Assembly: GCA_016188575.1 (NCBI GenBank)
Contig: JACPHN010000018.1
Span: forward strand, 35,243-99,242
Reading direction: 5' to 3'
Length of the DNA stretch: 64,000 bases
Origin: Candidatus Schekmanbacteria bacterium
Lineage (GTDB): Bacteria; CSSED10-310; JACPHN01
Below, one piece after another: positions 1 to 64,000 of this stretch; within the stretch, counting starts at the first letter, position 1; the number at the start of each line of letters is the position of its first letter. Below the pieces are notes generated by a model. That model had not been told where the DNA came from, searched no databases, and worked only from the letters and a program-made list of their open reading frames with translations. A program made the translations under genes and the position numbers.

Positions 1-81
1 CTCGAATCGAACCCGGCCTTCCGGGATCGCATCGAGAAGCTCGGCCGTGAAGACGCTCCTCGGGACGATGTGACGGCGTGA
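1..81 (+). CDS. C-terminal end of an unidentified protein (partial)
   Basis: The window opens inside a frame that stays open for 26 codons and stops with TGA at 79-81. The visible tail is hydrophilic and rich in Arg, Glu and Asp. Its stop overlaps the GTG start of the next gene in a GTGA arrangement, so the two genes are probably translationally coupled. The family cannot be recognised from so little sequence. The gene call rests on frame continuity and the coupling. Confidence 0.5.
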   Translation, partial: LESNPAFRDRIEKLGREDAPRDDVTA

Positions 82-1613
82 CGGGCGACCGTTTCTGCGG
101 GGACGGCGGCAGCGTGATCGGAGGGGGCTCCCGGGTTCCCACCGATCCCGCGGAGTACCAGCACCCCGCGGTGTACGCCGGGATTGGATGCAACCGCCTG
201 CGCTGCCGCCAATGCGAGAGCTGGGTGCGCCAGCAGCCGCTGGTGGTCTGCGAGGGTGACGCGCGAAACCACCTCGCGGAGCTCTATGCGGCCGAGGACT
301 GGGGAACGCTCCCGTACATGAAGCGCACGACGCCCGGCCGCACCAGCGACCGGCTCTACGTCTGCCGGTGCACCGCCTGGCTCGAGACGGTCGGGCACTC
401 GATGGAGGATCCGGACTTCGATCCGCTCACCGATCCGGTGCTTCCCTGGCGCTGCGCAGGGCACCCCGCGCCGGCGCTCCCGGTGGAGCTGAACGGGCTC
501 CAGATCGGATCCTGCACCGATTTGCGCGACGTCGTGCGTCGAATCGCAGACGGCTGGGCACCGATCGATCTCCAGAATGGGGAACGGGAGGGTCCGGCCG
601 TATGGCTGGTGTGGCTCTATGCCTATCTCCTCGGCCTCCCCGAGGCGGACCGGCTCTCGGAGGCGGCCGCCGAGCTACTGCAAGAGACCGACCCGCGGCT
701 GCGGGGAGTGGTGCTGTTCCTGTTTGAATCCGTGCCCGGGGCCGCGGGCATCGAGAGGGTGATCCAGTTCGCCGAGGAGGCGGCGCCGGATGAAGTGGTG
801 CGCGGCTACCCCGTGCCCGAGGCGACCGCGCCGCACTGCCGGCGGGTGCTCGACGTGCTGATCGCGCGCGTCATCCAGAGATTTGAACCGGATCCCCTCC
901 ACGAGCGAGCGCGGGACGTGGTGCGTCGATTGCTCACGCAGCGCACGAGCGAGAAGATCGAGATGCGGTGGGAGCAGATCCGCGACCTCGCCCGGCGCGA
1001 CGGGGAATGGCTGGCGCGCAACGCCGCCGACGTCGTGCGCGTCCACCAGTATTTCTGGAAGTCGCTCCTCAGGGGGCTGCTGTTCACGCCGGGCGAGGCC
1101 CTGGTCACTGTGGGGGGAGTCAGCCTGATCCGGGCACGGGTCATCGACCTTGCAGAGCTCCGCAAGTGGCTGAAAGAGCCCCAGAACAAGGCGCAAGCCT
1201 GGGTCAAGGTGCTGGCAGCCGCCATCGCCCGCGCCGAAGCGCACGGCGCGGGCGATCGAGGGGCCGACAGGAAGAAAACGAAGAAAGGAGTGTTGAGGAC
1301 CGTGTCCCCCGACTTTCCCGATTTCCCCGAACCCCGAGCGATCGATGCGCGTCGATCCTGGACGGCCAGGTTCGACAGCTACGACCAGCGGAACGAGGAT
1401 TTCTATTACGCGATCGAGCTTCAAGAGGCCGGTCGCCGAGCCGCTCTCATCATGGCCAAGGTGGCCAGCCCGCTGAGCGATCGCTCGACCCCCGCATTCG
1501 TCGACGAGATCGCTCGCGACCTCGCCCGGGTCGCCGCAGGCGGCAAATCCAACACCGCCTATCGCGGTCCCGGCGAGCTAGCGAGGTTTCGCCGGGACGA
1601 GCTCACCGATTGA
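78..1613 (+). CDS. hypothetical protein, 511 aa, Cys-containing N-terminus
   Basis: I do not recognise this protein. It starts with GTG at 78, overlapping the preceding stop by four bases. The first 130 residues carry several cysteines in short spacings (GCNRLRCRQC near residue 37, VCRC near 95, WRCAGH near 125), which could bind a metal. The rest is mostly predicted helix and rich in Arg, Glu and Ala, with a basic stretch near residue 400 (KKTKKG). There is no signal peptide or clear membrane segment. Coding character is supported by length, codon use and coupling to the upstream gene. The 3' end overlaps by 11 bases a minus-strand open frame that looks like a gene relic. Function unknown. 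Confidence 0.7.
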   Translation: MTGDRFCGDGGSVIGGGSRVPTDPAEYQHPAVYAGIGCNRLRCRQCESWVRQQPLVVCEGDARNHLAELYAAEDWGTLPYMKRTTPGRTSDRLYVCRCTAWLETVGHSMEDPDFDPLTDPVLPWRCAGHPAPALPVELNGLQIGSCTDLRDVVRRIADGWAPIDLQNGEREGPAVWLVWLYAYLLGLPEADRLSEAAAELLQETDPRLRGVVLFLFESVPGAAGIERVIQFAEEAAPDEVVRGYPVPEATAPHCRRVLDVLIARVIQRFEPDPLHERARDVVRRLLTQRTSEKIEMRWEQIRDLARRDGEWLARNAADVVRVHQYFWKSLLRGLLFTPGEALVTVGGVSLIRARVIDLAELRKWLKEPQNKAQAWVKVLAAAIARAEAHGAGDRGADRKKTKKGVLRTVSPDFPDFPEPRAIDARRSWTARFDSYDQRNEDFYYAIELQEAGRRAALIMAKVASPLSDRSTPAFVDEIARDLARVAAGGKSNTAYRGPGELARFRRDELTD

Positions 1614-1974
1614 CGGTGACGGAACCCGCGGGCGGCTCGGACTCCGCGTCCTGCGGCGCCGGCTTGAGGCGGCGGCGGCGCGCCGCGAGGGTGGCGATCT
1701 GGAGCTGCGGGCCGAGGCGCACCTCGATGCGCCGCTCGACGGTGGGGAACACCTCGCCGTCGATGGTGCAGCAGGGCTCGGAGGTCTCGATGGCGAGGTG
1801 GCTCGCCGAGCGGTTGACGTAGCGCGGATCGAAGGGCAGATCGCCCTGCCCGACGAGCGACAGGAGCACCTTGCGCCATGTCGACACGGGGTGAAGCAGC
1901 CACAGGCGTGTCCCAGGGATGCGTTTGGCACGGACTGGGCGCAACCGAGCAAAGTCGCCCGCGGGCCGGTGGAT
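1603..1974 (-). pseudogene. relic of a diacylglycerol-kinase/YegS-like lipid kinase (C-terminal part)
   Basis: The minus-strand frame is open from a stop at 1975-1977 to a TGA at 1603-1605. It encodes about 123 residues that read like the C-terminal beta-sandwich of DagK/YegS-type lipid kinases: a late IDGE motif (CTIDGEVFP) followed by VRLGPQLQIA, the usual end of that family. The nucleotide-binding N-terminal half (GGDGT motif) is absent, and the only possible starts are internal (TTG at 1942-1944). Upstream lies the pepA promoter, so the 5' half has been lost rather than overlooked. I call it a truncated relic. A short real gene cannot be excluded. The assignment is by motif memory, not alignment. 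Confidence 0.45.
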
Positions 1975-2013
1975 CTAGGCGCCCTTGCTGAGTAGCGCGC
2001 CAACCCGGCTCGG

Positions 2014-2022
2014 TGGTACACT
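2014..2022 (+). promoter_or_regulatory. extended -10 promoter candidate for the aminopeptidase gene
   Basis: TGGTACACT matches an extended -10 element (TGn plus TACACT) about 50 bases before the ATG at 2073. No convincing -35 box lies upstream. The ribosome binding site is GGAG at 2061-2064, eight bases before the ATG. Confidence 0.35.
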
Positions 2023-2072
2023 GCCCGGCCCTCTAGCGATGTCGACAAGCGGCTAATCCAGGAGTGTTCTTC

Positions 2073-3629
2073 ATGCAGTTCGAGCTACAGGTGGGCCAGA
2101 ATCCGCTGGCCATGGAGATAAGCGCGGTCGTCTGCCCCTGCCTGGAGGGCAAAGGTCTCCCACCTGGGCTCACGAACCTCACCGCGGGCTATGAGCTCCC
2201 CGAGCTCTCCTGGATACTCTCCACCGGCGAGTTTCGCGGCCGTAAAGGCGAGCGCGTCCTGCTGCACACCGGAGGCCGGACCACGGCGCTCCGCATGCTC
2301 CTCGTAGGCCTCGGCAAACCCGAGAAGCTGGGCATCGACGCGCTTCGCGATGCCATTGCCGATGCCATGCGCGGCATGCGCGACATCGGCTGCACGCGCG
2401 TCGCCTTCCTGTTGCCTTCTCGCGAGGTCGAGCTGCACCTGCAGGACACCATTGCCGCCTACGTCGAAGCCACGCATCTCGGCCTGTATAGCTTCACACG
2501 CTACAAGACCGGCCTTGTCGAATCCCCGGAGGACGTACCCACCCATTCGGATCCCGTGCTGTGCGAGCTGCACATGCTGGCCGCGGACGTGGACGACGCG
2601 GGAGGTGCCGAGGCCGTCCGCAAGGCGCTCGAGCTCGGTGAAGCCATGGCACGCGCCGCCAACATCTCCAAGGACATCTGCAACGAGCCGTCAAACGTCA
2701 TGACGCCGCGCGAGCTGACCAAGGAATGCCTGGCGGTCATCGGCGGCGGCGACGACTTCGTCGTGGAGGTGCTCGACGAAACCGATATTCGCCGCAAGCG
2801 CATGAATCTCGTGTGGGCGGTCGCGAAGGGGTCCAAGGAGGCGCCGCGCGTTGTCCTGGTCTCCTACCGCGGCAACCGCGACGATTCGCGCTTCTGGGGC
2901 ATCGTCGGCAAGGGCGTGACCTTTGATTCGGGGGGGCTGTCGCTGAAGCCGTCGACGGGGATGTTTCAGATGAAGCGCGATCTCACGGGCGCGGGCGTCG
3001 TGGTGGGGTTGCTCGATGCGATGCGGCGCCTGCGGCCAAAAATCAATGTCGCCGGCCTGATCGTCGCCGCCGAGAACATGCCGGATGCGCTGGCGTTCAA
3101 GCCGGGCGACATCTACGCTTCCATGTCAGGCAAGACGGTGGAGATCTTCAGCACGGACGCGGAAGGGCGAATGCTCGTCGCCGACAGCTTGACGTATCTG
3201 CAACAGAAGCTCGAGATGCACGGCATCATCACCATCGCCACGCTCACGGACGCGGCGTTGAGCGCCGTCGGGCCGCGCATCACCCCCGTTCTGGGCACGG
3301 ATCGGCGGCTCGTGCGCGCCATCGTCGACGCCGGCGCGCGCTGCGGCGAACGATTCTGGGAAATGCCGTTCGAAGAGGCATACATGCCGCGGGTCAAGAG
3401 CCACTTCGCGGACATCAAGACCGACAGCCCGAAGCCGCCGGCGCTGATCGCCGGAGCCATGTTCTTGCGCGAATTCGTCAACGACGGCACGCCCTGGCTG
3501 CATCTGGACATCGCCGGCACGGCTGCCTCGGATGCGGTCGAGGGGACGATTTCCCGAGGCGCCACGGGAGTCGCGGTGCGCAGTCTGCTGCGATTTCTGC
3601 TTGAGGATCCGCTGGCGGAAAACCGCTGA
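2073..3629 (+). CDS. pepA: leucyl aminopeptidase (M17 family)
   Basis: This is a cytosolic dimetal exopeptidase that releases N-terminal residues from peptides, at the usual 518-aa length. The catalytic core is intact: VGKGVTFDSGGLSLK near residue 278 carries metal-binding Lys and Asp, AENMPDALAFKPGD follows, and STDAEGR near 359 holds the metal-binding Asp and Glu and the catalytic Arg. One difference from many homologues is DLTGAG in place of the common DMAGAA or DMGGAA. The ATG at 2073 is chosen over the GTG at 2064 because GGAG lies eight bases upstream of it. The gene is followed after 14 bases by an SDR gene and is probably cotranscribed with it. Confidence 0.93.
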   Translation: MQFELQVGQNPLAMEISAVVCPCLEGKGLPPGLTNLTAGYELPELSWILSTGEFRGRKGERVLLHTGGRTTALRMLLVGLGKPEKLGIDALRDAIADAMRGMRDIGCTRVAFLLPSREVELHLQDTIAAYVEATHLGLYSFTRYKTGLVESPEDVPTHSDPVLCELHMLAADVDDAGGAEAVRKALELGEAMARAANISKDICNEPSNVMTPRELTKECLAVIGGGDDFVVEVLDETDIRRKRMNLVWAVAKGSKEAPRVVLVSYRGNRDDSRFWGIVGKGVTFDSGGLSLKPSTGMFQMKRDLTGAGVVVGLLDAMRRLRPKINVAGLIVAAENMPDALAFKPGDIYASMSGKTVEIFSTDAEGRMLVADSLTYLQQKLEMHGIITIATLTDAALSAVGPRITPVLGTDRRLVRAIVDAGARCGERFWEMPFEEAYMPRVKSHFADIKTDSPKPPALIAGAMFLREFVNDGTPWLHLDIAGTAASDAVEGTISRGATGVAVRSLLRFLLEDPLAENR

Positions 3630-3643
3630 CCAGGGAGAAAGCC

Positions 3644-4453
3644 ATGGAGCTCGTAGCGAATCGCACCGCCGTCGTTACCGGCGCCGGCCGGGGGATCGGC
3701 AGGGCCATCGCGGTGAGGTTGGCGGCGAACGGCGCCGTGGTCACCGTCAACGATGTAGATGAGCAGCCGGCGCGGGAAACGGTGGAGATCATTAGCGCTC
3801 AGGGTGGAAAGGCCGAACCCGCCGTCGGCAGCGTGACGGACCCGAGCTTCACCGATGCGATGCTCTCCCAGGCGGCCGCGCGCACCGGAAGCGTCGACAT
3901 TCTGGTCAACAACGCCGGAATCACCCGAGACCGCGTCATCCACAGGATGACCGACGAGGACTGGAGCTTCGTCCTCGCTGTCAATCTCACCGGGACCTTC
4001 AACTGCATCCGTTCCGCGTCACCGCACATGCGCGACACCGCCAGACGCGAGCTCGAGGAGCTCGGTGAGGTGCGGTATCACCGCAAGATCATCAACTTCT
4101 ATTCGACGGCGGCGATCAGAGGAAACCCCGGCCAGGCCAACTACACGGCGGCCAAGATGGGGAACGTGGGGTTGACGCGCACCATCGCCGCTGAATGGGC
4201 GCGCTTCCGCATCAATGTCAACGCTGTCGCGCCGGGTTTTACGGACACGCGGCTGACGCAGCCGCGGGAAGAGCAAGCAGACGGCCTCGGCATACCGAAG
4301 GCGCAGCGCGAGCGCATGATCGCCACGTTGCCCTTCGGGCGACCCGCGAGCCCCGACGACGTCGCGGCAGTGGTGCTGTTTTTTGCCTCCCCTCTGTCCG
4401 ACTTCGTGACCGGCCAGGAGATCAACGTCAGCGGCGGCCACCAGATTCCGTAA
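3644..4453 (+). CDS. SDR-family oxidoreductase, FabG-like 3-oxoacyl reductase
   Basis: A short-chain dehydrogenase/reductase of 269 aa. The Rossmann glycine motif TGAGRGIG is at residues 12-19, the NNAG motif near 89, Asn114, Ser154 in NFYSTA, and the YxxxK pair Tyr167/Lys171, so the NAD(P)H-dependent catalytic tetrad is complete. PGF near 204 follows the active site as in FabG. A slightly long loop (RRELEELGEVRY) precedes the active-site strand. Substrate cannot be read from sequence; a 3-oxoacyl-thioester reductase is most likely given the thioesterase and MaoC genes nearby. An AGGGAG box precedes the ATG. The 3' end overlaps the convergent secreted-protein gene by 26 bases. Confidence 0.88.
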   Translation: MELVANRTAVVTGAGRGIGRAIAVRLAANGAVVTVNDVDEQPARETVEIISAQGGKAEPAVGSVTDPSFTDAMLSQAAARTGSVDILVNNAGITRDRVIHRMTDEDWSFVLAVNLTGTFNCIRSASPHMRDTARRELEELGEVRYHRKIINFYSTAAIRGNPGQANYTAAKMGNVGLTRTIAAEWARFRINVNAVAPGFTDTRLTQPREEQADGLGIPKAQRERMIATLPFGRPASPDDVAAVVLFFASPLSDFVTGQEINVSGGHQIP

Positions 4454-5828
4454 GGACCAGTGCCGCGAGGTTGCCGCTGGCCCCCCGCACCGTGCCCTGC
4501 CGGCGGCCGCGCGCAGACCGTCGCGCTGCCATGCTGAACGCCACCACCACCAGCATCAGATGTGCAGCCGAGCGGAGCGGGACTTCAGGCACCGCAACCA
4601 GTGCGATTTCCAGCGGCACCCGGGTCGCAAGCGTGGCGATCTCGATGCCCTGGACCACCGCCGGCGCGTAGAGCGCGGCCCGCACCTGCAGCGCATAGCT
4701 CCCCGGCAGGGTGAACAGCGAGAAGGACCCATCACTAGCAGCGTACCCGGCGCTACCGCGTCCCTCGAGGGTAAGCGCGGCGCCGGCGACCGGAGCACCC
4801 GTGAGGCTGTCCCGCACGACCCCATACACCTCACCGCCATAGATGTTGTCCTCATAGAGCAGCGACATCTCTCCGATGCTGCCTGTCCCCCAACCGCTGA
4901 GCTGCATGCTGGCGGCGAGAGCGGGATCAAAGAAAACGCTGCCGGAAAGCTGGCCGTCTGCGCCCGCGCTCCAGCCCCACGGCGCCGAGGCCGAATCCTC
5001 GCCATAGGTATCGCCGTCGAAGTTGCCGAACTTCCCGAACGTGTGCCCGTCGCCGATGTCGAAGCGGCGCTCCCACAGCTCCGTCAGCGGAATAAGCTCG
5101 TAACTGACGTCCTTGTCGTAGCCGCCGTCGGGCACTTCCGCACCGCGCGCCGCGTCAAAGCGGTACACGGCACCATCGCCTCCGGGAAAGTCGTTGCTGT
5201 CGTCGTTCCACAGGCACTCGAAATACGTCAGGTACCCGCAGTAGTTGTGACCCCATACGCCGTGTCCCTTTGACTGCACCAGGATCCGCGGGTGCCCGGA
5301 ATCCCACAGGATGGGGCCGTCAATATTGTCGGTTCCGTCCTGAAGTGGCAGGTCGGAGTACTGAAACCACTCGCCGTGAGCCTGCGTCTGCATGAGCTCG
5401 AGGGCGCCAAAGTCGGTACCGTCGCGCCGAATCCACAGGGTCACCCCCTCCGAGTCGTTTTCGTGGCAGTCGCCAATGAAGCAGTACTCCCACCAGTCTC
5501 TGGGGTGAAAAATCATGTAGGTCAGGAACCAGTGTGTCGAAGACCTGCTGTATGCCCAATAGAGGTACGCCGGCTGGGGATAGTCGTAGAGACGCTCCCA
5601 GTTGTCATTCCCCTGCCAGTTGCCATCGAAGTCGAACCGCGTGATGAGCTCTGGCCGGTAGTCGCTCTCATTACCGTCCTGGTAGTCCATGTCGTGATAA
5701 ACCGCGGGTGCCCAATGCTCCGCCAGCTCGAGCGGGGTGGCCGCGCGGGCGACGGAGCAGGGAATCAGAGCGATGCAAACGGCGCCATACCAGGGCAGGC
5801 GCCGCGCCGGCGCGAGCGAACGGCGCAT
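4428..5828 (-). CDS. secreted protein with C-terminal carboxypeptidase-regulatory-like domain and anchor
   Basis: A 466-aa exported protein with a signal peptide ending near ARA-A (residue 30). The body is rich in Asp, Trp and Tyr (LAEHWAPAVYHD, MIFHPRDWWEY), resembling the Vps62/DUF946-like or NPP1-like secreted folds, though I cannot choose between them. Residues about 335-405 (YGVVRDSLTGAPVAGA, then LEGRGSAGYAASDG) match a carboxypeptidase regulatory-like beta-sandwich. A segment VPEVPLRSAAHL, a hydrophobic run and an Arg cluster near residues 412-445 resemble a PEP-CTERM-type sorting tail, but about 25 further residues follow. Those extra residues overlap the convergent SDR gene. Function unknown. 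Confidence 0.72.
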   Translation of the reverse strand: MRRSLAPARRLPWYGAVCIALIPCSVARAATPLELAEHWAPAVYHDMDYQDGNESDYRPELITRFDFDGNWQGNDNWERLYDYPQPAYLYWAYSRSSTHWFLTYMIFHPRDWWEYCFIGDCHENDSEGVTLWIRRDGTDFGALELMQTQAHGEWFQYSDLPLQDGTDNIDGPILWDSGHPRILVQSKGHGVWGHNYCGYLTYFECLWNDDSNDFPGGDGAVYRFDAARGAEVPDGGYDKDVSYELIPLTELWERRFDIGDGHTFGKFGNFDGDTYGEDSASAPWGWSAGADGQLSGSVFFDPALAASMQLSGWGTGSIGEMSLLYEDNIYGGEVYGVVRDSLTGAPVAGAALTLEGRGSAGYAASDGSFSLFTLPGSYALQVRAALYAPAVVQGIEIATLATRVPLEIALVAVPEVPLRSAAHLMLVVVAFSMAARRSARGRRQGTVRGASGNLAALVLTESGGRR

Positions 5829-5832
5829 GCCG

Positions 5833-6729
5833 TCAGACCGCCTGCGCCTCCCGCACCCCGTTGGTTTTCACTTTCTTGCTGAGGAACTGCTCGATCTTGA
5901 GGTTCATCAGGTCCGGCTGCTCAACCAACGCCGCGTGGCTGCCGCCGCGAATGGTGAACAGCTCTCCATCCGGCAGCAACCGCGCCATCTGCTCCGAGAG
6001 ATGGTGCGGCGTGAAGTTGTCATGCTCTCCCGCGACGATGAGGGTGGGCGCGGCGACGTCCGGGAGAATGTCTTCGCAGGTGTGATCCTTCATATAGCGG
6101 GCCATATTCACGAAGGTGCGAAAGTCCAGACTTCCGAGATGCTCGAAGTACTTGTCGAAGTCGTCTCGCGGCGCCATGCAGTGGTTTACGAAGCCGAGCC
6201 GGGCGACTTGAAACGCGAGCGGTGGATACAGGATGGTCTTCCAGATCGAGCCCGCGAGCTGCGGGACATTGTTTCCGAAGTGGTACACGAACGGAAAGAG
6301 CCAGTGCATGAAGGACGAGCCGAGGAAGGTGTCGAACGGCCGGCCGTAGGAGCCGCATACCGGCACCAGGCCGGCGACGAGATCCGGATACATGCGATAG
6401 AACTCGAAAATCACCTGCACGCCCATGGAGTGGCCGAGAAACACGGCGTGGTCGACTCCTTCGTCATCGAGCACGAGCTTCAGGTCGCGGCAAATGTCCT
6501 GAATGCTGGTGCGCGCGTGGTCGCTCGGCACTCCACTCTTGCCGTGCCCGCGGTAGTCCCAGAGCACGATGCGGTGATCCGCCGAGAAGTGCCGCCGAAA
6601 GTAGCTCCAGAAGAAGGTAGAGACACCGATACCGTTGCAACACACCAGAGGGAAGCCGTCGCCGCTGGACTCGTAGTGAATCTGAGTACCGTCAAAGCTG
6701 GTCAGCACGTTGGTCTTGAATCGCCGCAT
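5833..6729 (-). CDS. alpha/beta hydrolase
   Basis: An alpha/beta-hydrolase of 298 aa with a complete catalytic triad: nucleophile Ser101 in GHSMG, Asp237 in AGEHDNF and His265 in GGSHAA. YRGHGKSG near residue 59 is the usual loop after strand 4. There is no signal peptide, so it is probably cytosolic. The native substrate (ester, epoxide, thioester or C-C bond) cannot be read from sequence. It lies four bases downstream of the end of no other minus-strand gene; its own 3' end is adjacent to the secreted-protein start, so the two may be cotranscribed. A short gap separates it from the thioesterase gene upstream. Confidence 0.88.
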   Translation of the reverse strand: MRRFKTNVLTSFDGTQIHYESSGDGFPLVCCNGIGVSTFFWSYFRRHFSADHRIVLWDYRGHGKSGVPSDHARTSIQDICRDLKLVLDDEGVDHAVFLGHSMGVQVIFEFYRMYPDLVAGLVPVCGSYGRPFDTFLGSSFMHWLFPFVYHFGNNVPQLAGSIWKTILYPPLAFQVARLGFVNHCMAPRDDFDKYFEHLGSLDFRTFVNMARYMKDHTCEDILPDVAAPTLIVAGEHDNFTPHHLSEQMARLLPDGELFTIRGGSHAALVEQPDLMNLKIEQFLSKKVKTNGVREAQAV

Positions 6730-6834
6730 TGGGGGGAGTCCTTTCGTAGGAGTGGTGGCCGCCTTGCATCGAGATTCGCCGCGCGGAAAACACCGCGGGA
6801 AATTTTAGCACTCGCCGAGTCGTGATGCCAGGCG

Positions 6835-7301
6835 TCACGACGTTTCCCGCGCAGCCGTAACCAACGCCGCCCGCAGAAAGTCCGGAATCGGGATGGCGCG
6901 CATCTCCTGCATCTTCACGGCAACCTGAGTGATCCGCACGACGCCGACGGCGCGCGCCTCCGTCTCGTTCGTCAGCTCATAGCGAAACGTGATCGACTTG
7001 GCGCCGGTCCGCTCCGCGAAGACGTCGATGCGGAGCACATCACCGTGCCGCGCGGGTGAGGCGAAGTCGCACTCCACGCGGACCACGGGAAGGCCTGTTC
7101 CACGGCCCGTGAGCAGCTCCGGCAGCGGATAACCAATCGCCGCGAGCCATTCCTCTTGGGCGTTGTGGCAGTAGGTGAAGAACACGCCGAAAAAGGCGAT
7201 CCCCGCGTGATCCACATCGGGGAACCGCACCGTCTGCCGGTGAATGAAGAGCGGTCGCGGGCTTCCCGGGGCGCCTTCAGAGCAATCGCCGGCCACGGGC
7301 A

Positions 7302-7302
<1 letters not shown>
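6835..7302 (-). CDS. acyl-CoA thioesterase, 4-hydroxybenzoyl-CoA-thioesterase-like hotdog protein
   Basis: A 155-aa single-hotdog protein. VRFPDVDHAGIAFFG at residues 25-39 is the active-site region of the YbgC/4HBT family: beta strand, the Asp-x-Asp acid pair at 29/31, then the substrate-facing helix that continues to CHNAQEEWL. It should hydrolyse acyl-CoA thioesters in the cytosol. The chain-length or aromatic preference is not visible. Its ATG overlaps the stop of the upstream DUF423 gene by one base (TGATG), so the genes are translationally coupled. Confidence 0.85.
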
Positions 7303-9058
<1,756 letters not shown>

Positions 9059-9086
9059 TCAGAATGCCACAGCGTTCGACGGGCGT

Positions 9087-9095
9087 ATTATAGCA
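9087..9095 (-). promoter_or_regulatory. extended -10 promoter for the thrC unit
   Basis: On the minus strand this reads TGCTATAAT, a perfect extended -10 (TGn-TATAAT), about 50 bases upstream of the thrC ATG. No good -35 is present, as is usual for extended -10 promoters. It faces away from the rnf promoter in the same 170-base intergenic region. Confidence 0.5.
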
Positions 9096-9125
9096 CGCAC
9101 CCCGCGGAGCGCGACCGGGCCAAGC

Positions 9126-9154
9126 TGGACAAAACGAGTAGGATACCATATTAA
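9126..9154 (+). promoter_or_regulatory. sigma70-like promoter for the rnf operon
   Basis: TGGACA (9126-9131), a 17-base spacer and TATTAA (9149-9154) give a reasonable housekeeping promoter. Its predicted transcription start near 9161 lies after the earlier in-frame ATG at 9154, which supports the rnfB start at 9211. Confidence 0.45.
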
Positions 9155-9210
9155 TGGACGGCGCTGCCGCCCGAGATGACTCACCATTCGCCCGTCGTGC
9201 GAGGTTTCCT

Positions 9211-10107
9211 ATGATCGGAATTGCCACTGCTGCTGCTATCATGACCGGAATGGCGCTGCTCTTCGCCATCCTCCTGGCCATCGCCTACCGCTTCCTGCGG
9301 GTCGAGGAGGATCCACGGCTCGAAATCGTCGAGGGCATGCTCCCCGGCACCAACTGTGGCGCCTGCGGCAACCCGGGATGCCACGCGTTTGCCGAAGCTC
9401 TGCTGCGCCAGACGGCCGCCCCGGGTAAGTGCACCGTTTCCAGCCCGACGCAGGTCGATGCGATCGCGCGATTCTTGGGGGTGGATGCAGGGGTCGAGGA
9501 GAAGCGTGTCGCGCGACTTCATTGCGGCGGCGGCTATGGCCTGGCGCTGCGCCAGGCCGAATATCAAGGATATTCCTCATGCCGCGCCGCGGTGCTCGTC
9601 TCGGGCGGCGGCGGCGCCTGCGGCTGGGGCTGTCTCGGGTTGGCGGACTGCGAGCGCGCATGCACGTTCGACGCCATCAAGCTGAACGATCGCCTGCTGC
9701 CGGTAGTCGACGTGGACAAGTGCACGGCGTGCGGCGACTGCGTCGAGGTCTGCCCCGTCGACCTGTTCACCATCGAACCGCTGTCGAAGCGGCTGATCGT
9801 CCAGTGCAACAGCCCCCTCAAGGGAGAGGCGGCGCGCAAGGTGTGCAGCGTCGCCTGCGACGCCTGCGGCCGATGTGCGGCCGATGCCCCGGATGGCGCC
9901 ATCGAGATCGTCAACGGCCTGCCGGTAGTAAAAGTCCCCTCGCTGACGTCCGAGCGAGCGACGTTCCGGTGTCCGACGTGCGCCATCCAGTGGGTGCAGG
10001 GGAACCAATTTGCAGATGATACTGTCGCGCCGCTTTACGAGGGAGGGTCAATCGCCTCGGCGATCCTCTCGGCCCACCGCGAAGACGAGAGGGCGAGTCG
10101 TGGCTAG
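9211..10107 (+). CDS. rnfB: Rnf complex subunit B (iron-sulfur)
   Basis: RnfB passes electrons from reduced ferredoxin into the membrane Rnf complex. It has one N-terminal membrane helix (residues 1-25), then the four-cysteine ArsR-like Fe-S motif NCGACGNPGCHAF with Cys49, 52, 57 and 74. Further ferredoxin-type cysteines follow, including CTACGDCVEVCP at 171-182 and a CDACGRC motif near 225. At 298 aa it is typical for the longer RnfB forms; the C-terminal CPTCA pair near 257 is an extra. The start at 9211 is preferred to 9154 because GAGG lies six bases upstream. Its stop overlaps the start of the next gene by eight bases. Here rnfB leads the operon, unlike the common C-D-G-E-A-B order. Confidence 0.92.
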   Translation: MIGIATAAAIMTGMALLFAILLAIAYRFLRVEEDPRLEIVEGMLPGTNCGACGNPGCHAFAEALLRQTAAPGKCTVSSPTQVDAIARFLGVDAGVEEKRVARLHCGGGYGLALRQAEYQGYSSCRAAVLVSGGGGACGWGCLGLADCERACTFDAIKLNDRLLPVVDVDKCTACGDCVEVCPVDLFTIEPLSKRLIVQCNSPLKGEAARKVCSVACDACGRCAADAPDGAIEIVNGLPVVKVPSLTSERATFRCPTCAIQWVQGNQFADDTVAPLYEGGSIASAILSAHREDERASRG

Positions 10108-13100
10108 TTGGTTTTCCACCGTGTCGCGCACGGTCCGCGACTACTTCGCGACGGCGCGGGCATCGTCGGCGCCGGCAGCAACGATGGAGCCAACCGTCAT
10201 GACCGGCTACGAGGCCGTAGTCGCGATCTCATCGCTGGCCTGCGACGTCCTTTGCGCCGACGAGACATGGATTGGCCAGGTCCGCACGCTGGCGGCCGCG
10301 GCGGGGACCGCGGCGCTTGTCAACGCGCGGGGATCCGCCTTGACGATCGTCTCGGGAGGCTCTTCCGGCGGCGCCGTCGCCGAGGCGAAAGGCTTTGCGC
10401 ACCTGGGGAAGCAGGCTTGCGCGCTGGTCGATCGCGGCTGTCTCGGCCTCATCTTGCCGGAAATCGCGGCGGCAGCTCAGCAGCGCCTGCCGGTGGTGGT
10501 CATCGCGGGTTCGCCGCTCGGCACCAGCGGGACCGCGGATGGAGCTGCTGCAAGTTTGGGTGCGGCACTATGGTCTGCGACCGGTCTGGGAATCTTTGTC
10601 ACGTGCCCGGTCAACGTCGAGGACAGCGTCGATCAGGCACTTCTGGCGCACCGCGCCGCGGCCTCCGCGCAAATGCCCGCCGTGGTGCTTCTCGATGGCC
10701 TCGCCAGCCCGGATTGCGCGCAGGATGTTGCGTTTCCGGCTCGGGAGGTGATCGCCGAGTATCTCGCGCGGGCGCTCGCAACCCCGCCGGAGGATCAGCC
10801 CGGGGCGGCAACCGTAGTGAGCGAGACGCCGTCCGCGCTCCTGAGAGGTGAAGGGAAGCTCCCTGGAGAGCTGGCCGCTGCCGCGGCCGGCCGCTGCTTC
10901 GCCGCCGGGGAACTGCTCGCCGAGCTGCTCCGCCGCGCCGCCGACGAGCTCGGCCATGGCGTTGGCCGCCCCGCGGGCCCGCTCGCGCAAACGGGCGAGG
11001 CCATGGACGCCACGCAGCTCATCTTGCTGGCATCGGGCCGCGAAATCGCGAGTGCCGCTCTCGCGGCGATGGGTCCCGACGGACGTGCTGTCGCGGCGAC
11101 GGGGATACGCTGGATCTCCCCATTCCCTCTGGCGAGCCTCCTGCAAGTCGTGCGCGACGCCTCGGCTGTGGCCCTCATCGATTGGCTCGATGCGAGCGGC
11201 ACCAACCCGGGACTGATCGCCGCCCTCCTCGACTCCGTGCCCATGCCCGAGGGACGCGCGCACGACGTCGTCCCGGCACTGGTGCCCGGTGGCCCTACGA
11301 CGCTTACACGTGGCGCTCTGGAGGCACTCGTAGCGCGTATCGCAAGCGGCGAGCTCCCCGGTCGCCCCGTGGTCCTCACTCCTGCACCGTCCCCGGCGGC
11401 TTCTGCGTTTCCCAAGCGCCGGGCGCAAGTCGACGCCTTTGCCCGCCGATTCCCGGGAAAGACCGCGCGGTTGCTGAGCCGCGACGGGCCATACAGAAGC
11501 TCGGCGGAAAGCACCGCGGTCGGTGTCCTCGGGCCCCGACAGTGGCTCGGCGGTCCGGCGATTTCCAACGCCCTGGCCGGACTGGCGTCCAGCGGGAATA
11601 AGGTGCGAGTTTCGTTCTTTCCGGCCGGGGGTGAGTCCTGTCTCATGCTGGTGTCGTCAGGCATTCGCGCCCTGCCACCGACGCCGTGGGAAACCGAGCT
11701 GAGGGCCATCGTCCTGTTGTCGCGCGATCTGGACGAAGCCTGCGAACCGCTGGCGCCGGTGGCCGATCAGGGCCTGGTAATCATCGTGACGAAGCTCGAC
11801 ACAGACGCGCTTTGGGGGCTGCTGCCGGCATCTTGGCGAACCGCATTCGCGGAGCGCCGCCTGCGCCTGACGCTGGTCCGGGGCGAGGCGACGGCCGCGC
11901 TAAGCAAGGTGGGACAGCTCGTGGCCGGGACCGCCATCGAGGATCCGAGTTGGGAGCCGGTCGACGTCCGCTTGCTGGCGCAGCGGAACGGCGAGCACGG
12001 TCACGCCGGTGCGCGCGAGGAAGCGCCGATGCTGCCACCTTGCGAGGCGCCGGCAGAGGATTTGGTGCGGTACTGGGGCGAGCTCGTCCAGCCCCGGCGG
12101 GCAGGCGAGCGGCTCGGCGCGGCCGACCCCCTGCTCAGCTCACCGCTCGTCCCGGCGAGCACAGCGGCGCTGCGCGGCGCCCACGCGTGGCGAGAAAGCC
12201 TGCCGGAGCTTCTGCCCGATAGGTGCACCGGCTGCGGGGCCTGCCTGGTCGCCTGCCCAGATAGCGCCATCACCGCGCGGCCCGTGGCGACCCAGGCGCT
12301 CCTGGAGTCCCAAATCGACGCCGCCGCCGCAGATCATCCGGTCCCCGCCACTGCCGGAGCGAGCGGAAAACTGAAGCGCGCGGTGCCCGCCGCGTGCGCG
12401 CGCCTGGCCAAGGCCGTGCGTGGCGAAGGCCGAACCGCGCTCTCCGCCATGGCTGCGCGCGCCGCGCTCACCGAAAACCTGGCCAGGCTGCATCCCTCCG
12501 CTGCCGAGCAAGACTACCTCGAGGGCGTGCTCGACAGCTTCGAGCGCGGCTGGCCGGAGTCCATGATTTGCGCTGCACCAGCCGCCGTGGCGTCCGTCCC
12601 CGCGGCGGTCTTCGTGTGGGCGGTTGATCCCGATGCGTGCCAGGGATGCGGGCTCTGCGTGGAGGCCTGCGCGGACGGCGCGCTGGTCACGCGACCGCGA
12701 TCGGTCGACGCAATTGCGACCGCGGGTGCACGACTCCGCGGCGCGCGCGCGCTCGCGTGCGAGGACGCCGCGATCGCTACCTTTGTCGCAACGAAGCTGA
12801 CGACACCACTGGCGGCGCTGCAGATGAGCGCTACGGAACCGCACCCGTTCACGGGCGGGGGGCTGCCCGCACCCGGGTCGGGAACGCGGTTGGCCATGAA
12901 TCTCGCGCTGTCGGTCGCCGATCGGGCGGCCCGCGACCGCGCGGCAGCCCGCCTCATGGCCATGCAGACCGCCTCCCAGGCGCTGCGAGAGTGCATTCAG
13001 AACAGCCTGGCGGCGTCCATCGACATCAGCGACATGCGCTCGCTCGAGCAGGCCATGGCCGGCTCCGGCGGTGGCTCGCACGCCACGCTCGCGACGATCA

Positions 13101-14434
13101 TCGAGAGCCTCGAGCAGAGCGGTGCCGCCCGAACCGTCGACGGAAAAAGCCTGAAAGGTCTGGCGCGGGCTGCGCAGAGTCTCGAGAAAAGGCTGCTCCG
13201 GTTGGGATCCGCCGCCGCGAGCGCGCGCCGCACCGGGTACGCGATCGTGTTGGCCGGCGCGGACCTGGAGAGACGACTACTGGCCTTCCCGTACAATCCG
13301 TTCGCCGCGTCCGCGCTCGTGAGCAGCGGCGGCGGAGGCGAAGCCCTTGGTGTGGTCCGCGGACTGCTCGACGGCTGGTTGGCGGATCTCGGACTGCTCG
13401 CCGAGGCCAACGCCATGGTAGGTGGCGGTTACCGGGCCGAGAGCCGCTTCCGAGGCGGCGCGCCGGCGTGGCGTGACCTGACCCAGGAGCAGCGTTCCGG
13501 CGCTCCTTTCGTCCTGCTCGGCATTGACGCCGCACGCTGGCGGAGCGGCGGATTCGCGGCCGTAGCCAGCGCGCTCGCTAGCGACCTGCCCGTGAAAGTC
13601 CTGATGTTCGACGACGCTCTCGGTGAAGACTCCCCTTGCCCCACGGCCGTGGCATTGGCTGCGTCATTCCACAATGTCCTGGTCGCGGCGACCTCGCTCG
13701 CCGACCCGGCGCACTTTCACCGCTGCCTGGCGGCGGCGCTCGCCCACAGCGGACCGGCCCTGGTCTCTGTCCTGTCGCCGGAGCCCGATGGTCACGGATT
13801 CTCTCCGTCGCAGACGCTCGCCCGCGCCCGCGACGCCGTCCGTGCCCGCGTCTCCCCAGTTGCACTGATACGGCCTGCGACCTCCGTTGGGCAACAGCGC
13901 CTCGACCTGTCCGGAAACCCCAGCCCTGAGATGAGCTGGGAAGAAACGGAATGCGACGAGACCTTCACGCCGGTGCACTGGGCGCTCGGCGACTCGCGGT
14001 GGGAACGATTCCTGGCGGCCGCGCCTGAGCGCGCCCGCGGCGACGACGCGGCGCGCATGCCGCTGGCGGCCTGGTTGGACCTCGATGCGGCGGAACGACC
14101 GATGCACCAGCCCACGTTCATTGACAGCTCCGGCAAAATTCGGGATGTCCCTCCCGATCTTGCGCGTTTCGCGGGACACTGTGGCGAGCAATGGCGAGCC
14201 CTTCGTGATAAGCTACGCGCCGCGCCTATCGATGTGGAAACGGTACGGAATGAAGTCGTCGCGGCGCTGCGGGAGCAGCACCAACGGCATGTGGAAGCGC
14301 TGAAACAGGAGTTTGAGCAGACCATGGCGCAGGAAAAAGAAGCTCTACGAGAGCAGCACTTGGCACAGGTGCGGGAACGCCTCCTGCAGATTTCCGGCCT
14401 GGCCGCCGGAGCCGACCGGGAGAAGCAGCCGTGA
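10100..14434 (+). CDS. giant PFOR-like iron-sulfur protein embedded in the rnf operon
   Basis: A 1444-aa protein laid out like pyruvate:ferredoxin oxidoreductase: a domain I-like region (about 30-260), a domain II-like region (310-430), a domain III-like region (470-650), two ferredoxin cluster motifs (CTGCGACLVACP near 708, CQGCGLCVEACA near 845), and a domain VI-like region (1045-1270). It ends with a charged coiled coil (1380-1434). The residues that make PFOR an enzyme look lost: YPITPS is replaced by LCADETW, the glutamate motif by GGSSGGAVAE, and the GDGWAxDIG metal/diphosphate site by GIDAARWRSGG. The start is GTG at 10100, overlapping rnfB. Its stop overlaps the rnfC start in GTGA. 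I infer a non-catalytic electron-transfer or docking subunit. An unusual active oxidoreductase remains possible. Confidence 0.75.
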   Translation: MASWFSTVSRTVRDYFATARASSAPAATMEPTVMTGYEAVVAISSLACDVLCADETWIGQVRTLAAAAGTAALVNARGSALTIVSGGSSGGAVAEAKGFAHLGKQACALVDRGCLGLILPEIAAAAQQRLPVVVIAGSPLGTSGTADGAAASLGAALWSATGLGIFVTCPVNVEDSVDQALLAHRAAASAQMPAVVLLDGLASPDCAQDVAFPAREVIAEYLARALATPPEDQPGAATVVSETPSALLRGEGKLPGELAAAAAGRCFAAGELLAELLRRAADELGHGVGRPAGPLAQTGEAMDATQLILLASGREIASAALAAMGPDGRAVAATGIRWISPFPLASLLQVVRDASAVALIDWLDASGTNPGLIAALLDSVPMPEGRAHDVVPALVPGGPTTLTRGALEALVARIASGELPGRPVVLTPAPSPAASAFPKRRAQVDAFARRFPGKTARLLSRDGPYRSSAESTAVGVLGPRQWLGGPAISNALAGLASSGNKVRVSFFPAGGESCLMLVSSGIRALPPTPWETELRAIVLLSRDLDEACEPLAPVADQGLVIIVTKLDTDALWGLLPASWRTAFAERRLRLTLVRGEATAALSKVGQLVAGTAIEDPSWEPVDVRLLAQRNGEHGHAGAREEAPMLPPCEAPAEDLVRYWGELVQPRRAGERLGAADPLLSSPLVPASTAALRGAHAWRESLPELLPDRCTGCGACLVACPDSAITARPVATQALLESQIDAAAADHPVPATAGASGKLKRAVPAACARLAKAVRGEGRTALSAMAARAALTENLARLHPSAAEQDYLEGVLDSFERGWPESMICAAPAAVASVPAAVFVWAVDPDACQGCGLCVEACADGALVTRPRSVDAIATAGARLRGARALACEDAAIATFVATKLTTPLAALQMSATEPHPFTGGGLPAPGSGTRLAMNLALSVADRAARDRAAARLMAMQTASQALRECIQNSLAASIDISDMRSLEQAMAGSGGGSHATLATIIESLEQSGAARTVDGKSLKGLARAAQSLEKRLLRLGSAAASARRTGYAIVLAGADLERRLLAFPYNPFAASALVSSGGGGEALGVVRGLLDGWLADLGLLAEANAMVGGGYRAESRFRGGAPAWRDLTQEQRSGAPFVLLGIDAARWRSGGFAAVASALASDLPVKVLMFDDALGEDSPCPTAVALAASFHNVLVAATSLADPAHFHRCLAAALAHSGPALVSVLSPEPDGHGFSPSQTLARARDAVRARVSPVALIRPATSVGQQRLDLSGNPSPEMSWEETECDETFTPVHWALGDSRWERFLAAAPERARGDDAARMPLAAWLDLDAAERPMHQPTFIDSSGKIRDVPPDLARFAGHCGEQWRALRDKLRAAPIDVETVRNEVVAALREQHQRHVEALKQEFEQTMAQEKEALREQHLAQVRERLLQISGLAAGADREKQP

Positions 14435-15786
14435 CCGGCCTGCTGCAGGCGATCCGCAAGTCCCCCCAGCCGACCTTTCACCACGGCGTCCATCCCGAGG
14501 AAAACAAGGGACGCACGAATCGCCTGCCCGTGGCGCGGATGCCCTTTGTCGGCGAGTACGTCCTCCCGCTGTCCCAGCACCTCGGCGCGCCTTCCCCTCC
14601 CATCGTCGTGCCCGGACAACGCGTGGAACGGGGAGAAGCCGTGGCGCGCCCCGGAGGATTCGTGTCAGTGAGCCTGCACAGTCCGGTCACCGGCACCGTG
14701 AAGGCGATCGAGCTCCGCCCGCACCCCAATGGGAAGCTCATGCCGGCCGTCGTCGTGCAGGCCGATCCCTTCGCAAGCCAGCGCGATCAGTTCCCCGCCG
14801 TCCCCGATCCGCTGCTCAGCGCCCGCGAGACCGTGCTGCAGCACATCCAGAGCTCCGGGATGGTCGGACTCGGAGGTGCTGCTTTCCCGAGCCACGTCAA
14901 GGCCAAGGTGCCTGACGGCAAACGAGTGCAGTTCGCGGTGCTGAACGGCTGCGAGTGCGAACCGTATTTGACCTGCGATCACCGGGTGATGGTCGAAAAC
15001 CCCGGTGACGTCATTCGCGGCTTTCAAATCCTCCTCAGCCTCGTCGGCGCCGAACGCGGCTACATCGGCGTCGAGCTCAACAAGGCCGACGCCATCGCCG
15101 CCCTGCGCGCCGCGGTCGGACGAGCCCCACTGCCGATCGAGATCCTCGGGCTCGAGGTGAAGTATCCGCAGGGTGCCGAAAAGATGCTCTTGGATGCCAT
15201 TTTCCACCGCGAAGTGCCGTCCGGGAAGCTGCCGCTCGACCTCGAGATCGTCGTGAACAACGTCGGCACGGCGGCCGCGATTGCGCAATACTTCGATACC
15301 GGCAAGCCGCTGATCGAGCGCGTCGTCACGGTCACCGGCGACGCGGTCTCGCGGCCCGCTAACTTGCTCGTTCCCATCGGCACGCCGGTTTCCGCCGTGC
15401 TCGAGCACTGCGGCCTGCGCCAGGGCGAAGCTCGGCAGGTAATCGTCGGCGGGCCGATGATGGGACTCGCGCAAAAGGATCTCGACGTTCCCGTGCTCAA
15501 AGGCACCTCTGGAATCCTCGCGTTCACCTCGGAAACCGTTCGCGTCCAGGCGGAGATGCCCTGCATCCGCTGCGGCCGTTGTCTGGACGCCTGCCCGGTA
15601 TTCCTGAACCCGTCTCGGCTCGCCATGCTCGTGCGCACCGAAAGTGTTGACGAGCTGGAACGTTATCACCTGCTCGATTGCTTCGAGTGCGCTTCGTGTT
15701 CCTTCGTGTGCCCATCGTCCATTCCTCTGGTCCAACTGATGCGCGTTGGCAAGGGGCTAATTCGACAGAAGAAGAGCTCGAAATGA
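14431..15786 (+). CDS. rnfC: Rnf complex subunit C (NADH/FMN, iron-sulfur)
   Basis: RnfC is the cytoplasmic NAD(H)-binding subunit and carries FMN and two [4Fe-4S] clusters. This 451-aa protein has the N-terminal RnfC barrel (HHGVHPEENKG near 12), the glycine-rich GLGGAAFPSHVK motif near residue 145, the NGCECEPYLTCDH motif near 172, the SLBB-like segment ending near 340, and two four-cysteine motifs, CIRCGRCLDACP near 378 and CFECASCSFVCP near 417. It lacks the very long C-terminal extension seen in some gammaproteobacterial RnfC proteins. It starts with GTG in a GTGA overlap with the PFOR-like gene and ends in an ATGA overlap with rnfD. Confidence 0.95.
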   Translation: MTGLLQAIRKSPQPTFHHGVHPEENKGRTNRLPVARMPFVGEYVLPLSQHLGAPSPPIVVPGQRVERGEAVARPGGFVSVSLHSPVTGTVKAIELRPHPNGKLMPAVVVQADPFASQRDQFPAVPDPLLSARETVLQHIQSSGMVGLGGAAFPSHVKAKVPDGKRVQFAVLNGCECEPYLTCDHRVMVENPGDVIRGFQILLSLVGAERGYIGVELNKADAIAALRAAVGRAPLPIEILGLEVKYPQGAEKMLLDAIFHREVPSGKLPLDLEIVVNNVGTAAAIAQYFDTGKPLIERVVTVTGDAVSRPANLLVPIGTPVSAVLEHCGLRQGEARQVIVGGPMMGLAQKDLDVPVLKGTSGILAFTSETVRVQAEMPCIRCGRCLDACPVFLNPSRLAMLVRTESVDELERYHLLDCFECASCSFVCPSSIPLVQLMRVGKGLIRQKKSSK

Positions 15787-16802
15787 AGCGGCACGCCCCT
15801 GATCTGATCATTACCACAGCGCCCTTCCTCAGAGAAGGCAGCTCCACTCCCGAGCTCATGCGCCAGGTGCTGCTGGCCACCATTCCAGTCGTCGCCGCAG
15901 GAACCTGGTTTTTCGGATTCGGAGCGCTCCTCGTCATCTTCACGGCAACGGTCGGGGCCGTTGCCGCCGAATGGTTCCTGAGCGGTAACCGCTCGGGACT
16001 CGGAACGCTTGCGGACGGGAGCGCGCTGCTCACCGGGATCCTCCTCGGTCTGACCCTGCCGCCGCCGATTCCACTGTGGATGGCCTTCCTGGGCGGCGCG
16101 GTCGCGATTGCGCTCGGCAAGGTGATCTGGGGCGGCCTCGGCCACAACATCTTCAATCCTGCGCTGGTCGGCCGCGCCTTTCTGCAGGCGGCGTTCCCCG
16201 AGCCCATGACCACGTGGAGCGCCCCCGTAAGCTCATGGTTCTCAAGCAGCTCTCCCTACGTCGCGGTCGACCCACGCACGTTCGCGCTACCCCTGATGCG
16301 CGTGAAGACCGACGTCATCACGGCGGCGACTCCGCTTGGGCTCGCCAAGTTTCAGGGAAAGGGAACCGACCTGTGGTCGCTGTTCTTCGGCAACACCGGA
16401 GGTTCGATCGGCGAGACGTGCGCGGTGCTGCTGATCCTGTGCGGCTTGTGGCTGGCATCCCGCCGCGCCTTGGAATGGCGGCTGCCCGTGGCGGCGTTGA
16501 GCTCCGTGTTCGTGTTTAGCTCGACGCTGCACCTCATCGACTCCACGCGCTACCCCGGACCCCTGTTCATGCTGCTGTCCGGCGGCATCCTGTTCGGCTC
16601 CGTGTTCATGGTCACCGACCCCGTCACCACCCCGATAACCCGCACCGGCGCCTGGGTCTTCGGCGCCGGGCTCGGCTTTCTCGTGGTCCTCATCCGCATC
16701 TTCGGCGGCTTGCCCGAAGCCGTCATGTTCAGCATTCTCTTGATGAATGCGGTCACTCCCCTGATCAACCGGGCGACGCAACCCCGGACGTTTGGATACT
16801 GA
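15783..16802 (+). CDS. rnfD: Rnf complex subunit D (flavinylated membrane subunit)
   Basis: A 339-aa polytopic membrane protein of the NqrB/RnfD family with nine or ten hydrophobic segments. GHNIFNPALVGRAFL near residue 121 is a family signature. DVITAATPLG places the covalent-FMN threonine at Thr183 (D-x-x-S/T-G/A-A-T pattern). LFMLLSGGILFGSVFMVTDP near 260 and the TGAWVFG segment that follows match conserved RnfD loops. The start is ATG at 15783, overlapping the rnfC stop (ATGA); a longer upstream reading in the same frame is a shadow of rnfC. With RnfG it carries electrons across the membrane while Na+ or H+ is pumped. Confidence 0.95.
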   Translation: MKRHAPDLIITTAPFLREGSSTPELMRQVLLATIPVVAAGTWFFGFGALLVIFTATVGAVAAEWFLSGNRSGLGTLADGSALLTGILLGLTLPPPIPLWMAFLGGAVAIALGKVIWGGLGHNIFNPALVGRAFLQAAFPEPMTTWSAPVSSWFSSSSPYVAVDPRTFALPLMRVKTDVITAATPLGLAKFQGKGTDLWSLFFGNTGGSIGETCAVLLILCGLWLASRRALEWRLPVAALSSVFVFSSTLHLIDSTRYPGPLFMLLSGGILFGSVFMVTDPVTTPITRTGAWVFGAGLGFLVVLIRIFGGLPEAVMFSILLMNAVTPLINRATQPRTFGY

Positions 16803-16806
16803 TGCC

Positions 16807-17466
16807 ATGGAAGCGACAAGAGAACCTAGCGCGCAGCGGCTCATCCTCTCTCTGAGCATCTCGGGGCTCGTCGCGGGAATCGTGCTGGTCGGCGTGTACG
16901 ACGTGACCTACCCGGCGATACAGAAAAACCGCGCCGAGGCGGTAAAGAAGGCCGTCTTCAAGATTTATGGGGAGCACACCAAGGGATTCGAGGTCTTCCT
17001 GCTCGGCAGTGATCACAAGACGCTGCAAGCGTTCGACATGTCGGGAGGTGCCTTGCCCGAGGGGAGTACCGTGTTCGGTGCCGTGGACAGCAGCGGCCAG
17101 CTCATGGGATACGCTGTCCCCGCCGAAGGCGCGGGCTTTCAGGATACCATCAAGATCCTCTATGGATACGACCCCACCCAGAAGCGGATCGTGGGCATGG
17201 AGGTCCTGGAAAGCAAGGAGACGCCCGGGCTGGGCGACAAGATCGGATCCGATGCGAAATTCCGCGCAAACTTCACAGCGCTGTCGGTGGAGCCAGCTAT
17301 TCAGCTCGTGAAGGGAAAGAAGTCCGGGGCCAACGAGGTCGATGCCATCAGTGGCGCCACAATCAGCTCCGATGCCGTGGTGAAGATCTTGAACAGGAGC
17401 CTCGACCAGTGGCGGCCAATCCTGGCGGCAGAGGCGGCCAAGAAGTCAGGCGCCAAGGAACGATAA
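16807..17466 (+). CDS. rnfG: Rnf complex subunit G (covalent FMN)
   Basis: A 219-aa membrane-anchored periplasmic flavoprotein of the FMN-bind family. One N-terminal helix (residues 11-33) is followed by a globular domain. The flavinylation motif DAISGATISS gives Thr185 as the FMN attachment residue; the ApbE transferase that would do this is not in the window. SKETPGLGDKI near 137 is the conserved loop before the FMN site. The ATG lies four bases after the rnfD stop. An upstream TTG in frame is less likely. It accepts electrons from RnfD or the iron-sulfur pair in RnfA/E. Confidence 0.95.
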   Translation: MEATREPSAQRLILSLSISGLVAGIVLVGVYDVTYPAIQKNRAEAVKKAVFKIYGEHTKGFEVFLLGSDHKTLQAFDMSGGALPEGSTVFGAVDSSGQLMGYAVPAEGAGFQDTIKILYGYDPTQKRIVGMEVLESKETPGLGDKIGSDAKFRANFTALSVEPAIQLVKGKKSGANEVDAISGATISSDAVVKILNRSLDQWRPILAAEAAKKSGAKER

Positions 17467-17468
17467 GC

Positions 17469-18152
17469 ATGGCCACAAAGATGGATGACGAGGAAAAGCA
17501 GAAGTTATACGACGAATTCGTGAAAGGCATTTGGCGCGAGAATCCTGTGTTTATCCAGGTGCTGGGATTATGCCCTTCGCTTGCCGTCACGAATTCGCTC
17601 ATGAATGGCATCGCCATGGGCGCCGCCGTACTGTTCGTCCTGGTGTGCTCGAGCTTCTTGATCTCACTGTTGCGCAACGTCATTCCCAAGCCGGTCCGCA
17701 TTTCGATCTACATCGTGGTGATCGCGACCTTCGTCACCGCGGTCGACTTCACGCTGGCTGCAGTGGCGCCAGACCTGCACAAGTCGCTGGGAGCCTTCAT
17801 CGCCCTGATCGTCGTCAATTGTCTCATTCTGGGACGCGCGGAGGCGTTTGCGGGGCGCCACGGCGTCAAGGAATCTGTCGCCGACGCAATCGGCATGTCC
17901 ATTGGCTTTACGCTTGCGCTTTGTCTGATCGGGGGCATTCGCGAAGCTCTCGGCAATGGGACGCTGCTTGGATACTCGCTTTTCGGACCAAACTTCGAAC
18001 CCTGGGTGATCATGATTCTACCTCCTGGTGGCTTTCTCACTCTCGGGGCTTACTTGTTCCTGTTTGCGTACTTCAAGGAACGATCGGAGGAGAAAAAGCA
18101 GAGGCAGGCCGATGCCGCGAGGAATCTCACGGAAGGTAGGAGGGCAGCGTGA
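17469..18152 (+). CDS. rnfE: Rnf complex subunit E (membrane)
   Basis: A 227-aa integral membrane protein of the NqrD/RnfE type with six helices. LGLCPSLAVTNS near residue 32 and NCLILGRAEAFA near 117 are the two conserved half-repeats. Their cysteines, together with those of RnfA, hold an Fe-S centre within the membrane in characterised Rnf/Nqr structures. The charged C-terminal tail (KERSEEKKQRQ) is cytoplasmic by the positive-inside rule. The ATG follows the rnfG stop by two bases. The gene ends with a TGATG overlap into rnfA. Confidence 0.95.
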   Translation: MATKMDDEEKQKLYDEFVKGIWRENPVFIQVLGLCPSLAVTNSLMNGIAMGAAVLFVLVCSSFLISLLRNVIPKPVRISIYIVVIATFVTAVDFTLAAVAPDLHKSLGAFIALIVVNCLILGRAEAFAGRHGVKESVADAIGMSIGFTLALCLIGGIREALGNGTLLGYSLFGPNFEPWVIMILPPGGFLTLGAYLFLFAYFKERSEEKKQRQADAARNLTEGRRAA

Positions 18153-18730
18153 TGAACGACTTGCTCTGGATTTTCGTGTCCGCTGCGATCATCAACAACT
18201 TCACGCTCACGTATTTTCTCGGCCTCTGCCCATTTTTTGGCGTGAGCAACAAGATCGATACTGCATTGCGAATGGCGGCAGCCAACATATTTGTGCTGGT
18301 CATTACGTCATTCTCGACATGGGTACTGAATACCTTTGTGCTTTTCCGCGCCGAGTATTTGCGCTTGATCGCGTTTATTGTGGCCATTGCGTGCACGGTG
18401 CAATTCGTCGAAATGGTGATCAAGAAGACGAGCCCCGCACTTTTCAAGGCGCTGGGCATCTACTTGCCGCTGATCACCACCAACTGCGCCATGCTCGCGC
18501 TCGCGCTGTTTCAGACCACGCGTGGTTATGGGCTTCTTCAGGGTCAGGCGTACGCGCTCGGCGCCGGAGTGGGGCTGGGTCTGGCGCTGTTGATCATGGC
18601 CGGGATCCGGCAGGAGAACGAGCTCGTGACCATACCAAAGCTCGTCCGCGGCGCGGCGATGAACTTTTTCATCGCGGGAATCCTGTCCATGGCGTTCATG
18701 GGATTCGCTGGTCTCTTTAGCTCGCACTAG
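18152..18730 (+). CDS. rnfA: Rnf complex subunit A (membrane)
   Basis: A 192-aa, six-helix membrane protein, paralogous to RnfE with inverted topology. FLGLCPFFGVSNK near residue 23 and TTNCAMLALALFQ near 110 carry the conserved cysteines that pair with RnfE. VELLIA-type endings in other species are replaced here by FMGFAGLFSSH. I chose the ATG at 18152, overlapping the rnfE stop, with GGAGG eight bases upstream; a GTG at 18149 is possible. It is the last canonical Rnf gene of the operon. A small Cys-rich membrane-protein gene follows after 17 bases. Confidence 0.95.
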   Translation: MNDLLWIFVSAAIINNFTLTYFLGLCPFFGVSNKIDTALRMAAANIFVLVITSFSTWVLNTFVLFRAEYLRLIAFIVAIACTVQFVEMVIKKTSPALFKALGIYLPLITTNCAMLALALFQTTRGYGLLQGQAYALGAGVGLGLALLIMAGIRQENELVTIPKLVRGAAMNFFIAGILSMAFMGFAGLFSSH

Positions 18731-18747
18731 CGGTCGGGAGGCTGCGA

Positions 18748-19131
18748 ATGGAGGCGATCGGCCTGGCATTGCTGCTCGGCGCGCTCTGCGGCATCTGGTT
18801 CCTGTTGCAAAGAGCGACAGGCCGGCTGCCGGCAGACGAGCAAGAGGGCCGGGCGGAAGAACGCCCGGCCGGTTGCTGTGGCGCGCGCCTCGTGTGCCCG
18901 GGAGACGATTGCCCGGACAAGGACCGCGAACCCGGCGCGCGGCTCCGCCCCGCGCAAATCCTGGCCGGCCATCGCCTGACCACCCGACGCCGGATGCTTC
19001 TGCTCTTTTTGGCAATTGCAGGCGCCACCCTGTTGCTCTGGGGTGCGCACCTTGCGACCGCACCGGTGGGGTCGCGCTCGAGCGGGGCCGGTGATAGCTT
19101 GTCCCCTGCTGCCCGCGATGCTTCGAACTAG
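18748..19131 (+). CDS. small Cys-rich membrane protein, possible NqrM-like Rnf assembly factor
   Basis: A 127-aa protein placed 17 bases after rnfA and on the same strand. An N-terminal hydrophobic helix (about residues 3-20) is followed by a polar stretch with four cysteines in CCGARLVCPGDDC (residues 43-55), then a second hydrophobic segment near 83-104. A short protein with one membrane helix followed by a cysteine cluster at the end of the operon recalls NqrM, the factor thought to deliver iron to the NqrD/E pair (equivalent to RnfE/A) in Na+-NQR. The second helix is not typical of NqrM. That role is inference from position and layout; no family was confirmed. Confidence 0.6.
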   Translation: MEAIGLALLLGALCGIWFLLQRATGRLPADEQEGRAEERPAGCCGARLVCPGDDCPDKDREPGARLRPAQILAGHRLTTRRRMLLLFLAIAGATLLLWGAHLATAPVGSRSSGAGDSLSPAARDASN

Positions 19132-19230
19132 TGCTCGATGCACCGCAACGCGACCATGGAGCCGCTCGCGGCGGCACCCCCCCAGCATGCCATTGACCAC
19201 AGGGGTCACTTCCGCAGAGGAGATTACCGC

Positions 19231-19782
19231 ATGAATCGCATCCGCTTGCTCATGATTGGTATTGTGCTCATCACCGGCGCGCCCGCCGCGCTTGCCGAAG
19301 ATGCCGCAGCACCCAAGGCGGCGCCCCAGGCCGCGCCGCAAGGCCCCGCTGAAAAAGCCTTCGCCGCGATGAAGACCCTCGTAGGCACCTGGAAGGGCAC
19401 CGCGGATGGCGACGCCACCCATCCGGCCGAGCTCGTCTACGCGCTGACGGCGGGCGGAAGCACCGTGATGGAGACGCTGTTTCCCGGTACCGAGCACGCC
19501 ATGGTAACCATGTACCACATGGACGGCAAGGACCTCGTCCTGACTCACTACTGCGCCGCGGGCAATCAACCCCGGATGAAACTCGCCGCCGGCGACGGCT
19601 CCGGCGAAATGAAGTTTTCCTTTGCCGGCGGATCAAATCTGGACCCGGGCAAGGACATGCACATGCACGAGGCTTCGATCCGCATCGTCGACGCGAACAA
19701 TCTCGAGTCCCGGTGGGTCTCGTTCGAGGCGGGGAAAGAAGCGGGTGCGCACAGTTTCAAGGTCGCACGGGTGCAGTCGTAG
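19231..19782 (+). CDS. exported DUF1579-like protein
   Basis: A 183-aa protein with a clear signal peptide (MNRIRLL, a hydrophobic run, cleavage near ALA-E at residue 23) and an Ala/Pro linker. The mature domain reads like the DUF1579/lipocalin-like family: LVGTWKGTADG, then GGSTVMETLFPG, MVTMYHMDGKDLVLTHYCAAG and a final ESRWVSFEAG. Proteins of this type are periplasmic beta-barrels of unknown ligand. The start is ATG at 19231 with AGAGGAG eight bases upstream. It stands about 100 bases after the rnf operon and is not obviously part of it. Confidence 0.75.
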   Translation: MNRIRLLMIGIVLITGAPAALAEDAAAPKAAPQAAPQGPAEKAFAAMKTLVGTWKGTADGDATHPAELVYALTAGGSTVMETLFPGTEHAMVTMYHMDGKDLVLTHYCAAGNQPRMKLAAGDGSGEMKFSFAGGSNLDPGKDMHMHEASIRIVDANNLESRWVSFEAGKEAGAHSFKVARVQS

Positions 19783-19821
19783 GCGTGTCGGCCGGCTGAG
19801 CGGGACGCGGCGCGGGCGCGA

Positions 19822-20187
19822 TCAGTCGCGCCCAGAGCCGTGGCGCGCGTACCAGATGTCCGCGTCAAAGATGCCCTGAGCGTCTCGCAGCAAGTGCACG
19901 AAATACAACAGGGTTCCGTCGGCGGTAAGTGCCGGCTCCCCCACCAGACCCTTGATCGCCAGCTCGGGCGCCGACCAACTGTCATCCCCGACGCGGCGGA
20001 ATCGGTAGATCGCGATTCCGGTCCAGACGTTGCGGTCCGATGCGAAGTACATCGTATTGCCATCCGCTCGCATCGACATGGCTACCTCCATGAGCTCCAC
20101 TCTATGATCCAGGTCACCGCTTCGGGAACCGAGGTGTGCGATGCGAGGTCCTGCCGTGGAGTATGAGATGATCAGAAATCGAAAACT
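19822..20187 (-). pseudogene. relic of a TolB/PD40-repeat protein (C-terminal part)
   Basis: The minus-strand frame from a stop at 20188-20190 down to 19822 encodes two PD40-like beta-propeller blades: MRADGNTMYFASDR, followed by a second TADGTLLYFVH blade and DADIWYARH. Such blades normally occur six or seven times in an exported propeller protein with a signal peptide. Here only about 90 residues remain and no signal peptide or upstream blade is in frame. The nearest start is GTG at 20100. I treat it as a 5'-truncated relic. A short expressed protein cannot be ruled out. The remaining bases up to 20348 hold nothing else I can identify. Confidence 0.45.
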
Positions 20188-20348
20188 TCAGTCTTATGCA
20201 GGGCCGCCAGGATACCGACAAGCGGTTCGAGCGCAGGGCGTCTAGTCTACCGTCGATTGCACTCGGCGCCCGAGGGGATCATCAAGGAAGGGCTTTCGCA
20301 CCGTACGCGTTCTTGTCGTGCAAATGCCCGTCAATAGGAGACTGGAAC

Positions 20349-20975
20349 ATGACCATCAAGAGCACATTGCCAACGCTCCTCGCCGCCTGCTCTCTGGCCA
20401 CGCTCCTGGCGGTCGAGGCCCCGACGGCGCGGGCCCATTGCGACACCATGGACGGCCCGATCGTGAGCGCGGCCCGTGCGGCACTCGACAGGGCCGACCT
20501 GACGCCGGTGTTGCGCTGGGTAAGACGAGACCGGGAACCAGATATCAGCGCTGCGTTCGCCCTGGCCCTGGCGGTAAGAAAACAGGGCGACAAGGCCCGC
20601 GAGCTCGCGGATCGATTCTTTTTTGAGACGCTTGTCCGCGTGCATCGCGAGGGTGAAAACGCGCCGTATACGGGCCTACGGCCGGCAGGCAGCGTCGAGC
20701 CGGTCATCGCCGCCGCCGACAAGGCGCTGGAAACGGGCTCGGCCGAGGCGCTCGCGGAGCAAGTTGCGCACGCGGCGCGGGAAGCTGTGCTCATGCGGTA
20801 CGCGGCGGCACTGGAAAAGAAAAAACACGCCGATGAGAGCATCGCGGCCGGGCGCGACTTCGTCGGAGCGTACGTCGGCTACATCCACCTCGTCGAGGCC
20901 TTGCACGCGCTGGCCTCAGGAGGCGCCGCTGCACATGAAGAGACACCAGACGCAGCGCCGCCGCATGCACATTGA
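20349..20975 (+). CDS. exported DUF6448 family protein
   Basis: A 208-aa protein with a signal peptide ending at ARA (about residue 31). The mature sequence begins with HCDTMDGPIV, the hallmark of DUF6448 proteins, and continues with LADRFFFETLVRVHREGE and APYTGLRPAG, both highly characteristic. The C-terminus is His-rich (HEETPDAAPPHAH). His and Cys at the mature N-terminus and the His-rich tail suggest metal binding, but no function is established for the family. The start is ATG at 20349 with AGGAG nine bases upstream. It appears to be a single-gene unit. Confidence 0.85.
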   Translation: MTIKSTLPTLLAACSLATLLAVEAPTARAHCDTMDGPIVSAARAALDRADLTPVLRWVRRDREPDISAAFALALAVRKQGDKARELADRFFFETLVRVHREGENAPYTGLRPAGSVEPVIAAADKALETGSAEALAEQVAHAAREAVLMRYAAALEKKKHADESIAAGRDFVGAYVGYIHLVEALHALASGGAAAHEETPDAAPPHAH

Positions 20976-21073
20976 ATCGCGATACGGCCGGATTTCCCGG
21001 CGCGCCGCCTCCCCGCCAGGGTGAGGGCGTAGAGAGTACCGCGGCGGTGTCCTACCACGGGAGGAAATAGACC

Positions 21074-21511
21074 ATGAAACCGCTAACCTTTGACGCGATT
21101 TCGGACGGAGACCGGTTGCCCGAGGTGGTCCGGACGGTAGATCAGGAGACCTTCTGGAAATTCGCCGCCGCGTCCTTTGACTACAACCCCGTTCACTGTG
21201 ACCCGGAGTGGGTCAAGACCGCGCGCCCCTTCACGCTGACCACCACCGTTGGGCACGGCATGATGACCGGCGCCTTCATGTCGTCGGTGGTGACGCAGTG
21301 GATGTTGCCCACCGTCCTGAAGATCCGCAAGGCGTCCGTCAAATTCACGTTCCCGGTACTGCCGGGATGGACGATCACCTCGCGCGGTCTCGTCGCCGAG
21401 AAGCACGTCCTCGCGCCCGGTAAGAACTTCGTCGTGATCACGGTCAAGGCAGAAAACCAGGACGGGATGGTGGTCGGCCTCGCGGAGTACGAAGTCGAGT
21501 TTCCGGATTGA
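21074..21511 (+). CDS. MaoC-like (R)-specific enoyl-CoA hydratase
   Basis: A 145-aa hotdog protein of the MaoC/hydratase-2 family. The hydratase motif ASFDYNPVHCDPEW holds the catalytic Asp36 and His41. GHGMMTGAF near residue 60 is the substrate-side loop. It would add water to 2-enoyl-CoA, giving the (R)-3-hydroxyacyl form. The single hotdog here is short, and the next gene encodes a second hotdog protein without the motif, so the two probably form a heteromeric hydratase as in actinobacterial ChsH1/ChsH2-type pairs. The ATG has a GGGAGG box seven bases upstream. Confidence 0.85.
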   Translation: MKPLTFDAISDGDRLPEVVRTVDQETFWKFAAASFDYNPVHCDPEWVKTARPFTLTTTVGHGMMTGAFMSSVVTQWMLPTVLKIRKASVKFTFPVLPGWTITSRGLVAEKHVLAPGKNFVVITVKAENQDGMVVGLAEYEVEFPD

Positions 21512-21545
21512 CCGGAGAGCCATGGGCGCGGCCCAGGAGGCAATC

Positions 21546-22124
21546 ATGGATGAGCAGCAGGTGCGGAAGTACTTTCGCACCGAAAAACAGCTCCAGTTTC
21601 GCACTGATTTCTTCGACGCCGCTGAAGACTACGAGGTTTGGGAAGAAATCGACTTTGCGAACGTCCAGGAAATCGAGGGCGAGAACACGTTTGAGATCAA
21701 GGAAGAGGACGTGCTGTTCTTCGCGGAGGCGGCACTGGACACCAATCCGCTGGTGCGCGATCCAGAGGTAGCACGGCGCTCGACGTACGGGGAGCTCTTC
21801 GTCCATCCGGTCTTCATCACGTCGATCATCTTCTGGTGCGTCGGCGAAAAGGGACGGGGCAACTGGATTCGGACACCGGGTGCGCGAAACCCGGGGCAGT
21901 CGTGCGTCATTCACGAGTACTTGCGCATCGGCGAGACCATCCATATCAAGATGAAGCCGCACGATCGGTTCATCAAGCGCGGAAAGTACCATTTACAGTA
22001 CAAGGTCGACCTCTACAATCAACACGATGTCCTGAAGGTCGAGACGATAACCACGCTGATCTTGCCCAAAGATCGGGAGGGGATACGGAGATTTCTGGCG
22101 GGCGAGCGCGGTGTCGACGACTAG
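21546..22124 (+). CDS. MaoC-like hotdog protein, probable non-catalytic hydratase partner
   Basis: A 192-aa protein resembling the FAS1-type dehydratase/MaoC N-terminal half (FFAEAALDTNPLVRDPEVAR, then SIIFWCVGEKG). The first motif sits where the hydratase Asp-x-Asn-Pro-x-His motif would be, but the catalytic His is Val-Arg here. It therefore probably supplies the substrate-binding hotdog to the catalytic partner encoded just upstream. I chose the ATG at 21546, which has AGGAGG five bases upstream; an ATG at 21522 in the same frame also has a weak site. It is 34 bases after the MaoC gene and cotranscribed with it. Confidence 0.75.
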   Translation: MDEQQVRKYFRTEKQLQFRTDFFDAAEDYEVWEEIDFANVQEIEGENTFEIKEEDVLFFAEAALDTNPLVRDPEVARRSTYGELFVHPVFITSIIFWCVGEKGRGNWIRTPGARNPGQSCVIHEYLRIGETIHIKMKPHDRFIKRGKYHLQYKVDLYNQHDVLKVETITTLILPKDREGIRRFLAGERGVDD

Positions 22125-22134
22125 GACATGGCAT

Positions 22135-22175
22135 CTGTTCCCCTCCCGCCGCAAGCGGGGGGAGGGGGTGAACAG
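22135..22175. repeat. GC-rich palindromic repeat, possible bidirectional terminator
   Basis: CTGTTC and GAACAG bracket CCCTCCC-type and GGGAGGG-type arms, giving an imperfect palindrome of about 40 bases. It sits between the convergent ends of the hydratase partner (22124) and the lipoprotein gene (22207). It belongs to a repeat family also seen near 34115, 39130, 39960, 42270 and 63310. Confidence 0.55.
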
Positions 22176-22206
22176 ACACTTGGGGGCGGGCGGTCGCGGC
22201 GTTACG

Positions 22207-22740
22207 TCACAGTACGGCGAAGCCGTTGAAGTAGTCGGTGTGCAGATCGGTATCCGAGGCTGTAGTCCGCAGAGCGACACGATACACGCGGTCGCCTACA
22301 CAGAACACGCGATGAATGGTCTTGCTGCGGTCTGGAAAGACGATCTGCGCTTCCTGTCCTTTCAGGTTCCCCGCAGTGACATCCGCCCCCTTGACCACCT
22401 CCCCGCCGGAATAGCCTTCCTTGCCGAGCTCTCCCCAAACGTTGATGCCGGTCGACTTGGTGAGCGCGCCGGCACCGACCGGCAGATCGGTTACGGCGAC
22501 CTCGTAGGAGACCTGTGAAAAGAAGCTCGACCAGGCATAGGTGGCGCGTGTACCGACGCCTGCCGGGGTTTCGACCACATCGATTTCCTTTGAGGGCTCC
22601 CCGGGAAAGTTCGCGGCGAAGCCTCCGTCACGGATCTCATGCCGATCCATGCCCCCGCACGCGAGCAAGAAAACGCCCACAAGGGCGGCGGCGAGCAACC
22701 GCCGCCCACCGAGGAGGCAGTCCGTCGTCCGTTCACTCAT
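22207..22740 (-). CDS. lipoprotein of unknown function
   Basis: A 177-aa predicted lipoprotein. A basic N-terminus and hydrophobic run lead to the lipobox LLAC with Cys28 as the lipidated residue. The mature part (FAANFPGEPSKEIDVVETPAG, then TYAWSSFFSQVSYEVAVTDLP) matches a recurrent but poorly characterised domain: a short surface-anchored beta-rich fold in which a gene product shields FPGxP motifs. No catalytic residues stand out. Gly31/Met32 after the Cys does not include an Asp at +2, so outer-membrane targeting is likely if it is a Lol substrate. An AGGAGGT-like box sits about eight bases before the ATG. Confidence 0.75.
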   Translation of the reverse strand: MSERTTDCLLGGRRLLAAALVGVFLLACGGMDRHEIRDGGFAANFPGEPSKEIDVVETPAGVGTRATYAWSSFFSQVSYEVAVTDLPVGAGALTKSTGINVWGELGKEGYSGGEVVKGADVTAGNLKGQEAQIVFPDRSKTIHRVFCVGDRVYRVALRTTASDTDLHTDYFNGFAVL

Positions 22741-22830
22741 TTGTTACCTCCGTAAAACAGGTCAGAAGCTCTGGGCCGGCCCGGTGGAGAGTGGAGTGCT
22801 CTCGCATCAGGCGCGGCTGACACGAAACAG

Positions 22831-24081
22831 TCACGCTGGGAGCTTGGCCAGGATCGCCTGAGCCAGGCGATGGGCCACTTCGTCGAGAAGCGACGCCGCG
22901 TTTCCGCGTGCCTTGACCGCGACCTCGCCGATATTCTCACCGTCCACCTGCAGCTCGAGCTCCGCCTCCAGAGTAGCTTGACCGCGCTTGATCTCGAGCT
23001 CCTCGAGCTCTCCCTGCAAGAGCAGGATGCCGGGGCCGCTCCTCCATTCCGCGGTTACCTCGGTTACGCGCTCCTTCCCCAGCGCGGCAAGCGCCGCCCG
23101 CAGCGAGCTGGACAAGGACTGCGCGGCGTTTTGAAGCTCGTCGTCGGCCTCCAGGGTGACTCCCGCGACGACCTCGCAGGCGGGAATGCTGCCGTCGAGC
23201 TCCCACGCGAGCTCGACGTTGGCAGCAGCGGGAGCGGGCGCCGCCGCCGCCGCGGGCGGTGCAGCGGGCGCTGGTGGCGCCGCCGCGGCAGGAGGCGCGG
23301 GAGCCGCGGGTGGTGCAGAGGGTGCTGGTGGCGCCGCTGCGGCAGTGGCGCGGGTGGCCTCTCTTGCCGGCGACGCGGGGCCGGCGATGGCCCCCGCGGG
23401 GGCTATTGGCGCCGCGGCCGCCGGGGCAACAGCGGGCAGCGGGGCCGGCGACACCGGGGCGGCAGGTGCCACCGGAGCGGCTGGCGCGCGCGCTACCGCC
23501 GGCCGCGGTGATATCGGTAGCGCAGCCGCGGCAACCCCCGGCGCATCCGGCGGCAGCCTCTTGCGCGCCGCCAGTGCCTCGGCCAGAGCCACCGCGACCA
23601 TTTCCACGAGCTCATCGCGCTTCGTGTTGGCAACGAAATGCTCCCACGGGGACGCATCGACCTTCACGGTCGCCACTTCGCCGCCGGCTCCAGCGGTTAG
23701 CTCAAAACGAACATTGAGCGCGTTGGTGCCATTGGTGCCCATGAGACCAACCTGGTAGCCGCGGCTGTAGCCGCGAATCTTGCCCGAAACGAGCAGCGCG
23801 TCGGAGTCCTTTGCGGGCACGCCATCGATCGCTTGAAATAGCTTCGGATATTTCGTCTGCACGGCCTCGCGAACCGCGGCAGCGATCTGCTGATTGAGGT
23901 CGCCGGTGCCGAACTTCGCCTTCAAGTCGAGAACGTGCAGCGTCGCGAATCCGGAGAGATCCTCCAAGCCTTCCCAGTCGACCTCTGCCCCTTCGGCGGC
24001 AACCGGGGACGGTGCAAGCAGCGCCGCGGCGAGAAAAGCTCCAACCAGGAATGCCGAATAGTGCCGACGAGACGGTGGCAT
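22831..24081 (-). CDS. exported protein with Ala/Pro-rich linker, unknown function
   Basis: A 416-aa exported protein. A signal peptide (about 1-29, ending near VAA-E) is followed by a first domain (residues 35-165: VDWEGLEDLSGFATLHVLDLK, then VPAKDSDALLVSGKIRGY) that resembles DUF4410-type periplasmic proteins. A long Ala/Pro repeat region (about 190-290) links it to a second alpha/beta domain (LELQVDGENIGEVAVKARG near 375). The linker suggests two domains spanning or reaching across the periplasm. The start is ATG at 24081, preceded by AAGGAG; an upstream ATG in the same frame (24114) is less well placed. I cannot name a function. Confidence 0.65.
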   Translation of the reverse strand: MPPSRRHYSAFLVGAFLAAALLAPSPVAAEGAEVDWEGLEDLSGFATLHVLDLKAKFGTGDLNQQIAAAVREAVQTKYPKLFQAIDGVPAKDSDALLVSGKIRGYSRGYQVGLMGTNGTNALNVRFELTAGAGGEVATVKVDASPWEHFVANTKRDELVEMVAVALAEALAARKRLPPDAPGVAAAALPISPRPAVARAPAAPVAPAAPVSPAPLPAVAPAAAAPIAPAGAIAGPASPAREATRATAAAAPPAPSAPPAAPAPPAAAAPPAPAAPPAAAAAPAPAAANVELAWELDGSIPACEVVAGVTLEADDELQNAAQSLSSSLRAALAALGKERVTEVTAEWRSGPGILLLQGELEELEIKRGQATLEAELELQVDGENIGEVAVKARGNAASLLDEVAHRLAQAILAKLPA

Positions 24082-24129
24082 CGTTCGCTTCTCCTTCGCC
24101 TTGAGGTGAGCCATTCTCCTGGCCGGACT

Positions 24130-25173
24130 CTAGCTCTGCCGAACCAGGTGATGCAAGGTCACAGCGCCTGAGGCGACCAACGGGGCAAGGTCGGCGAGAA
24201 ACCTCCGCGCGTCGACTGGATAGCCTGCCGTGGGCCGCGGAGGCGGGGCGCCACACGCCACGGCGAGCCGTCGGCAATGCGTATTGAGCATGAGCATGAA
24301 CACTTCGCGGATGTACTTGGCGAGCGCCGACGCCAGGGCCGGCGCGGGGTGTCGGTCCTCGACGTCGACCGCAAACGTGAGAAACAGCTCGGGGCGTCCG
24401 TCGGTCGAGAGCACGGCGTAGCGGCACAAGCCCGGTTCGCCTGGCGGCCGCGCCATGAGCATCCCCGTCGGCAAGAAAACGGGGTAGTTGCGCATACCGC
24501 CGACTGCTCCGCAAAGCACCTCGACTACCTGTGCTTCCCGCCGGTGGACTGCAGCCAGGGCAGTGCCGAGGCGATACATGGCCGTCACGTCGAGTTTCGC
24601 CTTGCCCCCCACACGGGCGCAACAAGCGTTGAATCGCGCTGGATGATAGACCTCCGCGGCGGTCGCGACATGCGCGCCGCCGCACTCCGCAAGCGCCTGC
24701 CCTAGCCCGCAAACCAAGCGCATCGGCAATTCGCGGCACAGCGGCAGCGGTGGATCCTCTGCCCCATAGACGGCGGGGATCGCCGGTTCGGCGCTACCGC
24801 CTCCCAGATGCCTCAGAAGAGCCCCGAACGTCGCCGGCAGGTCGCCCGTAGCCGCGCGATGGAGCGCGAGCGCCGTGGTCTCTAGCACCGCGAAGTCGGC
24901 CGCGGGATAGCCGTCCGGGAGCGTGCCGGGCGTGGGCCACCCGAGCTCCAGCCGCCGCGACCTTCGGGACGTGGAGTACAGCCGCTTGCTGTCGCCGACC
25001 GGGAGCTTTTCCGGGTAGTCGCGGGGGTCGCGCGAAAACCACCGCGGACAGAGCTCGAAAAGCGAGCGCTCGGAGGGGATTGAAAGACGACAGGCGGCAA
25101 CGACAAAGGGGCCGAGCGTGGGGCCATACCCGACCTCGTCAACACCGACGACATCGCTGGCGAATGCAGTCAC
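24130..25173 (-). CDS. RNase HII-like RNase H-fold protein
   Basis: A 347-aa protein that opens like ribonuclease HII (VVGVDEVGYGPTLGPFVVAA, Asp12-Glu13, normally GIDEVGRGPLAGP) and has a DSK triplet at 61-63 as in the DSKKL motif. The third acidic segment appears as KLDVTAMYRLG near residue 194, and a stretch VDVEDRHPAPALASALAKYIRE near 270 aligns with the ASILAKVxRD region. The distance between these motifs is about 100 residues greater than in RNase HII, and GRGP is GYGP. I call it RNase HII-like, not RNase HII. It starts with GTG, overlapping the upstream gene's stop (GTGA). Confidence 0.55.
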   Translation of the reverse strand: MTAFASDVVGVDEVGYGPTLGPFVVAACRLSIPSERSLFELCPRWFSRDPRDYPEKLPVGDSKRLYSTSRRSRRLELGWPTPGTLPDGYPAADFAVLETTALALHRAATGDLPATFGALLRHLGGGSAEPAIPAVYGAEDPPLPLCRELPMRLVCGLGQALAECGGAHVATAAEVYHPARFNACCARVGGKAKLDVTAMYRLGTALAAVHRREAQVVEVLCGAVGGMRNYPVFLPTGMLMARPPGEPGLCRYAVLSTDGRPELFLTFAVDVEDRHPAPALASALAKYIREVFMLMLNTHCRRLAVACGAPPPRPTAGYPVDARRFLADLAPLVASGAVTLHHLVRQS

Positions 25174-26510
25174 GGCGACGCGAACCCCCTGGCAAGCTCC
25201 CGCGGCGGCGCGGCCGGCCGCGCACCGTCGCTCGGCGCTGTGCGCGCGAAGAAGATGTCGTAGTCTCCGCTCCGCCCATCCGTCCAGGCGGCATACACGC
25301 TCCCAGAATCATCGATGGCGAGCGCCGGGGTGCCGGCGACGGTCCCTACCGCGGTGACGTCGTTGAGTCTGCGGGGGGCGGCGAAGCTCGCGCCGCCATC
25401 GGCGCTCGTGCGCACCCAGACCGAAGTTCCCGAGTCGTCGCGCCAGGCCAGGCCGAGCCAGTCGGACCCCGAAGCGGCCGCCAACACCGGATAGACGGCG
25501 TAGTCGCCAGCGGCGGACACGACGATACGCGGCCCGAAGGTGTCCCCGCCATCGCTGCTGTGGCGAGCTGCGACGCCTCCGGTCTCGCCCCACGCAAGCG
25601 CTGCGTGGCCGCTCTGGCTGACCGCGACAGCGGGCGCGCCCGCGCTGCCGCGGCTCAGCGCCGGCTCACCCAACCTTCCCCCGGCGCGAAACGTGCGCCC
25701 GCTATCGATGCTGCGCGCGGTTCCGATCTCCCACGGACCGCCGTTCGACCGCTGCCACCACGCCGCGAGCACCAGCCCGGTGCTACTGGCCGCTACCGCG
25801 GGAAGGTAGCGCGCGGTCCCGGCGCCGAACGCTCCGGGGAGAGCTTCGCCCCCACCGAGTTGGGCGCCGCCGCCGGAGCTGCGGGCATGGCGAATGTCGA
25901 CGCGGCCCAGGCGATGATCTTGCCACAGCAACACGACCTCGCCGTCCGCTCCGCAGGCGGCGCGCGGATTCGCCTGAGACGCCAGCACGCCCGGCGCGGG
26001 GGGATCGACCGGAGTCGCGGAGGTGAACCCGGGAGAGCCTCCCCCCGTGAGACGGCAGGTCAGCAGAAACGATGGCGCAGCAACTCCGGCATCGGTCTCA
26101 TGCCAGGCGATGAGCAGCTCGCCCCGTCGCGTCGGCTGGACCGCCGGGGGCACCGCGTCGGCATTCGCCCCCACCGCCGGCAGCGCTGTGCTCGGCGAAA
26201 ATGTCTCCCCGGCGTCGGCCGAGAGCGCCGCACGGACGTGACCTCGGCCGTCTCGGAAGTCGGTCCACGCTACCACGATAGTGCCCTCGCTCGTGACGCC
26301 AAGCGCGGGACCGAGCTGCGCGGTGCCATCAGCGCCCGCGTCGTCGATCCGATGCGGCGCGACCGCAGCCGCAGGTGGCCCGTCAGCATCACCCGCCGCC
26401 GCCGCTCCGCCGCCTACGGCCGCCACCGTCGCCAACAGCATCAGGCCACACACCGTGACAGTGGCTTGTAGGGTCGCGCAGCACCGGTCCATCCCTCGTG
26501 CCGACTCCAT
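25170..26510 (-). CDS. exported BNR/sialidase-type beta-propeller protein
   Basis: A 446-aa secreted protein with an N-terminal hydrophobic segment (residues about 15-40) and repeated Asp-box motifs: SADAGETFSPS, SIDSGRTF, SSDGGDTFGP, TSADGGASFAAP. Between them runs a repeated VLLWQDHR / AAWTDGRSGDYDIFFAR pattern typical of six-bladed propellers. Asp boxes are structural, and without the arginine triad of sialidases I would not call it an enzyme; binding or structural roles are as likely. I chose the ATG at 26510, ten bases after GGAGG; ATG at 26519 is too close to that box. It overlaps the next minus-strand gene by four bases. Confidence 0.7.
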   Translation of the reverse strand: MESARGMDRCCATLQATVTVCGLMLLATVAAVGGGAAAAGDADGPPAAAVAPHRIDDAGADGTAQLGPALGVTSEGTIVVAWTDFRDGRGHVRAALSADAGETFSPSTALPAVGANADAVPPAVQPTRRGELLIAWHETDAGVAAPSFLLTCRLTGGGSPGFTSATPVDPPAPGVLASQANPRAACGADGEVVLLWQDHRLGRVDIRHARSSGGGAQLGGGEALPGAFGAGTARYLPAVAASSTGLVLAAWWQRSNGGPWEIGTARSIDSGRTFRAGGRLGEPALSRGSAGAPAVAVSQSGHAALAWGETGGVAARHSSDGGDTFGPRIVVSAAGDYAVYPVLAAASGSDWLGLAWRDDSGTSVWVRTSADGGASFAAPRRLNDVTAVGTVAGTPALAIDDSGSVYAAWTDGRSGDYDIFFARTAPSDGARPAAPPRELARGFASP

Positions 26511-26654
26511 GGTGCTCATCCTCCTCCGCCCTCGTGTCGATACACGATTTGCCAAGCTTGATCAAGTGGCACGATGCAACTACCGTCTAGGTATGGTGGC
26601 CGGAGAATCGCCACCCTCCATTTCCTTCGCGCGGCCGCATTGGCCCGCCGTTCG

Positions 26655-28985
26655 ATGAACGATCGCTCGCAGTCAACTACGACAAAGCAGGCCGGGCTCA
26701 TTCCGGTCACTCTGCACCTGCTTGCGGGAGGTGAGCGGGGCGGCTTTCTGTCGAGTTTCTCCGCAGGCCAGGATCGGCTGCTCCTGATTCCGGCCGACGC
26801 CGGTGATGTTGCCGGCGGCGACATTGGGATCGGCGATGTGATTCCTGTGCCGAGCCTCGCGTACGTCGCTTTTTGCAAGGGTAGCGATGCGCAGGCGCAG
26901 GAGCCCGACCGGGGGAGTCTCGTCCCCGTGCGCGTGCAGGTCCAGACTGGCGAGGGCATCCTGGTCATCGCCAGCGTCACCGCGCTCGAGCATCCCATCG
27001 GGTTCTTCGGCTTTCCGGTCGATCTGGACGGGCCCGACCAGGGGTACTTCTTTTACCAGCACGGAATCCGCTTCAAGCAGCCCTTGGACGGCAGCGGGGT
27101 CACGCTCACAGAGCAGGAGATCATCGATCACCTCGACTTCGGCGGCGAGCTCGGCAGCGAGGCCCCGCAACCACCGGTAACCGAAGATCCGCTGGCCGCA
27201 AAGCGCCGGCATCGGCGCCGCTTGGGGCAGGTGCTCGCGGCGGAGGGCTGGTGCTCGATAGAGGAAGTCGAGGCGGCTCTGGCCATCCAGGCCGCAAATC
27301 GCGAGAAGAAGCTCGGGCAGGTGCTGGTGGAGATGGGTGTCCTGAGCGAGCTGGAGGTCACCAGGGCGCTCGGATCCACCTTCGACCTTCCGGTAATCAA
27401 TCTCGACGAGTTTCCCTTCGATCCGGCGGCGCTCTACGCGGTTCCTCAGGACTTGATCAAACAGCACCGGTTCTTGCCCGTAAGCATGGATGACAAGACC
27501 GTCAGTGTCGTGATCGATGACCCACTCGGCGCCACGTTCTACGACACCCTGCGGTTCGCGACCAAGCGCACGGTGGTCGTGTACGTCGCTCCGCCGACGC
27601 AACTGCAGCAGTATCTCGAGACCTCGCTGATGCTGATCAGCGCCGTAGCCGCCGGCGACGCTCTCAAGAGCCGGGCGGCGGACGAAGTCGCGGTCGGATC
27701 CGAGAGCATTCGGCAGATCATGGAGGATCTGGAGCACGAGTTCGGGGGTCTCGATGAGGCAGCCAGCCGCGCCAAGGCCGAAATCAATGATGTCAACTCC
27801 AACATCGTCCGCCTGGCCGATCAGATCATCGTGGACGCGCAGGAGCGCGGGGCATCGGATATTCACATCGAGCCGCGCGGCGACTTCCGGCCGTGCCGCG
27901 TGCGATTTCGCATAGATGGGTCGTGCGTCCCCTATCTGAACGCCCCGCCGCCGCTTCGCTTTGCGCTGGTGCAGCGGTTCAAGATCATGGCGAAGCTCGA
28001 CATTTCCGAGAAGCGCGTTCCGCAGGATGGAAAGATTCGCTACACGGGCCCAAAAGGCGCTCAGGAGCTCCGCGTTGCGACCATTCCCACCGTCGGTGAC
28101 AACGAAGACGTTATCATGCGGTTGCTCGGGAGCTCCAAACCGCTCCCATTGCACGAGATGGGGTTCAGCAGGCGCAACCTCGAGGGCTTCAAGTCCATCA
28201 TCAGCAAGCCGTACGGCATCGTCTTGGTGGTGGGACCGACGGGATCCGGAAAGACCACCACGCTGCATTCAGCGCTTGGGTTCATCAATACGCCGCACCG
28301 CAAGATTTGGACCGCAGAGGACCCCGTGGAAATCACCCAATTGGGGCTGCGGCAGCTCCAGGTGCAGCCCAAGATCGGCTTGACTTTTGCGCGTGCCATG
28401 CGGGCGTTTCTGCGCGCCGACCCAGACGTGATCATGGTGGGCGAAATGCGCGACATGGAGACGGCGTCCACCGCGATCGAGGCGTCGCTGACCGGCCATC
28501 TGGTGCTTTCGACGCTGCACACCAACACCGCGCCCGAGACGGTGACGCGACTGCTCGATATGGGACTCGACCCCTTCAACTTCTCTGACGCGCTGCTCGG
28601 CGTGTTGGCACAGCGGCTGGTGAAGCGGCTTTGCGGCACGTGCAAGAAGCAGTATCGGCCCGACGTCAAGGAAATCGACACCTTGCTGACCGCCAATGGA
28701 TCCCAGGAGTGGCCGGTGGATACTGGCAGTGGTAGGCCTCAACTGTGGCGCGCGGTGGGGTGCGCGGTATGCGGCGGCTTGGGCTACCGCGGGCGAGCCG
28801 CCATTCATGAGCTGATGATCGCGACGCCGGGAGTGAAGGAGCTAGTTCTCAGGCGCCGTCCGGTGTCGGAGATCCGGGACCGCGCCCAACAGGAAGGGAT
28901 GAAGTCCCTGATGCAGGATGGCATCGAAAAGGTGTGTCAGGGCGTCACGGATCTTGCTCAGGTCATGTCGGTAGCCATGCGCTGA
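26655..28985 (+). CDS. GspE/PilB-type secretion or pilus assembly ATPase
   Basis: A 776-aa type II secretion/type IV pilus extension ATPase. N-terminal residues 1-175 form an unfamiliar domain (IPVTLHLLAGGE, VIPVPSLAYVAFCKG) that may be a PilZ-like regulatory module. MshEN-type segments follow near 190-350 (LGQVLVEMGVLSELEV). The ATPase core has Walker A GPTGSGKTTT near 526, Walker B LRADPDVIMVGEMRD near 595, the Asp box (DPVEI) and the His box. Two zinc cysteine pairs, CGTCKKQY and CAVCGGLGYRG, lie near 660-705. No pilin, platform or secretin gene is in the window. The ATG at 26655 is preferred; the upstream open frame has no good site. Confidence 0.9.
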   Translation: MNDRSQSTTTKQAGLIPVTLHLLAGGERGGFLSSFSAGQDRLLLIPADAGDVAGGDIGIGDVIPVPSLAYVAFCKGSDAQAQEPDRGSLVPVRVQVQTGEGILVIASVTALEHPIGFFGFPVDLDGPDQGYFFYQHGIRFKQPLDGSGVTLTEQEIIDHLDFGGELGSEAPQPPVTEDPLAAKRRHRRRLGQVLAAEGWCSIEEVEAALAIQAANREKKLGQVLVEMGVLSELEVTRALGSTFDLPVINLDEFPFDPAALYAVPQDLIKQHRFLPVSMDDKTVSVVIDDPLGATFYDTLRFATKRTVVVYVAPPTQLQQYLETSLMLISAVAAGDALKSRAADEVAVGSESIRQIMEDLEHEFGGLDEAASRAKAEINDVNSNIVRLADQIIVDAQERGASDIHIEPRGDFRPCRVRFRIDGSCVPYLNAPPPLRFALVQRFKIMAKLDISEKRVPQDGKIRYTGPKGAQELRVATIPTVGDNEDVIMRLLGSSKPLPLHEMGFSRRNLEGFKSIISKPYGIVLVVGPTGSGKTTTLHSALGFINTPHRKIWTAEDPVEITQLGLRQLQVQPKIGLTFARAMRAFLRADPDVIMVGEMRDMETASTAIEASLTGHLVLSTLHTNTAPETVTRLLDMGLDPFNFSDALLGVLAQRLVKRLCGTCKKQYRPDVKEIDTLLTANGSQEWPVDTGSGRPQLWRAVGCAVCGGLGYRGRAAIHELMIATPGVKELVLRRRPVSEIRDRAQQEGMKSLMQDGIEKVCQGVTDLAQVMSVAMR

Positions 28986-29298
28986 AGGTACCTGTCGTCG
29001 CCGACAAGCGGACCGGCACGTCTTGCGATGAGCTCTCCGCGAAACGGCGGGTTCCCTGAGTCAGGCCCCCGCCGAGTCCTCAGAAAATACCATGAACCCG
29101 CCATTTCAGAGGGCAGCAGCACCCCCGGTTGCGCAACCCGTGGGCATGTCGCTCCGCCTCCTCCGCGTTACCACGCGCCTGAGGTTCCTGACAGGGAGGC
29201 ACCTCTCAACCCGCCGCCTCCGCCTCGGCCGCCACTGGGGCGGTCGAGGGGAAGGAAAACGGGAGGGAAAAAGGATAGAGAAGCTCCAAAGCCCGAAG
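28986..29298. other. intergenic region without a recognisable gene
   Basis: About 310 bases between the ATPase end and the minus-strand nrfD-like gene end. Only short overlapping frames with low-complexity Pro/Arg translations occur. A short TGTCG-CGACA stem lies near 28990. I see no promoter, tRNA or conserved repeat here. Confidence 0.4.
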
Positions 29299-30525
29299 TC
29301 ACTCGGAGGTCAGCGGGACCTGCTGCTCACCAGGGCCTGGCCTCCGGGTCTGGGCCTGCTTGTCGATATAGTCAAACAGGGGCAGGACTCGGGCAAAGAC
29401 CAGCGTCGCCGCGAAAGGAGCTAGCAAGATGAGGACAGCAGCCAAGACACCTTCCCTCTCGAAGAAGCTTGGTTGGTAGCCGTCGCGGAAGCCTCGCAGG
29501 CTCTTGCTGAAAAGCTGGCCGCCGATGACCACGTTCCAGCGCATGGCAAACACCTGAACCAGCAGGAGCAGCGAAGAAATGAGCGCGAGCGTGTTGCGGA
29601 TGGGGGGCGTCGGACTCATGAGCACGATGATCGCCAGCAGGATCAGGGGCACGAAACCGCCCATCATCATCTGCAACCCTACATATTCGAGGCTGAGCTT
29701 CGAGAACAGCAAGCTGCTGATGATCTGCCACTCCTCGGCGGCCTCGTAGGCGAGGGTCACGATTTCCAGAATTTCCAGAGTGAGGGTGACGATCAGGAAT
29801 GCCCATAACATCTTGCTCAGACCATCGACGCACTCATCGCTGATGGAGCGCCCGGTGATCTTCATGGAAATCATGTACATGATGATCAAGGCCGCGATAC
29901 CCGAGACCACTGCACTGAACAAGAACACGATGGGCATCAGGGGCGTGGACCACCAGGGGTTGGACTTGAGCGCGCCGAAAAGGAAACCCACGTAGCCGTG
30001 CAGGGCACAGGCCGCCGGAATGCCGATGGAGGCCAGAATCCGCGTAGCCTTGCGATCATGGGCCAGGGCCTCAGCGGAAATGTCGTAGACGCCCAAGGCC
30101 AGCAGCTTGTAAAACTGCCGCTTGATACCCCGGCTGTGCCGGGCGATAAGGATGATGTCCTGGCGCCAAACGAACCAGATCTCAAGCGCCAGGATCAACA
30201 TGTAGGTGTTGTAGAGAATCCCAAAACCCGCCATGGCCGAGCGGAAGTTGGGCGTGATCATGATGTTGAAGGCGCGCTCGGGGTGGCCCAGGTGATTGAG
30301 CAGAGGGGCGGTGGCGAATATCAGGAAGCAGAACGACGCACCCAACGAGAGCCGCCCCACGGGCGCGAAACGCTCTGAACCGAATACGTGGTAGAGGGAC
30401 GAAACGATGAACGCTCCGGCCACCAGTCCCGTTATGTACGGGTACATCACGATCATCAGCGACCAGGAAACGTGCAGATCGTTCGGGAAAAGAAACCCCG
30501 TATGTTCGGGAACCAGGATAGGCAT
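29299..30525 (-). CDS. NrfD/PsrC-like membrane subunit of a quinone oxidoreductase
   Basis: A 408-aa polytopic membrane protein with about ten hydrophobic helices, of the NrfD/PsrC/DsrP family that links periplasmic redox enzymes to the quinone pool. The N-terminal WSLMIVMYPYITGLVAGAFIV and HLGHPERAFNIMITPNFRSAMAGFG are characteristic; the latter helps form the quinone site. GGFVPLILLAIIVLMSP near residue 305 is the usual late helix. Its ATG immediately follows the stop of the ferredoxin gene (TAGATG), so it is coupled to it. With the cytochrome and ferredoxin it forms the module of alternative complex III, DsrMKJOP and Nrf-type systems. No catalytic partner is encoded nearby. Confidence 0.92.
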   Translation of the reverse strand: MPILVPEHTGFLFPNDLHVSWSLMIVMYPYITGLVAGAFIVSSLYHVFGSERFAPVGRLSLGASFCFLIFATAPLLNHLGHPERAFNIMITPNFRSAMAGFGILYNTYMLILALEIWFVWRQDIILIARHSRGIKRQFYKLLALGVYDISAEALAHDRKATRILASIGIPAACALHGYVGFLFGALKSNPWWSTPLMPIVFLFSAVVSGIAALIIMYMISMKITGRSISDECVDGLSKMLWAFLIVTLTLEILEIVTLAYEAAEEWQIISSLLFSKLSLEYVGLQMMMGGFVPLILLAIIVLMSPTPPIRNTLALISSLLLLVQVFAMRWNVVIGGQLFSKSLRGFRDGYQPSFFEREGVLAAVLILLAPFAATLVFARVLPLFDYIDKQAQTRRPGPGEQQVPLTSE

Positions 30526-31404
30526 CTAGCGTACCTCCAAATCCAATCCCACGTAGTAACACCGTGGCTTGGTCAGCAGGTTAGGTTGGAGCACTTGCAC
30601 GCGCGTCTTGGAAAGGGCAACCAGTACGGGATCGTCGGTTCTTTTCAGGTCGCCGAAGACCCGGGTGCCAGTAGGGCAAGCGGCTACGCAGGCTGGGCGC
30701 AGTCCCCGAGTAATCCGATGATAGCACCAAGTGCACTTGCTCGCGGTGTGGCTCACGGGATCCAGAAAACGACTACCGTAGGGACAGGCCTGAATGCAGT
30801 AGCCGCAACCTATGCACTGCTCCTTGTCGACCAACACCACGCCGTCTTTCGTCTGGTAGGAGGCGCCCACGGGACAAACCTGGGTGCAGGGCGTGTTATC
30901 GCAGTGGTTGCACATCTTGGGAACGAAGAAACCCTTGGAAACCGCGAGCGGAGATTGGGAGGCTTGAAAGCCGAAGAGCCCACCGTTCGGTGAGAAAACC
31001 TGCACGTCGAAATCACCATGGTCGTTGGTGGCGATGAGGTATTCCTCGATCCAGGTACGGTAAAAGCCGTCGGGTACGTCGTTCTCGTTCTTGCAGGCCC
31101 GCACGCACATGCCACAACCAATGCACTTGGTGGTGTCGATCAAGTAGGCATAGAGGTGGTCTTCCCAGTTGTAGCCCTTGGGCGGCAGATTGGTAACCTG
31201 TCCTTGCCTGCCGCTGGCGGGGGTAGGAGTCACGTCGTCCGCACCCTCCGCCTCACCCCGGAGCAGGCCGCTGCCCAGAATGTTTACGAAGACACCCCCG
31301 ATCGTCAAACCCGCCAGGCGGAAGAGGAAGTCGCGGCGCCCCTCGCGTTCGGCTTCCTGCCTCGCCTCTTCCGTGATCTCGGTGATATTTTTCAGCTTGG
31401 ACAC
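30526..31404 (-). CDS. Tat-exported four-cluster ferredoxin (DsrO/NrfC/PsrB-like)
   Basis: A 292-aa iron-sulfur protein. The N-terminus carries a twin-arginine-like motif (RRDFLFRLAGL, residues 23-33) before a hydrophobic helix, so it is probably exported folded, as DsrO-type subunits are. Four ferredoxin motifs follow in the usual order: CIGCGMCVRACKNEN, CNHCDNTPCTQVCP, CIGCGYCIQACPYG and CTWCYHR with CVAACPTG, giving four [4Fe-4S] clusters. The start is GTG with GAGGAGG five bases upstream. It lies 11 bases after the cytochrome gene and abuts the NrfD-like gene, passing electrons between cytochrome and quinone. Confidence 0.93.
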   Translation of the reverse strand: MSKLKNITEITEEARQEAEREGRRDFLFRLAGLTIGGVFVNILGSGLLRGEAEGADDVTPTPASGRQGQVTNLPPKGYNWEDHLYAYLIDTTKCIGCGMCVRACKNENDVPDGFYRTWIEEYLIATNDHGDFDVQVFSPNGGLFGFQASQSPLAVSKGFFVPKMCNHCDNTPCTQVCPVGASYQTKDGVVLVDKEQCIGCGYCIQACPYGSRFLDPVSHTASKCTWCYHRITRGLRPACVAACPTGTRVFGDLKRTDDPVLVALSKTRVQVLQPNLLTKPRCYYVGLDLEVR

Positions 31405-31415
31405 GGTAGCCTCCT

Positions 31416-31946
31416 CTATTTCGCGTTGCCGTCGATCCCGCTGGCGACGGTGTCTTCGTCCTCGGGGGTAGGATCATGGGGCTCGTGGCACTTGAAACAA
31501 ACCACATCCGACCAGTCGCGACCCACTTGCTTCACGCCGACCTTGACCAAGTGCTCCACGGGATCGATCTGCGGGTGAGATTTGGGCCTGGCGGGGAGAA
31601 ACAAATGGCAGCGCACACACCACTCGCCCGTCTTGTTGACGCTCATGTCCCATTCCTTCTCGTCATCCTTGACGTGGGTGGACAGCGGCGCGTGGCAGTT
31701 CTCGCAGGCGACGTTCTCGTGAGGTCCGGCGCGTAGCTCATCCACGCGCTCGTCATGGCACTCGTTGCACCCCCTGACCTCTCCATGTCGCGGCTCGATC
31801 GCCATTTGCTCGGCAACGTTATCGTAGCGATAGGATCCGCGGATTCCATAGCTTGGCGGTATCAACAGGACTCGGAAAAATACGAAGCCGGTGATCGCGA
31901 CGATCACCAGGATTCCGACCCTCCAAATGTGTTTGGTATGCTCCAT
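31416..31946 (-). CDS. membrane-anchored tetrahaem cytochrome c
   Basis: A 176-aa cytochrome with one N-terminal membrane helix (residues 9-29) that likely anchors it with the haem domain in the periplasm. Four CxxCH motifs are present: CNECH at 60-64, CENCH at 81-85, CVRCH at 110-114 and CFKCH at 150-154. The layout resembles NrfH/NapC-related and DsrJ-like subunits rather than a soluble c-type cytochrome. GGAG lies eight bases before the ATG. The gene is followed after 11 bases by the four-cluster ferredoxin and then the NrfD-like protein, forming a quinol/cytochrome electron-transfer unit. Confidence 0.92.
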   Translation of the reverse strand: MEHTKHIWRVGILVIVAITGFVFFRVLLIPPSYGIRGSYRYDNVAEQMAIEPRHGEVRGCNECHDERVDELRAGPHENVACENCHAPLSTHVKDDEKEWDMSVNKTGEWCVRCHLFLPARPKSHPQIDPVEHLVKVGVKQVGRDWSDVVCFKCHEPHDPTPEDEDTVASGIDGNAK

Positions 31947-31983
31947 TCGACCAGCTCCAGGGTTACCTCAGGTTGAAGGTGAG

Positions 31984-32451
31984 TTATTTGCCGTCGGCAA
32001 ACGGTGGCTTGGAGGAAGAACTTGTGGTGGAAGAACGGGGATCGTTTCCGTGAGTCAGGTCTTCGGGCTCGTCAAAGGGTAAGGTGTCCGACCCAAGAAT
32101 CACTCTGGCGATGGGCCGGATCAAACCACCCGCCTCGGGAGGATCCATTGGCAAGTTTTCCGGCTTGAATAACTCGCCCAGACCCGAGCGCCGACGGGCG
32201 TTGCTCGGTGCGGATTCGTAGGATAAGTCGTCCGAGCGCAACAATTCTCTCAGTCTGAACGTGCGCGCACGCGCAGCGGGGAGCGGATCGAGAGGCAGGG
32301 ACTCGAAGGCGAAAAAGCGACGCACACCCTTTCGATAACCTCCGCGGCGGGGCGCCGCAGGAGCCGAGTCAAGCGTTTCTGAGCCGAGCAGCCACTTCAG
32401 GAATCCCAGAAGGCGAAGCGCAAGGACCGGCGCAAAAAATTTCCGCTGCAT
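31984..32451 (-). CDS. small repeat protein upstream of the NrfD module, unknown function
   Basis: A 155-aa protein with no family I recognise, 37 bases upstream of the tetrahaem cytochrome and on the same strand. It contains about five copies of a 25-30 residue unit centred on a leucine-rich stem and an SexLP-type motif: WLLGSETLDSAP, FFAFESLPLDPLP, ELLRSDDLSYESAP, ELFKPENLPMDPP and VILGSDTLPFDEP. Arg-rich linkers separate them. The N-terminus is mildly hydrophobic (FFAPVLALRLLGFLKWLLG) and could lie on the membrane. The ATG at 32451 is preceded by a weak CAGG box; a GTG at 32454 is possible. Position suggests an accessory or assembly subunit; this is inference. Confidence 0.6.
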   Translation of the reverse strand: MQRKFFAPVLALRLLGFLKWLLGSETLDSAPAAPRRGGYRKGVRRFFAFESLPLDPLPAARARTFRLRELLRSDDLSYESAPSNARRRSGLGELFKPENLPMDPPEAGGLIRPIARVILGSDTLPFDEPEDLTHGNDPRSSTTSSSSKPPFADGK

Positions 32452-32809
32452 CACCTGAGAATCTCCGTTTCATCACTTGACAAGCATCTGAGGCGCAGGT
32501 TTGAGCCCATACGCCCTGAAGCAGGGATCAACTAGCTGAATACAGGTCACCACCATCTACCCGCCGCGGAATGTTGGGTTCATGAGGCGAATGGGCTGAC
32601 GAGTGGCGCCGGGCAGGGAATGATGTGAATTCAGGAAAGGCGCGCCTCGGGCAGCGAGAACCGTAGACATGCGGATCTTTCCGACAGAATCGGTGCCGGA
32701 TCCGGAGCCTATCTGCCCGAGTTGAGCTGTCCGGACCTTGCTCGACTTGCTTGGAGCTCCAAGTCCTGTTGCCGTCACGGGCGCGCTCGCGCTCGTAGTC
32801 GCCGTCTGT

Positions 32810-32859
32810 TCAACGAAAACCGCCAGCTCGTGCGCGTCATGACGTTTTGGCCCTGGACA
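32810..32859 (-). repeat. 50-base repeat, copy A (inverted relative to copy B)
   Basis: Read on the minus strand it matches 34015-34064 at 43 of 50 positions, including an uninterrupted ACGAGCTGGCGG block. The two copies face each other and bracket the monohaem cytochrome gene, about 1.16 kb apart. Confidence 0.6.
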
Positions 32860-32908
32860 GCCTTCGGTGACATCCGAACCTCTTTGCGGCCGCGAAAAAT
32901 GGGGGGGA

Positions 32909-32946
32909 GAGTAAGTGTCGCCCGCAAACGGGGCGACACTTGACTC
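32909..32946. terminator. long perfect-stem hairpin, possible terminator
   Basis: AGTGTCGCCC pairs with GGGCGACACT across the loop GCAAAC, and flanking GAGT/ACTC extends the stem to about 15 base pairs. It lies downstream of the minus-strand cytochrome gene at 33062. No T run follows on either strand. Confidence 0.4.
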
Positions 32947-33061
32947 AAGCGTTTCTTTCGCCTCAAGAAACGACGCGCATGGCGAGCTCAACGCCTTCAG
33001 ACTACGCCACGAGCCCGCGATGCGACTTGACTTTCCCCGAGTCTTGACGGACTGAGGCTGG

Positions 33062-33517
33062 CTACTTCTTCTCCTCCGCAGGCGCCGCCGGAGCCGCAGG
33101 CTCTTGCGGCGACTTGAGTGTCACCATCCAGCTCACGAGCGTCGCGAGCTCATCGTCCTTGCCGGTAAACTTCTTCTTGTGCTTGCGTCCGTCGTCGTTC
33201 GCGACTCTCCTCTGCATCCACTGGGTCAGGTAGTCCGCATCTCTCTTCACGCCGACGCCGGAGAGATCAGGCGGCTCTACCTTCTTTTTCTCCTCGAGAT
33301 CGACTTCTTTGTCCTCCCCTTCCGCCTCCATTTTGGCGATTCCGGCTACCTTGACCGTATGGCAGCGGTTGCACTTCTTGTCCTGGAACAACTTGGCAGC
33401 AGCCTGATCGTCGGCGGACGCGGTTGATGGCGTCGGCAGACCTGAGGCCATCAGGGCAAGCGCCAGAAGGGCGGCGGCACCGCTCCCCAAACCGAGAATG
33501 GACACGATCCTCTTCAT
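33062..33517 (-). CDS. exported monohaem cytochrome c
   Basis: A 151-aa protein with a signal peptide (residues 1-35, cleavage near ASA-D) and one haem motif CNRCH at 49-53. The C-terminal LVSWMVTLKSP is the usual methionine-ligand region of class I cytochromes, with Met at the sixth ligand position. Between them lies an unusual charged insert (EAEGEDKEVDLEEKKK) near residue 64. The C-terminus is Ala/Pro-rich. The start is ATG at 33517, internal to a longer open frame whose upstream part has no signal-peptide logic. It is likely a soluble periplasmic carrier for the nearby NrfD module, though 500 bases and a hairpin separate them. Confidence 0.87.
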   Translation of the reverse strand: MKRIVSILGLGSGAAALLALALMASGLPTPSTASADDQAAAKLFQDKKCNRCHTVKVAGIAKMEAEGEDKEVDLEEKKKVEPPDLSGVGVKRDADYLTQWMQRRVANDDGRKHKKKFTGKDDELATLVSWMVTLKSPQEPAAPAAPAEEKK

Positions 33518-34188
33518 ACAAATCCCAACCTTCGCGAAAATGACGCTCGCTTGTTTGTCATCACCGCCATTCCCGCTGACTCTTCGGGAAGCGAGCCAGG
33601 CGGATAGATGAGCATTACCGCCGTGCCGTGGCGACCATCTCGTTTTCACGGCTCAGGGCCACTCTGAGGAGCCCACGGCGATCTTGGTCAGAAGTGTGCA
33701 AACTACAAGACCGATTGCAAATGCCCCAGCGCCGACGCGAATCTCTGGCATCTGCGGCACGCAGGCACATATTTCTCCACGTGAATCCGGTGTCGTTCCG
33801 AGGATAACCAACCCCACACCATTCTCGAGGTAGACACCGGAGTAGATCGGGAGAGAGCTGAGGTTGACTGTAATCGGGTTCCGCCGCGTTGCGGGGATGA
33901 GGAAGAAAAAAGCGCTCCGACGACTCCTTGGGAGTTAGACTTGCACGCTCAGTTGCCGAGAGTGTAGATTCGTTGCTGCCTGTCGTCAAGTCGGAAGAAT
34001 ACCTACAATCGCCCTGTCCAGGGCGAGGACCTCGTGACGCACACGAGCTGGCGGTTTCCGTTGACGATGCTGCCAGCGCCGACCGGTGGAGGTTGCCGAC
34101 GCCAAATCTCCACCCGCTGTCCCCCGCAAGCGGGCGAGGTGACCACTTACCGCCGAGGCACACCCGGGGCCGTCGCGATCCGGAAGCC
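33518..34188. other. 671-base intergenic region with repeat copy B and a palindrome
   Basis: I find no gene with convincing features between the cytochrome start and the kinase end. A minus-strand frame of 182 codons is of mixed composition and is not recognised. The region holds copy B of the 50-base repeat (34015-34064), a short hairpin (CGCCCTG/CAGGGCG near 34010-34026) and a GC-rich palindrome near 34117-34137. Confidence 0.45.
34015..34064 (+). repeat. 50-base repeat, copy B
   Basis: It matches copy A (32810-32859, opposite strand) at 43 of 50 positions. The two copies bracket a 1.16-kb segment containing the monohaem cytochrome gene, which may mark an element boundary or duplicated regulatory sequence. 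Confidence 0.6.
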
Positions 34189-36876
34189 TCAGGGGGTGGT
34201 GGCCGGCGGTTCCGACGGCGCCGGGTCAGGCGTTTCGGGCGTCTTGGCCGCTTCGGGCATGTCGGGCAGTCGCTCGTCCAGGTCCTGGCTCGCCACGAGC
34301 TCGGCGGCGGAATCCAGCAGGGCAGCGCAGCGGGGTTCGCTACGGGCGGCCGCGAGCATGGGGTCCTGGCGGGCCAGCCACGCCAGGCGCCACCCGCGCC
34401 TCACGGCTTCGTAGAGCGCGGCGCAGGCGTCGCTCGGCCGGTCCTGCAGCGAAGCGACCACGGCGAGATCATAGTACGGCGCCCAGGCTTCGGTGCCGGC
34501 GCCGATCTCTCCGCGGTTCACTGCCTCGCTCGCAGCCAGGAGATCCTGGGCGGCCTGCTCGTTGCCGTCACGCATCTCGACGTAGGCGGAGATCGTGGAA
34601 GTGAGCACGCCGCTGCTCTGCGCGCGTCGAGGAGGTGCCTCGGCGGCGGTCACCAGCAACGATCTGGCCTTCGCGAGATCCCCATCGAGCAGGCAGCGGT
34701 AGGCGAGCTCCGGCGCACCGTCATTGTCGGCGGCATCGAGAGCATCCCCGTCGGCGGCCACCGCCGGTGCACCCGGGTGCGCGGCACGCGCGTTCCTGGC
34801 CCTTACGGCGCTCCTGGCATCGGCGGGCGGCGCGAGCTCGGGATCGATCTCCAGGGCCCGGTGCCGCCAGGAGGCCGCAGCGTCCTCCTGGCCCGCGTTC
34901 CGCAGCACTTCGGAGACGATCAGGTAGGACTTGCTATCCTGCGGCGCCACCTTGACGGCTTCGAGCGCGTACTTCATGGCGTCATCAAACTCGCCGAGCT
35001 GCAAATAGGTGGCCGCGAGTGACCCCATCACCGGGACGTAGCGAGGATTGAGCTCCCGGGCGCGTCGCAGCAGGCGCGCGGCATCGCTGACCCTACCCAT
35101 GGCCAGGAAAACCTGGCCGGCTGCGCGATTCACCTCGGGCGAATCGGGCTCGAGCTCCAGCGCCGTCGTCGCCGCGCGCAAGGCGTCCTCAAGCCAGGAC
35201 TTGGCTGCACCGTAGTGCACGAACTTGATCACGTAGGCATCCGCAAGACCGGCGTGGGCGAGAGCATTTTTCGGCTCCCGGCGGACGGCCTCGGCGAACA
35301 GTTGGATGGCAGCCTCCGTCTCCGGGGCGGTGCGCCGCGCCAGGTGCTCTCGCGCTTTCAGGTACAGCCGTCCCGCGCCGGACTGCCGAGGGTCCGACGC
35401 CCCGGCGGCGGCCACTTCCGGCACGGCCGCGGAAACGGCCGCGGAAGCAATGACGTTTGCCAAGTCGTCCTTGGTTTCCAGCTCATCGGCGCCGCTACGT
35501 TCATACCGCTCCGCCCAGAGGAACTGCCCGGTGCGCGCGTCGACGAGCTGGCATCGCACCACGACCTCATCACCTTCGATCTCGACCACTCCGCGCAGCT
35601 CCATGTCCGTGGCGCCGGACGGCTCCACGGCGCCGTCGTCACGCGCGCGCGCGGCCGTGTCCTCGCTCAGTACGCGAATCCCCGGTTTGCGCGCCAGGTG
35701 CATGATAATGTCCGAGGTCAACTGCGCGCGGAGAGTGTACGTGGTGCCCCCGGCCGCAGGCGCCAGGGGCTGGAAGTTGCGCACCAACAGGGTGGGCGCG
35801 AGCACGGACCGCGGCGCCGCCAGGCCCCCGCCAGGCGCGCGGAAGTAGATGAGTATCAGCGCCGCCGTAGCGGCGGCGCTGCACGCTGCAAGGGCGAGCG
35901 CCGCGGCCAGGACTCGCCAGCGGCCGCGACGCGGGCGCGGCACGGAGGTGGGGTTCTCCGGGAGACAGGTCGGCGCATCGGTCACCGACAGCGCTGGCTC
36001 ACCGGCCAGCGCGGCGGCGGCGGCGTCGATGCGGCGCAGCAGCTCAGCGTGTGAGCTCGGACGCCCCTGCGGCTCCTTACTCGTAAGCCAATCGCATAGC
36101 GAAGCGGTAGCGGGTGGGCAGGAGGGAATGCGATCGCAAATCCTCGGCAGCGGGGTCAGCAAATGCTGGCGCAGGACGGCCATGCCGGGGGTGGCGCGGA
36201 ACGGACGCTCGCCCACCAGCATCTCATACAGGATCAGGCCCACCGAGTACAGGTCGCTGCGGAAGTCGACTTCTTCCCCCAATGCCTGCTCCGGTGACAG
36301 ATACTCGGGCGTTCCCACTACCAGCCCGGCGGTCGTGATCAGTGACTGGGCAGATTCGGCCGCATTCTTGGCCAGTCCGAAGTCGACGACTCGGACGCGC
36401 CCCTTGCCGTCGATCAGCACGTTCGCCGGCTTCATGTCGCGGTGGACGATACCCTTTTCCCAGGCTGCGGCGAGCGCTTCGACGATCTGTCGCAGCAACC
36501 CGAGCGCCTCGGCGGGAGCGAACCGACCGAGGCGGCGGAGCCGGTCGGCAAGCGATTCTCCTTCGACGAATTCCATGACGAGGTAGGGATGCTCACCGGC
36601 GTAGCCATAGCTGTACAATCTGGCCACCCCCGAATGCTCCACCGTCGCCATGGCCCGCGCCTCCCGCTGAAACCGCGCGGACGCCGCCTCGTCGCGTTTG
36701 ATGCCGGGCCCCACGACCTTGATCGCCACGAGGCGATCAAGCGCCTCCTCGCGGGCCAGAAACACCGAACCCATGCCACCGTGGCCCAGCGGCCGGAGCA
36801 CAGCGTACCCTTTCACCTCGGGAAAAAAGTCTTCCATAGGTGGCCTGCTCGTTGCCGCTACCGCGTCATTTCCCAT
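34189..36876 (-). CDS. membrane Ser/Thr protein kinase with TPR domain
   Basis: An 895-aa protein. The kinase domain (about 23-285) has the Gly loop GHGGMGSVFL, Lys53 in AIKVV, HRDMKPANVL, DFGLAKN and the APE-like SPEQ, so it should be active. One transmembrane helix follows near 317-345. The exported part holds a domain of the TolB-N/FlgO type (LTSDIIMHLARKPGIRVLS near 380) and about five TPRs (roughly 470-700), then a charged C-terminal region. The topology places kinase inside and TPR outside, so it may signal from the envelope. It is adjacent to another kinase gene of the same strand, 205 bases apart. Confidence 0.88.
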   Translation of the reverse strand: MGNDAVAATSRPPMEDFFPEVKGYAVLRPLGHGGMGSVFLAREEALDRLVAIKVVGPGIKRDEAASARFQREARAMATVEHSGVARLYSYGYAGEHPYLVMEFVEGESLADRLRRLGRFAPAEALGLLRQIVEALAAAWEKGIVHRDMKPANVLIDGKGRVRVVDFGLAKNAAESAQSLITTAGLVVGTPEYLSPEQALGEEVDFRSDLYSVGLILYEMLVGERPFRATPGMAVLRQHLLTPLPRICDRIPSCPPATASLCDWLTSKEPQGRPSSHAELLRRIDAAAAALAGEPALSVTDAPTCLPENPTSVPRPRRGRWRVLAAALALAACSAAATAALILIYFRAPGGGLAAPRSVLAPTLLVRNFQPLAPAAGGTTYTLRAQLTSDIIMHLARKPGIRVLSEDTAARARDDGAVEPSGATDMELRGVVEIEGDEVVVRCQLVDARTGQFLWAERYERSGADELETKDDLANVIASAAVSAAVPEVAAAGASDPRQSGAGRLYLKAREHLARRTAPETEAAIQLFAEAVRREPKNALAHAGLADAYVIKFVHYGAAKSWLEDALRAATTALELEPDSPEVNRAAGQVFLAMGRVSDAARLLRRARELNPRYVPVMGSLAATYLQLGEFDDAMKYALEAVKVAPQDSKSYLIVSEVLRNAGQEDAAASWRHRALEIDPELAPPADARSAVRARNARAAHPGAPAVAADGDALDAADNDGAPELAYRCLLDGDLAKARSLLVTAAEAPPRRAQSSGVLTSTISAYVEMRDGNEQAAQDLLAASEAVNRGEIGAGTEAWAPYYDLAVVASLQDRPSDACAALYEAVRRGWRLAWLARQDPMLAAARSEPRCAALLDSAAELVASQDLDERLPDMPEAAKTPETPDPAPSEPPATTP

Positions 36877-37081
36877 TCCATCTGCACCTTCTCGGGCTGG
36901 TTTTCCGGAGCTTGCATTGTATTAGACGAGCGAGAGCGTTGCACCGTTTAACCGGCGGAAACAAGCGGCGTTCCCTCGGCAGACGGCGCGAGTGCAAGCG
37001 TGGGCGCCTCCCCCCGCGTGGTCGCCGGCAGAATCATTGGACTGAAGTAAGCAGCGGCGACGGTGCCGAGGCCGGTGGCCT

Positions 37082-39040
37082 TCAGCGGCGTGCTGCACGG
37101 GCGTCGCTGCGAGCGGCGAGCAGCATGGCAACGAGGCTGGCCATCACCGCCACGGCAAAGGCCTGCAGCGCCGCACCGTGCCAGCGGAATCCGACCGCGG
37201 TGCTGGCGGCGAAGAGCAGCGCCGGGAGCAGCAGCCGGCGGCGCAGAGTAAGCGCGCCGAAAAAGGAAATGGCGGCACACAAGAGACAGTCGTAGACAAG
37301 CGTTCGCCACGGCTCCTGACCGGATAGGACGGCCATTGTCCGGTTGGCGAGAATGGCTCCGGGATACAGCATGAGGCTGAGGCTGAACTGGCGATCGATG
37401 CGGTTTCTCATGCGCCGATTGGGCCCCCTGGCAACGAGAATCGATAGGACAACCACGATGACCGTTGGTGGCAAGAGCAGCAACGCCCCCCCGCGCGGGG
37501 GCTGAAACCCCAAGAACAGCGCCACACCGCCGAGACACACCACGAGAATACCGATGATGACCACGGCAGTCAGGAGCCGGAGGCGATACGGGCTGCCCAC
37601 CGAGAAGTCGAAATCGGCCGCGAGCTGCTGCTCGCGAGCGAGCTGCGCCGTCAGCTCGGTCAGGCGCTCGGCGAGCGCGGCGGGCGGTCTGTCGAGCTCG
37701 CCGAGAAGGCTCTCGGCGCCGCGGGGGTTGCGGCAGGCAATCTCCATCTCGCACATCAGCTCGAGCGCCTCGCGCCAGCCGTCGCGGGCGCCGGGATTGG
37801 CGGGCCAGCTCGCGAGGGCTTGCTCGAAGCCGAACCGGCAAGCGTTGAAATGGCGGTGGGCGCCGGCGTTGTCGCACTCGGCCGGGGCTCCAGCCACCAG
37901 CGCCCGCAGCGCCTGCAGATGCTTTTGGGTGGCAGAGACCAGGGCACACGATCCGCGGTGGGAGAGGTACGATTCGAGAGCCTCCCGTACGTCTTCGACC
38001 GCCGGCGGCCGGCGCAACGGCTCACGCTGGCAACACTCGTTGCAGAGCGCGGCGAGCTCACCGGGCACGTCTGCGGGGTAGTCGTGGGGACGTGAGGCGA
38101 GAGCGTCGTCGAGCGCAGCAAAGAGGCTGTCCGTCCGGTGCCGCGGCTTGCCCGTGAGGATTTCGTGGAGAGTGGCACCGAGGAGGTATATGTCGGTTCG
38201 GGTGGTGATCGGGCCGAGCTTGGCGTCGAGCATTTCCGGCGCCATATAGGCCGGCGTACCGACCAGACCGGGGTTGCGAGGTTGGGAATCGGCATCAAGT
38301 CGCAGCCCTGCCCCCCAGTCTAGCAGGTACACCTCCCCGAAAGCGCCGATCATGACGTTTTCCGGCTTGATGTCGCGGTGCACGATGAGGCGGCTGTGGG
38401 CGTAGCGGACAGCGTTACAGAGCTGAATAAGCACGCCCAGGTGCCAGCGGAGCCGGTCCTCCTGGTGGCGGGGCCAGGCCGGATGCGCAGGATCCTGCAG
38501 CAGGGCGCGCCAGCTCACACCTTCGACCTTCTTCATGACGAGCACGGGCGCCCCACTTTCGTCGCGCCCGAGAGTATGTACGGGGATGATGTTGGGGTGC
38601 TCGAGGTGGCCGGTAACGACGGCTTCGCGCAGCAGCGCGGACAAGGATGAGCACGAGCCATCGTCCGCTTTGGGTTTCTTGATGGCGACGTCGCGGTCCA
38701 GCGTGGTCTGACGAGCGAGATAGACGACGCCCATGCCTCCCGAGCCGAGCGGTGCATACACACGAAACTCGGAGGTGCCGCCGGCGGCGCGGTCAGCCGG
38801 GGCGATGTCGAGCAGGGGCAGGGCCGCGAGGGCGGGCAGCCGGTGCTCCCCGGCCACGGTGGCGGCCGCGGTAGCTGTGGGGGTGGCGCCAACCGGTGAC
38901 GTGACGGTGGCGCGGTCGGAAGACGGGGTGATGGTCGCGATACTGTCAAGCCCCGCGGCTTGCAGCGCGCGTGCGGCGGCGGCGAGCTCGTCGTCGAGCG
39001 CGGTGTGAAGCGGAGGATCGAGAGGGTCTTCCACGGGCAT
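37082..39040 (-). CDS. Ser/Thr protein kinase with multi-helix membrane domain
   Basis: A 652-aa kinase. The kinase domain (about 90-370) has GSGGMGVVYLA, Lys in VAIKKPK, and HRDIKPENVM, but the DFG triplet reads LLDWGAGL, so the Asp is kept with Trp in place of Phe. A linker of about 110 residues precedes a hydrophobic C-terminal third (about 483-645) with five or six membrane helices (VVIIGILVVCLGGVALFL). The N-terminal 90 residues are Thr/Ala-rich and disordered. The membrane part resembles sensor regions of unknown ligand. It may be paired with the adjacent TPR kinase, but no partner is known. Confidence 0.85.
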   Translation of the reverse strand: MPVEDPLDPPLHTALDDELAAAARALQAAGLDSIATITPSSDRATVTSPVGATPTATAAATVAGEHRLPALAALPLLDIAPADRAAGGTSEFRVYAPLGSGGMGVVYLARQTTLDRDVAIKKPKADDGSCSSLSALLREAVVTGHLEHPNIIPVHTLGRDESGAPVLVMKKVEGVSWRALLQDPAHPAWPRHQEDRLRWHLGVLIQLCNAVRYAHSRLIVHRDIKPENVMIGAFGEVYLLDWGAGLRLDADSQPRNPGLVGTPAYMAPEMLDAKLGPITTRTDIYLLGATLHEILTGKPRHRTDSLFAALDDALASRPHDYPADVPGELAALCNECCQREPLRRPPAVEDVREALESYLSHRGSCALVSATQKHLQALRALVAGAPAECDNAGAHRHFNACRFGFEQALASWPANPGARDGWREALELMCEMEIACRNPRGAESLLGELDRPPAALAERLTELTAQLAREQQLAADFDFSVGSPYRLRLLTAVVIIGILVVCLGGVALFLGFQPPRGGALLLLPPTVIVVVLSILVARGPNRRMRNRIDRQFSLSLMLYPGAILANRTMAVLSGQEPWRTLVYDCLLCAAISFFGALTLRRRLLLPALLFAASTAVGFRWHGAALQAFAVAVMASLVAMLLAARSDARAARR

Positions 39041-39116
39041 GGAGCGGGCGAATGGATAGTTGCGGAGTCATTGTAGGCTGGGGGGAGGGGGTGCACAACG
39101 GATCGGAGCTTCCTGA

Positions 39117-39175
39117 ATGTATCTGGTCACGCCCTCCCCCCGCTTCGCAGAGGGAGGGCGGGGTGGGGGAAGGCA
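39117..39175. repeat. GC-rich palindromic repeat
   Basis: GCCCTCCCCCCGC and GGGAGGGCGGGGTGGGGG form an imperfect palindrome of the same family as those at 22135, 39956 and 42268. It lies upstream of the minus-strand kinase gene and downstream of the CopD-like gene. Confidence 0.5.
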
Positions 39176-39316
39176 TGGAGCTCATCCACCGCCGATTGGG
39201 CGCGAGGAAACGCCAGTCCGAAAACTTCGATTCGAGCAGCTCTCCCGTGACCGACTACGGGCGTCGTGGGCCGACCGCTGCGCACCCCGGCGCAGACCGT
39301 GGTGCGCAGCGCCCAT

Positions 39317-39823
39317 TCATGGCCAGCCGCGCACCAGCACCACGGCCAGCCAGACAATGGCGAGCGCCAACAGCGCGTTCAGGCGCCCCATCCAGCCGGC
39401 GGTGCGGCGATACCGCAGCGCCGCCGCGGATTCCGGATCGGCGATCAGTAACGCAGACGCCCGCGGGCCGATCGCGAAGTCGTGGACTGCGGAAAGCGCG
39501 AGCACAAACGCGAAAAGCGCGAGCTTCAACAGCAGGGCGAACCCGAAGTCAGTGCGCCAGAACCATGGCGACAGCAGCTCGGTGGCGCCGAATCCGCGAC
39601 AGTAAAGGTTGAAGGCTCCGGTGATGAGCAAGACGGCGAGGCAGGTCCAACCGACGCTGCGGAAGCGCATTCCGGTTTCAAGGACGAGCCGCGGTGCCAG
39701 GCTCCTTAGCGCGGGGCGGCGGGTCACCGGGACGACGACGAGCGCCAAGAATCCCATCCCGCCAAGCCAAAGGCAGACGGTGACAATGTGAACAGCCACG
39801 GATACCGTGTATAACTCTTGCAT
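39317..39823 (-). CDS. CopD/DUF4149-like integral membrane protein
   Basis: A 168-aa membrane protein with four helices, resembling the CopD copper-resistance family and DUF4149. VSVAVHIVTVCLWLGGMGFLALVVVP near the N-terminus holds the conserved His and Trp of the first helix, and LLKLALFAFVLALSAVHDFAIGPRA near residue 99 matches a later helix pair with a conserved His. These histidines in CopD-type proteins are candidate haem or copper ligands. The start is ATG at 39823, preceded by AAGG; a GTG two codons upstream is possible. No other metal-resistance gene is nearby. Confidence 0.75.
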   Translation of the reverse strand: MQELYTVSVAVHIVTVCLWLGGMGFLALVVVPVTRRPALRSLAPRLVLETGMRFRSVGWTCLAVLLITGAFNLYCRGFGATELLSPWFWRTDFGFALLLKLALFAFVLALSAVHDFAIGPRASALLIADPESAAALRYRRTAGWMGRLNALLALAIVWLAVVLVRGWP

Positions 39824-39955
39824 CGGCACCTTGCGGCGGGAACGGTGGTGGCCAGCGCGGATCCGGCGGTGATAGGTTGACGATCGACGGCTATCCTAGG
39901 CACGGTTGACCGCGGCGTCAAGGAGATCGGGGTTCCTGAATCCACCGGCGGAAGA

Positions 39956-39999
39956 CCCCCACCTCACCTCTCCCCGCAGACGGGGGAGGGACGAAGGGG
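39956..39999. repeat. GC-rich palindromic repeat
   Basis: CACCTCTCCCCGC, a short loop, then CGGGGGAGGGACG. With its flanks (ACCCCC before, GCTGTCGCG after) it matches the copy inside the 2280-aa kinase gene at 42268. The rest of 39824-40233 holds nothing I recognise. Confidence 0.55.
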
Positions 40000-40233
40000 C
40001 GCGCTGTCGCGTCGACGTCGAAGAGGTGTGCGCAGCGACGTAGGCATGGCGCGAGCTTGCTAGCCGTGCACCCATAAGTGGCCTGGCATGTCGGCGAGCG
40101 TCTCCGGATTCCCGGTGAGCGATTGGGTCCACCACCGATCCGGACCTCGCTCTTTCTCTACCTCGCCCCCTCCCGCGACACCGCGCGCTTCGTCCGGCCA
40201 CCTGCCCTTTTCGCCGGCCGTTTCCTCGCAGGC

Positions 40234-40470
40234 CTAGGCCAGCGTCGGGGTCCAGCAGCGGAGCGTGGTTCCTTCGAGGAGCTCCATAGCGTACCACGGC
40301 ATCCCCTCGTGGAGCCCTTCGTCGACGATCCGCACGATTCCGGGATGCCGTATCCGCGCGAGCGAGCGGATCTCGCGCCGGATGCCGCTCAGGAGAGTCG
40401 CCTCCGCCTCCCGCACGGTCTTGAGCGTCACTCGTTGGCTCGTGGCCGTGTCCTCGGCGCGGTAAATGAC
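40234..40470 (-). pseudogene. kinase remnant, N-lobe of a signalling kinase
   Basis: About 78 codons encode an isolated kinase N-lobe: VIYRAEDTATSQRVTLKTVR, then [20 protein letters not shown] and GLHEGMPWYAMELLEG. It is close to the corresponding region of the 2280-aa and 1116-aa kinases (RHPGIVRVVDHG, GRPWYAMDLIDG). Upstream lacks the Gly-loop lead-in and downstream it stops before the catalytic loop, so it is truncated on both sides. It ends about 100 bases from the start of the 2280-aa gene on the other strand. Best explained as a relic of a duplicated kinase. Confidence 0.6.
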
Positions 40471-40574
40471 ACTGTCCGTGCAGCCTCCAGTCGAACAGGT
40501 GGTGGGTTGTGCTCGCCCCGCTTCGGCGTTAGGAAAGAGCGGCGAAGCGATGGGCAAGGGACGGGGGACTACCG

Positions 40575-43500
40575 ATGATCTGCCGAAGATGTCATGCACA
40601 GTTGCGGTCTGTGGCGCGATTTTGCGATCAGTGCGGCGCGACTGCCGGGGACGACGGGGCGTGCGCGAGGCCCGCACCGCCGGCCGCGGAGGCGGCGCAG
40701 CGCGCTCCGGGGCTGGCAGGTTCGAGGATGCCGGTTTCCGTGGTGGCGGTGCTGCGCTCGCGGCGCGAGTATCCGGGCGCGGCGGCTGACGGCAGCAACG
40801 CGGACGACACCGCATTGCACCTGAGCTTGCCAGAGGGCGCGCTGACCTGCGCCGGGACCCGACGCGAGGAGTACGTGGTTTTTGGCCTCCGTCGTCGGAC
40901 CGCCGAGACGGCCAACCCCGCCGCCGCCGCAACCGCGGCAGCCCTGGCACTGCGCTCGGGAGGCGAAGCGGCCGAGAGCACGGCGAACGCCGAATCCAAT
41001 GCTGCGCGGCTCCGCATCGGCGTCGCTTCCGGTCGCATTCCCGCAACGGCATCCGCCGCTGTCCTCGCTGCGAACGATCCGCTCCTGGACCCGGAGCTCA
41101 AGGCGATCGCGAGCCTGGCGTCCAGGCTCGCCAAGGCGTGCCCTCCTGACGGCATCCTCGTGTGTCACGAGACCTACCGGGCCATCGTCGACGAGCTCGA
41201 GGCCATCCCTCAGGCGCCACTGCCTGCCGGCCCTGCCCCCGCCGGGATTCTCAGCTATCTCGTCAGTGGACAGCGGCGGCGCCTTTCACGCGCACCGCTG
41301 ATGAACGTGCTTGGCGGCGAGACGGTCATGCTCGGACGAGAGGACCAGCTCGCTTTTCTGTGGGACTGTTTCCAGCAGGCACGGCGGCGCCGCCGCCCGA
41401 CCCTGGTGACCGTGGTGGGTGACACCGGCAGCGGAAAACGCCGGCTGGTTTTCGAGCTGCTGAGGTTGCTGGAGCGGCAGTCTGAACCGCCGATTGTCCT
41501 GCGGGTCGCCGCCGAGGAGGACGGCGTGGACGAGCCGTTGGCTCTTGTGGCGATGCTGCTTCGCGCCGCCGCGCGGATTCATGACGATGAGGCCGGGGAA
41601 CGGGCCGAGCAGAAGCTCGCGGCGTGGGCATCCGAAATGGCCACGAGTCGGCGAAGCCGCGGGCGGCGCGCCGACGACCCGCCGCCACCTCTCGCGGCGG
41701 CGATGGCGTTTCCCGCCGATGCGGCGCATGTGCTTCGCGACCTCGCCGTGTCCCCGGAGGGTCACGGGAGCATGCACGACCTGAGCCTCTTGGCGGCGGC
41801 GGGGCTGCCCCGCCGCGCCTCCGATCTCCTCGCGGCGCTGCTCTCCCGGCGCGCTCGCCGCGGTGTCATCGTGCTGGTGCTGGAAAGTCTGCACTGGGCG
41901 GATGCGGTGTCGCTAAAGGTCGTGGAGGATCTGCTGGCCGGCTGCGGCGACCACCCCGTGCTCGCCGTGGCCACGGCGCGCCCGGCATTTCAGCGCCGCG
42001 CCCCGAACTGGGGAAGCGCAGTAAGCAGCACGGCGCTGGTAACGCTCGCCGCGACCGCCCGCGACACGGCCAGCGAGCACGCCGAGCACCTCCTGAGAGC
42101 GGTCCGCGGCGTGCCGGCAGAGGCAGTGGAAAGAATCGTCACCGCGTCTGCCGAAGTGCCCGGCGCCGCCGAGGAGCTGGTTCGGCAGCTCGCAGACCGC
42201 GGCGTGCTCGTGGAGACAAGCGAGGGTTGGCGTTGGGATGGAGATAGCGGGGCAAAGCTGCCAGATCGAACCCCCCCCACCTCACCTCCCGCTGCCAGCG
42301 GGGGGACGGACGCAGAGGAGTGGGACGGCGGAGCGCATTGTCGCGCCGATGGCGAATCGGCTCCCGGCACAGGCGGCCTCGCGGCGCTGCTCGACGCCCG
42401 GTTGCGAGGTCTTCCGGGCGAGGCGCATGCCGTGCTGACGGCGGCCGCGGCCTTTGGTTCCTGGTTTACAGACGGGGCGGTAGTGGCGGCACTCGCCTCC
42501 GAGCTCCAGCCCGAGCAGGTCCGCGAGGCACTTGATTTCCTCGTGTCGCGCGAGATGCTGCGGGCGGTTCCAGGAACGAGTCAAGCGGGGAGCGAAGGCG
42601 AAAGCGACCAGCCGGGTGGCGCCACCTTCGCGTTCGCGAGCTCGGCCGGGAGTGAGGCTGCGCGGCGCGCGGCCCGCGAGCGCCCGGCTCCCGCGGAGCG
42701 ATCCGCGGCGACGGCGCGGTGGCTTCTGGAGCATCTCGCGCCGGGCGCACCGCTGCGCAGCCAGCGAGCGCGCGCTCAGCTTGCGGCCGCCGGGGACCTG
42801 GTGGCCGCTGCGCGATGTGATCTCGAGGCCGCGGATGACATGCGGCGTCGCGGCGCGCTCGACGAGTCCATGGCGGCCTGCGCCCGTGCCGGCGCGGCGC
42901 TCACCGCCGGCGCCGCCGGCGCGGACGACGCTCGTCGCCGCGAATGCACCGCGCTTCGTGCCCGCGCGGCGCTCGCTTACGCGCGCTGTGCCACGGCGCT
43001 CGGTCGCTCCGCCGAGGCCGCGGAGACCTTGGACCAGGCCGAACGATATGCGGCGGAGCTGGACGCGGTCGAGCCGCGCTGCGAGGTGGAGCTGGCGCGC
43101 GCCGGACTGTGCGCCTCTACCGGCGCCTTCGACAGCGCGCTCGACCACGCCGAGGCGGCGCTGGCTCTGGCCTGCGAATCCGACCAGCGCTCGCTGCTCT
43201 TGCGCGCCGAGGCCGAGGTCGGGCTTGTCCACAGCAGACGCGGTTACTTCCGAGAGTCGATCACCCACCTGGCGAAGGCCGCCGTCGTCGCTGAGGAGGT
43301 AGGCGACGCGGAATGGATGGCGGCGTTGCTCCTCGCTCTCGGTGACCGACACGTCATCCTCGGGCACGCCGAAGATGCCCTGGAATCGTTCGCCCGCGCC
43401 GCGTCCACGGCCAGCGCCTCGGCCTTGCCGGAAGCTCAGGCGCTGGCGCTCCTCGGCAGCGCCGCCGCCCGCCTGCTGAAAGGCGAGCACGATCGGGCCG

Positions 43501-46500
43501 AGTGCGACTTCGCGGCGGCCGCCGACCGCGCGCACGCCCTGGCGATGCGAGCCCAGCACGCGCTGGCCTGCGTCGGGCTCGGGCAGGTGGCGATGGCCAC
43601 GGGTCGCACGGCGAAAGCCGAGCAGGACGCGCGGCTCGCCCTCCAGGAAGCGCAGGATTGCGGCGCGACCGTGATCGCCGCCGGCGCATACCGGTTGCTC
43701 GGAATGGCGCTCGCCGCCCCGGCCGCCTCGGCGCCGGGGGCGACCGCCCCGACGAGCGGAGCCACGGCACCCAGGGAGGCGCTCGAACAAAGCATCGCCT
43801 TGCTAGAGAAAACTTCTGCGCGCAACGAGCTGGCAGAAAGCCAGGTCGCCCTTGGCCAGTTGCTGCTCGGGACTGGCGCAGACGCGGAGGGCCGACGGTG
43901 GTTCGAGCGCGGCATCGCCAACTTCCGCGAGCTCGGGCTGACGAGAAAGTTGGTCGCGCTGGGGCTGGCCTCGCATCAGACGACGGCCTGGCCCGCGCTC
44001 GCATCCGGCGACAGCGTGGACTTGGCGATGCCGGATCGGGTGGGACCATACGAAATTCTCGAGGTCATCGGCACAGGAGCGATGGGGGTCGTCTATCGCG
44101 CGCGGCACGTGCGCACGGGGCGCAGCGCGGCGCTGAAGACGGTGCGCGCCGCCGACGCCGGTCTGCTGGCAACACTGCGGCGTGAAATTCACGCGCTGAG
44201 CCGTTTGCGGCATCCGGGTATCGTGCGCGTGGTGGATCACGGCGTACACGAGGGTCGCCCCTGGTACGCCATGGACCTGATCGACGGCGCCTCGATCACC
44301 GCCCATTGCCGCTCGCTGTGGCCCCTGGCCACGCGGCCCACGGTCCTCCCGGAGGCGGTATTGCGGGCGATTCTCTCGGTGTTCTACCGGCTCAGCACCG
44401 CCCTGGCGTACCTGCACGGCGAAGGCGTGGTGCACCGCGACTTGACGCCCAACAACGTGCTTGTCTGCAGCGGGCAACCCGTGATCGTCGATCTCGGGCT
44501 CACCACGCGGCTCAGCACCGACGACGTCGCCGCCGGCGCGCGCTCGCGCGAGCTTCTGGAGATCGCTCCGCGCGGAGGAACCCTCGCGTACATGGCCCCG
44601 GAGCAGATCCGCGGCGCTCAGGTCGATCCGCGGGCCGACCTCTACGCTCTTGGGTGCATGCTGTACGAAGTCTTGACCGGCAATCCCCCCTATGTCGGCG
44701 CCCACGGTGAAGTGGCGATGGGACACCTCCGCGGCACACCCAAGGCGCTGGGCGAGCAACTCGACGGGATTCCCGAGGCGCTCGAGATGCTGTTGCGGCG
44801 CCTGCTGGCGAAAGCGCCTCAGGACCGCCTGGGTTACGCCGATGACGTGGCGCGCTTCTGCCGCGAGCTAGGCGCCGACGCGGAGGAAATCCGCGCCCTA
44901 CCCCCGGCCCGGCCGTACGTCTATCGGCCGCGCTTCGTCGGCCGACAGAAGCTCCTGGAACAGGTCCAGAGCGCGCTGCAGGGTCTGCCCCAAGGTCACG
45001 GCGCGGCGGTTTTCATCGGCGGCGAGAGCGGCGTGGGCAAGACGAGGTTTTGCGTCGAGCTGGCGCAGGAAGCGTCCACACGCGGCGCGCGCGTGGTCGC
45101 CGCGCCGTGCGACCCGGAGCACCGCTTCACCTCGCTCGGGCCGTTTCGGCAGTTGCTCCTGGCGGTCACCGACGCCTGTCGCAGTGGCGGCGCCGAGGTC
45201 ACCCGCCGGCTCCTTGGCGCCCACGGCCAGGAGCTCGCGAGGTTTCACCCGGAGCTGGCCGACGTCCTGGGCACCGAGGTGCTCGCGGTAGCCGGCGCGC
45301 AGGACCCGGAGCAGGCGCGGAAACGGGCCTGCCGGCAGTTTGAGCACATCGTCGCGGCGTTGGCGGCAGAACGTCCGATCTTGCTCCTGGTCGACGATCT
45401 ACAGTGGGCCGACGGATTGAGCCTCGACGTGATCCGGCACCTGACTGCGCCAGGTCGGCTCGACGCGCATCCGGTCGCGGTGGTCGCGACGTACCGCAGC
45501 GAGGACGCCGGCAGTGACGAGCTGCGCGCCGTGCTTGGGGCGGAGCACGTGATGCGCATCACGCTGGGGCGCCTCGCCGAAGGCGACATCGCGGACATGG
45601 TCGCCGGCATGCTGGCGCTGCGATCCGTGCCGCCGGAGCTCGCCACCGCCCTGACGCGCCATTCTGAAGGCAACCCGTTCTTCGTCACGGAGTACGTGCT
45701 CGCGGGCGTGGAAAGCGGTTTGCTCAAGCGCGACGAAAACGGCCGCTGGCGAGTGCCAGGCAGCGAGGTGACGGCGGGTCGCCCCCGCGATGAGGTCACG
45801 GTCGCCGCGACAGCGCTGCCGCGGTCGCTGCGAGATGTCGTGCGCAAGCGATTGCAAGGCCTGGGACAGGGCGCGACAGCCCTGGCCCGCGCGGCGGCGG
45901 TGTTGGGAAGGGAAAGTCGTCTGGAGCTCGCCGGGAAGGTCAGCCGCATGGCGGAGCCGCAGGTCATCGCCGCTCTGGACGAGCTTGTCCGGCGCAGCGT
46001 GTTGACCCTGAGCGACGGTGGCGGCCTGCGCTTCGAGCATGACAAGATCCGCGAGGTGCTCTACGAAGACATTGCGAGCGACGAGCTTCCCGTCTTTCAT
46101 CGGCGCGCCGCAACCTTGCTCGAGTCGGCGCCCGGAGGCAGCGATGAGAGCGAGGCGGGAATGCTCGGCGAACACTGGCACAAGGGGGGGGAGCTCGACC
46201 GGGCGCGGTCCTGCTACCTCACGGCCGCGCGCACTGCCCGTAAGCGGCACGAGACGCTCGTCGCCGCGCGCTTCTTTCGCCTCTACCTGAGTCTGATCAC
46301 CATCCCGACACCAGAGTCCGCACGCGTCCACGACGAGCTCGCCCGCACGGTCCTCAACAGTTTGGGGCAGTTGGACGAGGCGTTCGAGCACCATCGTACG
46401 GCCTTTCGCGAGGCTGACGCCAGGGGCGACAACGACCTCACGGTCAAGGCGTTGACCGGCATGAGCTTCGTCGGTTACCTGAAAAGCGATCGGCCGGCCA

Positions 46501-47417
46501 CCATGCGCTACGCGGTAAACGCGGCGGAGCGGGTCACGGAGCAGACCTCACCGGCGGCGCGCGCCGCGGTGGAAAAGGCGCTCGGCATCGCCCACGGCTC
46601 GAGTGGCTCCTACCGGGAAGCGATTACGCATTACCAGGCGTCACTGGAGCTCGAGCGCGAGCTCGGGAATCTGACCGCCATGGGATCGAACGTCAACAAC
46701 ATCGCAGTCAACTACTGGTTGCTCCATGAGCTGGACCGCGCCATGGAGACATTCGAGGAGGGGAGGCGGCTGTTCGAAGAAGCCGGAGACGTGTGCGGCT
46801 CCGCTCTGGCACTGCGAAACCAGGGATCCATTCTGTTCGACCGCGGCGACCTGGAGCGGGCCGTCGCCGTCTCGGTGCAGGCGCGCGACCTGTTCGAGCG
46901 CGGCGGTGACTACCTACAGGTGGGGTGGACGATTGCGGGAATCGCGGACATGTACCAGCAGTGGGCGCGTTTCCAGGAAGCGGCGCAATGGTGCCGAGAA
47001 GGCCTGACGAAGGCGCGCGAATACGGCGACCTGTCGCTCGAGGCCGAGCTGCTCGCTTTACTGGCGCGGATCGAACGGCGCTCGGGCAGCTACCCGGCGG
47101 TGGCGCGGCGCTTCGCGGAGGCCGCCGAGCAAGCGTGCCGGCAGGCCGCCGATGAGCTGCTCATGGCCCGGTGCCTCGCGGAGCTCGGCCATGTCGCCCT
47201 GTGGTGCGGGGAGCCGGCGGACGCGCTGCTGCGGCGCGCGGAAGAGGCTGCGGCGAAGCTCGGCGTGACGGCCGAAACTCGCGACGAATCCGACAGCGGG
47301 GCGCCGCTCAGAACGCTCAAGCGAGCGATCGCCGCCGCCGCCGGAGGCGGAGTGTTGTGCCGCGGGGAGTGCCCCGAAGATCTCCCCGAACGGCAGCGGC
47401 CCACCGCCGGCAGCTAG
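40575..47417 (+). CDS. 2280-aa fusion: zinc ribbon, cyclase-like, AAA, TPR, Ser/Thr kinase, AAA, TPR
   Basis: A composite signalling protein. An N-terminal zinc ribbon (CRRC and CDQC, residues 3-20) precedes a degenerate class III cyclase-like region (LRIGVASGRI near 150, ASLASRLAKACPPDGILVC near 178). The first AAA/NACHT-like ATPase has Walker A GDTGSGKRRL near 280, followed by TPR-like helices (about 700-1130). The kinase domain starts near 1156 (GTGAMGVVYRA), with Lys in SAALKTV, HRDLTPNNVL and DLG in place of DFG. A second ATPase has [10 protein letters not shown] near 1483 and LLLVDDLQWAD, then more TPRs (about 1850-2200). The C-terminal GECPEDLP motif is shared with the convergent neighbour. 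A palindromic repeat lies in frame at 42268-42346. Confidence 0.9.
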   Translation: MICRRCHAQLRSVARFCDQCGATAGDDGACARPAPPAAEAAQRAPGLAGSRMPVSVVAVLRSRREYPGAAADGSNADDTALHLSLPEGALTCAGTRREEYVVFGLRRRTAETANPAAAATAAALALRSGGEAAESTANAESNAARLRIGVASGRIPATASAAVLAANDPLLDPELKAIASLASRLAKACPPDGILVCHETYRAIVDELEAIPQAPLPAGPAPAGILSYLVSGQRRRLSRAPLMNVLGGETVMLGREDQLAFLWDCFQQARRRRRPTLVTVVGDTGSGKRRLVFELLRLLERQSEPPIVLRVAAEEDGVDEPLALVAMLLRAAARIHDDEAGERAEQKLAAWASEMATSRRSRGRRADDPPPPLAAAMAFPADAAHVLRDLAVSPEGHGSMHDLSLLAAAGLPRRASDLLAALLSRRARRGVIVLVLESLHWADAVSLKVVEDLLAGCGDHPVLAVATARPAFQRRAPNWGSAVSSTALVTLAATARDTASEHAEHLLRAVRGVPAEAVERIVTASAEVPGAAEELVRQLADRGVLVETSEGWRWDGDSGAKLPDRTPPTSPPAASGGTDAEEWDGGAHCRADGESAPGTGGLAALLDARLRGLPGEAHAVLTAAAAFGSWFTDGAVVAALASELQPEQVREALDFLVSREMLRAVPGTSQAGSEGESDQPGGATFAFASSAGSEAARRAARERPAPAERSAATARWLLEHLAPGAPLRSQRARAQLAAAGDLVAAARCDLEAADDMRRRGALDESMAACARAGAALTAGAAGADDARRRECTALRARAALAYARCATALGRSAEAAETLDQAERYAAELDAVEPRCEVELARAGLCASTGAFDSALDHAEAALALACESDQRSLLLRAEAEVGLVHSRRGYFRESITHLAKAAVVAEEVGDAEWMAALLLALGDRHVILGHAEDALESFARAASTASASALPEAQALALLGSAAARLLKGEHDRAECDFAAAADRAHALAMRAQHALACVGLGQVAMATGRTAKAEQDARLALQEAQDCGATVIAAGAYRLLGMALAAPAASAPGATAPTSGATAPREALEQSIALLEKTSARNELAESQVALGQLLLGTGADAEGRRWFERGIANFRELGLTRKLVALGLASHQTTAWPALASGDSVDLAMPDRVGPYEILEVIGTGAMGVVYRARHVRTGRSAALKTVRAADAGLLATLRREIHALSRLRHPGIVRVVDHGVHEGRPWYAMDLIDGASITAHCRSLWPLATRPTVLPEAVLRAILSVFYRLSTALAYLHGEGVVHRDLTPNNVLVCSGQPVIVDLGLTTRLSTDDVAAGARSRELLEIAPRGGTLAYMAPEQIRGAQVDPRADLYALGCMLYEVLTGNPPYVGAHGEVAMGHLRGTPKALGEQLDGIPEALEMLLRRLLAKAPQDRLGYADDVARFCRELGADAEEIRALPPARPYVYRPRFVGRQKLLEQVQSALQGLPQGHGAAVFIGGESGVGKTRFCVELAQEASTRGARVVAAPCDPEHRFTSLGPFRQLLLAVTDACRSGGAEVTRRLLGAHGQELARFHPELADVLGTEVLAVAGAQDPEQARKRACRQFEHIVAALAAERPILLLVDDLQWADGLSLDVIRHLTAPGRLDAHPVAVVATYRSEDAGSDELRAVLGAEHVMRITLGRLAEGDIADMVAGMLALRSVPPELATALTRHSEGNPFFVTEYVLAGVESGLLKRDENGRWRVPGSEVTAGRPRDEVTVAATALPRSLRDVVRKRLQGLGQGATALARAAAVLGRESRLELAGKVSRMAEPQVIAALDELVRRSVLTLSDGGGLRFEHDKIREVLYEDIASDELPVFHRRAATLLESAPGGSDESEAGMLGEHWHKGGELDRARSCYLTAARTARKRHETLVAARFFRLYLSLITIPTPESARVHDELARTVLNSLGQLDEAFEHHRTAFREADARGDNDLTVKALTGMSFVGYLKSDRPATMRYAVNAAERVTEQTSPAARAAVEKALGIAHGSSGSYREAITHYQASLELERELGNLTAMGSNVNNIAVNYWLLHELDRAMETFEEGRRLFEEAGDVCGSALALRNQGSILFDRGDLERAVAVSVQARDLFERGGDYLQVGWTIAGIADMYQQWARFQEAAQWCREGLTKAREYGDLSLEAELLALLARIERRSGSYPAVARRFAEAAEQACRQAADELLMARCLAELGHVALWCGEPADALLRRAEEAAAKLGVTAETRDESDSGAPLRTLKRAIAAAAGGGVLCRGECPEDLPERQRPTAGS
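42268..42346. repeat. palindromic repeat copy inside a coding region
   Basis: CACCTCACCTCCCGC with GCGGGGGGACGGACG, followed by a GCGCATTGTCGCG end, matches the intergenic copy at 39956. In frame it encodes a low-complexity linker (TPPTSPPAASGGTDAEE) between the first ATPase and the helical region of the fusion protein, so it appears to be an insertion that preserved the frame. Confidence 0.55.
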
Positions 47418-47443
47418 CGCCGGGAGCTCACGGGGGCGTACCT

Positions 47444-50400
47444 CTAACCCGACCCGAGCGCAGCTCGGCGCAAGGCCGCGGGCACATCGCCGAGGCACTC
47501 GCCAAATTGCAGCGGTCCACCCACGGCAAACGCGTCCATGGCACGCCGCAGGCGTGCCGTCGCCGCGACGATCTCGCTGCCCTCTCCGAGTTGCGTGGGG
47601 TGCACCAGCGCCAGAGCGCGTTCGTATTCGGCCTGCGCGGACCTGCCCTCGGCCAGCGCAAGGTGGCCGCGCTCGCACCAGCACTTCACGGTGACGAAGA
47701 ACGCCTTGACCTCAAGGAACAGGCGTTCGGCCTCGTCCAGGAGGTGATGCGCCGCGGCGAAATCACCGGCGGCCCGCCGCTCCAGGCACGCCAACTGGCA
47801 CAGCGCCTCGCTCTCGTGATGCCGGTCCCCGACGCTGCGCAAGGTGTCCACCGCCTCCGCGAACAGCGCGCGGGCGGCGCCGACAGAGCCGAGATCGGCC
47901 TGAGCGCCCGCGAGACTCAGGAGTATCCACCCCTCGAACTGGCGATCGGAGACGTCCCGCAGGATCGCCAGCGACTTCTCCAGGAGCCGCCGCGCTTCCT
48001 CCGGCTTCTGCTCGCCGCGTCGAATCAGTGCCAGATTCCCCACGGCGACCGCTTCCGCCCGGCGATCACCGCCGGCGCGCGCCATCTCGATGGCCGCCTG
48101 TGCCAGGGATTCTGCCTCATCCAGGTGTCCCTGGTCGGTCTGAATGACGGCGAGATTTTGCAGCGTCCGCGCCTCGAAACGCCGGTCTCCCTGGTCGCGG
48201 TAGATCGCCAGCGCCGCAGCATACGAGACCGCTGCTTCGCCGAGGTTGCCGAGCTCCCAGTTGGCGGCCCCAAGACTGCTCAGCGCCTTCGCCTCGTGCA
48301 GGCGCTCCCCCTCGGCACGAAAGATCACCAGCGACTCCGTAAGCAGTTGCACTGCCGCGGACGAATCACCGAGCACCCAGCTCGTCTGCCCCAGACCGCG
48401 AAGGCTCAGGCCCTCCCCCAGTCGATCGCCGAGCTGCCTGGCGTCGGCGAGTGCGTGGCGGTGGAGCTCCTGCGCCTCCCGCGTGCGCCCGCGGACGCTG
48501 ACGACTTCTTCGGCGAGCCGATTGCGCGCCCGGACCGCCGCAACCGCCGGCACCGGGAAGAGGTTGAGATAGGCGCTGAACAGGTGCTCGGCCTCCGCAT
48601 ACGCGTAGCTCGCCAGAGCGCTGTCGGCACCGGCCAGGTAGTAGCGCGCCGCCTTTTCGCGTTCCCCAGCCTGCTCCCAATGCTGCGCCACCGTCGAAGT
48701 CGGCACCGCCTCGCCGTTTTCGAGCATGGCTTCGAGGCATTCGGCGCCGGCCGCATGCAGCTCCCGCCGCCGGCGCTCGGGAATCCTGCCGTAGGCGACG
48801 TCGCGCACCTTGTCGTGCACGAACCGATAGCGCACCCCATCCTCCTGCTCCAGCAAGTCACGAGCCACCAGCGTCCCGAGCCAGAGCTCGATCTCCTCGA
48901 GCTCGACTACCGCCACCGACGCCACCCGCCGCGCGCCGCGCTCTTCGGTGGCGATGGAGCGTTCCGAAAAGTGCCACTTCCCCTGCGCGTCGCGCCGGAG
49001 CACGTCGACCTCGACGGCGGTGCGCAGATACTCGGCCACAAAGAGCGGGTTGCCTTCGGAGTGTTTGGCGAGAAAGCTCACGAACTCGGGCGGCGCCGTG
49101 GGAATTGCGAGCATGTCCTTGACCATGGTCGCGATCCCTGGTTCGTCGAGTCGGTCAAGGTCGACGGTAACGACATCGTCACGGCCGGTGAGCGAGCGCA
49201 GCGCCTCGAAGGAATCGCCGCGCCGATACGTGCCGAGCACGAGAATTCGGTGGGTCTTCAGAAACTGCGCGCCCAGGAGGTGGACCAAGAAGCCCAGACT
49301 GAGCTCGTCCGCCCAGTGCAAGTCATCCAGAAGCAGGAGCACGCTACGTTCGACGGCGTAGGCGGCAAGCGTCTCGGCGAGGTAGGCGTGCAGACGGAAG
49401 AGGGCGGCCTCGGGAGGGAGCTCGACGGGGTCACCGTACATGTCCAGGCCATCCAGGCTGGCGAGGGACGGTTCGTACCGGGCGAGGAGCTTGCCGCGCC
49501 GGCCGAACAGGCGCGCGGCCTCCTCCGGGCCGCGTTCCCGGCAGCGATCGGCCATGAGCTGCAGGGGGCGGCGCAGCGCTTCGAGCGGCACGCGAATCGG
49601 GGCGTCTCCGCCAGTGGCAAACGCGCGGCGCGGCGTGCCGCCACCCGTGAGCACGCGAATGCCGCGACGCTCCGCCTGCCGGGCGACCTCCACACACAGC
49701 CGGGTCTTCCCCACACCGCTCTCGCCCGAGACGAGAACGAGGTCTCCGTGCCCACCCTGCAAGCTGGCGAGCTGGCGGATGATCACCGCAAGGGCTTCGC
49801 CGCGGCCCACGAATCCCGGCCGGTAGAGGTACGGTCGCGTGTGATAGATTCTCCGGTCTGCCGCCCGGCGCGCTCCGAGCTTTGCGAGCTCCGCCGCGAC
49901 GTCGTCGGCGTAACCGAGGCGGTCCTGCCGCTTCTTTTCCAGCAGGTGCCGGACCAGCGCATGGAGCTCCGCGGGCGCTGCGGCCGCGTGCTCCCGCAGG
50001 TCCGGCGGATGGTCACGAAGCTGGGCGCGGATGAGCTCGGCGGCGGTATCCGCCACAAACACCGGGCGGCCTGCCAGGATCTCGAAAAGCATGCACCCGA
50101 GCGAGTAGAGATCGGCGCGCGCGTCCAGCAGATCGCCGCGAAGCTGCTCGGGCGCCATGTAGCGCAGTGTCCCCGCGGGAATCGAGCATTCTTGCAGGGA
50201 TTCCCGCCCGCCGCGGCCCGAGAACTCCTCGGCGAGACCGAAGTCGACCAGCACCGGGGTCCCGCTTTTCTGCACGAGCACGTTTTCGGGCTTGAGGTCG
50301 CGGTGAATGATGCCCTGGCCGTGCAGATAGGCGAGCGTGACACAGAGATGGTAGAAAACCTCGAGCACGGGACTGAGAGACAGGCGTGGCGGCGTCGCCG

Positions 50401-50782
50401 TCGGATCCCAACTGGCGCCGCAGTAGCGGCGGAGCGAGACGCCGTCGATCAGCTCCATGGCGTACCAGGGGAGCCCGTCCTCGGCGCCGCTATCGAGAAT
50501 GCGGACGATTCCAGGGTGCCGGAGGCGCGCCAGAGAGGTAATTTCCCGGCGCACGACGGGCAGGCGCGCTTCGCTCGGAATGCGGATCGTCTTGAGCGCG
50601 ACGAGGCGCCCTGTTTGCTCGTTGACCGCACGGTACACTTCGGCCGTCGCGCCCGAGCCGAGGATTCCCAGCACGCGGTACGGCCCCACGCGGCAGAGGC
50701 ATGCCGTACGCCCCGTACCGTAACTATCGCGACGCGGGCCCGGCGCCGGCTCCGGGTCGTCGCCAACGTCCATTGATGACAT
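47444..50782 (-). CDS. Ser/Thr kinase-AAA-TPR signalling protein
   Basis: A protein of about 1112 aa with the architecture of the second half of its neighbour: kinase (about 32-300; [11 protein letters not shown], Lys in [25 protein letters not shown]), ATPase (Walker [11 protein letters not shown] near 350, Walker [12 protein letters not shown] near 490), winged-helix-like linker and TPRs (about 680-1080). The C-terminal motif [12 protein letters not shown] parallels GECPEDLP in the 2280-aa protein. The kinase motifs are complete. The start is unclear: ATG at 50782 is given, with GTG at 50794 and ATG at 50773 as alternatives. It converges on the 2280-aa gene with a 26-base gap. Confidence 0.9.
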
Positions 50783-50861
50783 TCCCTTTGACACTCCCTG
50801 GGCGCGAGGCTATGATATCGCCGGACTCGCTCAATCACGCCTCATGAGGAGAATGACCGCC

Positions 50862-51080
50862 GTGTTGCTGTTCGGTATGCCAGGATATGGGGAGATGTTC
50901 ATCATTCTCCTCATTATCGTAATCATATTCGGTGCGAAAAAGTTGCCGGAGCTCGGTAGCGGGCTCGGCAAAGGAATCAAGAACTTTCAGGAATCATTTC
51001 GCTCCTCAGGACGGGACCAGCCGAAAGAAGAGCTGGCAGAGCGGAACGAGCACAGGTCGCCGAGCGACGACCGCCAGTAG
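50862..51080 (+). CDS. tatA: Sec-independent (Tat) translocase component TatA
   Basis: A 72-aa TatA/B-type protein. An N-terminal helix ([19 protein letters not shown]) is followed by the [20 protein letters not shown] hinge and amphipathic helix, then a charged tail. These are the TatA hallmarks, including the FG pair before the amphipathic helix. The start is chosen as GTG at 50862, ten bases after GAGGAG; the ATGs at 50844 and 50853 lie within or too close to that box. No tatB or tatC is adjacent. It can serve the Tat-dependent ferredoxin of the NrfD module. Confidence 0.88.
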
Positions 51081-51100
51081 CGAGCCGCGCCGGTCGTCGC
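51064..51100. terminator. hairpin between convergent tatA and minus-strand gene
   Basis: GCGACGACCG (51064-51073) pairs with CGGTCGTCGC (51091-51100), a perfect 10-base stem with a 17-base loop. It covers the tatA stop codon and lies at the convergent junction with the gene ending at 51103, so it could end transcription from both sides. No T run follows. Confidence 0.5.
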
Positions 51101-51102
51101 GC

Positions 51103-52755
51103 TCAGTTCGCGTCCGCCGCAGGCTGACGCTGGAGCCGGCTCTTTAGCCACTCGGGCCGAATCGATACCCGGCGGTAGAGTGCGATCGCTGCATCCCATC
51201 TTTGCCATTCCCAAAGCTGATTCGCCTCAAATACGAGGTCGAGGTCGTCTGCTTGTCGCAACAAGTCGCGCCGTTGCTCCAGTGGAAGCGCGAGCACACC
51301 CTTGTGGAGCCGCAAATCGTCGAGGAGCTCCTTGAAAGCATCGCCGGCCTGCACGGCGTCACCAGATTCCAGGAAGCTTCGCGAGCGTGATGTGGCGGCC
51401 ACGATATTTCTGAGCATTTCTGTGCGCGCCGCGGCGACGTCTTCCGGGAGGCGGAGCAGCTCTTCCGGCGCGGCTTGATCGAACGCGACTGGCGTGTCAT
51501 CGGGTGCGGCGGCGTCGAGCTCTGCGAGCAAAGCCTCCGCCTGCGCCGTGGATGGCCGGCTGATGGCAAGCTCCATGATGGGCGTCGAGACCGGCTCGGT
51601 GGGGTGCTCCGGGAGGGTCGGCTCAGAGGCTTGCTCGGCAGTCGGCGAGACAACTGCCGCGGCGGTCTCCGCGGCGGCGGTGGGCGCGGGTTCGGTGGCA
51701 GTCGCGGTCGCTTCGAGACCCGCGGAATCATCGGGGGTGGGCGTGGGTGAGCTCGGGGCAACTGGAATCATCTCCCGATTCGCCTGCAACCAGTACCACA
51801 TCGCCAGGCCCTTGACGTAGGCGCGCGCGGCAAAGAACCCCTGAATACTGCGCGCCGCGGTGCGGATCGCGTCGTTCCTCGCCTGTAGGACGCCGTCGCG
51901 CAACAGCTCCGGGGAGAAAAAGCGCGTGCCCCGCCGGAGCGTTCGTGGCCGGTCGGCGGACGCGCCGCCCGAATAGAGCGCGTTTGCCGCTGCCAGGAGC
52001 TGATCGGCGACGTTGAGGCGAGAGGAGTAGTGCGCACTCGGCAGCTCGTCGAGCGCGCGCAGGGCGGCGTCGATGGCGCGGACAGCGCGCGCGACGAGCT
52101 CGGCGCGGCGCGCGACCGACTTGGCGGAGTCCGGGGACGGCGGTCCTGCCGCGGCGCCGGGGGCGTCCCCGCGGGCCAGGACCAGCGCCGCGAGCTGCTC
52201 GAGCTGCTCGAGGTCGCCTGCGAGCAGCGCGGTGTCGAGCAGCTCTACGAGCGTCTCGTCGTCCGCCTCGGGCAGGGAAGCGATGGCAAGCTGGACGACC
52301 TGCCGCTCCGCGCCGCGGCGCACGTCGAAGGCGCGATAACCGTGCCCCGCCGCGGTCGCGAAGCTCGTGAAGTGCGAGCGCAACACGCCGGCAGCTCCGG
52401 CCCACACCAGGTAGCGCCCCGGCGGCAGCACGACCTTGAGCTTGCTGGCGCCGTCGACGAGATAGCGGCGATCTGGGTAGTCGCCTAGCGGTCGTCGCGA
52501 AGCGGTGCGCAGCCGCATCAGCACTCCGCCCTGGGTGTTGGCCAGTGCCCGCCAATCGGCCGCATCGGCGGCCTCGGGCACGTACCAGAGCTCGACCAGG
52601 ACCAGCGGGCGGATCAGGTCCATGGGCCACAATGGCACGTTCGCCCAGTCCCCGGCCGCGAGCCCGGCGAAGCCCGCCGCAAGCACGGCAAGGCGAAGCA
52701 CGAGGCCGCGGCGCAGGGGCGGGATCCGCATGCCTTTCTTCTTGCCTGTCACCAC
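51103..52755 (-). CDS. hypothetical membrane-anchored protein, 550 aa
   Basis: I do not recognise the family. An N-terminal hydrophobic helix (about residues 18-38) anchors the protein. The N-terminal half has a beta-rich stretch (LKVVLPPGRYLVWAGAAG near 100) and helices with LLDTALLAGDLEQLEQLAALV near 170. A Thr/Ala/Pro-rich segment (about 340-400) links it to a helical C-terminal region (LLRQADDLDLVFEANQLWEWQRWDAAIALYRRV) that resembles a degenerate TPR. It lies in the same unit as the propeller protein upstream and faces tatA. The start may be GTG at 52755 or ATG at 52731. Function unknown. Confidence 0.6.
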   Translation of the reverse strand: MVTGKKKGMRIPPLRRGLVLRLAVLAAGFAGLAAGDWANVPLWPMDLIRPLVLVELWYVPEAADAADWRALANTQGGVLMRLRTASRRPLGDYPDRRYLVDGASKLKVVLPPGRYLVWAGAAGVLRSHFTSFATAAGHGYRAFDVRRGAERQVVQLAIASLPEADDETLVELLDTALLAGDLEQLEQLAALVLARGDAPGAAAGPPSPDSAKSVARRAELVARAVRAIDAALRALDELPSAHYSSRLNVADQLLAAANALYSGGASADRPRTLRRGTRFFSPELLRDGVLQARNDAIRTAARSIQGFFAARAYVKGLAMWYWLQANREMIPVAPSSPTPTPDDSAGLEATATATEPAPTAAAETAAAVVSPTAEQASEPTLPEHPTEPVSTPIMELAISRPSTAQAEALLAELDAAAPDDTPVAFDQAAPEELLRLPEDVAAARTEMLRNIVAATSRSRSFLESGDAVQAGDAFKELLDDLRLHKGVLALPLEQRRDLLRQADDLDLVFEANQLWEWQRWDAAIALYRRVSIRPEWLKSRLQRQPAADAN

Positions 52756-52875
52756 ATTCCCACCCCATCCAGTCCGCTCTGCCCGCTGCGCGGTGAGACG
52801 GATGATGTCCGCGCGGCGCCAACTCCGCGGTTAGATCTGTCGTGTTGATCTTGTCGGCCGCGCGCCAGCGCGCCT

Positions 52876-54504
52876 TTAGTCGGCCGCCTGCTTGACGGTG
52901 CCCAGGACCAGCATGACGCGTTCCAGCTCGGAGCGCCGCTCGTCGATTGTCCACTGCAGCGCCCGTAGCTCGGCTACGAGCTTTTCGAGCTCTTTGAGCT
53001 CCTGCGCCGTCGCCCGGACCTCGCGTTTGAGCCGGCGGCGTTCGCGCAACGCCATGTACAGCCGTTTGGGAAGTCCCAACAAGCCGGCCCTCACGAGCCC
53101 CGTCCAACGCGCGCCGCCGCGCGCAACGCGCCAGTAGAAGCGGCCCGTGGTTTGCACCGGCCGGCGCAGAAGCAGCGCCACGACGAACGCGATCACACCG
53201 GTGGTGAGCGGTTGGCGCAGGCAGCGAATCACCTCGGCGAGGTCCTCGGTGCCGATTTCGCCGCGAAACCGCCGATGGGCGGCCTGCAGCTCGGGCGACG
53301 TGTAGAGCTCGGACTGGTGAATGAGCTCGAGCAACTCGCGCGTGGTCGCACTGCCGCTGGCGGTGAGGCGGCGCAGAAGCTCGGCGTTGGGGATCAGCGC
53401 CGCGCCGAAGCGGCTACAAAAGACCAGCGCATCGTCCTCGGTGAGCGCAAACGCGCGGGGCCTGGTGCGCAACCACAGCTCGATCGCGCCGCGCACGGGA
53501 AGGACGCGATCGACAGCAATCTGCCGGCCATCGAGGGTCGCCGCGAACAGGCCGGCGTCGCTGAGATACCACGCGCGGCGGCCACCGGTTTCCTGCAGCC
53601 GCACGATAGAGCTCTTGACCTCGGGGACGCGCAGGCCCAGGGTGCCGCGCACGTAGGTCAGGCCGCCGGGAAAACCGAGCCAGGCGCCGCCGCGGTTGTC
53701 GGCGGCGATGCGGTCGACGAAGGCACTGCCGAGATCGAGCTCTTTTCCGTAGTGGCGGAGGCGAAAAGCGCCGGGGGCGGTCGGCCGGTAGAGATACGCG
53801 CCGTCTTCGGTGCCGATCCAGATCGAGGCCCTGGGCCCGCGGCGCACGGCGCGGATCCAGGTGCGCAGAGCGGGGTACCTTGCGAGCGCCTCCGGAGGAA
53901 GAGTCCGCTCGCCGGACAGGCTCGCGCCGGCGGCAGCAGTGGGCGGAGCAACGGAGTACAGGCCGCCGGCCGTGCCAACCAGGGCCGAGCCGTCGGCCTC
54001 GGGGAGCACGGCGAGGGCGTACTGACTGGCGGCATCAGCGCCGGGCAGGATGCGGCGCACGTCCGCGGGGCGGTCGCGGTGGACAACGTACACACCGAAG
54101 TTGGTGGCAACCCAGGCCGCGCCATCGGCGCTGACGGCGAGGTCGTTGATGCGGCCGACGGCCTCCCAGGGCAAGAGATGAACGAGCTCCTTGCCGCGCC
54201 GCGGCCAGGCGACCAGTCCGAGCTCGCCGCCGGCGTAGACGGTATGGCGGTCTGCGGCCAGGACGTCGAGCCCGGAGATGGCGCGAGCGAGGCGCTTGTG
54301 CGTGTAGGGGAAGGGCCGAATGGTACAGGCGGCGGTAGAGAAACCGAGGAGGAGGATCAGCAGGGCGAGGGTGCGGCGTTGGGCACGCGAAGCGGGAGCG
54401 GGTGTTGGAAGGGAGGGAGGGGTGCGGGGGAGCGCAGTCGGGGCCGCGGGAGAATCTGCCTCTTGAGGCTCAGATTGCTTGACTCTCATCACTTCACGGA
54501 CCAT
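52876..54504 (-). CDS. membrane protein with regulator-propeller-like domain and coiled coil
   Basis: A protein of about 542 aa. An N-terminal hydrophobic segment (near 45-62, LLILLLGFSTAAC) could be a signal anchor or a lipobox (STAAC). The middle (about 75-330) resembles two-component-regulator propeller repeats: GLDVLAADRHTVYAGGELG, AVSADGAAWVATNFGVYVV, RGPRASIWIGTEDGAYLY, NRGGAWLGFPGGLTYV. A second membrane helix (about 435-455) precedes a charged coiled coil (RRRLKREVRATAQELKELEKL). No kinase or response-regulator part is fused. It starts near a divergent AT-rich region shared with the protease gene. Function unknown. Confidence 0.65.
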   Translation of the reverse strand: MVREVMRVKQSEPQEADSPAAPTALPRTPPSLPTPAPASRAQRRTLALLILLLGFSTAACTIRPFPYTHKRLARAISGLDVLAADRHTVYAGGELGLVAWPRRGKELVHLLPWEAVGRINDLAVSADGAAWVATNFGVYVVHRDRPADVRRILPGADAASQYALAVLPEADGSALVGTAGGLYSVAPPTAAAGASLSGERTLPPEALARYPALRTWIRAVRRGPRASIWIGTEDGAYLYRPTAPGAFRLRHYGKELDLGSAFVDRIAADNRGGAWLGFPGGLTYVRGTLGLRVPEVKSSIVRLQETGGRRAWYLSDAGLFAATLDGRQIAVDRVLPVRGAIELWLRTRPRAFALTEDDALVFCSRFGAALIPNAELLRRLTASGSATTRELLELIHQSELYTSPELQAAHRRFRGEIGTEDLAEVIRCLRQPLTTGVIAFVVALLLRRPVQTTGRFYWRVARGGARWTGLVRAGLLGLPKRLYMALRERRRLKREVRATAQELKELEKLVAELRALQWTIDERRSELERVMLVLGTVKQAAD

Positions 54505-54557
54505 ATTACGATACAAATACGTTTTTTCAAACAGCCACCAGTACCGGAGATCTTAGC

Positions 54558-55250
54558 ATGTTTTTCGACCCCCTATACTTCATCATCCTCGCACCCGCCC
54601 TGCTCTTATCGGCTTTCGCGACGCTCTCCGTGCGCACCCGCTTTGCCCGCTACCGCCGCGTCGCCCTGCGCTCCGGCCTCAGCGGCGCCGAAGCCGCCCG
54701 CCGCCTGCTGGACCGCGCTGGACTTTCCGCTGTCCGCATCGAAACCACCGCCGGCCTGCTCGGCGACCACTACGACCCCACGACCCGCACCCTCCGCCTG
54801 TCGCGCGACGTCTTCAGCGGCCGCTCGGTCTCCGCCGTCGGTGTCGCCGCTCATGAAGCCGGCCACGCGCTGCAGCACGCCGACCGCTACCTCCCTCTGC
54901 AGCTTCGCACCGCCATGGTTCCCATCGCCGCGCTCGGCTCCAACCTCGCCTGGGTCCTCATACTCGCGGGCATGCTCCTGTCCCTGCTCAACCTCGCCAA
55001 GATCGGCGTCGTCCTGTTCGCTGGCGTCGTCGCCTTCTCGCTCGTCACCCTCCCGGTCGAGCTCGACGCCTCGCGCCGCGCCCGCATGCTGCTCTCCCGC
55101 TACGCTATTGTCAGCGGTGAGGAAGCGAGCGGTGTCGGCAGGGTCTTGAACGCCGCCGCCATGACCTACGTGGCAGGCGCTCTGACCGCGGTCCTGACGC
55201 TGCTCTATTACCTCATTCGCCTCGGCTTCATCGGCGGCCGGGACGAGTAG
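54558..55250 (+). CDS. YugP-like zinc metallopeptidase (membrane)
   Basis: A 230-aa membrane protein of the YugP/DUF family of putative neutral zinc metallopeptidases. Helix 1 is at the N-terminus, and two or three more helices lie near 120-165 and 200-220. The zinc motif HEAGH is at residues 99-103 in AAHEAGHALQHA, and the VELDASRRA segment near 170 supplies the Glu/Asp side typical of this family. It should act on membrane-proximal substrates that are not known. GGAG lies eight bases before the ATG. It is transcribed away from the propeller gene. Confidence 0.8.
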   Translation: MFFDPLYFIILAPALLLSAFATLSVRTRFARYRRVALRSGLSGAEAARRLLDRAGLSAVRIETTAGLLGDHYDPTTRTLRLSRDVFSGRSVSAVGVAAHEAGHALQHADRYLPLQLRTAMVPIAALGSNLAWVLILAGMLLSLLNLAKIGVVLFAGVVAFSLVTLPVELDASRRARMLLSRYAIVSGEEASGVGRVLNAAAMTYVAGALTAVLTLLYYLIRLGFIGGRDE

Positions 55251-55337
55251 TCGCTGCACACTCCGGATACGCGGCGATTCCCCGTGCGCGCCGCGGAGGT
55301 GCGGTGGGGGTCTTCGTGATGCGCTCTCCGCGCCGCT

Positions 55338-55365
55338 TTGACTTTCGCGGCGGCGGCGCTACAAT
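55338..55365 (+). promoter_or_regulatory. sigma70-like promoter for the ExbB/ExbD-like unit
   Basis: TTGACT (55338-55343), a 16-base spacer and TACAAT (55360-55365) give a good housekeeping promoter about 50 bases before the GTG start at 55417. Confidence 0.5.
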
Positions 55366-55416
55366 AGCGCCGTTGCTTTGTGCTTGCGTCCTCATCTCGA
55401 GAGGTTTGACCCCACC

Positions 55417-56160
55417 GTGGTTGAAGAAACGATCGCCAGTGCCCAGACTACGGACTGGATGAGCTTATTCTGGCAAACGAGTATCGTCGCGAAGATCGTC
55501 CTGCTGGTGCTCACCGGGTTTTCCGTCTGCACCTGGGCGATCATTATCCAAAAGCTCCTACATTTCGGCCGCATCAAGACACAGACAGCCCGCTTTTTCG
55601 AGGTGCTCAACGCCAACCTCTCCCTTCAGGAAACCTACAAGGCCGCCCACGAATCCCCGCTCAGCCCCACCGCCAGACTGTTCCGCGTGGGCTACCTGGA
55701 GCTGAATCGCCGCATGAAGTCCGGCGGATCACTGACGCGGCAGCGGCTCTCGCAGATTCGGCGCGCACTGGACGCCGCGGCGGCGGAAGAAATCTCGCGC
55801 CTGGAAATCTGGATGATCTTCCTGGCAATCACCGCGTCGGCCAGCCCCTTTATCGGCCTTTTCGGCACCGTCTGGGGCATCATGACCGCATTCCACAGCA
55901 TCGGTGGGGCACGCTCGGCCAGCCTCACCGTCGTCGCTCCAGGAATTGCCGAGGCCCTCATCAACACCGCCGCCGGCCTCTTCGCCGCCATCCCCGCAGT
56001 CATGAGCTACAACCTGTTTCTGAGCCGCACCCAGCAAATCGGCAGGAACCTCGGCAGCTTCCTCGGCAGGCTCGAAAACCTCTTCGAGGAAAGCTACGTC
56101 CTGGAGTCCGCCGCCCATCCACCCGCGCCCCACGATACGGAGGCCCGCCATGGGCGCTAG
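55417..56160 (+). CDS. MotA/TolQ/ExbB-type proton channel protein
   Basis: A 247-aa membrane protein with three helices. The first is near residues 20-45 (VAKIVLLVLTGFSVCTWAIII), the others near 145-165 and 185-205. ASASPFIGLFGTVWGIMTAF and IAEALINTAAGLFAAIPAVMSYN are the signature helices of the TolQ/ExbB family. With the ExbD/TolR protein encoded next it forms a proton-driven motor that energises an envelope process. The partner (TonB, TolA or AglS/GltS-type) is not in the window, so the system cannot be told apart. The start is GTG at 55417; TTG at 55378 or ATG at 55459 are alternatives. Confidence 0.9.
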   Translation: MVEETIASAQTTDWMSLFWQTSIVAKIVLLVLTGFSVCTWAIIIQKLLHFGRIKTQTARFFEVLNANLSLQETYKAAHESPLSPTARLFRVGYLELNRRMKSGGSLTRQRLSQIRRALDAAAAEEISRLEIWMIFLAITASASPFIGLFGTVWGIMTAFHSIGGARSASLTVVAPGIAEALINTAAGLFAAIPAVMSYNLFLSRTQQIGRNLGSFLGRLENLFEESYVLESAAHPPAPHDTEARHGR

Positions 56161-56578
56161 CGTCGCCGACACCAGCGCGGGCCCCCGCTCGCCCTTGGCT
56201 GAAATCAACGTCACCCCACTCGTCGACGTCATGCTGGTCATGCTGATCATCTTCATGATCACCGCACCCATGATGCATCAGGGGCTCAACGTCGATCTGC
56301 CGCCGAGCGAAAGTGGCGCGGTCGAGGACACTCCCGAAGAACCGGTCACCGTCTCCGTCGACAAGGAAGGAAGAATCCACGTCGACGAGGCCGTCGTCCC
56401 GATCGCCGATCTCGTCCGCCACCTCCAGCTCTTGCCCGACCTCGTCAAGCGCACCGTCCACATCGAGGCAGACAAGGCCGTGCCCTACGGTGACGTCGTC
56501 CGCGTGCTCGACGGCATCAAGCAGGCCGGGGTCGAAAAGCTGGCGATCATCACTGTCCCTGAGGAGCGACGCCGGTGA
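56150..56578 (+). CDS. ExbD/TolR-type proton channel protein
   Basis: A 142-aa protein with one N-terminal helix (MLVMLIIFMI near residues 28-40) and a periplasmic domain ending in a typical ExbD/TolR fold (VHIEADKAVPYGDVVRVLDGIKQAG). INVTPLVDVMLV with Asp26 in the membrane is the essential proton-carrying residue of the family. It overlaps the ExbB-like gene by 11 bases, so the two are coupled. The absence of a fused TonB domain means a separate transducer is needed. Confidence 0.92.
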   Translation: MGASVADTSAGPRSPLAEINVTPLVDVMLVMLIIFMITAPMMHQGLNVDLPPSESGAVEDTPEEPVTVSVDKEGRIHVDEAVVPIADLVRHLQLLPDLVKRTVHIEADKAVPYGDVVRVLDGIKQAGVEKLAIITVPEERRR

Positions 56579-56624
56579 GCCCACGGCGGGAGATCGCGCA
56601 GCCCACCGCGAGCCCGCCCGCGCG

Positions 56625-59504
56625 ATGGCCCCAAGCACCTCGACCGAGCCACCACCGCCCATGAAGTCCAATCGGGTCGTCATCGCCAGCAACGACGAAC
56701 GCCAGCTCGCTCTGCTGAGCTACACGATGGAGTCACTGGGGGTCGAGCTGATGCGCTCCACCGACGGCGCTCAGGCATTGCAATACGTTTTGGAGCATTC
56801 CCCCGACGTGCTGGTCCTCGACGAGCACCTCGACAATCAGGGACCGGCGCAAGTCGTGCAAGCCCTGCTCACGGAGCAAGAGCCCATCAGCACCGGCATC
56901 GTCCTCATCGGCGACCCGCCGCTGCTTCCTGAGATCGGCGACCGCCTCGCAGTCCACCGCATCTCCAAGCCGTATCGCCTCGCCGAGGTCAAGGCAACGG
57001 TTCAGGAGATCCTCTCCACCTGTCCATCCACTACCACGCTGGCGCTTCCTGACAGCTTGCCGCTGCCACCCGAAGTGCCCGCGGCCGCACCCCTGGCGCT
57101 GGAATCACCAGAAGCGCCATTTCCGCCCACCGCTGCTCTCAGCAGCACGACCAACAGCGGCGGCGTGGCGCCCTCAGCTCCCCGGGGCACCCTCGAAGCC
57201 ACCACTGCAATGCAGATCGTCACCCGCATTCACACGGGTCGCCGCAGCGGGGTGCTGACGTTCTACTCGAGCGACCAGGAAAAGGCGCTCTGGTTCACCG
57301 ACGGCGGACTGGTTTTCGCCACCTCCAACGTCGTCGGCGATCGCCTCGGCGATCGCCTCGTCCTGGACGGAGTCATTACCGACAAGGCGCTCGACTTCAC
57401 CACCGACGAGATGGGTCGGACCGGCAGGCGGCAGGGGGAAATCCTGGTCGAGACCGGGCTCCTGACGGCCGAGGAGCTCGTGCAGGCGCTGCAGCGGCAG
57501 CTCCGGCACATCACGATGGACGTGCTGCAGTGGACGAGCGGCGAGTTTGCGTTCGCAGATCGACCCGCACCACACGGCATCGAGGTCCCCGTCGAGTTCG
57601 GAGTCGCCAACGTCGTGCTCGCCGCTGCCAGGCGGTTTGCCGATCTCGACTACGTTCACCGCTTTCTCCCCCCGTACGATAGTCACCTCGCTCGCGCCAA
57701 GACACCACCGGTGGACGTCGCCGCACTGGATCTGCAGCCCTGGGAGCGCCGGCTCCTCGAGAAGATCATCTTCCCATGCACGCTGATCGAGATGCGGGCG
57801 GCGTCGGAAGGGACCCTGCCCGGCGGCAAGGTGGCCGAGTCCTCGGTGGATCGGCTGGCGTTTGGGTTGCTCGGGCTAGGCTACCTCAGATCGCGGCGCT
57901 ACGCCGGTTCACCCGCACAGGCAAGGCTCGCGGCCGCGCCCTCGCAGCGCACGCCGGAGGCTGCCGAGCCCGGAGCGGCCGGCCTCGGCGCCGCTTTCAC
58001 GGCATTTGCGCGCATCCGCAAACAGGGAGAGACCGGCACCTTGGTGGTGACGGGCGGCGCTGAAGCGGGCGCACCGCCGCAGAGACAGGCACCGCGTATC
58101 GACCTGTACTTCAAGAAAGGGCGCTTGACGGGCGCGGTCGCGGCGGACCACGACGATCGCTTGCGAGACATTCTGCGCCGTCAGGGGATCCACATCGGCG
58201 ACCGGGAGGCCAATGTCTGGGGCGCCGTCATGGCACAGCTCGGGTCGGACGCCGACGCCCTGGAGCGCCTGCGCCTCATCCACCGGGAGGTCGCCGAGCA
58301 ATGTATCGGCGCAGCCATGGCGCGCCATCGCGCCGCGGTCGAATGGCGCGAGGAGCTCCCGCGCGGCCAGCTCTCCTTTGACCTCGACCAGCACACGGTC
58401 TGGCTGACGGCCCTGCGCCAGGCACCCGAGGCGGCGCTGGCCTCCCTGGCTCCCCCGGGTACTGCGATCGTGCAGCCGCCGGTGCCATTGCGCGTTTCCC
58501 GCGCCGTCGCCGCCGGCCAGCTCACGGAGCCCGACCGCAAGATGATCGATCTCATCCGCGCCGAGGAATCGCTGAAGGATCTGTCCTTGCGCGCCACCCG
58601 CGCGGGGATCCCCATTCTGCGGACCTTGCTCGCGCTCAAGGAGCTCGGCATCGTCGACTGGCATATTCCCGCCGCTCCGGCGTCCCCTGCCCGGGTGGCC
58701 GCGGAGGATCAGGTTCTCGATGCCGCCGCCCGCCAGGCCTGGATCGACGAAATCGAAAGCGCCCACGCCGGACTTGCCAACGGCGACCCCTTCGCGCTCC
58801 TCGGGGTGCCACAAAGCGCCGACATCGACGAGATCCGCGCTGCCTACGCTCATCGCAGCCGGCGCTTCCACCCCAATGTCGTGTACCAGATCCGGGCGCT
58901 CGAGCTGGGTCCGCTGGTCCAGGAGCTGTTTCAGCACCTCCAGGAGGCATTCCGCACGCTTTCGAACCCCGCCTTGCGCGACGCCGCACGCAAACGGCTG
59001 CACGCAGCGCGAGCGGCAACAGCGCCTCCTGCACCCGCAGCGGCAGCGCCTCCAGAGCCGGCCGGCGACGCGCCCCAGCCCGTGGCACCGGCGGGTGCTC
59101 CTCCGTCGGCACGCAAGGCGACCGGCCTCGGCGGCCAGCTCAAAGCCATGCAGCTCGCCGGGCAGGCCCAGCGCGCGCGCAAGGAGGGGGCGACACAGGA
59201 AGCCATCGCGCTGTTCCGGCAGGCACTGCAGGCGGATCCGACCGCGGAGGGAAGCTGCTTCGCGCTCGCTCGCCTGATGCTCGAGGCCGGCAAGCCCACC
59301 GCGGACGTGGAACAGGTCCTCAAGGATGGACTGGAGGTCATCGAGAACAGTGCCCGCCTCCACGTCATGCTCGGCGATGTCTACATGCGAGCCAAACGCA
59401 ACAAGGAAGCCAAGCAGTCCTTCAAGGAGGCACTCAGCATTGAGCCGAACAACGCTGAGGCCAAGGCAGCCCTGGACAAGCTGCGCTGGCATCTGCTGGG
59501 ATAG
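56625..59504 (+). CDS. REC-like / DUF4388 (PATAN) / J-domain / TPR protein
   Basis: A 959-aa cytosolic protein. A response-regulator-like N-terminal domain (about 13-125) has the phospho-Asp in VLVLDEHL. A Pro/Ala linker leads to a DUF4388 (PATAN) domain (TGRRSGVLTFYSSDQEKALWFTDG near 205) and a second related region near 470-560 (GETGTLVVTGG, DLYFKKGRL). A J-domain-like segment (about 718-795) reads DPFALLGVPQSADIDEIRAAY and HPNVVY, so the HPD motif of DnaJ is HPN. A TPR region (about 850-955) ends the protein. The start is ATG at 56625, 46 bases after the ExbD-like gene. DUF4388 proteins are common in myxobacteria and probably signal by protein contacts. Confidence 0.8.
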   Translation: MAPSTSTEPPPPMKSNRVVIASNDERQLALLSYTMESLGVELMRSTDGAQALQYVLEHSPDVLVLDEHLDNQGPAQVVQALLTEQEPISTGIVLIGDPPLLPEIGDRLAVHRISKPYRLAEVKATVQEILSTCPSTTTLALPDSLPLPPEVPAAAPLALESPEAPFPPTAALSSTTNSGGVAPSAPRGTLEATTAMQIVTRIHTGRRSGVLTFYSSDQEKALWFTDGGLVFATSNVVGDRLGDRLVLDGVITDKALDFTTDEMGRTGRRQGEILVETGLLTAEELVQALQRQLRHITMDVLQWTSGEFAFADRPAPHGIEVPVEFGVANVVLAAARRFADLDYVHRFLPPYDSHLARAKTPPVDVAALDLQPWERRLLEKIIFPCTLIEMRAASEGTLPGGKVAESSVDRLAFGLLGLGYLRSRRYAGSPAQARLAAAPSQRTPEAAEPGAAGLGAAFTAFARIRKQGETGTLVVTGGAEAGAPPQRQAPRIDLYFKKGRLTGAVAADHDDRLRDILRRQGIHIGDREANVWGAVMAQLGSDADALERLRLIHREVAEQCIGAAMARHRAAVEWREELPRGQLSFDLDQHTVWLTALRQAPEAALASLAPPGTAIVQPPVPLRVSRAVAAGQLTEPDRKMIDLIRAEESLKDLSLRATRAGIPILRTLLALKELGIVDWHIPAAPASPARVAAEDQVLDAAARQAWIDEIESAHAGLANGDPFALLGVPQSADIDEIRAAYAHRSRRFHPNVVYQIRALELGPLVQELFQHLQEAFRTLSNPALRDAARKRLHAARAATAPPAPAAAAPPEPAGDAPQPVAPAGAPPSARKATGLGGQLKAMQLAGQAQRARKEGATQEAIALFRQALQADPTAEGSCFALARLMLEAGKPTADVEQVLKDGLEVIENSARLHVMLGDVYMRAKRNKEAKQSFKEALSIEPNNAEAKAALDKLRWHLLG

Positions 59505-59512
59505 GTGCCGCG

Positions 59513-60292
59513 ATGATCGAGCTGCGCGCAGTTTCCAAGAGGTACGGCCAAATCGTGGCGGTCCGGAACCTCGATCTAAAAATCGAGAGCGGTGAAGTAT
59601 TCGGCTTTCTCGGGCCAAACGGCGCCGGCAAGACCACGACCATCAAGATCATCACGGGCCTGTTGCAGCCCACGTCTGGCTCCGTGCTCATCGACGGCCT
59701 TGACGTGGCGAAAGATCCCGAACGCGCCAAGTCCCGACTTGGCTACATTCCCGACAAGCCATACCTGTACGAAAAGCTCACCGGCCTGGAGTTCGTGACC
59801 TTTGTCGGCGGCCTCTACGGCATGACAGGCAGCGATCTGCAGGCGCGCGCCCGCAAGCTGCTCGGGGTGTTCGGCATCGGCGACCGCGCCACCGATCTCA
59901 TTGAAAGCTACTCCCACGGCATGAAGCAGAAAACGCTGTTTGCCGCGGCACTCGTGCATCGACCATCCGCGCTCGTGGTCGACGAGCCCATGGTCGGCCT
60001 GGACCCGCGCTCCGCGCGCCTGGTCAAGAAGGTGTTTCGCGAGCTCGCCAGTGCAGGTGTCGCCGTTTTCTTGTCCACCCACACGCTGGAGGTGGCGGAG
60101 GCGATCTGCGACCGCATCGGGATCATCCATCGCGGCGAGCTCATCGCTATCGGCAGGCTTGACGAGCTGCGCGCGATCGCCGCATCGAAAGGCGGAAGCG
60201 CCGAGCTCGCCAGCATGGCGATTCGGCTGGACGACATCTTCCTGCGTCTCACCGAGGAGGAGCAGGAAAGCGCACTTGCAGAAATGGAATAG
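59513..60292 (+). CDS. ABC transporter ATP-binding protein (ABC-2/export type)
   Basis: A 259-aa ABC ATPase. Walker A GPNGAGKTTT is at 34-43, the signature is the variant SYSHGMKQK (133-140) usual in ABC-2 type exporters such as DrrA and NodI, and Walker B ALVVDEPMVGLDP has Asp157 and Glu158. A STHTLEVAE switch follows near 187. It lies 8 bases after the DUF4388 gene and 3 bases before the next gene. No permease gene is adjacent; the partner must be elsewhere. Confidence 0.88.
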   Translation: MIELRAVSKRYGQIVAVRNLDLKIESGEVFGFLGPNGAGKTTTIKIITGLLQPTSGSVLIDGLDVAKDPERAKSRLGYIPDKPYLYEKLTGLEFVTFVGGLYGMTGSDLQARARKLLGVFGIGDRATDLIESYSHGMKQKTLFAAALVHRPSALVVDEPMVGLDPRSARLVKKVFRELASAGVAVFLSTHTLEVAEAICDRIGIIHRGELIAIGRLDELRAIAASKGGSAELASMAIRLDDIFLRLTEEEQESALAEME

Positions 60293-60295
60293 GTA

Positions 60296-60796
60296 ATGTC
60301 CGAAGAAAGGCGCGCAAAGGAAGGGAAACTGCAAAGGCATTTGCTGAGGGACGCCGGAGTTTGGGGGCTTCCCAAGGTCAAGTATGCCCAGATGGTCGAC
60401 CCCTGGGAGCTCTTACAAGAGGGAAAGGCTGAGTACGCGCGGCGGCTGCTCTGTCAACGCGAGGACACGGATGGCCTCCTGAAGCTGCTCGAACGGCTCA
60501 TCGAAGAGGGAGACTACTTCGAGGCCGTGGCCGTCGACCGCGAGCTGCTCACGCTTACTGGTAACTTCAGCGGTCGCCTGGACCGGCGCTGGCACCGGGA
60601 GATGGCGGAGCGGCTCATGCGCAAGGAAAAGTTTCTTCTGGCGCTGCAGGCCTACGAGGCGGCCCAGGATCCAGAAGGCGCCGAGCGCGCAAGAACAGAG
60701 ATCGCGCGCTTGCTCGGGCCGGCCGCGGCGGTCTCCAACTCCGCCGCCGAGGACGAAGGCGGAGATGCCGAGCGACCTTCACCCGGCGCGGCCTGA
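60296..60796 (+). CDS. small helical protein of unknown function
   Basis: A 166-aa protein rich in Arg, Glu and Leu, predicted almost entirely helical (LLKLLERLIEEGDYFEAVAVDRELLTL, AERLMRKEKFLLALQAYEAA), which resembles short TPR or HEAT-type repeats. There is no signal peptide. The C-terminus is acidic and low in complexity. The ATG follows the ABC gene stop by three bases, so the two are cotranscribed. It might be a regulatory or adaptor protein for the ABC ATPase; this is only inference from position. Confidence 0.65.
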   Translation: MSEERRAKEGKLQRHLLRDAGVWGLPKVKYAQMVDPWELLQEGKAEYARRLLCQREDTDGLLKLLERLIEEGDYFEAVAVDRELLTLTGNFSGRLDRRWHREMAERLMRKEKFLLALQAYEAAQDPEGAERARTEIARLLGPAAAVSNSAAEDEGGDAERPSPGAA

Positions 60797-60809
60797 TCCC
60801 GGCTGCAAA

Positions 60810-60973
60810 GGACCCGTAGCGAAATGACTGTGTCAAGCAGCGAGGCCGAGCGAGAAGGCCGCTGGCGAGGAACGACGACGAAGCGTATCAAGGGAGCGAT
60901 ACGGTGAGGAGGAGAGACGAAGCCGGCGGCCTTCGCAGCCGGCCGAATGCAACAGTTATTTCGTTACGGGTCC
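60810..60973. repeat. 164-base inverted-repeat element
   Basis: Arms of 22 bases (GGACCCGTAGCGAAATGACTGT at 60810-60831 and its near-perfect reverse complement at 60952-60973) match at 20 of 22 positions, the two differences being G-to-A changes. The interior holds further stems, for example CGTATC/GATACG near 60874-60896 and GCCGGC/GCCGGC near 60922-60944. It lies between two genes of the same strand. A miniature transposable element or a structured RNA are both possible. Confidence 0.6.
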
Positions 60974-60993
60974 AAAGACCTGCGGAGAAACCG

Positions 60994-61632
60994 ATGACTC
61001 AGCTCAAGCCAGCGCTCGCGCCTGTCGCTGTCGTGGTGATCGTCGCTCTGGCCGCGTGCAGCCGGCCGGTTCCGAACACCCACTTTTACCAGCTCGCGGT
61101 GCCGAGCGCCGTTGCCGGCCCCTTCGACCCGGAAGCTGCGCCGCTGGAGGCGATCCTGGCGCTCGCCCCCGTCACTTCCGTATCCGCGCTGCGCGCGAGC
61201 GAGATCGCCTACGTTGCGACCAGCACGGAAGTCGTCTATTTTGCCTACCATCGCTGGGTCGACACCCCGGAACGGCTCACGGAGGAGCGCCTAATCCAGG
61301 ACTTGTCGCGAGCGGGCCGGTTTCGCGCCGTCGTTTCCAACAACCCGACCGCGGCGGCGACTCACGTGCTCATCTGCCGCTTGCTCGGGTTTCACGAGCG
61401 CGAGGTCGGCGGGGTTGCACACGGTGTCGTCGCACTCGATGTCGAGCTCCGCGCTGCCACCGGCGGCCCGCCTCTGCTCCGGCGCGCCTATGAGGTTGCC
61501 CGCCCGGCGGGCTCCGCGGCGCCGGCCGCTGTCGTGATCGCCATCAACGAGGCCATCGACGAGCTCAGTGGGCGACTCATTGCCGATATCAGCACGGCGC
61601 TGTCCGCGCCGCCCGACGCCGCGCAACCGTAA
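60994..61632 (+). CDS. ABC-type transport auxiliary lipoprotein (PqiC/DUF330-like)
   Basis: A 212-aa lipoprotein with lipobox ALAAC (Cys22). The mature domain matches the PqiC/auxiliary-lipoprotein family of Mla-, Pqi- and Yeb-type systems: FYQLAVPS near 30, SEIAYVATSTEVVYFAYHRWVDTPERLTEERL near 70-100 and LDVELRAATGG near 155. Such proteins sit at the outer membrane and help move lipids. The MCE protein and permease partners are not in the window. The start is ATG at 60994 with GGAG six bases upstream; an earlier in-frame start at 60904 is inside the repeat element. Confidence 0.8.
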   Translation: MTQLKPALAPVAVVVIVALAACSRPVPNTHFYQLAVPSAVAGPFDPEAAPLEAILALAPVTSVSALRASEIAYVATSTEVVYFAYHRWVDTPERLTEERLIQDLSRAGRFRAVVSNNPTAAATHVLICRLLGFHEREVGGVAHGVVALDVELRAATGGPPLLRRAYEVARPAGSAAPAAVVIAINEAIDELSGRLIADISTALSAPPDAAQP

Positions 61633-63235
61633 GCTGCCGGGCCCACGATCCGGCGGCCAGAGTGGGCGGGGACGACTTCTCAGTCTGGTCGCGGTAGCGG
61701 CAACCGCCGGAGTCGTGCTGTCCAGCGTTGCGACGCTGGCATCAGAGGTGGCGCCGCCTCCGCCTCTGGCGTTCGGCATCAATGCGCACGTCCCGGACCA
61801 CGTCAAGGCGCTCGATCAGGCCGCGTTCCTGGGTGTTGACTACGTCCGCGTGGAGCTGCCGTGGTTCGAAATCGAGCGCGTGCAGGACCGGTACGAGCTC
61901 GCGCGAACGCGCGCCGCCTTTGCGCTGGCCGCAGGCTACGGCGTGAAGATTCTCGCGCTGCTCTCCAAGACCCCGCAGTGGATCAGCGCCGCCGACGGCG
62001 TGGACCTGCCCAAGGACCGTGCCCATGCCTACCCTTTGCCGCACCACGTCGGCGAATGGCGCCAGTTTGTAAGCGACATGGTGCGCTGGTCGGAAAGCGA
62101 GTTCCCGGGGCTGGTCATCGGCTGGGAGCTGTGGAATGAGCCGCACTCACGGACTTTTTGGACCGGTAGCGCCGCGGATTACCGGGACCGGATCCTCATC
62201 CCCGGATACGACGCGGTCAAGGTGGTCGATCCCGGCGCGCTCGTGCTCGGCCTGGGGGGATACGGCTACCGCGTGCAAGCGGAATGCTCGCCGGCGCTGC
62301 CGTGCGGCGGTCCGTGGGAGGGCGGCGGCGAGCTCGACGATGTGCTGCGTGGCGCCGGGGCGGCCCACCTCGACGCGCTCAGCCTGCATTACTACTATGA
62401 GGATCGCGGCGGCGACAACCCCGCCGAGGATATGCGCCGCTATCTGGAGAACCTGGCACGGTGGCTGCGGGCGCGCGAGCTGGGGGCGAAAGCGGTATGG
62501 CTTACCGAAACCGGGGCGAGCTCCTATCTCGTCGGCACCCAGGGCCAGGCGGAGCGGCTCGCGTCCTTCATGGAGGACGTCTTTCTGTCACCCGATAACC
62601 AGGCGTTCGGCGGATCGCGTTATCGGCTGGACTCGGTCGCGTACTACGACCTGTCGGAAAACACTCATGGAGCCGCCGAGCCGAATCCGATCTACCGCCA
62701 TCACGGACTGTTCTTGGATCCCGAGCACGACCTGCGCCCGTGTCGTCTGGCTCCGAAGCCGGCGGCAAACGCGCTGGCCGAGATCATCAACGCGGCGCGG
62801 GGCCGATACGCTGCGCGCCTGCGCCTGGATACCGGTGGCGAGCCGGCCACGGGCGCCGGGACCGCGGTCGTCGTGGCCACCAACACGGGCACCGAAGCCT
62901 GGCGCGCCTCCAGCGCCGGGGAGGTCGTGGAGGTGGCGATCCGCAACGCCACCGCATGCACCCTCGGGCCGCGCGGCTGCGAGCTGCTGCCCGGCGCGAT
63001 CGCGCTGGTGCAGCGCGCGATCATCGCGACCACCGTCGCGCCGGGAGAGAGCGTCGCGCTGCCCGTCGAGCTCGCGGCGCCGCCCGAAACAGCGGCGGGC
63101 CCGCGTCGTCACGTCGTCGAGCTGCAGCTCGGGCGCCACGAGCCGCAGGTACCGGACGTGTGCACCGCCGCCGGTGCCACTTCCGGGGTGCTTTGGTTCG
63201 GCGAGCGCCTGACGCTTTTCCTGTCCGCCCCCTGA
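61568..63235 (+). CDS. exported clan GH-A glycoside hydrolase-like protein
   Basis: A 555-aa TIM-barrel protein with an N-terminal hydrophobic segment (about 40-60, LLSLVAVAATAGVVLSSVA). GWELWNEPHS near residue 186 carries the acid/base Glu and WLTETGASS near 313 the nucleophile Glu, the pattern of clan GH-A families such as GH39 or GH5. The barrel ends near 400; a C-terminal beta domain (about 430-550) follows. Start choice is uncertain because no strong site is visible; GTG at 61568 overlaps the lipoprotein gene. Substrate is unknown. Confidence 0.78.
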   Translation: MGDSLPISARRCPRRPTPRNRKLPGPRSGGQSGRGRLLSLVAVAATAGVVLSSVATLASEVAPPPPLAFGINAHVPDHVKALDQAAFLGVDYVRVELPWFEIERVQDRYELARTRAAFALAAGYGVKILALLSKTPQWISAADGVDLPKDRAHAYPLPHHVGEWRQFVSDMVRWSESEFPGLVIGWELWNEPHSRTFWTGSAADYRDRILIPGYDAVKVVDPGALVLGLGGYGYRVQAECSPALPCGGPWEGGGELDDVLRGAGAAHLDALSLHYYYEDRGGDNPAEDMRRYLENLARWLRARELGAKAVWLTETGASSYLVGTQGQAERLASFMEDVFLSPDNQAFGGSRYRLDSVAYYDLSENTHGAAEPNPIYRHHGLFLDPEHDLRPCRLAPKPAANALAEIINAARGRYAARLRLDTGGEPATGAGTAVVVATNTGTEAWRASSAGEVVEVAIRNATACTLGPRGCELLPGAIALVQRAIIATTVAPGESVALPVELAAPPETAAGPRRHVVELQLGRHEPQVPDVCTAAGATSGVLWFGERLTLFLSAP

Positions 63236-63458
63236 ACGCGGGTGCAAGCCTGATGCACCGCCCGTTCGGCCCCGACGCCACAGCGCCCCCTTCCATGCCT
63301 CGCCGTGCTTGCGGGGGGGGGGCGAGGCCTCCCGCGGGCCCGCAACGGCGTCCCAAACCTCGGCTCTGCGCGCTGCCGATCCGCGGTTTGCGGCTTCCGG
63401 CTTGCCTGCGGTATGATCTTCTCGCCGGTGCCACCGCGCGACGCACCCCACGGGATCC

Positions 63459-64000
63459 ATGGCGATGGTTGAGAAAGGAGAGGCACGCGTCGATCCGACG
63501 ATCGACCTCATTTTCAAGGCGCTCTTCGGCCAGGAGCGGAACAAGGACCTGCTGATCAGCTTGCTCACCGGGGTCCTGCACCTCGGCCCCGCGGAGCGGC
63601 CGGCGGCCGTCGAGATCCTCAACCCGTTTTCGGCGCTCCAGGTCGTGGGCGACAAGCAATCGGTGCTGGACGCACGCGTGACCGATCAGGCGGGGCGGCG
63701 CTACGACGTGGAGATGATGTGCTACGCGCACCCCGCGCTCGCCGAGCGCATCGTCTATTGCGCCTGCCGGATGGTGCGCGAGCAGCTCGGCGAGAGCGAC
63801 CCATACACGCGCCTGCGGCCGGTGATCGTGTTGGTGTTTACGACGTTTCCGCTGGTGCAGGCGGGGCCGCGCTACCACACTACTTTTCGCCTGCGCGACG
63901 CCGAAAGCGCAGCGGTGCTGTCGCCGCTCATGCGCATCGACATCGTCGAGCTGCCGAAATACGACAAGCCGGCCGGGGCGGCGGCGAGCCTCGAGGAGAT
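63459..64000 (+). CDS. Rpn-family PD-(D/E)XK nuclease / putative transposase (partial, 5' part)
   Basis: The first 180 codons of a PDDEXK_2/Rpn-type protein. DPTIDLIFKALFGQERNKDLL is the typical N-terminus of these recombination-promoting nucleases and related transposase-like proteins. The nuclease core follows as VLDARVTDQAGRRYDVEMM, matching the family pattern D-x-(R/K)-V-x-D...Y-x-(I/V)-E-(M/I), with Asp and Glu as metal ligands. LVFTTFPLVQAG comes later. The gene runs off the window. Start could be ATG at 63459 or 63465. The upstream gap (63236-63458) holds a G-rich palindrome near 63308-63330. Confidence 0.82.
   Translation, partial: MAMVEKGEARVDPTIDLIFKALFGQERNKDLLISLLTGVLHLGPAERPAAVEILNPFSALQVVGDKQSVLDARVTDQAGRRYDVEMMCYAHPALAERIVYCACRMVREQLGESDPYTRLRPVIVLVFTTFPLVQAGPRYHTTFRLRDAESAAVLSPLMRIDIVELPKYDKPAGAAASLEE

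Follow-up and report, generated by a model that had tools for sequence, protein, structure and literature searches.

Between rnfB and rnfC of the window, as we call the whole stretch of 64,000 nucleotides analysed, lies a gene for a protein of 1444 aa (X), which we regard, with moderate confidence, as a catalytically dead descendant of long-form pyruvate:ferredoxin oxidoreductase (PFOR) that serves, in an OFOR-linked Rnf complex, as a constitutive subunit relaying electrons (EMBED). Proteins of this type are probably an undescribed relay wiring a 2-oxoacid oxidoreductase to the Rnf pump; we favour this reading because the rnf arrangement has turned up in no fewer than six named phyla, as a rule beside a functional 2-oxoacid oxidoreductase.

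The rnf operon and its additional gene

The window carries a complete operon, rnfB-X-rnfCDGEA, in which rnfA, B, C, D, G and E are all present and adjoining. It is the sole rnf operon of the source genome, and the rnfC behind X is the only full-scoring one found there. The genes are as follows:

9154..10107, + strand: rnfB, 317 aa, long type with Fe-S/ferredoxin motifs (TIGR01944, 76.7 bits, cut-off 68.7; Pfam FeS and Fer4)
10100..14434, + strand: X (EMBED), degenerate PFOR-derived protein, 1444 aa (GTG start; PFOR profile and fold matches; tree)
14431..15786, + strand: rnfC (TIGR01945, 513.5 bits, above the NCBIfam cut-off)
15783..16802, + strand: rnfD (TIGR01946, 315.7 bits, above the NCBIfam cut-off)
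16792..17466, + strand: rnfG (TIGR01947, 101.8 bits, just below the cut-off of 102; FMN_bind)
17469..18152, + strand: rnfE, ATG at 17469 (TIGR01948, 232.6 bits, above the cut-off)
18149..18730, + strand: rnfA (TIGR01943, 219 bits, just below the cut-off of 229)

The reading frame of X opens at 9947, starts with the GTG at 10100 and ends with the TGA at 14434; this start is backed by a paralogue on contig C140 (deg2, or EMBED2), which has the same M-ASW N-terminus. The first-pass annotation had described a PFOR-like protein overlapping both neighbours, and this was confirmed: X shares 8 bp with rnfB (stop at 10105-10107) and 4 bp with rnfC (GTG at 14431). An ATGA at 15783 forms the rnfC/rnfD overlap. 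The operon has the B-C-D-G-E-A order and six subunits of the rnfBCDGEA type of Bacteroidota and Chlorobiota, from which it differs by the additional 1444-aa gene between rnfB and rnfC. Neither the three rnf operon types set out in PMC5736913 nor a 2025 review (PMC12174285) has an insertion at this place, and a literature search found no description of an rnfB-PFOR-rnfC arrangement.

A PFOR fold with two clusters and lost catalytic sites

The PFOR ancestry of X, with its two ferredoxin cluster motifs, is borne out by a profile search (POR_N, E=1.9e-7, and two Fer4 motifs), although against TIGR02176 (PFOR/NifJ) it scores 21 bits for a cut-off of 911. When each half of X was modelled with AlphaFold, a structural check of the kind proposed in the annotation, whole PFOR chains came out as the best matches: the N-half gave a Foldseek E of 6e-26 and a TMq of 0.65-0.69, and the C-half, a confident model (pLDDT 80), gave VIA Z=28 over 453 residues with Moorella PFOR. 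The relevant features within X are:

10442..10771, + strand: POR_N (PFOR alpha domain) remnant; Thr31, Glu64 and Arg114 (D. africanus numbering) replaced (POR_N E=1.9e-7; site table)
12224..12256, + strand: first [4Fe-4S] motif, CTGCGACLVAC, aa 709-719 (Fer4 5e-11; four Cys in 36-38 of 38 relatives)
12638..12670, + strand: second [4Fe-4S] motif, CQGCGLCVEAC, aa 847-857 (Fer4_6; four Cys in 36-38 of 38 relatives)
12866..12883, + strand: lost proximal-cluster site, PAPGSG for ACxGCGE of PFOR (alignment)
13520..13552, + strand: lost Mg-TPP motif, GIDAARWRSGG (aa 1141-1151) for GDGAMYDIGFQ of PFOR (alignment)
14234..14392, + strand: long C-terminal helix, probably a coiled coil, aa 1379-1431 (C-half model helix 735-787; alignment)

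With PFOR/NifJ (PDB 1B0P, 6CIN) X shares the fold, the domain order and the two [4Fe-4S] clusters of domain V, both motifs of which are kept; it differs in lacking the thiamine/Mg site and the proximal cluster, in a helical insert between the two clusters and in being encoded inside rnf. Its nearest intact relatives are long-form PFORs of about 1530-1730 aa (such as C34 of the source genome), which have the same helical insert and long C-terminal helix and some of which also have their genes between rnfB and rnfC. Unlike X, these are catalytically intact, and most carry a C-terminal ferredoxin domain after the long helix, which the alignment shows to be missing from X.

The reported absence of the PITPS motif, the catalytic Glu and GDGxxxDIG held up in the alignment. 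The ITP Thr31, catalytic Glu64 and TPP Arg114 are a gap, Ser and Pro in X, and the Mg/TPP residues Asp963 and Asn996 are Ala and Asp. To these losses we add the proximal [4Fe-4S] cluster (domain VI), whose four cysteine columns read Ala, Ser, Asp and Glu (0/4 Cys). Since all these sites are lost over an intact frame, an ordinary PFOR that was mis-started or frameshifted is excluded. Both thiamine-binding domains keep their fold, as they would in an active enzyme that binds thiamine at an unusual site or works with a different cofactor; we consider such an enzyme highly improbable, as these catalytic and proximal-cluster sites (9/9 examined) are replaced in X and, Arg114 and Asp963 apart, in nearly all relatives too, by residues that are not shared among them and so mark no new site, while the genome has genes for an intact PFOR (C34) and for KorAB at other places. 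The sequence thus strongly supports the view that X is non-catalytic, as first proposed.

Among the 17 cysteines in the C-terminal 800 residues (645-1444), the eight that are conserved (in 36-38 of 38 sequences) are exactly the cluster ligands. An electron-carrying role for X is supported because these eight cysteines are selectively conserved.

PFOR-derived proteins behind rnfB

With X as the sole query, a scan of GTDB genomes gave no match, and among eight genomes of the same phylum weak matches appeared solely in one (G002), to ordinary PFORs. The idea of a lineage-specific oddity drawn from the empty scan was overturned by a search of the whole-genome proteins of 386 genomes. In all, a PFOR-derived protein stands directly behind rnfB in about 55 loci found, from Pseudomonadota, Planctomycetota, Myxococcota, Calditrichota, Gemmatimonadota, Rokubacteria and others. 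The search for the rnfB-X-rnfC order that the annotation had suggested thus found it in dozens of distant genomes, which excludes chance neighbourhood. The protein is an intact PFOR in nine of these loci and degenerate in the remainder; the counts exclude L060, in whose assembly a stop interrupts the EMBED gene. The view that L110 is a mis-aligned intact PFOR was excluded, as the motifs were absent when its frames were read.

The 44 degenerate EMBEDs keep Thr31 and Glu64 in no case, Asn996 in one and each proximal cysteine in two or three; Arg114 and Asp963 are less uniformly replaced. Each domain-V cluster motif, and both together, are kept in 40 of the 44. Nearly all degenerate EMBEDs, X included, fall in one clade (SH-aLRT 100). 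Conserved synteny and this single clade strongly support the earlier assignment of X to an Rnf variant, and the synteny suggests that it may be a physical subunit of the complex. Because part of the rnf-embedded family is still intact PFOR, the degenerate EMBED is derived from a PFOR already sited in rnf operons.

X, deg2 and a protein of genome G187 all fall within the degenerate clade, also when either long branch is taken out. The branch of X is among the longest of the family (1.7-2.6 next to deg2); a long-branch artefact joining X and deg2 was rejected, since after removal of either the other still falls in the degenerate clade, beside L057. This branch, together with an identity of just 26-27% to every relative, would suit a decaying duplicate that drifts while deg2 on C140 does the work. 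We hold this to be very unlikely: X has an open frame of 1444 codons with overlapping start and stop in the genome's sole rnf operon, its GC per codon position resembles that of a coding gene, its C-half fold is confidently predicted, and its eight cluster cysteines are all intact while the nine others are unconserved.

Cluster cysteines are lost at four loci (L064, L073 and, in Planctomycetota, L086 and L113), and PRE and KorAB, the partners described below, are still present at L064, L086 and L113. Electron transfer therefore cannot be universal in the family. That the protein stays in the operon at these four loci, and that the large scaffold and the long C-terminal helix are conserved, fits a structural tether, in which EMBED and PRE would hold KorAB (or PFOR) on Rnf through dimer-like contacts with no electrons passing through EMBED. 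Such a tether is improbable in our judgement, for 40 of the 44 degenerate proteins keep both clusters while all other cofactor sites decay, and the conserved cysteines are the ligands alone.

PRE and KorAB as likely partners of a proposed relay

In about 27 degenerate loci the order is KorA-KorB-PRE-rnfB-EMBED, mostly followed by rnfCDGEA, in Gammaproteobacteria, Planctomycetota, Myxococcota, Calditrichota and other lineages. PRE, another PFOR relic of ~840 aa, retains just the C-terminal ferredoxin domain missing from EMBED: this domain is found in 33 of 34 PREs, none of which has the domain-V clusters, and in 0/30 EMBEDs adjoining PRE; the nine EMBEDs that have it all lack an adjoining PRE. 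Among eight degenerate-EMBED genomes with no PRE in the flank, PRE is clearly encoded in seven (in L057 and L099 directly upstream of the EMBED locus, at a contig edge), and L100 gave a partial match. Eight genomes whose rnf-embedded PFOR is intact yielded a separate full-length PRE in one case, G214, an exception that refuted the idea that such genomes never carry PRE. KorAB likewise failed as a marker of degenerate operons alone, as it also lies beside the intact embedded PFORs of L066, L068, L122 and L141. Most genes of the EMBED and PRE types are likely mis-annotated as PFOR.

The source genome encodes KorAB and PRE too, yet on another contig than the rnf operon: KorA, KorB, PRE and EMBED2 lie together on C140. 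In its KorA and KorB the ITP and GDGD motifs are intact, and the two proteins lie nearest to the Magnetococcus 2-oxoglutarate:ferredoxin oxidoreductase (PDB 6N2N), a two-subunit enzyme of the same kind as the KorAB beside PRE and EMBED. The likely partners of X are this KorAB, catalytically intact by its motifs, and PRE, rather than or besides free ferredoxin. The known KorAB delivers to soluble ferredoxin, whereas the EMBED operon offers a dedicated relay. The very long branch of X and the position of KorAB and PRE outside its operon are weak points of the relay reading, as are the cluster losses at four loci, the degenerate loci separate from KorAB (Thiorhodococcus, Thiosymbion), the missing rnfC in the flanks of tubeworm symbionts and the occurrence of KorAB beside intact embedded PFORs.

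In PFOR, domain V bears the clusters nearest the ferredoxin partner, and it is the part retained in X. X might therefore be a ferredoxin-docking entry subunit that passes electrons from free reduced ferredoxin to RnfB and needs no particular oxidoreductase, as would suit the separation of KorAB from the EMBED locus here and in Thiorhodococcus (Thiosymbion is a further such case). We think this unlikely, given that KorAB and PRE adjoin in the 27 or so loci, that a PRE gene is present in the degenerate-EMBED genomes examined, that ferredoxin entry in ordinary Rnf is already the task of RnfB, and that X retains the bulk of its 1444-residue scaffold, for which docking alone would have no use.

Rnf is known as an ion pump of the ferredoxin:NAD type, linked to its partners by soluble ferredoxin. 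Under the relay reading, an intact PFOR encoded between rnfB and rnfC, as still found in some lineages, would be the ancestral state. The main clade would have lost the thiamine site and proximal cluster and been left with the two domain-V [4Fe-4S] clusters, PRE supplying the C-terminal ferredoxin domain and KorAB, of the 2-oxoglutarate:ferredoxin oxidoreductase type, the catalysis. Electrons would run reversibly between 2-oxoacid, KorAB, the C-terminal cluster of PRE, the two EMBED clusters, RnfB, membrane Rnf and RnfC/NAD, coupled to ion transport; in the source genome the unit would be split into rnfB-X-rnfCDGEA and KorA-KorB-PRE-EMBED2. We infer the physical complex, the relay, the electron direction and 2-oxoglutarate as substrate.

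Tubeworm symbionts related to Endoriftia carry KorA-KorB-PRE-rnfB-EMBED, with no rnfC within the flank of the EMBED loci. In Endoriftia a 'PFOR-like' gene, putatively the one at this locus, is down-regulated together with korAB under H2S limitation (PMC11636981). In tubeworm symbionts and Thioflavicoccus, rTCA clusters with Rnf and Hdr-Flx place Rnf near OGOR genes, and direct electron delivery to OGOR was proposed there for the four-subunit KorABCD with Hdr-Flx (PMC6315080). The EMBED units share this proximity and the idea of direct delivery; they differ in that PRE and EMBED are absent from that description, which places the dimeric korAB elsewhere.

A widespread, conserved operon of a 2-oxoacid oxidoreductase, two PFOR relics and Rnf suggests that a low-potential carbon reaction is wired directly to an ion pump. 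Sulphur-oxidising symbionts and purple sulphur bacteria account for many of the carriers; carbon fixation by the reverse TCA cycle has been inferred for these groups, and where their low-potential electrons come from is still an open question. The family also shows cleanly how an enzyme shed catalysis several times and kept its wiring, the lost ferredoxin domain standing on a sister gene, and its evolutionary path is testable since intact, intermediate and degenerate forms are all extant. A bolder and more tentative proposal, to which we give somewhat less than even odds, is that a single membrane supercomplex of KorAB, PRE, EMBED and Rnf hard-wires the oxidoreductase to the pump with no soluble ferredoxin. 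If so, it would be an energy-conserving 2-oxoglutarate:NAD oxidoreductase, in reverse an ion gradient and NADH would drive reductive carboxylation, and X-type proteins would be PFORs that have become electron cables.

Loss of the active site in X

The PFOR-like protein of the window, X, is encoded within the rnf operon, in the order rnfB-X-rnfC-D-G-E-A:

10100 (GTG) to 14432-14434 (TGA), + strand: X, 1444 aa

It shares its first 8 bp with the 3' end of rnfB and its last 4 bp with the start of rnfC, a GTG, confirming the placement described in the first-pass annotation. Pfam detected two Fer4 motifs and what is left of a POR_N domain (E 1.9e-7), and X scored 21 bits against the NCBIfam PFOR model, the cut-off of which is 911. 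When both halves were modelled by AlphaFold2 (pLDDT 72 and 80, pTM 0.79 and 0.81), the top structural match of each was a whole PFOR, with Moorella and Desulfovibrio chains leading the lists; X thus retains the PFOR fold. The alignment likewise bore out the reported loss of the thiamine motifs and survival of two cluster motifs: the thiamine residues are missing, GIDAARWRSGG occupies the position of the PFOR GDGxxxDIG motif, and both domain-V cluster motifs are complete. In addition, none of the four proximal-cluster cysteines is left. From residue 645 onward X contains 17 cysteines; eight are cluster ligands, each present in 36-38 of 38 relatives, and the nine non-ligand cysteines are each found in one or two of the 38.

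Residue numbers are those of D. africanus PFOR (Thr31, Glu64, Arg114, Asp963, Asn996), with columns anchored on the intact PFOR that this genome also encodes, and nine sites were scored on a single alignment across the rnf-embedded proteins. All nine were intact in nine proteins (L065, L066, L067, L068, L070, L115, L116, L122 and L141). Among the 44 degenerate ones, Thr31 and Glu64 were never retained, Asn996 once and the proximal cysteines in 2-3, while each domain-V cluster motif was kept in 40. L063 and L069 are intermediate: their thiamine residues have gone, the proximal cluster keeps its full set of four cysteines, and the ferredoxin domain at the C terminus is still there.

Distribution and history of the family

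A first scan with X alone as query gave no matches. When 386 bacterial genomes were searched at the protein level, full-length and partial homologues turned up in 22, in most of which the PFOR-like gene again sits between rnfB and rnfC, and a profile scan of GTDB genomes yielded 80 named loci. X belongs to a family (EMBED, the PFOR-like proteins behind rnfB) and is no isolated oddity. PMC5736913 describes three rnf operon types, none with such an insert, and a 2025 RNF review (PMC12174285) does not mention one; the literature search covered freely accessible, published papers.

Gammaproteobacteria (Sedimenticola, Thiodiazotropha and others) display the order KorA-KorB-PRE-rnfB-EMBED-rnfC-rnfD-rnfG-rnfE-rnfA, in which KorA/KorB is a two-subunit 2-oxoacid oxidoreductase and PRE a second PFOR relic. 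The same full order was observed in two Planctomycetota genomes (one a Phycisphaerales), in one of Myxococcota and in Calditrichota; tubeworm endosymbionts (L079, L083, L084, L088) carry KorA-KorB-PRE-rnfB-EMBED, with rnfC absent from the flank. In some Gammaproteobacteria (L124:1846-3093, with TIGR01959 at 392 bits; also L081, L091 and L131), a NuoF-like NADH-binding protein lies immediately upstream of KorA and is possibly a further entry or exit of the KorAB-PRE-EMBED-Rnf unit. At L062:4667-17154 (G111), rnfB and EMBED are about three additional genes apart, and a further gene lies between EMBED and rnfC.

In the tree, all but four degenerate embedded proteins, X and its paralogue included, form one clade (SH-aLRT 100). 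The intact embedded PFORs fall outside it, with two more losses among them (L063 with L100; L069 with L110). The branch of X is long; since X and the paralogue each stay beside the G187 protein, inside the clade, when the other is removed, the clade membership of X is trustworthy, and its exact sister relation less so. An early arrival of a PFOR in rnf operons, followed by about three losses of catalysis, therefore seems likely.

PRE and the split unit of the Schekmanbacteria genome

PRE is about 840 residues long (up to 1470); Pfam recognises only its C-terminal single-cluster ferredoxin domain, and no NCBIfam family was found for it. This domain is present in 33 of 34 PREs, none of which has the domain-V clusters, and in the EMBEDs of 0/30 loci adjoining PRE; the nine EMBEDs that retain it have no adjacent PRE (0/9). 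For eight loci with a degenerate EMBED and no PRE in the fetched flank, whole-genome searches gave matches in all eight, of which seven are clear, because that of L100 is only partial (612 aa, 29% identity, besides long PFORs); L057 and L099, both counted among the seven, carry the end of PRE at the edge of the contig, immediately before rnfB. Among eight control genomes with an intact rnf-embedded PFOR, a separate full-length PRE was found in G214 only. The pattern has the look of a long PFOR that was duplicated and then subfunctionalised. Separate ORFs with PFOR similarity were also seen downstream of KorB in L068 (G227) and L073 (G200); in G227 this ORF, of 513 aa, corresponds to the region of the long helix and C-terminal ferredoxin domain, which is missing from the embedded PFOR of that genome.

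The Schekmanbacteria genome has the unit, divided between two loci, and carries EMBED twice; it has a single full-scoring rnfC. The part that lies away from the rnf operon is:

C140, L019 6396-14484; L032 494-3359: KorA-KorB-PRE-EMBED2 (the paralogue of X), without rnf genes

The motifs of C140 KorA and KorB are intact, their nearest relative is the Magnetococcus 2-oxoglutarate:ferredoxin oxidoreductase, and KorA scores above the TIGR03710 cut-off. In PRE and EMBED2, C140 has a second pair of relics derived from PFOR (1368 and 1346 aa), and contig C34 encodes an intact long PFOR.

Behind rnfA in the window, an ORF at 18748-19131 (127 aa), for which no Pfam match was found, combines a hydrophobic N-terminal segment with a cysteine-rich one, GCCGARLVCPGDDC, and might be a maturation factor resembling NqrM. 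Two adjoining genes, at 40575-47417 and 47444-50794, code for kinase-AAA-TPR proteins of very large size (2280 and 1116 aa); similar-looking kinase proteins occur near the KorAB/PFOR-type loci of C140, C150, C34 and C240, and the genome therefore seems rich in them.

A proposed electron relay

The first-pass annotation had read X as a non-catalytic electron-entry or ferredoxin-docking subunit of an Rnf variant. Its non-catalytic nature and its place in such a variant stand; the reading was too narrow, and KorAB and PRE have to be added. In Rnf, the ferredoxin-like clusters through which electrons enter reside in RnfB. Next to RnfB, the retained parts would form a wire without a catalyst, with one cluster in PRE and two in EMBED. 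As a working KorAB is encoded beside these parts, the simplest reading is a relay running KorAB-PRE-EMBED-RnfB, which we consider more likely than not. In the oxidative mode, electrons from a 2-oxoacid would reduce NAD and drive the export of ions; in the reductive mode, NADH and the ion gradient would feed carboxylation. Rnf has been described within an rTCA cluster, with a four-subunit OGOR proposed as wired to Hdr-Flx (PMC6315080). In Endoriftia transcriptomes, a 'PFOR-like' gene and a korAB both decrease when sulphide is limiting (PMC11636981); this fits the unit, of which that gene may be a member.

Against a universal relay, the cluster ligands have been lost in four EMBED homologues (L064, L073, L086 and L113) which remain in the operon. 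These may be structural only, or electrons may be routed otherwise; such cysteine-losing EMBEDs provide natural controls for distinguishing a relay from a scaffold.
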